Origin: Deltaproteobacteria bacterium
GTDB lineage: Bacteria; Desulfobacterota; BSN033; UBA1163
Reading direction: 5' to 3'
DNA length: 36,764 nucleotides
Assembly (NCBI GenBank): GCA_018333535.1
Contig: JAGXTA010000091.1
Location: forward strand, 1 to 36,764
Position numbers and translations under genes: made by a program. Positions 1-36,764 of this stretch are shown one piece after another. Below the pieces are notes generated by a model. That model saw nothing but the letters and a program-made list of their open reading frames with translations, did not search any database and was not told the origin of the DNA. Each line of letters begins with the position of its first letter. Within the stretch, counting starts at the first letter, position 1.

Positions 1-129
1 GGTTTGGTAGCGCTGGAGCCACTTGAAAAACCATTTTTTCGATCGTCCTATCTCACGATAAATCGAAACAGGAGATCTCCTCTGCAAAAATTGCTGAATG
101 GCCATCTTTCTCAAGCTTTCTTCATTCAT
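1..129 (-). CDS. Transposase N-terminal fragment, cut by the window edge
   Basis: Reading the minus strand from ATG at 129 gives 43 codons open to the window edge, beginning MNEESLRKMAIQQF and containing a helix-turn-helix-like stretch (SPVSIYREIGRSKKWFFKW) typical of the N-terminus of integrase-core transposases of the IS481/IS3 type. A good Shine-Dalgarno (GAGGAGGG) lies just upstream of the ATG, which supports the start. The three direct repeats at 187-267 lie in its 5' region, as expected for an insertion-sequence end. The rest of the protein, including any DDE catalytic residues, is outside the window, so the family is uncertain. Confidence 0.6.
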   Translation of the reverse strand, partial: MNEESLRKMAIQQFLQRRSPVSIYREIGRSKKWFFKWLQRYQT

Positions 130-186
130 CGGTTTCCCTCCTCTGTGGTTTGGACTAGGGGCATCATACCCCAAATCAGCTCTCAG

Positions 187-267
187 GGTAACCGATGTGT
201 TGGCACAAAAACTGACATTAAAGGTAACCTATGTTCTGGCACATCGGGGTAACCGATGTGCTGGCAC
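187..267. repeat. Three direct repeats, probable IS terminal transposase-binding sites
   Basis: A 20-base unit occurs three times: GGTAACCGATGTGTTGGCAC at 187-206, GGTAACCTATGTTCTGGCAC at 223-242 and GGTAACCGATGTGCTGGCAC at 248-267. Read on the other strand each unit begins GTGCC. They sit upstream of the transposase fragment and end shortly before the alcohol dehydrogenase stub, so they most likely mark the end of the insertion sequence. The exact outer boundary and a target duplication cannot be fixed because only one end is present. Confidence 0.55.
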
Positions 268-459
268 TTGGCAACTATAAAACAGAAAACATTCATGGCC
301 TTGATGCTGTAACCAATCGGCAACACCAGGGCCAGTGGATTCATCAACGAGAAATCGCATTTATGCTGTTTCCACTATCAGGGGCATGAAGGTGGTGTTC
401 TCCATGAATCTGGTGGCAAATAAGATACAAGCTTGAATTTCTTCTTGATTTTTCTCTAT

Positions 460-753
460 GTGATGCGATACAATACTATCGCAAATCATACAAAGTTTGT
501 TCAAATGGCCAAGGTCTTCGGAGAAAAGGTCGAGGGCCTTTCTGAACTGGATGGGGCAGAAACGGCGGTAAAATTTGTAGAACGACTCTCCGATGACATT
601 CGAGTCCCGAGGAGGCTCAGGGACGTTGGGGTCCCGGAAAATGCAATTCCCCGGTTGGCTGAGGCGGCCATGAAAGTAACCAGGCTCCTTGCCAATAACC
701 CAAGAAAAATAACTCTCGAAGATGCCGTCGCCATCTACCGATCAGCTTATTAA
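460..753 (+). pseudogene. Iron-containing alcohol dehydrogenase, C-terminal remnant
   Basis: The last 97 codons before the stop at 753 match the C-terminal end of group III Fe-dependent alcohol dehydrogenases: VMRYN followed by a KF..MAKVFGE helix, then GVPENAIPRLAEAAM and NPRKITLEDAVAIYRSAY. The N-terminal Rossmann domain and the iron-binding histidine cluster (roughly the first three quarters of a 380-400 aa protein) are absent. An ATG at 433 would add nine residues (NFFLIFLY) that do not look like the family. The insertion-sequence end lying upstream is the probable cause of the truncation. The stub is unlikely to be functional. Confidence 0.7.
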
Positions 754-898
754 TTTAGTTACTTTTCCTTTTCCTGAAATCGAACAAATTCCCTTTGAGC
801 CTTTATCCGGCCTTTTTGAATACAAGGAAATATGATAGTATCGTCTTACCTATGGATGGAAGGAAGAGGAAAATCCCATTTTGAGGGAGAATTAGATT

Positions 899-2683
899 AT
901 GGAAAAGTTAAAAAATTTTGATGCCCAATTAGTACTCAATTCTATTTACAACGGCATTATAGCGATTGATTCAGAAGGCATGATCACCTATTTCAACAAA
1001 ACAGCAGAAAGAATTTTTAATATCCCTGCTCATGAAGCCATGAATCGATATATCTTGGATGTCCTGCCAAATACCGGCGGTAAATTGCTCGATTGCTTGA
1101 AAACTGGAAAGCCATTTTATGGAGAGAAACTCAAAGGGCAAGAAGTTACCCTTATCTCCAATATAAATCCGATTGTGACGAACGGGAAAATCTCAGGGGC
1201 CGTAAGTTTCTTCCAAGACATTTCCGAAATTGAAAGTATCTCAAAAGAGCTTGACTTATTTAAGAATATGAAAAATTGGTTAGATACCATTATCGATTCG
1301 TCCTATGACGGTCTATGGATTTGTGACCACCAAGGCAAAGTCATCAGAATCAATAAGGCATCTGAAAGGATCAACGGGGTCAAAGCCGAAGAGGTGATTG
1401 GCAGGAATATGAGGGAACTGGTGGCAGAGGGCTTATGCGACAAGTCCGTTACTTTGGAGGTGTTGAAGAAGAAAACTTCTGTAACAATGATTCAACAGAT
1501 TAAAGGAGAGAAAAGGATCCTGGTCACAGGCAATCCAATTGTTAATGAAAAAGGGGAAATCACATTTGTCGTTACAAATGATCGTGATATTACTGAACTG
1601 GACGATCTGAGAAGTCAACTTCAAGAGATTCAGGCATTGGCCAAAGGTTATATTTCGAAGCTATCTGAATTAGAGATGCAAGGGGTTGACATAAAAAGTA
1701 TCATTTTTCGAAGCGAGGAAATGAAAAGAATCATTGAGATGGCCTTAAGGGTGGCTCCAGTCGATACAACCGTACTTCTTTTAGGGGAATCAGGTGTAGG
1801 TAAAGGAATAATTGCAAAACTGATTCACAAACACTCGGAACGGGGCACTGGACCCTTCATACGAGTCGATTGTGCAGGTATTCCAGACTCTCTCATTGAA
1901 TCGGAGTTATTTGGTTATGAAAAAGGCGCATTTACCGGGGCTAAGGTCGAAGGGAAACCCGGGTTCTTCGAACTCGCTAATAAAGGAACACTTTTTCTTG
2001 ACGAAATTGGAGAAATTACATTAAGTTCCCAATCAAAGCTTCTCCGCTTTTTAGAGGACCATGAAATTATCCGGGTTGGAGGAACAGAACCTAAAGAAAT
2101 TGATGTAAGGGTGATTGCGGCAACCAATAAGAACATTGAAGAGATGGTAAAGTCTAAAGGTTTCAGGGAAGACCTTTATTATCGACTCAATGTGGTTCCC
2201 ATCCATATCCCGCCCTTAAGAGAAAGACGGGAGGATATTTTACCTCTGATCTTTCATTTTCTTGAAAAATTCAATAAAAATTATCGAAAGGAAAAGGTTC
2301 TTTCTCCAGAGGCGATTGAAACCCTTTGCAAATATGACTTTCTAGGAAATATTCGTGAACTGGCTAATATTATAGAAAGGCTTGTTGTGATAACAGAAAA
2401 TGAGTGGATTGAAGCGCGAGATCTCTCAAATGCAATTGCAAGCTGTAATTCCAAGGAAATACCCTACTCTTTCTTAGCCGAAGGTATTTCACTCAAAGAT
2501 GCCCTGCAAAAATGTGAGAGCATTATTATTGAAAAGTCTATTAACAAATATGGTTCTCAGCGGGAGGCAGCAAAAGCTTTAAAGGTAGATCAGGGAACAA
2601 TTTCAAGGAAAATTAAGAAGTTTTCAATATCGAAAAAAGATGTATTGATGCATAATGAATTGCATTTACGCATCAAATATTAA
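899..2683 (+). CDS. Sigma-54-dependent transcriptional regulator with two PAS domains and TyrR-like HTH
   Basis: The 594-aa protein is a bacterial enhancer-binding protein that activates sigma-54 RNA polymerase. Two PAS sensor domains (about 10-115 and 125-235) precede an AAA+ domain with Walker A GESGVGKG at 296-303, the sigma-54 contact loop GAFTGA at 343-348 and Walker B GTLFLDEI at 363-370. The C-terminus (about 545-580, KYGSQREAAKALKVDQGTISRKIKK) resembles the TyrR/PhhR-type helix-turn-helix rather than classic Fis. GAGGGAGA upstream of the ATG is the ribosome site. No phosphoreceiver domain is present, so it probably senses a small ligand through PAS. It stands immediately before the aminotransferase/carbamoyltransferase operon, which carries a candidate sigma-54 promoter, and is the likely local activator. 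Confidence 0.92.
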   Translation: MEKLKNFDAQLVLNSIYNGIIAIDSEGMITYFNKTAERIFNIPAHEAMNRYILDVLPNTGGKLLDCLKTGKPFYGEKLKGQEVTLISNINPIVTNGKISGAVSFFQDISEIESISKELDLFKNMKNWLDTIIDSSYDGLWICDHQGKVIRINKASERINGVKAEEVIGRNMRELVAEGLCDKSVTLEVLKKKTSVTMIQQIKGEKRILVTGNPIVNEKGEITFVVTNDRDITELDDLRSQLQEIQALAKGYISKLSELEMQGVDIKSIIFRSEEMKRIIEMALRVAPVDTTVLLLGESGVGKGIIAKLIHKHSERGTGPFIRVDCAGIPDSLIESELFGYEKGAFTGAKVEGKPGFFELANKGTLFLDEIGEITLSSQSKLLRFLEDHEIIRVGGTEPKEIDVRVIAATNKNIEEMVKSKGFREDLYYRLNVVPIHIPPLRERREDILPLIFHFLEKFNKNYRKEKVLSPEAIETLCKYDFLGNIRELANIIERLVVITENEWIEARDLSNAIASCNSKEIPYSFLAEGISLKDALQKCESIIIEKSINKYGSQREAAKALKVDQGTISRKIKKFSISKKDVLMHNELHLRIKY

Positions 2684-2738
2684 ATATTCTAAATTTCAAC
2701 TGGTTACTAAATGTTTATCTTTTATCATCAGTAAATTG

Positions 2739-2752
2739 ATGCAATATTGCAT
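2739..2752. promoter_or_regulatory. 14-bp perfect palindrome, candidate upstream activator site
   Basis: ATGCAATATTGCAT is a perfect palindrome lying about 130 bases upstream of the candidate sigma-54 -24 element at 2883, a normal distance for an enhancer-binding-protein site. The surrounding gene-free stretch (2684-2990) is very AT-rich and holds no other gene. Binding by the adjacent regulator is an inference. Confidence 0.35.
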
Positions 2753-2881
2753 ATATTTAGAGTTTTTCTGTTAATTTAATATTCCCCAATACCAAATTTT
2801 AAAAAATTGATTTCTTTTTTTAGATCAAATCCTTACCATTACGAATTCCCAATTTTTCCAAGGTACAACCTATTTTTAATT

Positions 2882-2898
2882 TTGGCACGAAAGATGTA
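2882..2898 (+). promoter_or_regulatory. Candidate sigma-54 (-24/-12) promoter of the carbamoyltransferase operon
   Basis: TTGGCACGAAAGATGTA matches the -24 box TGGCACG exactly, with the standard 10-base gap to a weaker -12 box (ATGTA against consensus TTGCA). Transcription would begin near 2909, about 80 bases before the aminotransferase start. A sigma-54 regulator gene directly upstream supports it. The T at the usual invariant C of the -12 GC is the main weakness. Confidence 0.5.
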
Positions 2899-2990
2899 TC
2901 CACATTCTAATTACTAAAAGTTTTTGAATATTAAAAAAATCTCTAACCTGCCCCTACCAGAAGGGGGGGAAGGGTTTATTTTTTTTGATT

Positions 2991-4295
2991 ATGAAAACAA
3001 ACGGTTCATTGCTGTCTGAAAGAAACCAGCATATTCCACAGGGGCCATTCAATGTCCACCCCATTTTTGCTGCAAAGGCAAAAGGGGCGATTATCACCGA
3101 TGTGGAAGGGAAAGAGTATATCGATTTTGCAGGGGGCATCGGTGTAAACAATGTTGGCCACTGCGATGAAGAAGTGCTAAAGGCTGTCCAGGATCAAATT
3201 CAAAAATATATTCACACCTGTTTCCATGTGGTCATGTATGAACCTTATGTAGAACTGGCAAAAAGACTGAATGAGATCACCCCGGGAAATTTTCCAAAAA
3301 AGACGATGTTTGCAAATAGCGGTGCAGAGGCCGTTGAGAATGCCATCAAGATTGCCCGTCATGCCACGGGCCGACCTGCTATCATTGCATTTGAAGATGC
3401 CTTTCATGGCCGAACCCTTTTAGCCTTAAGCTTAACCAGTAAGATGAAACCTTATAAATTTGGTTTTGCGCCTTATGCTCCGGAGATTTACCGAATGCCT
3501 TATGCCTATTGCTACCGATGCGCTTTCGGTCTGGAATACCCTTCTTGTGAAATTCATTGCGCCTATTTTCTAAGAGATTTTTTCCAAACTCACATCTCTG
3601 CCGAACAGGTGGCGGCTTTGATTGTGGAGCCGGTATTGGGTGAAGGGGGATTTGTTGTTCCACCTAAGGAGTATTTCAAAATCCTTCATAAAATCTGTCA
3701 GGACAATGGAATCGTTTTCATTGCCGATGAGGTTCAGACCGGTTTTGGCCGTACTGCAAAGATGTTTGCCATGGAGCATTATGAGGTAGCGCCGGATATT
3801 CTGGTAACAGCCAAATCCATTGCTGGAGGATTTCCTCTCAGCGCCATCACCGGAAAGGCAGAACTAATGGATCATCCCCAGGTAGGAGGGTTGGGAGGAA
3901 CCTATGCAGGGAATCCCGTGGCCTGTCGGGCTGCCCTTGCGGTGCTTGATCAGTTTGAGAAGAAGGATCTCTTAGCGAGAGCTGAGAAAATTGGAAAAAG
4001 GGTCTTAGAAAAGTTCAAGGAATTTCAAGAGGACTATTCAATGATGGGTGATGTCAGGGGTTTAGGGGCAATGGTAGGAATGGAACTGGTGGTGGATCGA
4101 AAGACCAAAGAGCCAGCTACAGCTTTCACAAAACAGTTGGTGAATCATTGTCGTGAAAAAGGATTATTAATGATCTCCGCCGGTACTCACTCAAACATTA
4201 TCCGACCATTAATGCCTTTGGTGATTACAGATGATCAATTGGAAGAGGGCTTGAAAATTATTGGAGAGGTCTTAGATGAAGTCGGTCAATCATGA
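2991..4295 (+). CDS. gabT: Class III PLP-dependent aminotransferase (4-aminobutyrate aminotransferase-like)
   Basis: The 434-aa protein is a fold-type I, class III transaminase of the GabT/ornithine-delta-aminotransferase group. It has the PLP Asp in ADEVQTGFGRT (D246), the Schiff-base Lys in VTAKSIAGG (K275), the NSGAEAVE phosphate-binding motif and the FHGRT motif. A TTG at 2985 is an alternative start that lies closer to the purine-rich AAGGGGGGGAAGGG ribosome site. Residues 174-190 hold a four-cysteine pattern (C-x2-C-x8-C-x3-C) that recurs in the second class III aminotransferase of this window. It is the first gene of the putative sigma-54 operon and overlaps the next gene by 20 bases. 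Likely role: moving the amino group of a terminal amine (GABA, ornithine or similar) to 2-oxoglutarate or pyruvate; the precise substrate is unknown. Confidence 0.85.
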   Translation: MKTNGSLLSERNQHIPQGPFNVHPIFAAKAKGAIITDVEGKEYIDFAGGIGVNNVGHCDEEVLKAVQDQIQKYIHTCFHVVMYEPYVELAKRLNEITPGNFPKKTMFANSGAEAVENAIKIARHATGRPAIIAFEDAFHGRTLLALSLTSKMKPYKFGFAPYAPEIYRMPYAYCYRCAFGLEYPSCEIHCAYFLRDFFQTHISAEQVAALIVEPVLGEGGFVVPPKEYFKILHKICQDNGIVFIADEVQTGFGRTAKMFAMEHYEVAPDILVTAKSIAGGFPLSAITGKAELMDHPQVGGLGGTYAGNPVACRAALAVLDQFEKKDLLARAEKIGKRVLEKFKEFQEDYSMMGDVRGLGAMVGMELVVDRKTKEPATAFTKQLVNHCREKGLLMISAGTHSNIIRPLMPLVITDDQLEEGLKIIGEVLDEVGQS

Positions 4296-4596
4296 AGGAT
4301 TCAGTGATCCGATTGGGAACATCCCTCTGGATGACGAGCACGCTCATATTCTCATAGAATATTACGAGAACGCGACATCTCTTCGCCTGCTGATTGAAAC
4401 CATCGAAATAAGCGGAGCGAAGATCCTTGAGACCATCCCCCTAAGAGAGGAACCAGGTGGTCCAAGATCGGTTCTCTTTAAGCTCTATGTTGAGGACGCC
4501 AGGAATGCGGTCATCAGCCTTTCAAAGCATCCTTTGGCCAACCTGAAAGGATACAATGCGAAGTCAAAGATTGCCCAAAAAAGGAGGAACCGATGA
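4276..4596 (+). CDS. Small 106-aa protein, possible ACT-like ferredoxin fold
   Basis: I do not recognise this family. It has its own ribosome site (GGAGAGG) inside the 3' end of the aminotransferase gene, overlaps that gene by 20 bases and overlaps the following carbamoyltransferase gene by ATGA, so it is translationally coupled on both sides and very probably real. The order of predicted elements (strand HAHILIEYY, helix TSLRLLIETIEIS, strand AKILETIPL, strand RSVLFKLYV, helix ARNAVISLSK, strand) is beta-alpha-beta-beta-alpha-beta, the layout of ACT and related ligand-binding domains. An allosteric or accessory subunit for the neighbouring carbamoyltransferase or aminotransferase is a reasonable guess, based on fold impression and coupling only. 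Confidence 0.7.
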   Translation: MKSVNHEGFSDPIGNIPLDDEHAHILIEYYENATSLRLLIETIEISGAKILETIPLREEPGGPRSVLFKLYVEDARNAVISLSKHPLANLKGYNAKSKIAQKRRNR

Positions 4597-5531
4597 GAGA
4601 CAAATTCAGAGGGAAAGATTTTCTAAGTTTGATGGATTTTACCCGGGAGGAAATCAATGATATTTTGAACGTCTCTTATGAACTAAAGATGAAGTGGGCA
4701 AGGCGTGAACTCCACGAATATTTGAGAGGAAAGACGGTTGCCGTCATCTTTGAAAAACCCTCTACTCGAACCCGTACCTCTTTTCAGGCGGCCATTGCCC
4801 ATCTCGGGGCACAAAGCTTCTATATGCGTCCTGATGAAATGCAGTTAGCTCGAGGGGAACCAATCAAGGATACAGCTCGGGTCATTGATCGGTACTGTGA
4901 TGCCCTGGTGATGAGAACCTTTGGACAGGATCGGCTTGAAGAGTTTGCCCGATATATGAAAAACCCAGTGATCAATGCCCTTTCCGATCTGACTCACCCT
5001 TGCCAAGGTTTGGCGGACCTCTTGACCATCCGAGAGAAGAAAGGAGACTTTAAGGGGTTAAAACTTGTCTATGCGGGCGATATCTGGAATGTCTGCCACT
5101 CTCTCATGATTGCTGGCGGGACCATGGGATTCGATGTCTACGTGGCCGTTCCCGAGGGATATGCCCCCAATCCAAAGATTCACCAGTTTGCCATGGAGGC
5201 TGCGAAACGGAGTCGAACGAAAATTGTCCTCACGAAAGATCTAAAGGAAGCGTTAAAAGATGCGGATGTGGTTTATGCCAATACGTGGCATAGCATGGGC
5301 GCGGCTGAAAAAGAAAAGGAAAAGAGGGCTAAGGATTTTGGGCCCTATCAGATCAACGGAAAGGTGGTGGAGGAGGCAAAGCCTGATTTTATTTTCATGC
5401 ATTGTCTGCCCGGATATCGTGGGGAAGAGATGACCGATGAGATCATTGAGGGCCCCCATTCTGTCGTGTGGGATCAGGCTGAGAATCGAATGCATACGGA
5501 AAAGGCGGTCCTAGCCCTGTTTGTAGGATGA
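4593..5531 (+). CDS. argF: Ornithine carbamoyltransferase-like enzyme with altered amino-substrate residue
   Basis: The 312-aa length and motifs are those of OTC: carbamoyl-phosphate site STRTRTSF (57-64), HPCQGLADL (135-143), the amino-acid loop SMG (234-236) and HCLPG with the catalytic cysteine (270-274). The enzyme interconverts carbamoyl phosphate plus an amine with a ureido compound plus phosphate in the cytoplasm. Unusually, the family's D-x-W-x-SMG element reads N-T-W-H-S-M-G, so the aspartate that binds the alpha-ammonium of ornithine (Asp231 in E. coli, Asp263 in human OTC) is Asn230. Strong ribosome site (AAGGAGG); ATGA overlap with the preceding small gene. Carbamate kinase follows, favouring a catabolic, ATP-yielding direction. 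Substrate could be citrulline or a ureido compound without an alpha-amino group. Confidence 0.85.
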   Translation: MRDKFRGKDFLSLMDFTREEINDILNVSYELKMKWARRELHEYLRGKTVAVIFEKPSTRTRTSFQAAIAHLGAQSFYMRPDEMQLARGEPIKDTARVIDRYCDALVMRTFGQDRLEEFARYMKNPVINALSDLTHPCQGLADLLTIREKKGDFKGLKLVYAGDIWNVCHSLMIAGGTMGFDVYVAVPEGYAPNPKIHQFAMEAAKRSRTKIVLTKDLKEALKDADVVYANTWHSMGAAEKEKEKRAKDFGPYQINGKVVEEAKPDFIFMHCLPGYRGEEMTDEIIEGPHSVVWDQAENRMHTEKAVLALFVG

Positions 5532-5564
5532 AAAAGTTGATCCATAACGTTTAGTTGGAAACGG

Positions 5565-6515
5565 ATGAAGAAGCGGATTGTGATCGCCTTAGGTGGAAAT
5601 GCGATTAAGCAGCCTCATGAGTTGGGGACAGCCCAGGAACAGATGAAAAATATCAAGAATTCGTGTCAACAGATACTCCAAATCATCCAAGCGGGCTATG
5701 AAGTGGTATTGACGCATGGAAATGGTCCACAGATAGGAAATCTTCTTATCCAGCAAGAAACGGGAATTCCCCAAGTTCCGGTTCAACCCATGGATATTTG
5801 TGGTGCTATGACTCAAGGCCAGATTGGATATATGGTACAGCAGACGTTGGTCAATGGATTGAAGACTTACAATCTGAATCTCAACGTGGTCACAGTGATC
5901 ACACAGGTCTTGGTCAATCGGGAAGATCCGGACTTCAGGAGTCCGAGCAAACCCATAGGCCCATTTTACGACCAAGAAACGGGAAAAAGAAACCAGTCCG
6001 AGAAGGGTTACCAGATCAAACAGGTACTCCCAAATGGGGAAAAGCCTTTCCGTAGGGTGGTCCCTTCCCCTGATCCGATAAGGATATTGGAAGGAAAAGC
6101 GCTGAAACGGCTCGTCGATGCCGGGATGATTGTCATTGCTTCAGGAGGAGGAGGGATCCCTGTCACTTTGAATGATCGTGGAGAACTGGAGGGGGTGGAG
6201 GGAGTGATCGACAAGGACCTGGCAGGGGAGAAACTGGCAGAAGCCGTGGGCGCGGATATCTTAATGATCCTCACGGATGTGAATAAGGTTAAACTTGGGT
6301 TTGGTACCCCAGAAGAGAAAGATTTGGATAAGATAGATGTTAATCAAGCGAAACGCTATTTAAAAGAGGGCCATTTCCTACCAGGGTCGATGGCTCCCAA
6401 AATCTCAGCCTGTTTACGGTTTATTGAATACGGCGGGGAAAAGGCTATCATTGCCTCATTGGATAAATCTTGGGAGGCCATTCAGGGGCAGGAAGGCACA
6501 CATATCATTCCATGA
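5565..6515 (+). CDS. arcC: Carbamate kinase
   Basis: The 316-aa protein matches ArcC along its length: IALGGNAI at the N-terminus, LTHGNGPQIGNL, QPMDICGAMTQGQIGYM, RRVVPSPDP, IASGGGGIPV, GVEGVIDKDLAGEKLA, LTDVNKV and a C-terminal GSMAPKI. It transfers phosphate from carbamoyl phosphate to ADP, giving ATP, ammonia and CO2. It lies 33 bases after the OTC-like gene and overlaps the next gene by ATGA, so the carbamoyl phosphate released by either transcarbamylase can be captured for energy. The carbamate kinase motifs are intact, in contrast to its two transcarbamylase neighbours. Confidence 0.95.
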   Translation: MKKRIVIALGGNAIKQPHELGTAQEQMKNIKNSCQQILQIIQAGYEVVLTHGNGPQIGNLLIQQETGIPQVPVQPMDICGAMTQGQIGYMVQQTLVNGLKTYNLNLNVVTVITQVLVNREDPDFRSPSKPIGPFYDQETGKRNQSEKGYQIKQVLPNGEKPFRRVVPSPDPIRILEGKALKRLVDAGMIVIASGGGGIPVTLNDRGELEGVEGVIDKDLAGEKLAEAVGADILMILTDVNKVKLGFGTPEEKDLDKIDVNQAKRYLKEGHFLPGSMAPKISACLRFIEYGGEKAIIASLDKSWEAIQGQEGTHIIP

Positions 6516-7474
6516 GGATGGAGAGTATGGTACTCCACCATATAGTCGAAGCTCAGCAGTTTAATAAGAAAACCCTTCAGGAAATATTTATCTTTGCAGA
6601 CCGTGTTAAAGAACGTATAGAGCGTGGGTTTCCCCTGGAACTTCTTCGTGGAAAAATCTTAGCCAATCTTTTTTATGTTAAATCCATTCGAACCATGTTC
6701 TCTTTTGAGACCGCCATGAAACGGCTGGGGGGTGAAGTCATAGGGACTGAAAGTGGAGAAGCCTTTTCTTCCGAACTTGTAGGAGCAACCCTCGAAGATA
6801 CTGTAAGAATGGTCGGTTCATTCGTTGATGTCATTGTCCTCAGACATTATCAGAGTGGCTCAGCAAAACGTGCTGCGGAGGTCTCCCCTGTCCCAATTAT
6901 CAACGGGGGGGATGGAGCAGCTCAGCATCCTACGCAGGCGATTGTCGACCTATACTGCATTGAAAAGTTAATGGGAGGAGTGGATGGGGTTTCGATTGCC
7001 TTCCTCGGCAACTTGATGAATAGTCGGACGATTCGCTCCCTCGTTTATTTCTTAGCTAAATATTCAGGCATTAAAATATATTTCGCCTCCCCAAGAACCC
7101 TGAAGATGAAAGATGACCTTAAGGAATACTTGACCGAACATCGAGTTTCTTTCTCAGAATCCTTTGACAGTGCAGAGGATCTGATGGAAATTGCTTCCAA
7201 GGTGGATATTCTATATCTAACCCAGATACCTGAAGATCATTTTGGAGACCGTATTTGCGATTATGATAAATATAGGGAAATCTTCAGAATTAATCAAAAT
7301 ATCTTGAATAGGTTGAGGAAGGATACGTTCATCATGCATCCCTTCCCACGGGGTGATGAACTTCCGGTCCAAGTGGACAAAGACCCTCGCGCCATCTACT
7401 TTGATCAGATCAAGTATGGACAATTCCTCCGAATGGGCCTATTATGCTATGTGCTTGGAGTGAGGGTGGATTAG
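6512..7474 (+). CDS. Aspartate carbamoyltransferase-like protein with non-canonical active site
   Basis: The 320-aa protein aligns with the PyrB catalytic chain over its whole length, including SFETAMKRLGG (64-74), LRH (110-112), GDGAAQHPTQAIVDL (133-147), the SRT arginine (R172) and MHPFPRGDEL (275-284). Several catalytic positions differ from E. coli PyrB: STRTR is SIRTM (58-62), the KK of the 80s loop is LV (89-90, loss of catalytic Lys84), and TRVQ is TQIP (237-240, loss of aspartate-binding Arg229). It therefore probably uses carbamoyl phosphate and a different acceptor, or serves as a structural partner. The ATG overlaps the carbamate kinase stop; further in-frame ATGs at 6518 and 6527 are possible starts. 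No pyrI-like regulatory chain is adjacent, and the location is not a pyrimidine operon. Confidence 0.8.
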   Translation: MRMESMVLHHIVEAQQFNKKTLQEIFIFADRVKERIERGFPLELLRGKILANLFYVKSIRTMFSFETAMKRLGGEVIGTESGEAFSSELVGATLEDTVRMVGSFVDVIVLRHYQSGSAKRAAEVSPVPIINGGDGAAQHPTQAIVDLYCIEKLMGGVDGVSIAFLGNLMNSRTIRSLVYFLAKYSGIKIYFASPRTLKMKDDLKEYLTEHRVSFSESFDSAEDLMEIASKVDILYLTQIPEDHFGDRICDYDKYREIFRINQNILNRLRKDTFIMHPFPRGDELPVQVDKDPRAIYFDQIKYGQFLRMGLLCYVLGVRVD

Positions 7475-7572
7475 AGGAGAGGAATTGGAAGGGAGGTGAT
7501 GAAATAAACTTTTTCGTGCCCTAAGTGAAAGAAATAATCCAAAATGCTTTCAGAGATTGGTTCTCTCTTTTT

Positions 7573-7608
7573 CTTCGTCCTCCCTTGGTAAAGCAAAGGA
7601 GGACGAAG
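7573..7608. repeat. Hairpin overlapping a ribosome-binding site
   Basis: CTTCGTCCTCC at 7573-7583 and GGAGGACGAAG at 7598-7608 are exact 11-base reverse complements with a 14-base loop. The right arm contains the Shine-Dalgarno (AAGGAGG) and the first base of the GTG start of the following remnant, so the stem would hide the start site in RNA. No T-run follows, so it is a poor intrinsic terminator. Confidence 0.5.
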
Positions 7609-7721
7609 TGAGAATAGGACTCCACGGGCCTTTTAGTGCACCGGTTGCCTACTCTGGCGAGTTGATGAAAAAGGGGTTTTTGTTGGCCGTTGAAGAGATC
7701 AATAAGGCAAGAGGGGGATGA
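7608..7721 (+). pseudogene. ABC amino-acid binding protein, N-terminal remnant
   Basis: From GTG at 7608, behind a good ribosome site, 37 codons read VRIGLHGPFSAPVAYSGELM and on through [15 protein letters not shown] to TGA. This is the start of a periplasmic branched-chain-amino-acid-type binding protein (Peripla_BP_6 fold), normally about 350-400 aa. A signal peptide is missing. The similarity ends at the point where the tail of a carbamoyltransferase begins in another frame, so this is one side of a deletion junction. Confidence 0.55.
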
Positions 7722-7815
7722 TGATGTAATAGAAGGAGAGCAATCCGTGGTATGGGATCAGGCCGAAAACAGGCTTCATAAAGAAAAGGCAATATTATCT
7801 TTAGTAGTACCATAA
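7720..7815 (+). pseudogene. Second ornithine carbamoyltransferase, C-terminal remnant
   Basis: This frame encodes [18 protein letters not shown], then [13 protein letters not shown] and TAA. It matches the last 31 residues of the intact OTC-like enzyme of this window ([18 protein letters not shown]..). It is fused, one frame off, to the binding-protein remnant, and ends 23 bases before the DDAH-like hydrolase gene. The natural reading is that a second OTC gene stood directly upstream of the hydrolase and was lost by deletion. Confidence 0.75.
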
Positions 7816-7838
7816 ACGCAAGATAAAGGAGAAAAACT

Positions 7839-8681
7839 ATGTGGGTAAACAGCGAATATAAAAGGCTGAAGACCGTCCTCCTGTGTAAGCCAACCTTTTA
7901 CAGGATCCTTCCCATCAACCTCACAGCCAAGAAATACATAGAGTCTGGCCAACTTCCAAATATTCACAGGGCAATAGAAGAGCACGAGGAGTTGGTTCGG
8001 ATATATGAAAATTTCGGTGTTGAAGTGATTATGATGGAACCGGATCCTGATCTGCCCTACCAAACATTCACGAGAGATTTTGCATCTATGACTCCTAAGG
8101 GCGCGGTGATCTCCCGCATGCACGTGTCAGAGAGGCAAAGGGAGCCTGTCGTGGGCGCAGATATACTTGTTGAACACAGCATTCCTATTGCTGGTTTTAT
8201 AACGAGGGGGACATGTGAGGGGGGAGACTACATGTTTCTGGATGAGCATACCCTTGTCGTCGGCTGTGGAGGAAGATCGAATAGTGAGGGTATACAGTAC
8301 TTGAAAGATATGTCGCCGCGTTTGGGTCTCGAAATAATTCCAGTTATGTTCCATGGTGATTTTGTTCATATGGATTGCGTTGGAAACATCATTGGCGAAA
8401 AACTGATTATCGCATGCCTCGATGCTCTTCCTGCGAGCTACGTCGATATCTTAAAGGAGCGCCACTTCACGATAATCAATATCCCGGCTGCGTCTGTTCC
8501 CGATCTAAGCGCCAATGTTATGGCTTTGGATGAAAAGACCATACTAAGTCATGCATCAAATAATAGAGTGAACGATGAGCTCAAAGCGCTTGGTTTCGAG
8601 GTTCTTACTGTAAACATCCCTGAACTTCTAAAAGCGGGCGGAGGAATACATTGTAATGTTTTTCCAGTGCAAAGGACGTAA
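7839..8681 (+). CDS. DDAH / arginine deiminase-like guanidino hydrolase
   Basis: The 280-aa protein belongs to the guanidino-group-modifying (amidinotransferase-fold) superfamily. Visible active-site elements are FTRD (D80), CEGGD (E127-D130), VHMD with the catalytic His (H177) and the terminal GGGIHC with the nucleophilic Cys (C272). Members hydrolyse arginine, dimethylarginine or related guanidino compounds to ureido products through a covalent thiouronium intermediate. Its length fits the compact DDAH type rather than the roughly 400-aa ArcA. Good ribosome site (AAAGGAG). The OTC tail directly upstream and the carbamate kinase operon before that suggest it supplies the ureido substrate (citrulline or an analogue). 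Exact specificity is not readable. Confidence 0.8.
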   Translation: MWVNSEYKRLKTVLLCKPTFYRILPINLTAKKYIESGQLPNIHRAIEEHEELVRIYENFGVEVIMMEPDPDLPYQTFTRDFASMTPKGAVISRMHVSERQREPVVGADILVEHSIPIAGFITRGTCEGGDYMFLDEHTLVVGCGGRSNSEGIQYLKDMSPRLGLEIIPVMFHGDFVHMDCVGNIIGEKLIIACLDALPASYVDILKERHFTIINIPAASVPDLSANVMALDEKTILSHASNNRVNDELKALGFEVLTVNIPELLKAGGGIHCNVFPVQRT

Positions 8682-8704
8682 TGTAGTTCCATTCATTCAG
8701 ACGA

Positions 8705-8825
8705 TAGTGTAGTGTCTCATGAATGGCTGGAGTTATTTACATGTAAATTTATAGGCCAAGACCTTCTAATATTACGCAAATACTTAGGAGGAAATACCTC
8801 CAGTTGTTTAAGAGACACTACACTA
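8705..8825. repeat. Roughly 121-bp inverted-repeat element (MITE-like)
   Basis: TAGTGTAGTGTCTC at 8705-8718 is exactly reverse-complemented at 8812-8825, and the match resumes at CTGGAG after eight mismatched bases, giving imperfect 27-28-base terminal arms. The interior contains a small GGAGG/CCTCC stem. It abuts the IS256-family relic and could be the end of an insertion sequence or a non-autonomous derivative. No clear target duplication was seen. Confidence 0.5.
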
Positions 8826-9425
8826 GTGGTGACGCTACAAGCAAGTGGGATACATGACACTATAGGGAAGAAGAACATCGTTGGGCTATGGCAGGGGGCC
8901 ACAGAGAATGCCACTGTCTGCACGAACCTTTTAAATGACACGGAGAGGCGCGGGCTGGACATGGGGAAGGACTACCTTTTAGTGCTTGATGTCTCTAAGG
9001 TGCTGAGGTCAGCCGTGGCGAGGAAGTTCGGGAGCAACTTCCGCATGGCGGATTACGATAAGGCAAAGGAGTCCCTTGATTTGACCAAAAGGTATCTGGA
9101 GAGGCTTAATCCGTCTGCGGCGGCGAGCCTGAGGGAGGGGCTTGAGGAAACACTCGCGGTGCATTGGTTATGCGTCAACAGGGCTTTTAAGGAAGACCCT
9201 CTCGACCACAAACCCGATTGAATCCCGTTTCTCCATAACCTGCAACATCACTGGACGGGTGAAAAAATGGAACGGCGGGGATAATATGGTTCAGAGATGG
9301 ACAGTGACAACACTTTTTTCAAGGCAGAGAAGAAGTTCAAGCGCATAAAGGGCTATAGGGAAATCCCAAAACTCATAGCTGCATTAGGGCAGAAAAATTT
9401 TGAAAGAAAGGAGATGGTAGCTTAA
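8817..9425 (+). pseudogene. IS256 (mutator) family transposase relic, frameshifted and deleted
   Basis: Similarity starts near LVVTLQ, continues through KKNIVGLWQGATENATVC and GLDMGKDYLLVLDVSKVLRSA, and on to NPSAAASLREGLEETLAV; these are landmark motifs of IS256-type transposases. Near 9180-9200 the frame breaks: the expected LRKTLSTTNPIES continues in another frame, then the C-terminal AEKKFKRIKGYREIPKLI ends in a third frame at TAA 9425. The N-terminal third is missing and the expected middle region (HKRRNV motif) is absent. An open frame exists back to GTG 8712, but its first part is only the inverted-repeat element. Confidence 0.8.
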
Positions 9426-9511
9426 GATATGGGCAAGAGTGTCCTTCCTAATTCAATAAAAGGAAGGGACAACATCGGGCTATGCAAAAACGCTAAAAAG
9501 GAGGGTTTAAA

Positions 9512-10528
9512 ATGAGAAAGAAAATGATCCTGTTTTTGGTACTTTCGGTTGGGATGATGGGCCTGCTTTCCGGCCCTAACAAGGCAAGTGCCCAGAAAAA
9601 GGTTTATAACCTCAAACTTCAATCCTATTACTCTCCCGCAATGATTAGCGGCGACAAGAAATTTGCGGAGACCATTGAAAAGATGAGTAACGGCCGCATT
9701 AAGGTAACCGTTTTCTCAGGTGGCGAACTCGTTGCATCCGATCAAATCCTTCATGCCGTGAAGGCGGGAACAGTGGACATTGGGCATGGTTATGGCGCAT
9801 ACTATCCAGATGTTGCCATTGGAATTATCGAAAGCGGCCTTCCTATGGCATGGAATAGTGCAGTTGAGGCAGAACTACTTTATGAGCAGTACGGGCTTTT
9901 GCCTTTGGTTTCAGAATCATATAAGAAGGCTGGAGTTCACTACCTTGGGCCGACTTGGGCAGCTCCCTATGCTATTCTCACAAAGAAACCTATTGCCAAT
10001 CTCGATGACCTAAGAAAGCTCAAAATCCGAACCACGGCGGGGGCCGCAAAAATGTTCAACAAGGTTGGAGTTTCTACTGTCTATCTGCCTCCCGAAGAAG
10101 TTTATCTTGCTCTTTCAACTGGACAAATCGATGGCGTGCTCTACGGCTGCGCCGAAGAGTACAAGATAAACAAGTTCTACGAGGTGGCCCCTTACTATTG
10201 TACTTCATTCATATTGAACCCCATTGTAGATTGCATGGTGATAAATGAAAAAGTGTGGAGCCAGCTCCCTGATGATTTGAAGTCAATTCTGACTACAGCT
10301 ACCTATCGAGCCCGTTGGCACTATTACATGAGTGTTTTCGCAAAGGAGTATTCGGTCCGGGAGGAGATATTCAAAGGCAAACTGACCAGCCTGCCGCCTG
10401 AGGATATAGAGAAACTGACGAATGCGGCTTTTAGCGTGTGGGAGGAAGAGGCAAAAAAATCTCCTAGTAATGCGCGCGCTGTGAATTTGCTGAAGGATCT
10501 AAACAAGAAATTAGGCCGCTTAAAATAA
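9512..10528 (+). CDS. dctP: TRAP transporter solute-binding protein (DctP type)
   Basis: This 338-aa exported protein has a Sec signal peptide (about residues 1-27, ending ASAQ). The mature chain has DctP features: KKFAETIEKMSNGRIKVTVFSGGEL, AVKAGTVDIGHG, the domain-swap helix region and LRKLKIRT, in which the conserved arginine normally salt-bridges a substrate carboxylate. It delivers a carboxylate or amino-acid-like ligand in the periplasm to the membrane permeases encoded downstream. Strong ribosome site (AAGGAGGG). A MITE-like element separates it from the permease genes, so co-transcription may be changed. Confidence 0.92.
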   Translation: MRKKMILFLVLSVGMMGLLSGPNKASAQKKVYNLKLQSYYSPAMISGDKKFAETIEKMSNGRIKVTVFSGGELVASDQILHAVKAGTVDIGHGYGAYYPDVAIGIIESGLPMAWNSAVEAELLYEQYGLLPLVSESYKKAGVHYLGPTWAAPYAILTKKPIANLDDLRKLKIRTTAGAAKMFNKVGVSTVYLPPEEVYLALSTGQIDGVLYGCAEEYKINKFYEVAPYYCTSFILNPIVDCMVINEKVWSQLPDDLKSILTTATYRARWHYYMSVFAKEYSVREEIFKGKLTSLPPEDIEKLTNAAFSVWEEEAKKSPSNARAVNLLKDLNKKLGRLK

Positions 10529-10542
10529 GTTTTAGTAAGGAT

Positions 10543-10831
10543 GTGGCATATCATTCTTGTCCAAAATAGGTTTTAAAAAGTTCGTATTTTGGACAGCAAA
10601 GTGCTTATGAAGGTGCGGATATCCCTTGAATCCTTTGAATTAACCCTGTTTAAAGGCAATTTGAGGCCATAAAACGTTCTTGTTGCCAAATTATCTTGGA
10701 CAGCAAAATGAATCAGATTAAAAAAAGGATGGAACCTGGTTTTGAAAAGCTGTAAAACTTGTCCAAAAAGCCAATAATTTCAATGGGTCCCTTAAATATT
10801 TAGGTTATTTTGGACAGCACTGGTGGCATAT
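10543..10831. mobile_element. MITE of about 271 bp with 9-bp target duplication
   Basis: The direct repeat GTGGCATAT at 10543-10551 and 10823-10831 flanks an element at 10552-10822. Its ends are inverted repeats: CATTCTTGTCCAAAATA against CAGTGCTGTCCAAAATA, 14 of 17 identical with the inner 11 exact. The inner sequence holds further copies of the end motif (TATTTTGGACAGCA at 10585, CTTGGACAGCA at 10695, TGTCCAAAA at 10760). No coding frame is present. Size, ends and duplication together indicate a non-autonomous transposon inserted between dctP and dctQ. Confidence 0.65.
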
Positions 10832-10887
10832 ATCCTCATAAAAGTGGGTACACGCATCCATTAAAAATTTAAAGACTGAGCTTAACT

Positions 10888-11400
10888 ATGACAAATGGGC
10901 TGGTCAAAGTTCTTAAGGCGATTGATACATTGAGTCGATGGTCTGGGAAGGCTATGAGATGGCTGATTTATGTTCTTGTTATTATCATCATGTACGAGGT
11001 TACTTTGCGGTATATCTTTGGGCTTCCGACTGTTTGGGTTTTTGAGGCATCAACTATGGTATTTGGTGCCCTTGCGCTTGGGTCTGGAGCTTACGCTCAG
11101 GTTAACAAGGCGCATGTTTCGATGGATCTCTTCTACCGAGGAAGGTCCAAAAGGACGAAGGCCGTCATGGATGCGTGTACTTATCCGTTATTCATCGGAT
11201 TTCTTATTGTCCTAATGTGGAAATCAGGAGCATACGCTTACCTTTCTCTTGCCAGATTAGAGCATTCAACTACCGCTTGGGGACCTCCTCTTTACCTAAT
11301 AAAAACGGCGATACCGGTCGCCACAGCACTATTGGCCCTTCAAGGCTTTGCTGACTTTGTTCGTAATGTCGCATTTGCTATCACTGGGGGGGACCTTTAA
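10888..11400 (+). CDS. dctQ: TRAP transporter small permease (DctQ)
   Basis: The 170-aa protein has four hydrophobic segments (about residues 22-42, 53-75, 96-116 and 133-155), the size and topology of DctQ four-helix membrane subunits. Conserved-looking features are EVTLRYIFGLPTVWVFEAS after helix 1 and the acidic/basic loop VNKAHVSMDLFYRG. It pairs with the large permease to form the membrane part of the TRAP transporter. Its stop shares a base with the start of dctM, so the two are translationally coupled. Confidence 0.9.
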   Translation: MTNGLVKVLKAIDTLSRWSGKAMRWLIYVLVIIIMYEVTLRYIFGLPTVWVFEASTMVFGALALGSGAYAQVNKAHVSMDLFYRGRSKRTKAVMDACTYPLFIGFLIVLMWKSGAYAYLSLARLEHSTTAWGPPLYLIKTAIPVATALLALQGFADFVRNVAFAITGGDL

Positions 11401-12716
11401 TGAGCGCCGAAACCCTCACAATCGTTATGTTTGCTTGCATGTTGTTTGTCATGGCCTCTGGACTGCCCATTGCTTTTGTTCTCGGAAGCCTCGGAGTCAT
11501 ATTTGCCCTCTTCCTTTGGGGGCCAAGTGCTCTTGATTTGGTTTATTTTGCTGCAATCGATGTAGTAAAAAGTTTTGTACTGATTGCCGTACCACTGTTT
11601 ATATTTATGGGCCTTATGCTGCAAGAGTCTGGGATAGCCGATGACCTTTTTGATGCCATCTATGTTTGGGCTGGACGAATAAAGGGTGCCCTGGGCATGG
11701 GTACAATTGCCATTTGTGCGCTCATGGCTGCGATGGTCGGCATTAGCGGAGCTGCAACTTTGTCTATGGGCGTTATTGCGGTTCCTGCTATGCTTAAAAG
11801 AAACTATTCCAAAAGGATAGCCATTGGCCTAGTTCAGGCTGGCGGAGCATTGGGATTTTTGATTCCCCCGAGCGTAATGATGATAATGTATGGATTCATC
11901 GCCGGAGTTTCCGTGGGCAAGCTGTTTGCAGCAGGTATTATTCCAGGTTTGATGCTTGCTTCAATGTATATTATTTACATAGGAATACGATGCTATGCCC
12001 AACCCCAGATGGGCCCTGCTCTCCCTTCTGAGGAACGGGCGACTTTAAAACAAAAGCTGAGAATGACAAAGGTATTAGTCTTGCCCGCTATCTTAGTGGT
12101 TGTGGTGTTGGGTTTTATCTTTCTCGGTATAACGTCGCCCACAGAGGCATCAGCTGTTGGCGCTTTAGGGGCTGTCGTGTGTGCGGCCATCAAGAGAAAG
12201 CTTACATGGGATAGATTGCAGAAGGCTGCGCTGCGAACGGTGGAACTCTGCGGGTTTTCTTTTTGGATTGTTCTGGGTGCAATTGTATTCAGCAAAGTTT
12301 ACACAGGATTGGGTGCAGCTGGAGTAATTAGAGACACCATTTCCAATCTAGAGATTAGTCCGTGGGGCGTCTTGCTAGTAATGCAACTTAGTTTTTTTTT
12401 ACTCGGCATGTTTCTTGATGATATCGCGATCCTTTTTATGTGCATGCCGATTTACATCCCTATTATTTCTTATCTTGGCTTTGACCAAGTTTGGTTCGCT
12501 ATCCTTTATATTCTGAACATGCAGATGGCTTATTTGACACCCCCTTATGGCGTTAACCTTTTTTATATGAAGGCCGTAGCTCCACCTGAAGTGACTCTCG
12601 GGGATATCTACATATCAATAATCCCTTTTGTGTGCTTACAAGCATTATGTCTTCTGATAATCATGGTCTTCCCGGGAATCGTCCTTTTTCTGCCAAATTT
12701 GATATTTTCGAGATAG
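11400..12716 (+). CDS. dctM: TRAP transporter large permease (DctM)
   Basis: The 438-aa, strongly hydrophobic protein fits DctM (about 12 helices, usual length 425-440). Family motifs include GLPIAFVLG near the N-terminus, VPLFIFMGLMLQESGIADDLF, the conserved MAAMVGISGAATLSMGVIAVPAMLKR and SPTEASAVGALGA. It uses a cation gradient (usually sodium) to import the ligand captured by the DctP protein. It starts on the last base of the dctQ stop (TAATG). The downstream dehydrogenase gene may belong to the same catabolic locus. Confidence 0.93.
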   Translation: MSAETLTIVMFACMLFVMASGLPIAFVLGSLGVIFALFLWGPSALDLVYFAAIDVVKSFVLIAVPLFIFMGLMLQESGIADDLFDAIYVWAGRIKGALGMGTIAICALMAAMVGISGAATLSMGVIAVPAMLKRNYSKRIAIGLVQAGGALGFLIPPSVMMIMYGFIAGVSVGKLFAAGIIPGLMLASMYIIYIGIRCYAQPQMGPALPSEERATLKQKLRMTKVLVLPAILVVVVLGFIFLGITSPTEASAVGALGAVVCAAIKRKLTWDRLQKAALRTVELCGFSFWIVLGAIVFSKVYTGLGAAGVIRDTISNLEISPWGVLLVMQLSFFLLGMFLDDIAILFMCMPIYIPIISYLGFDQVWFAILYILNMQMAYLTPPYGVNLFYMKAVAPPEVTLGDIYISIIPFVCLQALCLLIIMVFPGIVLFLPNLIFSR

Positions 12717-12936
12717 AGATTCGCGCATATCTATTTCTCTATCGTCCTCGGGAGGTGATGAATAAAATTAGTGGTCAATTAAATGGATAAGATTAAGCCC
12801 CTTTTTTATAACCCCCCCCTCATCACCCATTTACGGTGTTCCCAATGACCCATTTGCAAAACTGTTAAGTGGGAATATGGGGAGATCATTCAGCCAACTT
12901 TCACATAAGCATCTGACAAGAAAGGAGAGAGCTTTG

Positions 12937-13962
12937 ATGGAGAAAATAATTAATGTTGTTCAGTATGGCCTTGGCGCAATGGGGAGCTTGATGGTTCGGT
13001 TGGCCTCAGGCAAAGCTAACTTGGAGGTCGTTGGTGCGGTTTCGGCATCCGGAAGGTATTTAGGTGTGGACCTCGGCGAAGCTTCGGGGCTTGGGAAACA
13101 TCTGGGTGTTACCGTAAAATCATCCCTCGAGCAAGTGCTCGAGGAAACCAAAGCGGATGTGATATTGGATGCGACGGTGTCTACAATGACCGAACTTATG
13201 CCGGAGATTCTCCCCGCTATTCGGGCGGGGCTAAATGTTATCTCAGTAGCAGAGGAGCTGTCATATCCTTGGGAGCGGAGTCCTGATCTGGCGTCTGAGT
13301 TAGATCGAGCTGCAAAAGAACATGGAGTTACAGTCCTTGGCACAGGTTTAAATCCTGGCTTTTTGATGGATCTTTTACCACTTAATCTTTCAGGAATCTG
13401 CGGGTCTGTAACGGCCGTCCGGGTGAGGCGAGTGACTGATTTTTCAGTATACGGACAAAGCGTAATGAAACATATTGGAGCCAACTTGACACCTGAGGAG
13501 TTTGAACGTGGTCTTCAGAATCGTTCAGTAGTATTGCATGTTGGGCTTCCCGAGTCGATTCAGATGGTGGCCAGAGGACTCAATTGGAAACTTGACCAGC
13601 TAAAGGAGGACCGCCGCGCCTTGGTTACCCGTACCGATCGTTTAGCAGAGAGTATAAAGGTACAAAAAGGACGAGTATGTGGGTTTTGGCAAACGGCCCG
13701 AGGCCAGGCAAAAGGAAATACTATTGAGTTGGAAATTTATGGCATAATATTACCCAATCCTTCGGAGGACGAGGTTTCGCCTGGGACCTGGATTAAAATT
13801 GAAGGAGATCCTGGTATTAATGTGGCTATTTCTGGAGGTATTTGTCAAGCAGGAGGGTTAGGAACTGTGACACATGCAGTCAACGCAATCCCTTTGGTAG
13901 TTGATGCGAAGCCGGGGTTACTTACCGTGAGGGAATTGCCCGTGGCCTCTTGCCTCCCTTAA
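12937..13962 (+). CDS. ord: 2,4-diaminopentanoate dehydrogenase-like NAD(P)-dependent oxidoreductase
   Basis: The 341-aa protein opens with an NAD(P)-binding Rossmann motif (QYGLGAMGS, 9-17) and follows the DapB-like fold of amino-acid dehydrogenases such as 2,4-diaminopentanoate dehydrogenase of ornithine fermentation: ILDATVSTMTELMPEI, AGLNVISVAEELSYPW, GTGLNPGFLMDLLPL and a C-terminal TVTHAVNAIPLVVDAKPGL. I start at the ATG following AAGGAGAGAG; an upstream in-frame ATG at 12877 has no comparable site. Ornithine aminomutase and racemase genes, needed for the full clostridial pathway, are not in the window, so the real substrate may be another diamino acid. Context with transporter and arginine-type genes fits amino-acid catabolism. 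Confidence 0.75.
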   Translation: MEKIINVVQYGLGAMGSLMVRLASGKANLEVVGAVSASGRYLGVDLGEASGLGKHLGVTVKSSLEQVLEETKADVILDATVSTMTELMPEILPAIRAGLNVISVAEELSYPWERSPDLASELDRAAKEHGVTVLGTGLNPGFLMDLLPLNLSGICGSVTAVRVRRVTDFSVYGQSVMKHIGANLTPEEFERGLQNRSVVLHVGLPESIQMVARGLNWKLDQLKEDRRALVTRTDRLAESIKVQKGRVCGFWQTARGQAKGNTIELEIYGIILPNPSEDEVSPGTWIKIEGDPGINVAISGGICQAGGLGTVTHAVNAIPLVVDAKPGLLTVRELPVASCLP

Positions 13963-14184
13963 TATTAGAGTGATAATATAGCAACTAATTTCAACTTTAC
14001 CCGATTGTAAGATTAAGGTAATTCAGCTTGCAATAATTCACAAGAAATAATGTAACCATTAAAATGGCGAAAAAATATCAACTAAGTATATGCTATTTTA
14101 GAGGTATTTCTTTGTCCGAGGGAGTGTGTCACCTTTGATGGGAAAAGAGGCTTCTGCCGAAACAGGGAAAACCAGGGAGGAACA

Positions 14185-15173
14185 TTATCTATTACCACTC
14201 GAACCTGGGGTCAGGCTTGCAATATTGCAATTTAGGAAAAGGTATCTGATAGCTTTGTCATCTTCTCTGCCAAATCCAAGTCTATTCTGGATCTTATATC
14301 TTATTTGTAAGCGCTTCGCTGCCGAACTTAGTGTCGTAACATCACGTCCTATTAGTTCCCCAAGTGTGCCTGTCCCGTGCTCCATCACCAACCATGCCGC
14401 CATCCCACGGGCTTTGGATACCTTGTGATCTCTGCCCGAAACCAAGAAATCCCCCTCTTGAAGCGAAAAAAATTTGCATACCTCTTGGATGATCCTGTCG
14501 AGACCCACTCTATGTCTGGGGCTCGGTCCCCCCTTCGTCATCACTCGGTCAATGAATTCATCATCGCCGAGTATCCGGCTGTCTGTCTCGGATCCCACGT
14601 GGCACTCCTTGCGATAGTTTCCTCTCTTGCCTTCCTGGATGAATCGACCATTAAATTTCTGGGCTGACGATTCTTTCTTTGAAAATTGAGAGAACACCCA
14701 ATCTGTCGTAAGCCATGGAATCACTTCCCGTCCAAGATAAGCACGATGGCCGCCCCACAGATAGTCCTCCGGCTCTTTAACAATCCCTGCCCTTACAGGA
14801 TTGAGGTGAATGTAGCGGGTCAATTCCAGCAGATATACACCGCATCCCCCCACACCAAAACTGCCTTGTAACGCCCTTGAAAAAGATGCCCCGACTGACC
14901 CTGACGCCAGTTGATCCACCGGGTGTAACGAAAGCTCAAATACTGTATGATTCATGAAAGAGGAATATCGGCCACTTGCATTACCATGTGGACATGATTG
15001 CTCATAAGGCAGAAGGCGTGGATACGATGCCTGAACCGATCGATCCACTCTTGCACTAAGAGGTAGAAGCGAGTCCGATCACGGTTATCAAAGAATATGG
15101 CATGCCCCGCGTTGCCGCGCAGGATCACATGATAGAGAGCTCCCGGATAGTAGACTCTTGGCTTACGAGGCAT
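14185..15173 (-). pseudogene. REP-associated tyrosine (Y1) transposase, broken
   Basis: Minus-strand reading from ATG 15173 starts MPRKPRVYYPGALYHVILRG, a classic RAYT/IS200-like start, with the HUH motif in SNHVHMVMQ. After PLS an in-frame TGA appears where the family has PLSR (CGA to TGA is the simple explanation); the same frame then continues IIQYLSFRYTRWINWRQGQ and GHLFQGRYKAVLV. A frameshift follows, and YLLELTRYIHLNPVRAGIV continues in another frame to a stop at 14185. The C-terminal part (about the last 110 codons) resembles the DnaA domain IV-like helix-turn-helix found in long RAYTs. At least one stop and one frameshift mean it is inactive. Confidence 0.85.
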
Positions 15174-15218
15174 GGCACTATATTAAATAATAAATTGCAA
15201 CATTGCAAGCCTGACCCC
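14207..15218. mobile_element. Insertion element with 28-bp terminal inverted repeats carrying a Y1 transposase
   Basis: The 28 bases at 14207-14234 (starting GGGGTCAGGCTTGCAATATT) and at 15191-15218 are reverse complements with one mismatch. They enclose about 1.0 kb occupied almost entirely by the REP-associated transposase pseudogene. The left arm lies inside the 3' end of that gene. Such TC-rich repeat ends around Y1 transposases are common in Desulfobacterota-type genomes; transposition here is by a single-strand mechanism, so long perfect inverted repeats are worth noting. Confidence 0.65.
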
Positions 15219-15342
15219 ATTCAGATCCCTCGGGGCTAACTTAAAGGATTGTTTTACAGAATTTTATATGATAATATTTTTTGGAAAGATCTCCTCATTT
15301 AATCAATCTGATGGAATTTGTCGTTAAGGAGGTGTTTAAAAT

Positions 15343-15552
15343 ATGAGCGAAATTTCTAATTTGACACCAATAGAAATCCAAAGGGCAGGATGGAACGCAT
15401 TGCGAAAACAGCTGGGATTCGTAGGGGCATTAAGATTTCTTTTGCAGTATGAAAAAGGTGAAGGCGATTACACAAAATTGAGGAGAAAAATGTTTAAAGG
15501 CGAAACTGCGGACACATTAATCCATAAAATGAGGAAAGAACGAAAAATATAG
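15343..15552 (+). CDS. Conserved-looking 69-aa protein
   Basis: A very strong ribosome site (AAGGAGGTG) precedes this 69-aa charged, helical protein (LTPIEIQRAGWNALRKQLG, then FVGALRFLLQYEKGEGDYTKLRRKMF). I have an impression of a widespread family of small proteins with an R-F-x-Q-x-E/D-x-G-x-GDYTK motif, sometimes found beside toxin genes, but cannot assign a function. No convincing toxin partner follows directly. It is the first gene after the Y1 transposase element and heads the accessory group up to 17833. Confidence 0.6.
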   Translation: MSEISNLTPIEIQRAGWNALRKQLGFVGALRFLLQYEKGEGDYTKLRRKMFKGETADTLIHKMRKERKI

Positions 15553-15579
15553 CGAGGTCGATCGCCTGGATCAATAGGA

Positions 15580-15699
15580 ATGGCTGGATTGACAAAAATA
15601 AGAGAAGGGATTAAAAGAGATATTAAATCCAAAGGGAAAAAAATCGATGTCGCTTCGACTCGAAACCGAGAACCAGAGAACAGAAGCTCAGGAGTGTAA
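15580..15699 (+). CDS. Possible 39-aa ORF, doubtful
   Basis: A short frame (MAGLTKIREGIKRDIKSKGK.., very basic) lies between the 69-aa gene and the pRiA4b ORF-3-like gene, with a weak AGGA upstream and a TAATG overlap with the next start. The arrangement would allow coupling, but codon use and composition give no support and no family is recognised. It may be only untranslated leader. Confidence 0.2.
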   Translation: MAGLTKIREGIKRDIKSKGKKIDVASTRNREPENRSSGV

Positions 15700-16970
15700 T
15701 GATGCGCAGGTTGTCGTTTGAAAAGCTTGAGATTTCGCCGGAACATAAGCAGGTATTGGAAAAAACCACTATCACGGAGAGCGGTCCTGGCACTATTCTA
15801 AATGATTTTCAGATTCTCCTGAATTACCTCAGAAAACAGGGGTTACCGGTTGCGGGTCCACATCGGCTACCGAGAACGGTGTTAGGGGAGATCAATGCCC
15901 TTCTAAGCCATCCTATTCAACTTCGACTGAAGAGGCCCGAGCAGAAATCGTACCCGCATATTCAAGGATTATATCTGCTTTTACGGGCATCGGGACTGGC
16001 TTGTATCAAAGCAAAAGTCGTAGACTCGACCCTACGAGATGGAAAACTCTTTCTCTCTGTAGAAGATAAGGCATACCAGGTGTGGGAAAGTCTGAATCCC
16101 ACTGAGCGATACTGTGCGTTGCTGGAAAGCTGGTTGCTTCGGGGAAAGGAGGAGATAGTCGGCGAGCGCGGCGGAGGTCTGTTCTCAGTCCCCAATATCC
16201 TTCGAGGAGTGATGGACCTTATCAGGCGGACACCTGAAAAGGGGTTACGGGTTGAAGGAGATAAGAATGCCCAGTACCTGCTGAGGTATGTGCCGGGGTG
16301 GCATAACTTGGGCCTGATGGAACTGTTCGGCCTGATTTCTATAAAACCCGGTTCGCCCATCGAGGGCCAAGGATGGCAGATTGAGAGCATCGATCGCACA
16401 GCATTTGGCGATGCTCTGGTTGCTTTGCTTTGCGCGAAAGTCTTGTGGGAACCAAACCTTCTCTTCGAATCGGAAAAGGAAGGAAGGGTGCCGGTCGGTC
16501 TGCTTCAACCCATTCTTCAGCCTTATTTCCCGGAGTGGAAAAAGAATCTCTCCATTCCCGAGTGGGTTTTTCGAGAGGGAACATACATCTTCAGGGTAAC
16601 TTTAGGACGACTATGGTTTCGGATCGCTATCCCGGCAAGTCATACTCTGGAATGGCTAGCGTCCACGATTCTGACGGCCATCAAGTTTGATTCCGATCAT
16701 CTCTACCATTTCGAGTATGAGAACCCTTGGGGGGCCATCGAGAGGATCAATCACGATTTCATAGACGAGGGGCCATGGGCAAGCGATGTCCGGGTGGGCG
16801 ATGTGCCTCTTCGGGTCGGACAGAAGATGACTTACCTCTATGACTTTGGCGACAACTGGGAATTTGAGGTAACCCTGGAGCAAGTCGATCGTGCTGAGGC
16901 GGTTAAGAAGCCGCGCATTCTTGAGATGCACGGCAGCCCCCCAAAACAGTATTCCAGATGGGATGAATAA
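15699..16970 (+). CDS. Plasmid pRiA4b ORF-3-like domain protein
   Basis: The 423-aa protein ends in a region like the pRiA4b ORF-3 family (PF07929): TYIFRVTLGRLWFRIAIPAS, a stretch with HLYHFEYEN, then KMTYLYDFGDNWEFEVTLE and PRILEMHGSPPKQYSRWD. The first about 290 residues are a separate helical region (LLNYLRKQGLPVAGPHRLPR, LLLRASGL) often fused to this domain. The family is linked to plasmids and mobile elements, but its biochemical role is unknown. The gene starts at the second base pair of ATGATG directly after AGGAGTG. It probably forms a unit with the next gene, and both look like acquired accessory genes following the transposase relic. Confidence 0.8.
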   Translation: MMRRLSFEKLEISPEHKQVLEKTTITESGPGTILNDFQILLNYLRKQGLPVAGPHRLPRTVLGEINALLSHPIQLRLKRPEQKSYPHIQGLYLLLRASGLACIKAKVVDSTLRDGKLFLSVEDKAYQVWESLNPTERYCALLESWLLRGKEEIVGERGGGLFSVPNILRGVMDLIRRTPEKGLRVEGDKNAQYLLRYVPGWHNLGLMELFGLISIKPGSPIEGQGWQIESIDRTAFGDALVALLCAKVLWEPNLLFESEKEGRVPVGLLQPILQPYFPEWKKNLSIPEWVFREGTYIFRVTLGRLWFRIAIPASHTLEWLASTILTAIKFDSDHLYHFEYENPWGAIERINHDFIDEGPWASDVRVGDVPLRVGQKMTYLYDFGDNWEFEVTLEQVDRAEAVKKPRILEMHGSPPKQYSRWDE

Positions 16971-17059
16971 TTACCTCAATAGAACGAAAAAAGAATGTCC
17001 CTTTTAATAGATATACCTTCTATTTCCAGAACTGATCGGGGCTTGGAACGGATACCGAG

Positions 17060-17833
17060 ATGACAGATACTTCCTTTCTGGGAAAGTTGAGAGCCCTCTT
17101 GGGGGATCCGGGTGGGGATGTAATCTATCCCTGCATTCAGGATCTGTTTGAAAATGGACTCACGGTCGCGCGATTTTCTCCTGCTGATCCCATTCCAACT
17201 CGCCAAGATGTAACCCAGTACCTCGCGTCATGGTGCCGGCATGCAGGGCTAAGCCAAGAAGATTGCCTTGCCTGGTTGGCCGAATACTCCGTGGCCATGC
17301 TTTCGTCCATCTCGAGGACATCTCCGTCAGGAATTCGACATAGCACCAAATCGAACCTCAAGCATATCTACCGTGCGGATATTCCATTCATTTGTGAATG
17401 CGATGAGAATCCTTTCAGGGCGCATTGCAGCGCCAACTGCCCGGTATATGCCGACATGCAGGTCAAGCTCCTCGAGAGGAAGAGCAAAAAACCTGATATT
17501 GAACATGTGATTGAACGACCGGCGGAAATATTTGAAATGCAAAAAGTTTCAGTCAGAGAGACCTACAAGGAACAATTTGAGGCGGCGCTGGAGGTTATTC
17601 GTGGTGAGATGGAAAGAGGAACGGAGAGGAAAGCGATTCTCGATCTTCTGATCGAGCGGGGATTCAAGACCCGAACAGGAAAGAGATGGACCTATTCCAT
17701 TCTTGGAAATGAACAGAGTAGAATAAGGCAGGGTCCACTCGTAGAATCCCTGCCCGTCCGGCAGGCGGGGAGTCTACGACTTGAAGGGTCCGCTGAAAAC
17801 ATGATGAAAGAGTCACAAGAAGGGAATCCTTAA
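17060..17833 (+). CDS. Unknown 257-aa protein with cysteine cluster and recombinase-like tail
   Basis: I do not recognise the family. Visible features: an N-terminal helical part (about 1-105, with QDVTQYLASWCRHAGLSQED), a cysteine cluster CECDENPFRAHCSANCP (about 112-128) that could bind zinc or an Fe-S cluster, a coiled helical segment, and a region ERKAILDLLIERGFKTRTGKR followed by W that resembles the 'G-x-x-TR-x-G-x-x-W' helix-turn-helix of large serine recombinases. The last about 35 residues are encoded partly by an inserted palindromic repeat and are probably not original. It follows the pRiA4b ORF-3-like gene by 89 bases. A DNA-binding function is possible. Confidence 0.55.
   Translation: MTDTSFLGKLRALLGDPGGDVIYPCIQDLFENGLTVARFSPADPIPTRQDVTQYLASWCRHAGLSQEDCLAWLAEYSVAMLSSISRTSPSGIRHSTKSNLKHIYRADIPFICECDENPFRAHCSANCPVYADMQVKLLERKSKKPDIEHVIERPAEIFEMQKVSVRETYKEQFEAALEVIRGEMERGTERKAILDLLIERGFKTRTGKRWTYSILGNEQSRIRQGPLVESLPVRQAGSLRLEGSAENMMKESQEGNP
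17741..17777. repeat. Palindromic repeat inside a coding region
   Basis: GTAGAATCCCTGCCCGTCC is followed by an imperfect reverse complement ending GGGGAGTCTAC, with the CTGCCCGTCCGGCAGG core. Translated, it gives SLPVRQAGS near the C-terminus of the Cys-rich protein. The sequence is GC-rich compared with its surroundings and resembles dispersed REP-type hairpins seen in related genomes. Confidence 0.5.
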
Positions 17834-17917
17834 CAGGGCAGTCACAGGTATAATGCGTAATTTTTACCTTAGGATTTTACCAGGAGGCGCGAATTATTCA
17901 GAAGAAAGGAAAGAACA

Positions 17918-19672
17918 ATGAAAGGCTTCTTTAATAAAATTCTGAGAATCAATCTCAAGACAAAAACCTTTAAAGAAGAATCCATTCCAGATTCGGTTTA
18001 TGAAACCTATTTGGGGGGAAAGGGACTTGGTACTTATCTCCTCATGAAGGAAAATCCTCCCGGGGTCGATCCCTTATCTCCTGGCAACAGACTGATCTTC
18101 GCCCTTGGCCCGATAACCAATAGCCGGATCTATGGGTCCTGCAGGCATGGCGTCTTCACAAAATCTCCTTTAACCGGAATCTTCTCCGAATCCTATGCCG
18201 GCGGGAAAGCCGCAGAATCCATGAGCCGGACTGGTTATGATGCGTTCATATTTGAAGAAGCATCCGAAAGCCCAGTATGGGTTGAAGTCTCGGATCAAAA
18301 TATAATTTTTCATGACGCAAAAGACCTCTGGGGGAAAGATACGTATTTTACAGAGGATGAAGTATTAAAAAAGGTGAATCAAAAGGGAGCCGGAGCCCTG
18401 GTGATCGGCCCTGCTGGAGAGAATCTTGTCCGATATGCTGTCATTGAAAATGATTACTGGCGATCCCTTGGAAGAACCGGCGTGGGCGCTGTGATGGGAT
18501 CAAAGAAGGTCAAAGCTATTGTCTTCCATGGGGAGAAGAAGCGGGAGGTCGCCTTTCCTGACCGGATTGAGCAGTTTGCCAAAGAAACTTTAGAGCGAGG
18601 GAAAGATAACCCTGGAGTCCAAAACTACAAAAGGATGGGAACTCCCATGCTTGTGGCCATGAACAATGCGGTCGGGGGGTTTCCATCGAAATACTGGCAT
18701 CTCGGGACTTTTGATGGGTGGGAGAAGATCAGCGCAGAAGCCCTCCTCGAACGCTGTCAGGTCAAACCGAGTGCCTGCCTCCGTTGTTTTGTCGCCTGCG
18801 GGAATTTAAGCGAAATCCTGCAAGGAAGGCATAAAGGTCTGAAAATCGAAGGGCCTGAATATGAGACGATCTATGCGTTTGGTGGCCTCTGCATGATTCA
18901 CGAGATCGAAGAGATCGCCTATCTCAACGATATCTGCGATCGACTGGGCATGGACACGATCTCCGCTGGAAGCCTCTGCGCCTTTGCCATGGAAGCCTCA
19001 GAGACGGGACGAATTCAGGAAAGAATTTCCTGGGGCGATGTGGACAGGATCGCTCAGCTTCTCCATGATATTTCATCCAGGAAAGGAATCGGGGCCATCC
19101 TGGCAGAAGGAATAAGACATGCCGCAAAAACCTGGGAGATGGAAGATGTTGCCATCCATGTGAAGGGTCTTGATCCTGCGGGTTACGAACCGAGAGTTCT
19201 GAAAGGGATGGGCCTCGCCAATGCCACCTCCGATCGGGGAGCTTGTCATTTGAGGGCGACATTCTACAAAGCAGAGCTCGCCGGGATGATTCCGATGGAT
19301 CAGATGGAAGAAAAGGCAAAACTCTTCCTCGAATTCGAAGACCGGTTTAACATCCATGATTCCCTCATTTTGTGCCGGTTTTATCGTGACCTCTATTGGG
19401 ATTGGAGTTACCTTTCCACGATTGTAGAAATGACCACGGGTCTCAAATTGGATGAGGCAGGGTTGAGAAAGATTTCTTCCACGATTCAGAATGAGACCAG
19501 AAGGTTTAACCTCCGTGAGGGAATGACTCCAAAGGATGATACCCTTCCGAAAAGATTTTTTGATGAACCCCTCGGCAAAGACGGGAAGACGATCCGAAGG
19601 GAAGATCTTCAGAAGATGCTTAAGGATTATTATGCCCTGAGGGGTTGGAATCCTGAGGGAATCCCGCATTAA
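17918..19672 (+). CDS. aor: Aldehyde ferredoxin oxidoreductase (tungsten/molybdenum pterin enzyme)
   Basis: The 584-aa protein fits the AOR family over its length. The N-terminal domain has YLGGKGLGTYLL, GSCRHGVFTKSPLTGIFSES and GRTGVGAVMGSKKVKAI; the [4Fe-4S] ligands are C287, C290 and C294 (ACLRCFVACGN) with the fourth at C486 (LILCRF); the cofactor region has GPEYETIYAFGGLC and LGMDTISAG. It oxidises aldehydes to acids with reduction of ferredoxin, or the reverse, in the cytoplasm. Ribosome site GAAAGGAAAG. No moaD-like or ferredoxin gene is adjacent, and it is the only gene on the strand until the membrane protein. Aldehydes formed by amino-acid transamination are plausible substrates. 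Confidence 0.93.
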   Translation: MKGFFNKILRINLKTKTFKEESIPDSVYETYLGGKGLGTYLLMKENPPGVDPLSPGNRLIFALGPITNSRIYGSCRHGVFTKSPLTGIFSESYAGGKAAESMSRTGYDAFIFEEASESPVWVEVSDQNIIFHDAKDLWGKDTYFTEDEVLKKVNQKGAGALVIGPAGENLVRYAVIENDYWRSLGRTGVGAVMGSKKVKAIVFHGEKKREVAFPDRIEQFAKETLERGKDNPGVQNYKRMGTPMLVAMNNAVGGFPSKYWHLGTFDGWEKISAEALLERCQVKPSACLRCFVACGNLSEILQGRHKGLKIEGPEYETIYAFGGLCMIHEIEEIAYLNDICDRLGMDTISAGSLCAFAMEASETGRIQERISWGDVDRIAQLLHDISSRKGIGAILAEGIRHAAKTWEMEDVAIHVKGLDPAGYEPRVLKGMGLANATSDRGACHLRATFYKAELAGMIPMDQMEEKAKLFLEFEDRFNIHDSLILCRFYRDLYWDWSYLSTIVEMTTGLKLDEAGLRKISSTIQNETRRFNLREGMTPKDDTLPKRFFDEPLGKDGKTIRREDLQKMLKDYYALRGWNPEGIPH

Positions 19673-19698
19673 AACAACTTGTTCAATATTCAGGCCGC

Positions 19699-19752
19699 AT
19701 GGAAGAAATCTGGCAGAACGAAGAAATCGTTAAGAAATACCTCGTCGTGTAA
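19699..19752 (+). pseudogene. Possible LivF-type ABC ATPase tail remnant
   Basis: The frame MEEIWQNEEIVKKYLVV-stop looks like the extreme C-terminus of branched-chain amino-acid ABC ATPases (..EEIWxNExVxxxYLGV). Only about 20 residues are recognisable, so chance is possible. If real, an ABC cassette once stood here and was lost, as with the binding-protein remnant at 7608. Confidence 0.3.
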
Positions 19753-19764
19753 ATCGTCCGATTT

Positions 19765-19864
19765 CCCTATCTCCCTACCACCCCACCTCCCCATTGCCTT
19801 ACCAGCCACCTCCCCGTCTCCTCATCCCCCTACCTCCCTATCTCCCTACCTCCCCATCACCCCA
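19765..19864. repeat. C-rich low-complexity tract (G-quadruplex-like on the minus strand)
   Basis: The stretch is built of CCTCCCTATCTCCCTACC-like units, giving about ten runs of three to five C within 100 bases. The complementary strand carries regularly spaced G runs (GGGGAGGTAGGGAGATAGGG), which satisfies a simple G-quadruplex pattern. It occupies the gap between the aldehyde oxidoreductase and the membrane protein gene. An open frame through it is proline/serine-rich and not credible. Confidence 0.65.
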
Positions 19865-19911
19865 TCTCTTTGCCACAATCTCCCACTTTACAAAGAACCA
19901 ATATATTGATA

Positions 19912-22233
19912 ATGAATAGAGGCATGAAAATCCTCCCCCTCAAAATATCCTTCCTCATCATGGGGGCAAGCGGCATCGTTGCCCAGATTGTCCTCCTGCG
20001 GGAACTCCTCATCTCTTTCCTGGGAAACGAACTCACCCTCGGCATCATCCTGGCCAACTGGTTGATTCTGGAGGCCATCGGTTCTTTTATCATCGGTAAA
20101 TCGGTGGAAAAGGTTAAGAAGAAGATGGAGGTCTATGTCTTTCTCCAGATCTTCTTTTCGGTTGCCCTCCCCTTTTCCATCTATCTCTGCCGGATATTTA
20201 AAAACATCCTTCTCACCACACCGGGAGAAGGGCTCGGTTTCGCACCCATCCTCTATTCTTCTTTCCTCATCCTGCTTCCTGTCTCCATCTCCCACGGCGC
20301 CCTCTTCACCTATGGCAGTAAACTCTATTCCCGGTACGAAAGGGATGGCGCCACCTCCATCGGAAAGGTCTATATCCTCGAAACCATCGGGTCCATTATC
20401 GGGGGCTTACTCATCACCTTCTTACTGGTCCAATATTTCAATTCCTTTGAGATCGCCTTCATGATCTCCTTGATCAATGCCCTCGTCTCCGTGTCCCTCC
20501 TCTGGCCGGAAAAGAAACCCCCTTTCCAAATCCGTCACTTCTCCTGTTTCCTCTCCATCCTTTACGTCATGCTCTTCCTCTTCCTTCTCTTTTCGTCCAT
20601 TCCAAACAAGATTCACCGCTCTTCCCTCCAGTTACAGTGGAAAGGCTTAAATGTCATCCACAACGAAAATTCGATCTACGGGAATATCACGGTTACACAA
20701 AGGGGTGAACAATTTACCTTTTTTACAGATGGCCTTCCTTCCATCACCACTCCTGTCCCTGACATCGCCTCCATTGAAGATATTGTTCACTTTTCAATGC
20801 TCTTCCATGGAAAACCTGAATCGGTTCTCATTCTGAGCGGCGGGGCTGGAGGGATGATACACGAGATTTTAAAATATCCGGTGGCACGTCTGGACTATGT
20901 CGAACTCGACCCACTCCTTCTGAGTTTGATCCAAAAATTTCCAACCCCCCTCACCCAATCCGAACTCGCCGACCCGAGGGTGAAGATACACTATACGGAT
21001 GGCCGTTTCTTCGTTCAAAAGACCCCTGATCGCTTCGATCTCATCTTCATCGGACTTCCGGCTCCCCAAGAATTGCAGACAAACAGGCTCTTCTCATCCG
21101 AATTTTTCTCTATTGCCCGGAAAAAGATGAATCCAAACGGAATCATCGTCTTAACCCTTCCGGGATCATTAACTTATATCAGTCCCGAGCTGAGAGACTT
21201 GAATGGATGCATACTGGACACCTTAAAGAGCATCTTCAAATATGTGAGGATCATCCCGGGAGATACGAACCTCTATTTTGCATCGGACTCAAAAAGTCTT
21301 GAAGAGGTTACTGCCCCGGAGATGGTTAGAAGGCTTGAGGAGAGGAAGATCCCAACGAGTCTTTTCACCAGAGGCTATATCGAGCATCGGCTTCACGAGA
21401 GGTGGCTCAACTGGTTTTCAAAATCGATGGAGAGGAAGGAGGTTCATATTAACTCCGACTTCAGACCTCTCGGCGTCTTTTTCAATCTCTCCTACTGGAA
21501 TGCCCTCTTCTCCCCCTATCTTTCAAAGGTATTTAAAGTGTTTGAGAAATTTAGCCTGGGGCTGTCCTTAGGAATCACCCTTTTTCTGACCGCTTCTCTT
21601 TCCATCCTTTTTCTGAAAAAACCTCTTCTCTCTAACTACTCTCTTCCCTATTCCATCTTCACATCCGGTTTCGCAGATATGATGCTCCACCTTGCCATCA
21701 TCTTCACCTTTCAGACCCTTTACGGCTATCTTTATCACCAGATTGGCCTTCTCATCACGGTCTTTATGGTGGGCATTGCGCTCAGCAGTTTCTTCATCAC
21801 CCAGCGACTCGATAGAATCGAGAAGGGTTATACGCTCTTCCTCTGGACCGAATTATCGATCATCCTCTTCTCCCTTCTCCTCCCCTTTGTGCTCTCCACC
21901 CCATCCCATCATCTTGAAAAGACCTCTATCTATGTCCTCCTCTATGCAACCTTTCTAATCATGTCTTTTCTCTGCGGCATTCTGGTTGGATTTCAATTCC
22001 CCCTGGCAACAAAGATTTACCTTAAAACCCACTCCGGCGAGGAAAGAATTGGCCATACAGCGGGTTTGCTTTACGGAGCAGACTTATTTGGAGGCTTCTT
22101 CGGAGGGCTTTTCGGAGGCATCCTCCTTCTACCCGTTCTCGGCCTCAAAGAATCCTGCTTCATGATGGCGATCATCAAGATGAGCAGCCTAACTCTACTT
22201 CTCATCTTCATGAAAACCCAAAAGCCCAAATAG
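19912..22233 (+). CDS. Membrane-fused spermidine synthase-like protein
   Basis: About 773 aa. Several N-terminal hydrophobic helices (ISFLIMGASGIVAQIVLLRELL, GNELTLGIILANWLILEAIGS) and a C-terminal set of about seven helices flank a central SAM-binding domain (about 270-500) of the spermine/spermidine synthase type: YGNITVTQ, FFTDGLPS, VLILSGGAGGMIHEILKYP, VELDP and TDGRFF. The catalytic aspartate motif (DSTDP-like) reads FIGLPAP, so the usual aminopropyltransferase chemistry is doubtful. Start uncertain: ATG 19912 or 19924, and an open frame extends to 19870. Such fusions often accompany AmmeMemoRadiSam genes, and two of those lie 4 kb downstream. Substrate unknown. Confidence 0.8.
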   Translation: MNRGMKILPLKISFLIMGASGIVAQIVLLRELLISFLGNELTLGIILANWLILEAIGSFIIGKSVEKVKKKMEVYVFLQIFFSVALPFSIYLCRIFKNILLTTPGEGLGFAPILYSSFLILLPVSISHGALFTYGSKLYSRYERDGATSIGKVYILETIGSIIGGLLITFLLVQYFNSFEIAFMISLINALVSVSLLWPEKKPPFQIRHFSCFLSILYVMLFLFLLFSSIPNKIHRSSLQLQWKGLNVIHNENSIYGNITVTQRGEQFTFFTDGLPSITTPVPDIASIEDIVHFSMLFHGKPESVLILSGGAGGMIHEILKYPVARLDYVELDPLLLSLIQKFPTPLTQSELADPRVKIHYTDGRFFVQKTPDRFDLIFIGLPAPQELQTNRLFSSEFFSIARKKMNPNGIIVLTLPGSLTYISPELRDLNGCILDTLKSIFKYVRIIPGDTNLYFASDSKSLEEVTAPEMVRRLEERKIPTSLFTRGYIEHRLHERWLNWFSKSMERKEVHINSDFRPLGVFFNLSYWNALFSPYLSKVFKVFEKFSLGLSLGITLFLTASLSILFLKKPLLSNYSLPYSIFTSGFADMMLHLAIIFTFQTLYGYLYHQIGLLITVFMVGIALSSFFITQRLDRIEKGYTLFLWTELSIILFSLLLPFVLSTPSHHLEKTSIYVLLYATFLIMSFLCGILVGFQFPLATKIYLKTHSGEERIGHTAGLLYGADLFGGFFGGLFGGILLLPVLGLKESCFMMAIIKMSSLTLLLIFMKTQKPK

Positions 22234-22521
22234 GCGGAGAGGGTCCGGTGAGGGACAAGGAGCTGTGTATAAAAAGAAAATAACTGAATATTTCCAATGA
22301 AGAACACAAAGGATCAGACGGTCTCAACATGCTATACAGGTTGAGAATCGTTTTCATCTGTTTGTTCACTGCATCATTTCTGTTAAATGGTCAGGGGCTG
22401 AAAGGCCCCGTAGTTGTCTTATAAAATGTATTGTCCTGACCAAAATTGGGGTACAATCTTTATCCTTTGACTTTTCACATTTGTAAAGAATAAAGACTTG
22501 GTACGAATGCTTTCAACAGAG

Positions 22522-24018
22522 CTAAGGCTTCTTAAACGCTTTTGACCCTAATGGATTTTCCACTGTAAAAAAAGTTGAATTATCCCAATCCTCCCAGATT
22601 ACATATTTCCCCGACAAAGAGATAGAAGGAAAATCAGACGCACTGATTGAACTGACTTTGGAAGTCTGTTTACCATCAGAGACTCTCATGATAAAAATGC
22701 CATTCTCATAGGCTCCTAAAGATGGATGAATACATTTCATACTATAAATGATGTGATTCCCATCTGGTGTCCAGTTGAAATGATCATTAACTTCGAAGCC
22801 ATAATCACAGACTTGCATGGTACTAATGGTTAATACAAAGAAATGAGGATTCCTATATTTGATGTTTGAAGGGTAATATGGAGGAGCGGCTTGTTCGATA
22901 TAAGCCAGTTTCATTCCGTCAGGAGAAAACAATGCCCTCTTTACTGGCACTGGGATCTCGAAAAGTGTTTTCCCCGTACTTAAATTGACCAGCATAGCCA
23001 TCAGCATATTGGGATTTTGTGGATTATTAATTGTGTAGATCAGGGCGTGCTGTCCTGGCTCTGAAATATCGAAATTGGACAATGCCTGGTCTTCAAAGAT
23101 CATGAAACGTGAATTCAAATCGTTTAGATGGGTCTTAAAGACTTTGGTTCCAATTTGATATACCAGCGTTCCATCTTTCGCAGCTCGGAAGGATACTATT
23201 CCCCCACCTGCTGAAAAAGATGATCCGAAATAAATTATTTTATCAGGATCTTTATTTGGAAACTTTTTCATGAGATTACCATATTCATCAATGTAAAGCA
23301 GAAAACTATCTATCCATCGGAATTGGCTCTTTTTGGCTTTAAAGGATTCCAAAAAACGTGGAGTTGGACCGGAAAAATCGATGAGGACAATAGAAGCGTT
23401 GCCGTTAACCTCTGCTGAAATTGCCAATATTTTCCCATTCAAAGACCATTCCTTATAGTCTCCAACATTATCTATATTACTTCGATCTTTCGGAGAAAAT
23501 AGGGGAAGGGATTTCTGCTCCGATTTTCCAACCCTGCTGTAAAATATTTTTTTCCAAATGATGCTGGCAAGATCTCCAATAATTGTACCGCCACTTTTTC
23601 TTGCAAGGAAGGTCTCCTTATGGTAGATGAGCCACTTATCATCAGGGGAAAGTAATGGGTGATAAAAACCTTTTTGGGGGTAACGAAAAGATTCATGTGA
23701 ATCTATTAATTTCAGTCTCTGCTTTTCTTCCCTAACCTTCTCTTCCACTGGCTGATGTTTTCTAAAGGCAATAAGCTTAGATTGGTGGAGGAGTTTTGGG
23801 TTCCCTGATCCTGCCTTTTCAATACCCTCTATCAATACAGGTCCAATATTTCTACAGGGGGAACCAACGTCATTGGCTGAATAAGTTCTGGAGCAGACTG
23901 TCCTTATATTTAGTAATAATAAAACGATCAAGAAGGATGCATATGCACAAATCACACAGAACCTTGAATTCTTATAACCCAGCATGAAAAATCTGCTCAT
24001 TGGCATCTTTCGAAGCAT
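22522..24018 (-). CDS. Exported TolB-like beta-propeller protein
   Basis: The 498-aa protein has a short basic N-terminus, then a hydrophobic segment (about 22-40, ICAYASFLIVLLLLNI), so it is secreted or anchored by its N-terminus. The rest contains repeated PD40/TolB-type blades: HPLLSPDDKWLIYHK, WSLNGKILAISAEVNG, KRALFSPDGMKLAYIEQ, FNWTPDGNHIIYSM and PSISLSGKYVIWEDW. These repeats usually mediate binding in the cell envelope. No catalytic domain is visible. It is transcribed convergently to the spermidine-synthase-like gene; the 288-base gap between them holds only a weak GGGGC/GCCCC stem near 22394. No specific function can be assigned. Confidence 0.7.
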   Translation of the reverse strand: MLRKMPMSRFFMLGYKNSRFCVICAYASFLIVLLLLNIRTVCSRTYSANDVGSPCRNIGPVLIEGIEKAGSGNPKLLHQSKLIAFRKHQPVEEKVREEKQRLKLIDSHESFRYPQKGFYHPLLSPDDKWLIYHKETFLARKSGGTIIGDLASIIWKKIFYSRVGKSEQKSLPLFSPKDRSNIDNVGDYKEWSLNGKILAISAEVNGNASIVLIDFSGPTPRFLESFKAKKSQFRWIDSFLLYIDEYGNLMKKFPNKDPDKIIYFGSSFSAGGGIVSFRAAKDGTLVYQIGTKVFKTHLNDLNSRFMIFEDQALSNFDISEPGQHALIYTINNPQNPNMLMAMLVNLSTGKTLFEIPVPVKRALFSPDGMKLAYIEQAAPPYYPSNIKYRNPHFFVLTISTMQVCDYGFEVNDHFNWTPDGNHIIYSMKCIHPSLGAYENGIFIMRVSDGKQTSKVSSISASDFPSISLSGKYVIWEDWDNSTFFTVENPLGSKAFKKP

Positions 24019-24220
24019 TCCTTTTAAGGTTTCGGGTCTCTATATGAATCTAAAAACGGTATATTAATGCCACGAATGATAAGAGTCTCTTATCTTCTGT
24101 TCCAATCACTCTAATACACACTCCTTTTTTATTCCCTCTTCATTCTGGGGATATTAGTTATGATAAATGCCTTGTAACTAACTGATTAAACATCACTTAT
24201 TGAGAACCGTCCCCCACCCC

Positions 24221-24448
24221 TTAGTCGTGCTGGGTGAAAATGGATCGCGCCTCGTCGGTAGGAGTGCCGTCCTCTTTAATCACTTTGATAAATTGTAGGA
24301 TGTTGATGAGATACGATTCGTTCTTCGGAGCAAGGCCTATCTTTTTCAAAACAGCCGCGTCAATAGTGGTGGGTAATGACCTGCGAAGGTGTTGAATCGC
24401 TTTGACGAGTGCACCGCCACCAGACATATAAGGGTGTTTGTCTGCCAT
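24221..24448 (-). CDS. DUF5343-like protein, truncated
   Basis: A very good ribosome site (AAGGAGGG) precedes MADKHPYMSGGGALVKAIQH, then LRRSLPTTIDAAVLKKIGLAPKNESYLINILQFIKVI. This is the typical start of DUF5343 proteins, which are often found in phage-defence or mobile regions. Full-length members are about 180-250 aa; this one stops after 75 residues (..SIFTQHD) and no continuation was found in the other frames downstream. It reads in the same direction as the restriction-modification genes upstream of it and may be a remnant of that island. Confidence 0.6.
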   Translation of the reverse strand: MADKHPYMSGGGALVKAIQHLRRSLPTTIDAAVLKKIGLAPKNESYLINILQFIKVIKEDGTPTDEARSIFTQHD

Positions 24449-24541
24449 GTTATCCCTCCTTCTTTAATGAAGTTTTTGTTCCACCCAACGACAAAATCAG
24501 TGGCGGCTATCAACCGTCCGCTGGATTGTTTTGCTATGAAT

Positions 24542-25573
24542 TTATTTTTTTATATTTCTATCAGTGCTTCTGATTCTTTGCTTATTTCTATGTTTATTTT
24601 TGACTTGATATTCTTTCCCTCTTGGTCTATCGGCGATTACCAGTGGTTTAGTATCTATTAGTTCAGGGAATAAAGTGATTTGTTCCTGCAAATATCCTTT
24701 TATCCTTTTTTGGGCAAGGGTTACATATTCTTTTGAGATATCATAGCCGACATAATGACGACTTGCCTTCAGGGCGGCTATAGCGGTCTGGCCACTTCCC
24801 ATAAACGGATCCAACACTACATCACCTTCAAAGGTGTATAGCTTGATCACTCGAAGTGGTAATTCAACAGGGAAAGGCGCCGGATGACCGACCTTTCGGG
24901 CAGACTCGGCGGAAAACGTCCAGACACTTTTAGTGAATTCCAAAAATTCTTCTTTAGAAATAGTGCTTTTTTTGCCATTGGTGTTTTCTCTGGAAAATAG
25001 CCCTTTAGAAAAAACCAGAATATATTCGTGAATGTCTCTAAGAATCGGGTTTTTGGCAGACAACCAACTCCCCCACGCCGTGGAAGGGCTGCCGCTTGAT
25101 GCCTTATTCCAGATAACCTCACCCCTCATCAAAAAACCCAAATCAAGCATATCTTCTACGATATAAGCATGTAATGGAATATAGGGCCTGCGGCCTAAAT
25201 TAGCAATATTTATACAGACACGACCGCCGGGCACCATAACCCTCTTGACCTCGCTCCAGACCAGTTTAAGAAACGCCCTGTATTCATTGAGCGAAAGATT
25301 TTCGTCATATTGCTTACCAACATTATAAGGTGGCGATGTCACCATTAGATGAACACTATTATCAGGTAATTCAATCATCTGTTCACTGGATGAAGTAAAG
25401 ATTTTATCCAAGAATTCAAGCGGAATAGGGTTTTCTTCGTATTTTATCATTTCTTCTTTCGGCAGTCCCTCATATAATCTGCTTTTGTAAAAAGAGGACG
25501 AATCATGATTTATCCTGCCGGGCGACCCGAAGGCGCTCGTTTTAGTGCCTATCTTCTTTTGATATGAAGCCAT
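24542..25573 (-). CDS. DNA methyltransferase (TSPPY type) of a type II restriction-modification system
   Basis: The 343-aa protein has methyltransferase motif IV TSPPYNVG (79-86) and, further along, the SAM-binding motif DPFMGSGQTAIAA, an order (IV before I) that marks the beta class of N4-cytosine / N6-adenine enzymes. I start at MASYQKK: the ATG lies one base after the nuclease stop behind GGAGGAAG, whereas an in-frame start 24 bases further up lies inside the nuclease gene. The C-terminus is a lysine/arginine-rich tail. It protects host DNA from the ThaI-like nuclease encoded directly upstream. If the pair recognises CGCG, as ThaI does, N4-methylcytosine is the expected product. Confidence 0.9.
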   Translation of the reverse strand: MASYQKKIGTKTSAFGSPGRINHDSSSFYKSRLYEGLPKEEMIKYEENPIPLEFLDKIFTSSSEQMIELPDNSVHLMVTSPPYNVGKQYDENLSLNEYRAFLKLVWSEVKRVMVPGGRVCINIANLGRRPYIPLHAYIVEDMLDLGFLMRGEVIWNKASSGSPSTAWGSWLSAKNPILRDIHEYILVFSKGLFSRENTNGKKSTISKEEFLEFTKSVWTFSAESARKVGHPAPFPVELPLRVIKLYTFEGDVVLDPFMGSGQTAIAALKASRHYVGYDISKEYVTLAQKRIKGYLQEQITLFPELIDTKPLVIADRPRGKEYQVKNKHRNKQRIRSTDRNIKK

Positions 25574-25574
25574 T

Positions 25575-26207
25575 TTAGTCTTCCTCCCAGAAGTCAACCC
25601 ATTTCTTGTATGGATTAAAATCTATTTTGGTCTTTTGCCATTCTATAATAATACGTTGGCATTGTTTATCTTCAACAAGATTTGATAGCGATTCTTTGGT
25701 AATTTCAGCACCACGAGGATTCGTTCCGGCCTTTGGTAATTTAATATAGTTTTCTCTGCCCATCTTGTGAAACAGTTTTTCCTGTAGCCCTACAGGAATA
25801 TAAAAGAATCCACCAGTATCGCCCCAGTTAATCTGGACAAGTAAAATATCGCAAGAAGGATAATAATTCTTCCTGAATTCTATTGCTTTTTGTGCATCAA
25901 CCGTCCATATCAGTTTCACGCCGCCCAAACTTTTACCTGTAATAGTCTTAACGGATACTGGTTCACCAAACAGTTTCGCATCAACTTCAGATTCGGTAAT
26001 TGGTATTTCAGTTTCAACATTAACCTCTCCGAACTTATAGATAAGCAGAGCCACTATTATCCTTTCACGAACCGAGCCGACTTCCATTCCTGTTTTGCCA
26101 GCCCGAGAACTTTCTAATTCAGCAAGTTGGAATAAATAGGGCAACCGTTTCTTAATTTTTTCTACAAGGTTTTTATCGGTGAATATCTCTGTTAGTTTAC
26201 CGACCAT
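25575..26207 (-). CDS. ThaI-like type II restriction endonuclease
   Basis: The 210-aa protein matches my memory of the ThaI endonuclease family (PF15514): LPYLFQLAELESSRAGKTGM, SVRERIIVALLIYKFGE, then EIPITESEVDAKLFGEPVSV with a PD-(D/E)xK-like E..D..VSVKTITG arrangement, KLIWTVDAQKA, DILLVQINWGDTGGFFYIPV and a terminal NPYKKWVDFWEED. ThaI cuts CGCG; conservation of specificity is inferred. It is the first gene of a two-gene operon with the methyltransferase (1-base gap). The region is visibly more AT-rich than the genes on either side, consistent with horizontal transfer. Confidence 0.8.
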   Translation of the reverse strand: MVGKLTEIFTDKNLVEKIKKRLPYLFQLAELESSRAGKTGMEVGSVRERIIVALLIYKFGEVNVETEIPITESEVDAKLFGEPVSVKTITGKSLGGVKLIWTVDAQKAIEFRKNYYPSCDILLVQINWGDTGGFFYIPVGLQEKLFHKMGRENYIKLPKAGTNPRGAEITKESLSNLVEDKQCQRIIIEWQKTKIDFNPYKKWVDFWEED

Positions 26208-26539
26208 CTCTTACCTCGTTTTTCTATTTATATATCAGCTATTTTTAAAATTTTATCTATTTTATTCATCATAACAATTATTGAACTGCAGAATGTAATT
26301 TCCTAAAATCCTATACTTGCTAATTGATTTTGTCAAACATATTTTCGGAGGTTTATAACATCTTTACAGGGCATTGAAGTGCCGTTTATTTAAGTTATTT
26401 TGAATAGTTGGTGTTTTGAAGGTGGTTATGGACAATCTTCGGGTCTTGGATAAAAATATTTGAGAAATAATGGTATAATGCATTTAACGAAGCCTTCAAT
26501 TTCAATATTGAGAAAGAATAATGAGCAGAGCAAGGGGAT
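26208..26539. other. AT-rich intergenic region
   Basis: The divergent gap between the nuclease gene (minus) and the radical SAM gene (plus). I see no gene. It contains an extended -10 element (separate entry) and must also hold the promoter of the restriction-modification operon, which I could not place. Confidence 0.6.
26471..26479 (+). promoter_or_regulatory. Extended -10 promoter for the radical SAM genes
   Basis: TGGTATAAT is a perfect TGnTATAAT extended -10 hexamer, 60 bases before the first radical SAM start and in the right direction. A clear -35 box at normal spacing is not visible, which is typical for extended -10 promoters. Confidence 0.5.
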
Positions 26540-27655
26540 ATGTTTGATCGGAGGAGCTTTTTCAAAAAAATGCTTCAACTTGTTGCTGCAACCGGAGGTT
26601 TATCCCACCTGAATGAGGCGGCCGGGAAATCATCCACACCCACACCGCATCGTGAAGCTATGTTCTATACCAAATTGGATGGTCAAACCGTTCAGTGCCA
26701 GCTCTGCCCGAGGCAGTGTGTGATCGGAGATGGGAAAAGAGGGTTCTGCAGGAATCGTGAAAATCTGAAGGGGAAATTATATACCATCGTCTATGGAAAA
26801 CCGGCTGTCGTGGATATTGGACCGATTGAAAAAGCGCCCCTCTATCATTTCTTTCCAGGCCATTTCAGACTCTGCCTCACCTGTGCAAGCTGTAATTTAA
26901 GATGTAAATATTGTCAAAACTGGCACCTCTCCCAGAAGAGTGTAGAGGAATTATCACACTCTTACTATTCACCTTATGAAATCATACAGGAAGCAAAAAA
27001 GCATCGACTTAACTCTATCTCCTTTACCTATACCGAACCCACCGTCTATTATGAATACCTATACGACATCTCTGCCATTGCCAGGCACAGCGGAATAAAA
27101 ACTTCTATTGTGTCGAACGGGTATATTAATCGTGAACCCCTTCTTCAACTCCTGAAGGTCCTCGATGCGATCAAGATTGATCTCAAAGGGTTCGGCGAGA
27201 AATTCTACGAAGAGGTCTGCTCGGCAACCCTGAAGCCCGTTCTCGAATCCCTCATCACCGTCAAAAAAGAGAAGGTATGGTTGGAAATTGTCAATCTCGT
27301 GGTCCCCACCTTAAACGATGATCCGAAGATGATCGAAGAGATGTGCCGATGGATCAGGGAGAATCTGGGGACGGATACTCCCATTCACTTCACCCGGTTT
27401 CGTTCAGATTATAAATTGACCCATCTCCCCCCTACCCCTATTTCAACCTTGGAAACTGCCTATGAGATTGCAAAGAGGAATGGTTTGCGATATGTTTATA
27501 TTGGCAATGTTCCAGGCCATATTCGCAATTCAACCTACTGTCCATCCTGCAATAGAAGGATTATCCATCGATCACACTTCGACATCGTTGAAATGAGCAT
27601 AGTGAATGGTAGATGTAAGTTCTGTAATTTATCGTTGGCAGGGAGATGGGTATAA
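26540..27655 (+). CDS. Radical SAM protein, AmmeMemoRadiSam type, with twin-arginine N-terminus
   Basis: The 371-aa protein is a radical SAM enzyme of the PflA-like AmmeMemoRadiSam group. The SAM-cluster motif CNLRCKYC is C118, C122 and C125. An extra N-terminal cysteine group (C53, C56, C60, C70) and a C-terminal pair of CxxC motifs (YCPSC, CKFC) could hold auxiliary clusters or zinc. Residues 4-9 (RRSFFK) followed by a mildly hydrophobic stretch resemble a twin-arginine signal, odd for an enzyme needing cytoplasmic electrons. It overlaps the next, homologous gene by 10 bases. AMMECR1 and Memo partner genes are not in the window. The reaction is unknown. Confidence 0.85.
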   Translation: MFDRRSFFKKMLQLVAATGGLSHLNEAAGKSSTPTPHREAMFYTKLDGQTVQCQLCPRQCVIGDGKRGFCRNRENLKGKLYTIVYGKPAVVDIGPIEKAPLYHFFPGHFRLCLTCASCNLRCKYCQNWHLSQKSVEELSHSYYSPYEIIQEAKKHRLNSISFTYTEPTVYYEYLYDISAIARHSGIKTSIVSNGYINREPLLQLLKVLDAIKIDLKGFGEKFYEEVCSATLKPVLESLITVKKEKVWLEIVNLVVPTLNDDPKMIEEMCRWIRENLGTDTPIHFTRFRSDYKLTHLPPTPISTLETAYEIAKRNGLRYVYIGNVPGHIRNSTYCPSCNRRIIHRSHFDIVEMSIVNGRCKFCNLSLAGRWV

Positions 27656-28773
27656 CATTGAACCGCAGGTCCTTTTTAAAAAGGTCGTTCCTCTGTTGCT
27701 TATCCATGGGAGCCATATCTGAACTCTTCTCTTTATCTCCTCAGGCAGGAGAAGCGGGGAATAGAAAGGCCATGTTTTTCAAAAAAACGGAGGGCAACCT
27801 CCTCCAATGTGAACTCTGCTTCAGGCGATGTCTGATTCCCGAGGGGCAAAGGGGCTTCTGCAGGGTGAGGGAAAACCGGAAAGGAGAGCTTCAAAACCTG
27901 GTCTACGGAAGGCCGGTCGGCCTTCAGATCGACCCCATTGAACTTGAGCCGATGTATCATATGGTCCCGGGGCACAAGAACCTCTGCATCTATACGGCGT
28001 CATGTAACTTTCGATGCAAGCACTGCCAAAACTGGTCCATTTCTCAATCTGCTCCTGAACAGATTAGAGCCCTTAAATTTACACCGAAAGAGATCGTTGA
28101 AGAAACTTTGAAACAGGGATGCCAATCCATCTCCCACAGCATCAATGAACCAACGGTCTTTTTTGAGATGATGTATGAGGTAGCCCGGATGGCCAAGGAG
28201 AAGGGACTCTTAACCCTCTGCCATACGAATGGGGGAATTGCCCGGGCTCCTATGATCGAACTTCTGAAATTCCTCGACGGGGTGACGGTTGATCTGAAAT
28301 CCTTCAGTCCCAAATTTTATCAGGATATATCCGAAGCAAAACTCGAACCTGTTTTGGAGACTTTGAAAACAATTAGAGAATCCGGTAAACATCTCGAAAT
28401 CGTCAACCTCATCATTCCCACCCTCAATGACAAGATGGACGATATCCGAAAAATGTGCCGCTGGATCGTCCAACATCTCGGGAAAGAGACCCCGATCCAT
28501 TTCACACGTTTCTCACCCCAATATAAAATGACCCACCTCCCTTATACGCCCATTAAAACCCTTGAAGAGGCCATGGAGATGGCAAAATCCGAAGGGATGA
28601 AGTATGTCTATGTCGGAAATGTGGTGGGCCACCCTGCCAATAGCACTTATTGCCCGAAATGTGGCAAGAAGGTGATCGAGCGGACCCACTTTATTCTTCT
28701 TAAGAATCAGGTTAAGAATGGACTCTGCCCCTTCTGCAAAGAGAAGATTCCGGGGGTATGGAGCGTGGCTTAA
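27646..28773 (+). CDS. Second radical SAM protein, paralogue of the preceding gene
   Basis: The 375-aa protein is similar to its upstream neighbour over the whole length: same N-terminal cysteine group (CELCFRRC..GFC), radical SAM motif CNFRCKHC (C120, C124, C127), INEPTVFFE, VDLKSFSPKFY, the HFTRF-x-PQYKMTHLP region and terminal CPKC/CPFC pairs. It also carries a twin-arginine motif (NRRSFLKRSFL) in its first 17 residues. The start overlaps the end of the first gene, so the pair is coupled. A tandem duplication that has diverged is the simplest explanation; the two may form a heterodimer or act in sequence. Confidence 0.85.
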   Translation: MGITLNRRSFLKRSFLCCLSMGAISELFSLSPQAGEAGNRKAMFFKKTEGNLLQCELCFRRCLIPEGQRGFCRVRENRKGELQNLVYGRPVGLQIDPIELEPMYHMVPGHKNLCIYTASCNFRCKHCQNWSISQSAPEQIRALKFTPKEIVEETLKQGCQSISHSINEPTVFFEMMYEVARMAKEKGLLTLCHTNGGIARAPMIELLKFLDGVTVDLKSFSPKFYQDISEAKLEPVLETLKTIRESGKHLEIVNLIIPTLNDKMDDIRKMCRWIVQHLGKETPIHFTRFSPQYKMTHLPYTPIKTLEEAMEMAKSEGMKYVYVGNVVGHPANSTYCPKCGKKVIERTHFILLKNQVKNGLCPFCKEKIPGVWSVA

Positions 28774-28830
28774 TTCCAATTGAGCAAAATGCCGGCGGGA
28801 CAAGAATGTCCCGCCTATCTGTGGGTAAGG

Positions 28831-28948
28831 TTACGGTCACGGTAACGAAGCCCGTTTCGTAATTCGGTAACGGTTACGTAAAAAAGAATTAAATTACGAT
28901 AAACGTAGCCTTTTATTAACGATACGGGCCTCGTTACCCTTACCGTTA
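28831..28948. repeat. Long imperfect palindrome (118 bp)
   Basis: The 25 bases at 28831-28855 pair with 28924-28948 with four mismatches (core GGTAACGA-GCCCGT). The interior contains further GGTAACGGTTACG copies. It lies between the second radical SAM gene and the second aminotransferase gene. There is no T-run after the stem, so a mobile palindromic element is more likely than a terminator. Confidence 0.5.
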
Positions 28949-28979
28949 GACTATTATTTTTTACATAAGGAGAGACCGT

Positions 28980-30314
28980 ATGACACCCAGCCAAAACCTT
29001 AAGGAACAATCATCCCACCTCATCCTGGCGAGGACCCACAGGGACCGGATCCGAGATGGCCTTACTGTGATGGTGAGAGGGGAAGGTACTTGGGTCTTTG
29101 ATCAGGATGGCAAGCGCTATCTTGACCTTGAAGCCGGGATGACCCGGCCTGTCCATGTGGGTTATGGACGGAAAGAGATCGCACAGGCCGCTTATGACCA
29201 ACTGGTTAAACTCTGCTACTTTACCCCGATGGAATTTGCCAATGAACCTGCTCTTAAACTGGCAGAGGTGCTCTCTGAAATCGGTCCGGGACAAATCAAT
29301 CAATTCTTCTTCGTCTCAAGCGGTTCGGAGGCAGTGGAGTCTGCGATCAAATTAGCCAAGCATTATCATTTTTTCAGGGGAGATAAAAAACGATACAAAA
29401 TCATCTCCAGACGGGGAGCTTATCACGGGGTTACAGGCGGGGCGCTAAATGTCCTGGGCACTGCGCTTCCCATGCGCCAGATCATGGAGCCGCTGGCTCC
29501 GGGAACCGTCTTTGTGGAGTCACCCTACTGTTACCGTTGCCCTCTTCATCTTTCCTATCCCGGTTGCGAGATGGCCTGCGCAGGGGATATTGAACGTATT
29601 ATCCTGTTTGAAGACCCTGAACAGATTTCCGCCTTCATCGGCGAGCCCATCCAGCAGGGATTCGGCGCCTACGCCCCTCCGAAAGAGTACTGGAAGATCG
29701 TCCGGGAGATCTGCGACCGGTATGGAATTCTCCTCATCATCGATGAGGTCATCTGTGGGTTCGGACGGACTGGAAAATGGTTCGGGATCGATCACTTCGA
29801 TATTCAACCTGACATGATCACCATGGCAAAGGGGATCTCGAGCGGATATGTCCCTCTTGGAGGAGTGGGATGCACGGACCGGGTGATGGAACCCATCGAG
29901 GTTTTTCACCATCTTCATACCTATTCGAATCATCCGGTGGCTTGTGCGGTTGCCTTGAAGAACCTCGAAATCATGAAGAAGGAAAATCTGATTGACCAAT
30001 CCCGTGAGATGGGAAGTTATTTTTTAGACGGATTAAAAACCCTTGAATCCCATTCCATTGTCGGAGAGGCAAGAGCCACCGGACTATGGGCAGGCATCGA
30101 TTTTACCCTCGATAAAAAGAAGAAGTCGCCCTTTCCTCCCCAGCGGGTTGTTCGAGTGACCGATCGGGCTAAAAAGAAAGGATTGATCATCAAGACGATG
30201 GGACAGGCCCTCGAATTTGCCCCGCCCCTCATCATCCGGAGAGAGGAGATCGATGAAGCGATACGGATATTGAATGAGTGTATCATTGAAGAGGAAAAAG
30301 AATTGAGATTGTAG
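28980..30314 (+). CDS. Class III PLP-dependent aminotransferase
   Basis: The 444-aa protein has the class III landmarks: SSGSEAVESAIKLA (phosphate site), GAYHGVTGG, IIDEVICGFGRTG with D255, and the PLP lysine in TMAKGISSGYVPLGG (K284). Like the GabT-like enzyme of this window it carries the insertion YCYRCPLHLSYPGCEMAC (C184, C187, C196, C200). It likely belongs to the omega-amino-acid / adenosylmethionine-type transaminase branch; donor unknown. The ribosome site is AAGGAGAG. It stands alone behind the 28831 palindrome, following the radical SAM pair, and is followed by repeats. Confidence 0.88.
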   Translation: MTPSQNLKEQSSHLILARTHRDRIRDGLTVMVRGEGTWVFDQDGKRYLDLEAGMTRPVHVGYGRKEIAQAAYDQLVKLCYFTPMEFANEPALKLAEVLSEIGPGQINQFFFVSSGSEAVESAIKLAKHYHFFRGDKKRYKIISRRGAYHGVTGGALNVLGTALPMRQIMEPLAPGTVFVESPYCYRCPLHLSYPGCEMACAGDIERIILFEDPEQISAFIGEPIQQGFGAYAPPKEYWKIVREICDRYGILLIIDEVICGFGRTGKWFGIDHFDIQPDMITMAKGISSGYVPLGGVGCTDRVMEPIEVFHHLHTYSNHPVACAVALKNLEIMKKENLIDQSREMGSYFLDGLKTLESHSIVGEARATGLWAGIDFTLDKKKKSPFPPQRVVRVTDRAKKKGLIIKTMGQALEFAPPLIIRREEIDEAIRILNECIIEEEKELRL

Positions 30315-30466
30315 CATGGTTTCTCTTATGTTTGCTTGAGATTTATTCAGGTTCTCAAAATAGAATTGAAATTTTTTATAAAATCTCCCCTCCCCCCTCT
30401 TTGCCCTCCGGGCCAGAGGCCCTATGGGCCGGCGGCCAAAGAGGGGTAATTCCTCCCTTTGCCAAA

Positions 30467-30616
30467 GAGGCTGTGTCGGAACCCCATTTTAATGGTAGCC
30501 GCAGGCTTTAGCCTGCGTACAACTCATTTATTTTATTGAAACTGCCCGCAACCTATCCGCCTTAGCGGATCCGCCTCAGGCGGAAAGGGTGCGACTACCA
30601 ATTACGACACAGTCTC
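30467..30616. repeat. Nested palindromic element of about 150 bp
   Basis: GAGGCTGTGTCG at 30467-30478 and CGACACAGTCTC at 30605-30616 form outer arms with one mismatch. Inside is a second pair, TGGTAGCCGCA (30493) against TGCGACTACCA (ending 30600), and two further small hairpins, GCAGGCTTTAGCCTGC and TCCGCCTCAGGCGGA. The nested arrangement suggests one small element inserted in another. No coding content. Confidence 0.5.
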
Positions 30617-30709
30617 AAAGGGAGGAGAAGTATTTCTAATCTGTGTAATCGGTCCCTAATCAATGGAATCAGAGATTTCCAAGCTTTTTGGGAAATCTCG
30701 AAAAATCTC

Positions 30710-30738
30710 TTGACAAGACAACCGCCTTTCAGTAATAT
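30710..30738 (+). promoter_or_regulatory. Sigma-70 promoter of the iclR-paaK operon
   Basis: A perfect -35 box TTGACA (30710-30715), a 17-base spacer, then TAATAT (30733-30738, four of six to TATAAT). The distance to the IclR start is about 48 bases. An IclR-type regulator commonly acts on its own promoter, and the AAAT/ATTT-rich dyad around 30676-30700 (GAGATTTCC..GGAAATCTC) immediately upstream is a candidate operator. Confidence 0.55.
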
Positions 30739-30785
30739 TCAGGCAGTTTTAAAAACGCTGTTCTGCATATAGAATACTCGTTTAG

Positions 30786-31655
30786 GTGATCGCTCTTGTG
30801 AAAACCCTTCCTCAAGAGAAAAAGAAATCGAGCAAGAAGCCGTCTTCCTATCACCCCATCGTCCCAGCAGTGGAACAAGCCTCCCGAATCCTTCTCTGTT
30901 TAGGTAAAAATTCCAATTTCAAGATGGGACTGACCGAGATATCAAAAGAGGTCGGGATTCATAAAAGCAAAGGCTTCTCCATTCTCAACACCCTCACCCG
31001 GTTTGGGTTTGTTGAAAAAGATCATCATGCCAAAACGTATTCCCTGGGAGTGGGGCTTCTCTCTCTTGCGCGTCATGTTCTGGATAATCTTCATTACCCA
31101 GAGGTGGTATCCCCTTTTCTTCAGGAGATTGCAAACGAGACCAGCGGCACGGCCCTTTTCGGGCTGATCCAAGGGGAGCATGTCATCGTATTAGGCAAAC
31201 ACGAAGGAAATCAAAATATCGGGTTTACGGTGCGACTTGGGCATCGGTTCCATATCACGTTGGGCGCCCATGGGAAGGCCATTGTCGCCTTTCTGCCAAA
31301 AGCCGAAAGAGAAGAAATATTGTCAAAGAAGAAAGTCTATTTCTTCCGGGACCCATCCCGTATGAATATGGAACTCCTGAGGGAAGAATTACGCGAATGC
31401 AGGGAGTTAGGTTACGCACAGGATATCGGCGGAATAACTCCTGGAGCCAGTGTGGTGAGCGCTCCATTGTTTGGCAATCGTGACAAATTGATCGGATGCC
31501 TCATCCTCATCGGAACCTTTCCGGAGAATAAGATTGTAAAATTTGGACCCAAGGTGGCTGGCACCGCCCGCCAGATCTCACAAAAACTCGGAGCAGATGT
31601 TGAAACCATTTACCATAAACAAGGTAAAGACGAACGGAGAAAGGAAGGACAATGA
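30786..31655 (+). CDS. IclR family transcriptional regulator
   Basis: The 289-aa protein has an N-terminal winged helix-turn-helix (about 27-85: AVEQASRILLCL, GLTEISKEVGIHKSKGFSIL, LTRFGFVEKDHHAKTYSLG) and a C-terminal IclR ligand domain with SGTALFGLIQGEHVIVLGKHEG, AHGKAIVAFLP, LREELRECRELGYAQDIGGI and SVVSAPLFGNRDKLIGCLIL. A basic about 25-residue N-terminal extension precedes the HTH. The start is GTG 30786 or GTG 30798; neither has a strong ribosome site. It overlaps the CoA ligase gene by ATGA and probably controls it in response to an aromatic or organic acid. Confidence 0.92.
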   Translation: MIALVKTLPQEKKKSSKKPSSYHPIVPAVEQASRILLCLGKNSNFKMGLTEISKEVGIHKSKGFSILNTLTRFGFVEKDHHAKTYSLGVGLLSLARHVLDNLHYPEVVSPFLQEIANETSGTALFGLIQGEHVIVLGKHEGNQNIGFTVRLGHRFHITLGAHGKAIVAFLPKAEREEILSKKKVYFFRDPSRMNMELLREELRECRELGYAQDIGGITPGASVVSAPLFGNRDKLIGCLILIGTFPENKIVKFGPKVAGTARQISQKLGADVETIYHKQGKDERRKEGQ

Positions 31656-32965
31656 ACTTTTGGAATCCATACCTGGAGACGCTTCCCAGGGAGGCGTATG
31701 ATCAAATTGAGCTTTCCTATTTTCGGAGGATGTTCTCCTTTTCCAAGGAACATTCCGGCCTCTATCGGGATAAATTGAAAGGGATCGAAGAGAAGGATAT
31801 TCGATCACTCGATGATATCAAAAAGATTCCCTTCACTGAAAAAGAGGAGATGAGGAAATACCAGGAGGTAGAGCCTTTCCCTTACGGAGGGCTTCTGGGA
31901 GCACCTATTGAAAAGGTGACCTCCTTCAGGCAGACCAGCGGCACGACTGGAAAACCGATTTACGTCCCTGAGACCTATGAGAGCTGGCAATGGAGGGTTG
32001 AATCATGGTGTCATATCCTTTATATGGCCGGGTTTAGGCCCCGCCACCGCGTCTTTCTTCCATTCGGTTACAATGTCTATGTCGCCTTCTGGGAAGCTCA
32101 TTTTGCCTCGGAAAAGGTGGGCTGTGAGCTTGTCCCGGGAGGGGCGCTCGACACGAAAGGAAGGATTCACAAGATTCAAGAGATTCGGGCCAACGGGATG
32201 ATGAACACGCCGACTTATGGGCTTCACATCGCTGAAGAGGCCAAATCAATGGGCATTGATCCCGCTTCTCTCGGGATCGAGAGGATGCTCTGCGCAGGAG
32301 AACCGATGCCGCCGGCAACGAGAAAGCGATTGGAAAAGCTCTACCAATGTCATGTCTTTGACCACATCGGCGGGACAGAGCCCTGTGCCTGGGCTGGCAT
32401 GTGTGAGGCCAAAGACGGGATGCATATCATCGAGCCTTTCTTTTTGGTAGAGATTCTTGACCGCGAAACGCTCCAGAAAGAGGTTGATGAAGGTGAGATT
32501 GGAGTGGCAGTGGTCACCCCTCTCGGGAGAAGGTCATTTCCTCTTATCCGATTCAATACGAAAGATCTCGTCATCAAAGGGAAGAATGGCTGCTCCTGTG
32601 GAAGGACCTCAAAAATGATCAAAGAGGTAGTGGGAAGAACGGACGATCTCCGTAAGGTCCGGGGAGTGCTCTTCTCTCCAAAGACCGTTGAGGAGGTGCT
32701 GAGGAAGGAGTTTCAGGAGGTCGAAGAGTTTGAAATCATTGTGGAGAGAAGGGGTCTGATGGATGTCATCACGCTCAGGGCTGAGGCCAATCCAGGGCTC
32801 ACTGTAAGTTCCATTGAGCAGACAAAAGCTCGACTCCGGGAGAGCCTTAAGTTCGCGACGAATCTTTCGTTCAATGTCATCATGGAACCTCCGGGATCGC
32901 TTCCTCGATATACGCTCAAGGCAAAACGTTTTAAAGATTTACGGGAGGAAAAAAGAAATGAATGA
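31652..32965 (+). CDS. paaK: Phenylacetate-CoA ligase-like (PaaK family) enzyme
   Basis: The 437-aa protein is an AMP-forming CoA ligase of the PaaK type, activating an aryl- or alkyl-carboxylate with ATP and CoA. Visible motifs: the phosphate loop QTSGTTGKP (94-102), MLCAGEPMPPATRKRLE, DHIGGTEP, RTDDLRKVRGVLFSP and the C-terminal LPRYTLKAKRF with the catalytic lysine. The length is the usual 430-440 aa. It is coupled to the IclR regulator by ATGA overlap and overlaps a 55-aa gene by eight bases. Homologues often act on phenylacetate or indoleacetate made from aromatic amino acids through transamination and AOR, both of which have candidates in this window. Confidence 0.9.
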   Translation: MNFWNPYLETLPREAYDQIELSYFRRMFSFSKEHSGLYRDKLKGIEEKDIRSLDDIKKIPFTEKEEMRKYQEVEPFPYGGLLGAPIEKVTSFRQTSGTTGKPIYVPETYESWQWRVESWCHILYMAGFRPRHRVFLPFGYNVYVAFWEAHFASEKVGCELVPGGALDTKGRIHKIQEIRANGMMNTPTYGLHIAEEAKSMGIDPASLGIERMLCAGEPMPPATRKRLEKLYQCHVFDHIGGTEPCAWAGMCEAKDGMHIIEPFFLVEILDRETLQKEVDEGEIGVAVVTPLGRRSFPLIRFNTKDLVIKGKNGCSCGRTSKMIKEVVGRTDDLRKVRGVLFSPKTVEEVLRKEFQEVEEFEIIVERRGLMDVITLRAEANPGLTVSSIEQTKARLRESLKFATNLSFNVIMEPPGSLPRYTLKAKRFKDLREEKRNE

Positions 32966-33125
32966 ACAGATTAGAAATGAAATTGAGAGGATTGAAGAAA
33001 GCGCCAAGAAGCTGCAAACGCTGGCCCAGGATAATCCCGCCATCCAGAGGAATGCGGATATCCTTCTGACCTTTGTCTATATCCTTAAGTTTATAACCCC
33101 TGTTCCTGGCAAGGAGGAGAACTGA
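32958..33125 (+). CDS. Small 55-aa helical protein
   Basis: ATG 32958 lies behind GGGAGGAAAA and overlaps the end of the CoA ligase gene. The product MNEQIRNEIERIEESAKKLQ continues as an amphipathic, probably coiled-coil helix and then a more hydrophobic stretch ILLTFVYILKFITPV. I do not recognise it; similar short helical proteins are sometimes encoded after paaK-like genes. The overlap and ribosome site make it a likely real gene with unknown function. Confidence 0.55.
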   Translation: MNEQIRNEIERIEESAKKLQTLAQDNPAIQRNADILLTFVYILKFITPVPGKEEN

Positions 33126-33600
33126 CACCCACTCAAATGCATTAACTTCTTTTAACGCCCGATTGATATTGCGTACAGTTGCCTTCCATAAAAATCCTGG
33201 CATGGGGTGTGTCCTCCTTTCGTTTGGCATTTGATTTTCTCCAAAAATCTCCCGGGATGATAACCCCCCTTTTTCTCTTTTAACACAGAACATCTTGCGC
33301 TATCCTCTTTCCTCAAAGGCTTTGACAAATCCATCAATTATGATAGATTATTCCCGAAAGGCTTTGGGGGTGCGTCGCAAGTCCGTTCATGGTTCGATAG
33401 AGCTTGTCCTGAGCGAACCATTCGCTCCTTCGAGAGCCTCAGGGCGAGCGGTTTTTTCCCAAATGTCCTGAGCGAAGTCGAAGGAAGGGCTCGCCACGAA
33501 CGGACTGCGCCATATTAAAAATCGATGCCTTAGCCGTTCGCCCTGAGCATGTCGAAGGGTGAACGGCGAATGGTGACACAGATTGTTCAGGAGAATAGAG
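33126..33600. other. Gene-poor gap with palindromic repeats
   Basis: I see no convincing gene. The left half (33126-33379) has an open minus-strand frame with MPNERRTHPMPGFLWKATV that then runs antisense to the 55-aa gene; coding potential is doubtful. The right half holds the repeat cluster listed separately. Confidence 0.5.
33380..33567. repeat. Cluster of REP-type palindromic repeats
   Basis: Several related units based on GTCCTGAGCGAA / TTCGAGAGCCTCAGG occur: TTGTCCTGAGCGAACC (33404), CCTTCGAGAGCCTCAGGGCG (33428), TGTCCTGAGCGAAGTCGAAG (33464) and a hairpin CCGTTCGCCCTGAGCATGTC that closes with GAAGGGTGAACGG (33534-33566). AGTCCGTTC at 33380 is inverted at about 33498-33506. This repeat family is familiar from many proteobacterial and related genomes; it ends just upstream of the regulator's ribosome site. 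Confidence 0.65.
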
Positions 33601-34995
33601 ATGGAAACCAAAAGTTTCAATGACCTCCAGGAAAAGATCCAATTCTACGAAACGATCCTCGATAACATCCATAATGGGGTGATGATCACCGACCCGGATG
33701 GGAAAATCATCTTCTTCAGTAAGACCTACGGTAATTTTCTCGGAGTCAATCCCGACCGGATGGTGGGGAAACATTGTACTGAAGTGTTGGAAAATACACG
33801 CATGCATATCGTCGCAAAAACCGGGACCCCAGAAATTAACCTGCCCCATCGGATTAAGGATCAGGATATGGTCGTCCAGCGCATTCCGATTGAGATGAAT
33901 GGGGAAGTGATCGCCGTATACGGTCAGGTGATGTTTAAAGATGTAAGGGATGTCCATGCCCTCTCGAAGAAGCTCAATGTTCTTGAATCGAAGGTCGAGT
34001 TTTATGAGAAGGAGCTCGAAAGCCTGAGGTCTTCCAAATATACCATCAACAATATTGTGGGTAAAAGTGAACGTATTACCGATTTGAAAAAATTGGCCTT
34101 GAAGGCGGCCCAAACCAATTCTCCGGTTTTGCTCATCGGTGAAAGCGGCACAGGAAAAGAGCTCTTTGCCCACGCCATCCATCATGCAAGCGATCGAAGG
34201 CCCCATCCCTTTATTCGGCTCAACTGTGCAGCTATTCCAAAAGACCTCCTGGAATCTGAACTCTTCGGCTACGAGCCCGGAGCCTTCACAGGCGCCGGAA
34301 CCAAGGGAAAACCCGGGAAGTTCGAGCTAGCTCACCATGGCACGATCTTTCTTGATGAGATCAGCGATCTTCCTCTGGAGATGCAACCTAAACTCCTCCG
34401 TGTCCTTGAAGAGAAGGAAACCGAGCGATTAGGCGGAACACGCATTACAAAGAGCAATTTTCGACTGATTGCGGCCACTCATGAAAACCTGGAAAAGAGC
34501 ATAGAACAGGGCAAATTCAGAAAAGACCTCTATTATCGTCTAAATGTCATTCCTATCTATATTCCTCCCCTTCGTGAGCGTAAAGAAGATATACCGTATA
34601 TTGCCGGCAACCTCATTGAAATATTGAACAAGGATCTTGGGACGGGTATGCCAAGAATCTCGTCTGAGGTATTGACGATATTCGAAAATTATGATTGGCC
34701 TGGAAATGTCAGGGAACTTGCCAATATTTTAGAGAGGACGATCTATGCCGTTGAGGGAAACACGATTGAGATTCACCATCTTCCTTTCTTCCTCCAGAGA
34801 ATGAAGCATGGTTCCATTAAGACCCACCCTGCTCATCTTAAAAGGCTCCGTGAAGATATGGAAAAAGAGGCTCTGCTTAACGCCATTCGTTTATCAAACA
34901 ATAATAAGAATAAGGCCGCAAGACTTTTAGGAATTCACAGAACAGCACTCTATAAAAAAATGAAAAAACTGAATATCTCGCAGAATATACCGTAA
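33601..34995 (+). CDS. Sigma-54-dependent transcriptional regulator with one PAS domain
   Basis: The 464-aa protein has a PAS domain (about 12-112), a short coiled-coil linker (KKLNVLESKVEFYEKELESL), an AAA+ domain with Walker A GESGTGKE (180-187), GAFTGA (227-232) and Walker B GTIFLDEI (247-254), and a Fis-type C-terminal helix-turn-helix (NKNKAARLLGIHRTALYKKM). Start chosen at ATG behind CAGGAGA; a TTG at 33583 would add six residues. Directly downstream, a near-consensus sigma-54 promoter with an upstream palindrome precedes the SDR gene, so this gene is the obvious activator. No receiver domain, so the signal is probably a PAS-bound metabolite. Confidence 0.93.
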   Translation: METKSFNDLQEKIQFYETILDNIHNGVMITDPDGKIIFFSKTYGNFLGVNPDRMVGKHCTEVLENTRMHIVAKTGTPEINLPHRIKDQDMVVQRIPIEMNGEVIAVYGQVMFKDVRDVHALSKKLNVLESKVEFYEKELESLRSSKYTINNIVGKSERITDLKKLALKAAQTNSPVLLIGESGTGKELFAHAIHHASDRRPHPFIRLNCAAIPKDLLESELFGYEPGAFTGAGTKGKPGKFELAHHGTIFLDEISDLPLEMQPKLLRVLEEKETERLGGTRITKSNFRLIAATHENLEKSIEQGKFRKDLYYRLNVIPIYIPPLRERKEDIPYIAGNLIEILNKDLGTGMPRISSEVLTIFENYDWPGNVRELANILERTIYAVEGNTIEIHHLPFFLQRMKHGSIKTHPAHLKRLREDMEKEALLNAIRLSNNNKNKAARLLGIHRTALYKKMKKLNISQNIP

Positions 34996-35131
34996 AAAGT
35001 CTGAAAAGGAGATTTTTGTCATTCCTACGCAAGCAGGAATCCAGTATTTTCATATAGTTAGAATTCAATGGATTCCCGTTTTCACGGGAATGACGACTTT
35101 TTACGATTCCATCACAGAATATATCGTAAAA
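34981..35131. repeat. Palindromic element between 17-bp direct repeats
   Basis: GTCATTCC at 35018 and GGAATGAC ending 35094 close an imperfect palindrome with the widespread core (A/G)GGAATCCAG / TGGATTCCCG. It is enclosed by CGTAAAAAGTC (34991-35001) and GACTTTTTACG (35095-35105), which pair exactly. Outside these, CAGAATATACCGTAAAA (34981-34997) and CAGAATATATCGTAAAA (35115-35131) are direct repeats with one mismatch. The left copies overlap the last codons and stop of the regulator gene; the structure could act as a terminator for it. Confidence 0.55.
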
Positions 35132-35220
35132 TAGCAGATATTTATCTACATATAGAATTATTTCTACACAAACAATAACCTCTTGTAATTTAATTGAAAT
35201 TTACTCAATTCTCCATATTA

Positions 35221-35238
35221 TGTAGATTTTTATCTACA
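35221..35238. promoter_or_regulatory. Palindromic operator, candidate enhancer site
   Basis: TGTAGATTTTTATCTACA is an inverted repeat with exact 7-base arms and a 4-base spacer. A half copy, TTTATCTACA, occurs at 35141-35150. The palindrome lies about 85-100 bases upstream of the sigma-54 promoter at 35323, the normal position for an enhancer-binding protein, and 230 bases after the regulator gene. Binding by that regulator is inferred. Confidence 0.5.
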
Positions 35239-35322
35239 CTTACTAAACCAGATGCATCTCAAATTAAATAAAATCCAATTAAAATTCAAAGGGTTAACGA
35301 TCGGATGGAAACAAAATCTATC

Positions 35323-35338
35323 TGGCTCGATTTTTGCT
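35323..35338 (+). promoter_or_regulatory. Sigma-54 (-24/-12) promoter of the SDR gene
   Basis: TGGCTCGATTTTTGCT matches the consensus TGGCACG-N4-TTGCW at all but one position (T for A), with exactly 10 bases between GG and GC. Transcription would begin near 35349, about 50 bases before the ATG at 35400. A long AT-rich leader precedes it with a palindromic operator. Confidence 0.7.
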
Positions 35339-35399
35339 CTTATATTTCTTACTGGTCATTAGACCAGCCTTATTCAAAATATTAAACAGAAAAAGAGAT

Positions 35400-36347
35400 A
35401 TGGCAAAACTAATTACCGGAGGTCTGGGTTTTTTAGGTACTTATCTCGCTCATTCTCTCTTGGCAAAAGGCGAAGAGGTTGTGCTTTTTGATATCATTAC
35501 ACGCTCTCCCCTCATTCACGATATTAAGGATAAGGTAAAAATTGTTCAGGGCGACCTCGCCTCATGGGCAGAAGTCCTGGAGGTAGTTAAACAGAATAAA
35601 ATAGATGGCATCTACCATACGGGCGCTCTCCTTTCCGCTTCTGCAGAAGAGAAGCCGATCACTGCATATCAGGTCAATGCAGGGGGAACGTTTAATATTC
35701 TTGAAGCCGCAAGACTCTTCAATGTTAAGCGAGTGATCTTTACAAGTACCATTGCGAGCTATGGTCTGGGTCTCCATAAGGTTAATGAAGATACCATCCA
35801 AATGCCTATCTCCATGTACGGGGTAACAAAAGTTTTCTCTGAAAGGCTTGGCGAGTACTACAACAGAAAATTTGGAGTCGACTTCCGAGCCGTAAGGCTT
35901 CCTTCGATTATTGGACCCGGGAGGGGAGCCGGTGGAGCTTCAGCCTATAGCACCTTGATGATCTCAGAACCGGCTCTAAAAAAATCATATGCGGTGACGG
36001 TCGAGGAAGATGTCATCATGCCGATCCTTTATATCAAGGATTGCGTGGACTGTCTGATGCGTTTATACGAAGCGGACAATGCTAAATTAAAAAGAAGAGT
36101 CTACTGCATAGCAGGCTTTTCACCTACTGCAAGAGATATTGTGGACGAGGTGAAAAGGGTCATTCCCAAGGCAGACATTGAATTTAAGCCAGATTGTGAA
36201 TTAACGGAAATTGTCCGGAGCTGGCCAAAATATCTTGATGAATCCAGGGCCGGTGAGGAATGGGGGTGGAAAACGAAGTATTTTCTTAAAGAGACCGTAG
36301 AGGATTTTGTCAGAGAGGTTCAGGCCCATCCTGAGATTTATGGCTAA
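35400..36347 (+). CDS. NAD-dependent epimerase/dehydratase, L-threonine dehydrogenase-like SDR
   Basis: The 315-aa protein is an extended SDR: NAD-binding ITGGLGFLG (5-13), D31 after strand 2, catalytic S/T and the Tyr-Lys pair YGVTK (Y140, K144). The middle and C-terminal parts (RAVRLPSIIGPGRGAGG, the VEEDVIMPILYIKDCVDCLMR segment, SWPKYLDESRAGEEWGWK) resemble SDR-type L-threonine 3-dehydrogenases more than sugar epimerases. It would oxidise threonine to 2-amino-3-ketobutyrate or a related hydroxy acid. Start at ATG behind AAAGAGAT; an upstream TTG at 35334 would lie at the transcription start of the sigma-54 promoter and is therefore unlikely. No kbl (aminoketobutyrate ligase) is visible. 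Confidence 0.82.
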   Translation: MAKLITGGLGFLGTYLAHSLLAKGEEVVLFDIITRSPLIHDIKDKVKIVQGDLASWAEVLEVVKQNKIDGIYHTGALLSASAEEKPITAYQVNAGGTFNILEAARLFNVKRVIFTSTIASYGLGLHKVNEDTIQMPISMYGVTKVFSERLGEYYNRKFGVDFRAVRLPSIIGPGRGAGGASAYSTLMISEPALKKSYAVTVEEDVIMPILYIKDCVDCLMRLYEADNAKLKRRVYCIAGFSPTARDIVDEVKRVIPKADIEFKPDCELTEIVRSWPKYLDESRAGEEWGWKTKYFLKETVEDFVREVQAHPEIYG

Positions 36348-36437
36348 AAGGATTTTTGATTACACCGATTAGGAGCGGATTACACGGATTAAGAAAGTGG
36401 GCATAAAGTAGTTTTTCAGAGCTCTCGTAGATTTTGC

Positions 36438-36466
36438 TTGACAACCTTTCCGATTCATTATATTGA
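36438..36466 (+). promoter_or_regulatory. Candidate sigma-70 promoter of the terminal binding-protein gene
   Basis: A perfect TTGACA (36438-36443) is followed by TATATT after 15 bases or TATTGA after 17. It lies about 70 bases before the ATG at 36532. The short preceding region carries a GATTACACCGATT / GATTACACGGATT direct repeat. Confidence 0.4.
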
Positions 36467-36531
36467 AGCCGTGAACAAGAGGGAGAAGGTTTCAGTGATT
36501 TCAACTTATTCATCATGAAAGGAGGAAACGT

Positions 36532-36764
36532 ATGAAAAGAATTGCAGTCTTAATAACCATTGTTTTTGTACTAAGCCTATTGGTCGTCCCGTTGGTGATG
36601 GCCCAGGGAAAACCAGCCCCGGCCAAAGAACCGGCAAAGGCTCCCGCCAAAGCAGCAGCCAAACCTGTACTGTCTAAGGAACCCATCAAAATCGGGGCCA
36701 TCTACGATTTTGCCGGACCCTGCTACATGTATTCTGAGACCGGAATGCTTGGGCTTAGAATTGC
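36532..36764 (+). CDS. ABC-type amino-acid binding protein, partial at the window end
   Basis: Behind a strong AAAGGAGG ribosome site the frame reads MKRIAVLITIVFVLSLLVVP, a Sec signal peptide ending VMAQG, then an Ala/Pro/Lys-rich linker (PAPAKEPAKAPAKAAAKP), then EPIKIGAIYDFAGPCYMYSE. The last part is the N-terminal strand of a Leu/Ile/Val-type periplasmic binding protein (Peripla_BP_6). The low-complexity linker after the signal is unusual for soluble binding proteins. The gene runs off the window after 77 codons; permease and ATPase genes would be expected downstream. Confidence 0.8.
   Translation, partial: MKRIAVLITIVFVLSLLVVPLVMAQGKPAPAKEPAKAPAKAAAKPVLSKEPIKIGAIYDFAGPCYMYSETGMLGLRI

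Follow-up and report, generated by a model that had tools for sequence, protein, structure and literature searches.

Carbamoyl phosphate pathways and the compared locus

To our knowledge, the routes by which ATP is gained through carbamoyl phosphate are few, being those from arginine, agmatine, allantoin and uric acid. The arginine deiminase (arcABC) pathway shares with the locus described here a guanidino hydrolase, an enzyme of the ornithine carbamoyltransferase (OTC) family and a carbamate kinase (CK), with carbamoyl phosphate being turned into ATP; it differs in that our hydrolase is small (of the size of a dimethylarginine dimethylaminohydrolase, DDAH), our OTC-like enzyme lacks the Asp of the DxxxSMG motif, and a GABA-type aminotransferase leads the operon. 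The agmatine deiminase/putrescine transcarbamylase system has an OTC-type enzyme shifted to another substrate beside a CK (PMC3282769). In uric acid degradation one lineage removes the ureido group by phosphorolysis coupled to CK and another removes it hydrolytically, a hydrolase (UacY) and a carbamoyltransferase with CK (YgeW/YqeA) taking each other's place (PMC12507026). Operons for oxamate carbamoyltransferase (AllFGH) and CK hold relatives of two of our proteins at their ends. Finally, the pseudo-ATCases, which include the ureidoglycine transcarbamylase (UGTCase) of Rubrobacter xylanophilus, are ATCase relatives without RxQ, as one of our proteins is, and their group 1, to which the R. xylanophilus protein belongs, adjoins CK (PMC4016543).

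The stretch of DNA that we analysed (hereafter the window) comprises 36,764 nt of a contig from an anaerobic Deltaproteobacteria bacterium. A tight plus-strand operon at 2991–7474 encodes a GABA-type aminotransferase, a 106-residue protein, an OTC-like enzyme, a CK and a PyrB-like enzyme, and downstream of it lies a deiminase of the DDAH/arginine deiminase (ADI) fold at 7839–8681 on the same strand. The first-pass annotation had placed six plus-strand genes here, and we found all of them at those positions; the close packing it described also holds, four of the five junctions being overlapping or tight (−20, −4, +33 and +2 nt in operon order, then +364 nt between the PyrB-like and deiminase genes). 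The genome has four transcarbamylase genes, and since the canonical argF and pyrB sit on a different contig (C126) together with a dihydroorotase-like gene, both transcarbamylases of the window are extra paralogs. Sub-modules of this gene order recur in other genomes, as set out below; the full order of six genes was found in the window only, among all loci searched, which comes close to the uniqueness that the first-pass annotation had named as counting against its pathway.

An OTC-like enzyme that has lost Asp231

The OTC-like protein (4593..5531, +) passed the OTC equivalog model TIGR00658 (402 bits, cut-off 281), and its FxKxSTRT, HPxQ, SMG and HCLP motifs are intact; GDxNN has become GDIWN, and DxxxSMG has become NxxxSMG (NTWHSMG). 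Motif comparison upheld the earlier claim of altered substrate residues in both transcarbamylases. Four of the five ornithine contacts of OTC listed in PMC4581275 are kept (Lys53, Asn167, Ser235 and Met236), Asp231 being the sole loss. The DxxxSMG Asp is present in 28 of the 30 OTC loci compared, the exceptions being the window and G258 (both Asn), and a relative on an Enterococcus mundtii plasmid has Met at this site. The protein falls together with a homolog of 86% identity from the same class and one of 53% identity on the E. mundtii plasmid, and the three enzymes of the window, G258 and E. mundtii form a clade with support of 100/99, dropping to 91/83 when four motif stretches were removed; the E. 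mundtii branch is long. Because the Lys of this family pairs with the ornithine carboxylate (PMC3282769), its retention suggests that carboxylate reading has been kept, and we propose that the protein is a ureido-acid carbamoyltransferase.

Two known specificities were considered and rejected. Putrescine carbamoyltransferases are recognized by the absence of Lys two residues before STRT and by a (Y/W)(G/W)(V/L/I) loop replacing SMG; here the FEKPSTRT Lys and HSMG are present, and the match to TIGR04384 is below cut-off (289 vs 500 bits). In putrescine transcarbamylase, according to PMC3282769, the carboxylate-reading Lys and SMG are lost and the Asp is kept; in the OTC-like enzyme it is the reverse, so that its specificity, if our reading is true, would have shifted in the opposite direction, with amine reading dropped and carboxylate reading kept. 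The knotted transcarbamylase YgeW of the uric acid system fits poorly as well (TIGR03316, 76 vs 500 bits; NF005538, 89 vs 453), and no purine genes were seen in the window.

The deiminase and the gene remnants upstream of it

The hydrolase at 7839..8681 (+) exceeded the cut-offs of PF19420 and PF02274. It matched DDAH and ADI models but fell far below every curated NCBIfam cut-off shown, including that of the ArcA model TIGR01078 (69.7 bits, cut-off 489.1) and those of all DDAH equivalogs shown. With DDAH it shares fold family, size, the catalytic Cys, His and acid (Glu), the guanidine Asp and Arg145; it differs in having Tyr at the position of DDAH Asp73, which we placed by its spacing to Asp79 and by alignment with Pseudomonas DDAH. 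In human DDAH1 the side chain of Asp73 holds the alpha-amino group (PMC10958460). This loss is not by itself proof of a lost alpha-amino reader, as the alignment shows Asn here in ADI, whose substrate is arginine; one relative of our deiminase has Glu there. Both the loss of Asp231 in the OTC-like enzyme and the Tyr in the deiminase point to a substrate acid that has no alpha-amino group, and we propose that the hydrolase is a guanidino-acid deiminase.

The 364-nt gap before this gene contains two gene remnants that the first-pass annotation had missed. One (7605..7718, +) corresponds to the N-terminal end of an ABC solute-binding protein of the periplasm (PF13458 positions 1–37, E-value 3.1e-6, 27.5 bits, below the Pfam gathering cut-off of 31.7), and the other (7720..7815, +) to the C-terminal end of another gene of OTC type (PF00185, E-value 1.9e-8, 34.9 bits, above the cut-off of 29.4), with its stop codon 23 nt upstream of the deiminase start. 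A tblastn search of a 501-base stretch alone with the window OTC-like protein matched this second remnant with an E-value of 1.2e-13, and its tail is identical to that protein at 20 of 30 residues and to the genome's own ArgF at 15 of 29. By these matches, a gene of OTC type formerly lay upstream of the deiminase, with its end 23 nt away. The pairing of deiminase and OTC-like genes is seen in the window as gene debris and recurs on the E. mundtii plasmid, where 2.4 kb separate the OTC-like gene from that of a small deiminase with Val at the Asp73 position; neither a CK nor an aminotransferase was found in that 20.9-kb stretch. G258 has a deiminase relative of just 31% identity, 18 kb from the OTC-like gene; neither CK nor PyrB-like genes are present at the locus, and the CK genes are on another contig.

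Carbamate kinase and a PyrB-like enzyme without RxQxER

The CK (5565..6515, +) passed TIGR00746 (395 bits, cut-off 358) and is 69% and 59% identical to those of G122 and G057, respectively. The PyrB-like protein (6518..7474, +), a pseudo-ATCase, passed the ATCase equivalog TIGR00670 (261 bits, cut-off 237); the TIGR00658 and TIGR00670 cut-offs therefore admit proteins without the substrate-defining residues. In the numbering of E. coli ATCase (after PMC4581275), it retains HPTQ, R167 and the carbamoyl-phosphate residues R54, T55, R105, H134 and Q137, while the RxQxER motif of the 240s loop has become QIPEDH, STRT has become SIRT, and the 80s-loop Lys is absent. RxQxER is absent from all seven members of its clade (two of them partial). 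Its motif pair is HPFP and QIP, or HP[FL]P and [QD][IL][PS] across the clade; this matches none of the pairs published for pseudo-ATCases (HPLA with AI[AS], H[ST]LP with GX[SC], and HSLP with VXP) in Table 1 of PMC4016543, and we rejected membership in groups 1–3 (UGTCase).

In six of seven known loci the PyrB-like gene comes after CK, three of these being AllFGH operons that the two genes terminate (L006, L007 and L008; from Pfam for L006). The window has the OTC-like gene in place of AllFGH, and matches to AllF (FdrA) in its genome were two partial ones only (E-values 1.2e-8 and 4e-6, the best over ~180 residues). The suggestion that the two transcarbamylases are one designed pair was not supported by these comparisons: in the AllFGH operons the PyrB-like gene follows CK without an OTC-like gene, G258 has an OTC-like gene yet no PyrB-like protein of more than 42% identity, and no PyrB-like gene is annotated within the E. 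mundtii stretch. The PyrB-like protein may be a further carbamoyltransferase served by this kinase, or may act as the kinase's partner.

A proposed guanidino-acid pathway and its alternatives

The aminotransferase (2991..4295, +; class III) passed the GABA transaminase model TIGR00700 (554.5 bits, cut-off 506.65) and fell short of others for GABA transaminase (e.g., NF005376, 574.5 bits against a cut-off of 676); the top 11 relatives of solved structure are 4-aminobutyrate transaminases. We consider it about an even chance that these genes form a module that gains ATP by catabolism of a guanidino carboxylic acid with no amino group at the alpha position. The deiminase would convert the guanidino group by hydrolysis into a ureido group, setting ammonia free; the OTC-like enzyme would cleave the resulting ureido acid by phosphorolysis, giving carbamoyl phosphate and an omega-amino acid; CK would be expected from its family to form ATP, CO2 and ammonia being given off; and the aminotransferase would convert the amino acid to its semialdehyde. 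The likeliest substrate would be 4-guanidinobutyrate, passing via 4-ureidobutyrate to GABA, a route that the GABA-type aminotransferase fits, with 5-guanidinovalerate (to 5-aminovalerate) as putative runner-up; the chain length is inferred. The shifted specificity earlier ascribed to this deiminase, transcarbamylase and CK module is supported by the residues lost at Asp231 and Asp73.

Some relatives of the deiminase in aerobic hosts adjoin a carbamoylase-family hydrolase (L111, which fits allantoate amidohydrolase models too) or an amidase (L109); such neighbours would be natural were a ureido acid the product. At L109 the class III aminotransferase finds its nearest models in glutamate-1-semialdehyde aminomutase and not in GABA transaminase, no related neighbour is seen in the plasmid record L110, and at L107 and L108 the deiminase relative lies beside an amidohydrolase, not a carbamoylase; of the plasmid records with deiminase relatives, six of 55 were examined. 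The wider proposal, to which we give somewhat less than even credence, is that a new omega-ureido-acid carbamoyltransferase and a dedicated guanidino-acid deiminase make up an ADI-like ATP pathway for 4-guanidinobutyrate or a similar acid that occurs in two phyla or more, that aerobes have a counterpart with a carbamoylase or amidase in the place of the phosphorolytic step, and that the PyrB-like clade is a further CK-tied pseudo-ATCase group. If true, guanidino acids would be an added route to ATP through carbamoyl phosphate, and there would be a function for deiminases named merely 'arginine deiminase family' or 'dimethylarginine dimethylaminohydrolase family'.

Of the alternatives, an ordinary though divergent arginine deiminase pathway fares best, and we regard it as unlikely: arginine or methylarginine would go to citrulline and then to ornithine and carbamoyl phosphate, the aminotransferase acting on ornithine or being unrelated. 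It accords with an OTC-like score more than 100 bits above the equivalog cut-off, with the Asn of ADI at the Asp73 position, with a weak match (186 against a cut-off of 500) of the E. mundtii permease to YfcC, a model for an antiporter of basic amino acids, and with a cluster in G161 of class III aminotransferase, OTC, PyrB and CK genes whose residues are canonical; the substitution of Asp231 in three related enzymes and the low deiminase scores against the ADI and DDAH models speak against it. It is distinctly improbable that the substrate bears some other alpha group (keto, hydroxyl or N-acyl), e.g., 2-oxo-5-guanidinovalerate from arginine transamination. The Asn at the Asp231 site could perhaps bind a neutral polar group, and an opine-oxidase-like set of three genes was recognized near the G258 locus by sequence reading, with weak family matches (glycine oxidase ThiO, 158 vs 251; SoxA, 161 vs 1164), but the Met of E. 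mundtii cannot form such a bond and the aminotransferase is of the GABA type.

There is a small probability that two adjacent modules account for the whole locus, namely an OTC-like/deiminase pair and a CK/PyrB-like cassette derived from an operon of purine or oxalurate (AllFGH) type, with another substrate or with a non-catalytic PyrB-like protein; this concerns the PyrB-like part and is compatible with a guanidino-acid substrate. The AllFGH operon ends, the G258 locus and the missing 80s-loop Lys and SIRT of the PyrB-like protein fit such an origin, against which stand the tight packing of five genes with the kinase 33 nt past the OTC-like gene, the retained carbamoyl-phosphate residues, and AllF-like matches that are only partial (best E-value 1e-8). 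The transcarbamylase and carbamate kinase reactions are reversible, but it is very improbable that CK makes carbamoyl phosphate here for carbamoylation of unusual amines by both transcarbamylases, given a deiminase that would itself be a source of the ureido group and a GABA-type aminotransferase.

Small protein, regulator and transporter

The 106-residue protein (4276..4596, +), possibly a regulatory subunit, had no match in NCBIfam and Pfam searches; a homolog precedes the G258 OTC-like gene (32% identity over 78 residues, two-sequence E-value 7e-14), and we consider that it probably regulates the OTC-like enzyme. Its predicted pattern of strands and helices is ferredoxin-like (pLDDT 64), and a structural search with the model gave no match at E < 1e-3. 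A PAS/sigma-54 activator (899..2683, +), nearest to the NCBIfam model PrdR (481 bits, below the cut-off of 795), is the probable regulator of the operon, and in G258 an activator 51% identical to it lies upstream of the small protein and OTC-like genes. Further downstream, DctP, DctQ and DctM of a TRAP transporter (9512..12716, +) may form an importer for the module; DctP and DctM are over cut-off (TRAP_S1 and TIGR00786, respectively), and DctQ (10888–11400; no NCBIfam match at E 1e-40) is named from position alone. An IS256-like fragment lies between the deiminase and transporter genes.

Gene content and arrangement of the operon

All six plus-strand genes claimed in the first-pass annotation were present where it had placed them, and by family models they encode, in order, a GABA-type aminotransferase (2991-4295), a 106-aa protein without family assignment (4276-4596), an ornithine carbamoyltransferase (OTC)-like protein (4593-5531), a carbamate kinase (CK; 5565-6515), a PyrB-like protein (6518-7474) and a hydrolase of the dimethylarginine dimethylaminohydrolase/arginine deiminase (DDAH/ADI) fold (7839-8681). 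The junctions of the first five are overlaps of 20 and 4 nt followed by gaps of 33 and 2 nt, and the deiminase gene starts 364 nt beyond the PyrB-like gene. The genome has four transcarbamylase genes; the remaining two carry canonical motifs and lie with a dihydroorotase-like gene on another contig, where we take them to be the presumptive housekeeping argF and pyrB. Because canonical copies are located there, the transcarbamylases of the window could be ruled out as housekeeping duplicates. The combination of genes is not itself new, since another genome, G161, carries a similar set with normal active-site residues: a single cluster (L072:6801-12587) has a class III aminotransferase, OTC and PyrB that are both canonical, an NTPase-like gene and a CK. 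What is new here is the altered residues and the pairing with a deiminase, not the gene combination as such.

The OTC-like protein and its relatives

Compared with E. coli ArgI and the genome's own ArgF, the OTC-like protein keeps FxKxSTRT, HPCQ, SMG and HCLP, and has GDIWN in place of GDxNN and NTWHSMG in place of DVWxSMG. Among the five ornithine contacts of OTC listed in an excerpt of PMC4581275 (Asn167, Asp231, Ser235, Met236 and Lys53), the sole change is at Asp231. An excerpt of PMC3282769 describes the OTC lysine as pairing with the ornithine carboxylate, and putrescine transcarbamylase as having lost that lysine and the SMG motif while retaining the aspartate; the OTC-like protein is altered the opposite way, with the lysine and SMG kept and the aspartate lost. 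Such a pattern would fit a substrate that has a carboxylate and is without a second amine. An agmatine or putrescine module was ruled out because the carboxylate readers are retained, and a YgeW-type identity was ruled out by model score.

In a 297-genome phylum sample the Asp231 site was Asp in 28 of 30 OTC loci and Asn only in the window and in genome G258. In an overlapping sample of 395 phylum genomes, just three OTC-like matches passed E 1e-101, namely the window's own, that of G258 (86% identity) and that of G081 (51%, with the canonical motif), and a search of 23 genomes of the class found two that passed, counting the window's own. Among 28 plasmid records with OTC matches, identity was highest (53.9%) for a protein on an Enterococcus mundtii plasmid; in it, Met occupies the Asp231 site, Lys53, Asn167, Ser235 and Met236 are retained, and the 80s-loop RPDEMQ is the one found in the window's protein. 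The first Asn of GDxNN is replaced by an aromatic residue in all three altered proteins (Trp in the window, Phe in G258, and again an aromatic in E. mundtii). These three form one clade with support of 100/99 in a tree of 40 rows, and the same clade was recovered at 91/83 (39 rows) when four motif stretches were removed; the E. mundtii branch is long.

Repeated pairing with a deiminase

The E. mundtii OTC-like gene has as neighbours a PucR regulator, a YfcC-family permease and a 284-aa deiminase with 35% identity to that of the window; no CK and no aminotransferase were seen in this plasmid stretch. In the window, the 364 nt 5' of the deiminase gene contain the 5' part of a gene for an ABC solute-binding protein and the 3' part of a second OTC-type gene, the stop of which lies 23 nt upstream of the deiminase start. 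As this OTC-type remnant directly precedes the deiminase, the two genes were once immediate neighbours here. The 31-aa tail, too short for firm placement, is identical to the window's OTC-like protein at 20 of 30 positions and to the own ArgF at 15 of 29. By reading of the sequences, the genes downstream of the OTC-like gene in G258 encode a solute-binding protein and an ABC transporter of the branched-chain type. The first-pass annotation had proposed a pathway from a guanidino or ureido acid rather than from arginine itself; this idea finds partial support and can now be attached to a small clade with a recurring deiminase partner.

All eight deiminase-type rows retain Cys, His and Glu of the catalytic centre, along with the guanidine Asp and both arginines equivalent to human Arg98 and Arg145. 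In human DDAH1, Asp73 holds the alpha-amino group (excerpt of PMC10958460); this position is occupied by Tyr in the window, while seven relatives have Val, Lys, Met, Met, Phe, Glu and Arg; Asp is present in two other rows resembling DDAH (L079 and L082). ADI has Asn at this position, so the loss of Asp73 is suggestive only. From the phylum loci L078-L084, the residue comparison took in L079 and L082; L080 and L081 were left out for lack of a usable reading frame, and L078, L083 and L084 because their frames were wrong. We take DDAH Arg98 and Pseudomonas DDAH Glu114 to be positions with known roles.

Relatives of the deiminase were found in 55 plasmid records, and neighbourhoods were examined for six (E. 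mundtii and L107-L111). At L111 the deiminase adjoins a carbamoylase-family hydrolase that scores over TIGR01879 and also over an allantoate amidohydrolase subfamily model, and two more genes there carry the annotations arginase-family and agmatinase. At L109 the deiminase is accompanied by an amidase and a class III aminotransferase, and at L107 and L108 by an amidohydrolase; no related neighbour was found around that of L110. A deiminase followed by carbamoyl removal, by hydrolysis in the aerobes and by phosphorolysis in the window, would account for most of the examined set, and the same kind of exchange has been published for uric acid (excerpt of PMC12507026). Genome-wide searches were confined to samples of the window's own phylum, and the plasmid collection is the source of the E. 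mundtii and aerobic relatives.

The PyrB-like protein is linked to carbamate kinase

The PyrB-like protein, a pseudo-aspartate carbamoyltransferase (pseudo-ATCase), keeps HPTQ, R105 and R167 and has lost RxQxER, the anchor for the aspartate beta-carboxylate in ATCase (excerpt of PMC4581275). This loss is common to all seven clade members (the window, L006, L007, L008, G057, and partial sequences of G189 and G019). The first four also lack the 80s-loop Lys, which G057 and G189 keep (G019 lacks coverage of this site). The clade's motifs do not match any of the three pseudo-ATCase groups described in an excerpt of PMC4016543. Retention of R167 with loss of R229 and Q231 suggests a carboxylate substrate that is smaller than aspartate or differs from it.

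In six of the seven loci the PyrB-like gene comes after CK. At L006, L007 and L008 it does so at the operon end, with AllF, AllG, AllH (of the oxamate carbamoyltransferase system) and an ABC transporter (by Pfam for L006 and by reading for the others); in G057 the order is argF, a dihydroorotase-like gene, pyrB, CK and PyrB-like, and in the fragmentary locus of G019 it again follows CK. The partial G189 copy is at a contig end, and CK was not found in its genome. By these neighbourhoods the PyrB-like protein is best described as a CK-linked protein, not a dedicated partner of the OTC-like protein. A scan of the genome-contig collection with it gave three loci. In the 297-genome phylum search, the matches of ≤46% identity examined singly were the own PyrB, the G057 PyrB and that of G161, the last excluded as a relative and left out of the count for its canonical RIQKER motif; L006 and G122, both on a contig of 110,601 nt, were taken as the same contig and counted once. 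We take 6ypo to be a plant ATCase.

The AllH-AllG-AllF-CK operons closing with a pseudo-ATCase (L006:4097-10951, L007:4650-10951 and L008:4971-10939) may have two transcarbamylase kinds in one pathway, and that of L008 additionally has an isochorismatase-family hydrolase and an amidase. An AllFGH pathway in the window's genome was rejected, as there were just partial AllF-like matches.

The 106-aa protein and regulation

A homolog of the 106-aa protein (32% over 78 aa, two-sequence E 7e-14) lies directly before the OTC-like gene in G258, itself preceded by a sigma-54 activator (51% identical). A two-sequence profile gave strong matches to those two proteins alone in 297 genomes, with five others at E 2.4e-5 to 0.0097. 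The predicted topology is ferredoxin-like in a weak model, and a structural search with this model gave no match under E 1e-3. The protein is a putative regulatory subunit.

A sigma-54-type site with two mismatches, TGGCACGAAAGATGTA (2883-2898), lies upstream of the operon. Matches to this pattern are no commoner than expected in the window (12 observed, 13.9 expected) or in L069 (5 and 6.9), so the site was dropped as evidence for a sigma-54 promoter. Scans for sigma-70 promoters and terminators gave counts not above those of shuffled sequence. A second PrdR-like sigma-54 activator (33583-34995) is found towards the other end of the window.

Candidate substrate and neighbouring genes

Our best guess for the substrate is 4-guanidinobutyrate, because the aminotransferase is GABA-type. 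This compound does arise from arginine by transamination, and in rhizobia a ureohydrolase acts on it (excerpt of PMC7268258). Among the open-licence papers searched, no single one had both guanidinobutyrate and ureidobutyrate, and none of those listed described such a pathway, judged by title or abstract start. A possible route for GABA carbon through 4-hydroxybutyryl-CoA was also considered. Three HpaB_N proteins in the genome were over the cut-off; the two compared further match just a monooxygenase model, with scores far below the cut-off of that model.

After the TRAP transporter genes lies a relative of 2,4-diaminopentanoate dehydrogenase (Ord; 12877-13962; 325 bits, cut-off 400), which could act on an amine or imine product, and an aldehyde ferredoxin oxidoreductase relative (17918-19672) could in principle oxidise the semialdehyde from the aminotransferase. 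Between the deiminase and TRAP genes is an IS256/Mutator transposase-related fragment (8712-9221; scores under curated cut-offs). A second class III aminotransferase (28980-30314) lies towards the other end of the window, and a degenerate C-rich tandem repeat (period 24, ~4.8 copies) occupies 19764-19876.

Follow-up and report, generated by a model that had tools for sequence, protein, structure and literature searches.

A carbamoyltransferase encoded in a 36,764-nt stretch of DNA from a Deltaproteobacteria bacterium (the window; contig JAGXTA010000091.1) belongs to a distinct clade that keeps the motifs of ornithine carbamoyltransferase (OTC) and has lost the aspartate that contacts the α-amino group of ornithine. 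We call this enzyme CT'. In our preferred reading, to which we assign a probability of about 0.48, CT' acts catabolically, as the carbamoyltransferase of an arginine deiminase (ADI)-like pathway that degrades a guanidino acid with no α-ammonium group, most likely argininate or its 2-oxo form.

The CT' gene is an intact open reading frame of 312 aa, the translation of which includes VVYANTWHSMGAAEKEK (Table 1). The first-pass annotation had reported, at 5259-5310, an Asn in place of the ornithine-binding Asp, and the alignment bears this out. Specifically, codon AAT at 5280-5282 encodes Asn230 in the local sequence VVYANTWHSMG and aligns with the Asp of YTDVWASMG in P. furiosus OTC (1pvv/1a1s), so that the DxxxSMG signature of OTC reads NTWHSMG; the aligned solved OTCs carry Asp. 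A proven OTC with Asn at this site was not found, the solved OTCs among the matches listed all having Asp. The carbamoyl-phosphate motifs SxRT, HPxQ and HxLP are present as STRTR, HPCQ and HCLP, as annotated, but the claim that the remaining motifs are intact overlooked three changes: GDGNN of OTC is GDIWN, with Trp165 replacing the first Asn; HCLPAHRGEE is HCLPGYRGEE; and one loop reads MRPDEMQ. In E. coli OTC, ornithine is contacted by D231, S235, M236, N167 and K53 (PMC4581275). Among the equivalents in CT', only that of D231 is lost, while N166, S234, M235 and K55 are kept.

CT' reaches 402 bits with the OTC model TIGR00658 (cut-off 281), a score that is blind to substrate. The AlphaFold model (pLDDT 87.5, pTM 0.89), in which the 274-279 loop is the sole segment with pLDDT below 50, matches P. 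furiosus OTC with a TM of 0.93. Furthermore, a homologue in G018, a genome from another family of the class, is 86% identical and also reads ANTWHSMG, indicating that Asn230 is not a sequencing accident. Between these two genes dN is 0.087 and synonymous sites are saturated, which indicates strong purifying selection.

Scanning with the variable middle segment of CT' revealed 19 further loci, including fifteen from Lactobacillales and one from an Actinomycetes MAG, with identities of 70% in Symbiobacterium, 67% in a Bacillota MAG and 57% in a Thermohalobacteraceae MAG. Genome searches added members in G824 and G830, and an E. mundtii plasmid carries another, annotated as an ornithine carbamoyltransferase, which is the only copy of this family among the plasmid and phage matches listed; the viral contigs searched held no relative. 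Nine of ten matches in the class of G411, and the single one in G884, are canonical OTCs by motif and were set aside.

The Asp of DxxxSMG is absent from every CT' member (0/23; N in 7, M in 15, V in 1) and present in 56 of 56 OTC or putrescine carbamoyltransferase (PTC) comparators, two of which are PTC-like rows. The loss of the α-amino contact, proposed at first for the window enzyme, is thus fixed throughout the clade. In addition, the position preceding the kept Asn, the first Asn of the OTC 'NN', is aromatic in all 23 members (W 3, F 3, Y 17); K55, N166, S234, M235 and G236 are likewise kept in 23/23; and R79, P80 and D81 are invariant within an RPDE[ML]Q loop. The 23 sequences form one side of a single branch with an SH-aLRT of 100 in a quick IQ-TREE run, for which the program warns of long branches meeting, and the clade has recurrent gene partners of its own. 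Because the aromatic residue and the RPDE loop are fixed, the aligned pocket looks like one with a new specificity rather than a relaxed one. The annotation had predicted a different or looser amine substrate; the first option gains support from the clade-wide loss of Asp and from the canonical argF kept in the genome, whereas the second finds no support in a pocket remodelled in a fixed way, with an aromatic residue beside the retained Asn.

CT' also differs from the described relatives of OTC. With OTC itself (ArgF/ArcB, TIGR00658) it shares the fold, SxRT, HPxQ, HxLP, the Lys of FxKxSxRT, Asn166 and SMG, and it departs from OTC in having N/M/V for Asp, W/F/Y for the first Asn of NN, the RPDE[ML]Q loop, its own clade and its own gene partners. 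In PTC (TIGR04384), a (Y/W)(G/W)(V/L/I) loop replaces SMG and Gln occupies FxQxSxRT (PMC4581275). PTC further keeps the Asp, and its C-terminus is longer; in all these features CT' shows the opposite state, and it scores 289 bits with TIGR04384 against a cut-off of 500, in agreement with the annotation that it is not PTC-like, although both enzymes stand among catabolic genes that include carbamate kinase and a deiminase. The 2,4-diaminobutyrate and 2,3-diaminopropionate carbamoyltransferases (DBTCase and DPTCase) resemble CT' in replacing the Asp of DxxxSMG, in their case by Thr/Ser, with SMG kept in DBTCase (PMC4581275). However, they carry HDLP and (T/S)RWQ(S/T)(M/T)G and lie in antibiotic biosynthesis clusters, whereas CT' has HCLP (23/23), NTWHSMG and catabolic neighbours with carbamate kinase. 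YgeW was ruled out on motifs or scores.

Table 1. Features of the window around the CT' gene
Feature	Position	Strand	Basis or remarks
PAS / sigma54-type regulator	899..2683	+	identified by sequence reading
Class III aminotransferase	2985..4295	+	GABA transaminase model, 554 bits, cut-off 507
106-aa protein, family unassigned, overlaps CT' start	4276..4596	+	0 Pfam/NCBIfam matches
CT' (label used here), OTC fold, undescribed family	4593..5531	+	Asn230, Trp165-Asn166, RPDEMQ, HCLPGYRGEE
NTWHSMG loop, Asn replacing Asp of DxxxSMG	5280..5300	+	translation, alignment
Carbamate kinase	5565..6515	+	TIGR00746, 394.7 bits, over cut-off
ATCase-like carbamoyltransferase	6518..7474	+	42% to the genome's own PyrB
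Fused gene remnants	7600..7815	+	ABC substrate-binding-like N-terminus, then C-terminal ~30 aa of OTC-family protein
Short arginine-deiminase/DDAH-like deiminase (ADI')	7839..8681	+	Cys272, R99, R146 kept
Fragment matching IS256 transposase model	8712-9221		profile match

In the window, a single-strand row runs from the regulator through the aminotransferase, the small protein, CT', carbamate kinase, the ATCase-like protein and the gene remnants to ADI', so that deiminase, carbamoyltransferase and carbamate kinase are clustered within 4593-8681. A 51% homologue of the regulator also lies upstream of CT' in G018, and homologues of the aminotransferase adjoin CT' in Symbiobacterium (L040; 56%) and G824 (L129; 43%). 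Just upstream of CT' in G018 is an ORF similar in size to the 106-aa protein (129 aa), the likeness being judged by eye only. Compared with the genome's own PyrB, the ATCase-like protein has TQIPEDH for TRIQKER in the aspartate-binding loop and SIRTM for STRTR, and has lost the Lys of the 80s loop; on these residues it would be no ordinary ATCase, yet not evidently inactive either. The OTC-family part of the remnants resembles CT', and this segment looks like what is left after the deletion of a transporter gene and of another carbamoyltransferase gene. Farther along, downstream of a TRAP transporter, 12877-13962 encodes a 2,4-diaminopentanoate dehydrogenase-like protein (325 bits, cut-off 400), a possible link to ornithine fermentation.

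Across genomes, the recurrent neighbours of CT' are carbamate kinase, ADI', D-2-hydroxyacid dehydrogenases of three kinds, and a class III aminotransferase with an aldehyde oxidoreductase (AOR). Carbamate kinase lies within or beside ten CT' clusters, ADI' is present in nearly all clusters with enough flank, and all three enzymes are also clustered at L042, L047, L054, L056, L128 and L129. The usual Lactobacillales order is a PucR-family regulator, CT', sometimes carbamate kinase, a YfcC-type permease, ADI' and a D-2-hydroxyacid dehydrogenase. The dehydrogenase adjoins ADI' in 14 Lactobacillales and Actinomycetes loci (47-64% to the L045 copy), while those of L129 and L103 are dissimilar (27-32%). 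The G824 row (L129) comprises a permease, CT', carbamate kinase, ADI', a LarA-family racemase, a D-2-hydroxyacid dehydrogenase, a class III aminotransferase and AOR; the 2-hydroxyacid racemase, seen in no other cluster, passes none of the NCBIfam cut-offs. L040 has CT', class III aminotransferase and AOR, and L041 has CT', ADI', two nitrilase-superfamily enzymes, a permease and an iron-containing alcohol dehydrogenase (Fe-ADH), an enzyme also found near CT' in G018. Neither LarA nor a D-2-hydroxyacid dehydrogenase was found in the clusters of the window and of G018; the G018 homologue of ADI', a weaker match, lies 18 kb from CT'. Sarcosine-oxidase/ThiO-like FAD enzymes occur near CT' in G018, where a PTC-like carbamoyltransferase with DVWWWIG replacing DVWxSMG also adjoins AOR (L101, 4819-5817). 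At L103 (G400), an ADI' homologue without a nearby CT' has as neighbours a D-2-hydroxyacid dehydrogenase, AOR, a PucR-like regulator and subunits resembling sarcosine oxidase.

At 280 aa, ADI' is of the ADI/DDAH type and scores 70 bits with the ArcA model TIGR01078 (cut-off 489), and the gene beside CT' in the window is hence not a canonical arcA. In M. arginini ADI, the substrate carboxylate is bound by Arg180 and Arg232 (PMC3474736). These residues align with invariant R99 and R146 of ADI', in which the catalytic Cys272 is also invariant; Asn155, a further ADI residue in contact with the amino/carboxylate end, is apparently not kept, as read from the alignment. Distant deiminase relatives on plasmids have gene contexts in which we found no consistent substrate; in Rhizobium sp. 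007 the partners of one such relative are an amidase and a class III aminotransferase. The Vagococcus elongatus CT' cluster holds a second deiminase (L050, 6195-6974), 22% identical to the window ADI', that looks DDAH-like.

The carboxylate side is kept in ADI' and CT' and the α-amino-reading Asp is lost in CT', which points to a guanidino acid without an α-ammonium group. Argininate is the best single guess, given that 2-hydroxyacid enzymes recur and are unlike one another. The sequences show the changed residues, the family, the partners that recur beside it and the presence of ordinary OTC and ADI in the same genomes; from these we infer in which direction CT' works, that it acts between the deiminase and the kinase and, with most latitude, what the substrate is. 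In the proposed scheme, ADI' would convert the guanidino acid to a ureido acid, CT' would phosphorolyse the latter to an omega-amino acid and carbamoyl phosphate, and carbamate kinase would use carbamoyl phosphate to make ATP. With argininate (2-hydroxy-5-guanidinopentanoate) or its 2-oxo form as substrate, the amino acid would be 5-amino-2-hydroxypentanoate. Clusters of the window type could then convert the omega-amine, by way of a semialdehyde, to 2-hydroxyglutarate or an alcohol with their aminotransferase and an oxidoreductase, either AOR or Fe-ADH, 2-hydroxyglutarate being the putative product of transamination and oxidation of 5-amino-2-hydroxypentanoate, while LarA and D-2-hydroxyacid dehydrogenase, where present, may act on the α-hydroxyl.

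The main rival, which we consider less likely, keeps the same deiminase-carbamoyltransferase-kinase pathway with 4-guanidinobutyrate, or another des-amino guanidino acid, as substrate. ADI' would give 4-ureidobutyrate, CT' would give GABA and carbamoyl phosphate, the aminotransferase would give succinic semialdehyde, and AOR or Fe-ADH would give succinate or 4-hydroxybutyrate. The loss of the α-amino contact with retention of the carboxylate side fits this route equally well, and the required enzymes adjoin or neighbour CT' at L040 (class III aminotransferase and AOR), L041 and G018 (Fe-ADH). Since the window has no 2-hydroxyacid enzyme and its aminotransferase scores as a GABA transaminase (Table 1), 4-guanidinobutyrate remains a serious rival, and for the window cluster it fits at least as well as argininate. 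However, the G824 aminotransferase falls below the same cut-off (421 vs 507 bits), and the route leaves three kinds of D-2-hydroxyacid dehydrogenases and the LarA racemase beside ADI' unexplained.

Ordinary arginine use is improbable: here CT' would be an OTC, perhaps a relaxed one, handling ornithine and citrulline in a second, catabolic arginine pathway, with Asn, Met or Val merely weakening binding. The score far over the OTC cut-off and the ADI-like and carbamate kinase neighbours agree with such a role, but ADI' is shorter than, and different from, ArcA, and the clade-wide loss of Asp comes with an invariably aromatic residue at the adjacent site. The window genome has a canonical argF, with Asp and NN, on another contig, which makes a different substrate the natural reading for CT'. 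Canonical OTC is over the cut-off in 14 of 16 carrier genomes, and in a fifteenth (G413) it lies in pieces on two contigs; canonical arcA is over the cut-off in 9/16. This co-existence argues against ordinary arginine use, with exceptions: canonical arcA was not found in carriers including G402, G408 and G412, and in G412, where CT' is the sole OTC match, it could serve ordinary arginine. Still less probable is another amine as the carbamoyl acceptor (β-alanine, the transcarbamylase of which a 2015 family review names as a possible undiscovered member; glycine or sarcosine from creatine, in view of the sarcosine-oxidase/ThiO-like enzymes near CT' in G018 and near the ADI' homologue at L103; a D-amino acid; or an opine-type N-substituted ornithine), as none singly fits the recurrent 2-hydroxyacid enzymes and omega-aminotransferase, and ADI' keeps arginine-type carboxylate contacts.

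Among 395 genomes of the phylum, only the window genome and G018 pass the family threshold, and in 16 genomes of the same genus or family we found no close CT' copy, the best matches being 46-51% identical. Together with the 86% identity to G018 and the IS256 fragment, this makes horizontal transfer the natural reading for the origin of CT' in the window.

Returning to argininate, the CT' clusters share with arcABC a deiminase, a carbamoyltransferase, carbamate kinase, often an exchanger-type transporter and, by prediction, ATP from carbamoyl phosphate. They differ in a short ADI/DDAH-type deiminase, in a CT' without the ornithine Asp, in added 2-hydroxyacid or aminotransferase enzymes, and in that the canonical pathway often co-exists. 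A search of the open-access literature found no paper that describes the PucR/YfcC/OTC cluster or the deimination of argininate. Nothing is new in the fold, the chemistry or the logic of the pathway; what appears to be undescribed is the specificity class together with its partners. A little more tentatively than the reading of CT' itself, we propose an undescribed ATP-yielding pathway for an α-hydroxy or α-keto arginine analogue, with a dedicated deiminase and a 5-amino-2-hydroxypentanoate carbamoyltransferase family, in Enterococcus, Streptococcus, Vagococcus and several less studied lineages. If this is true, ornithine carbamoyltransferase labels on such proteins, which score as that enzyme, would be wrong in enterococci and streptococci, and bacteria would have an energy pathway for argininate, a guanidino compound listed with the uraemic retention solutes (PMC8745165). 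CT' also offers a clean test of how one α-amino-reading residue sets carbamoyltransferase specificity.
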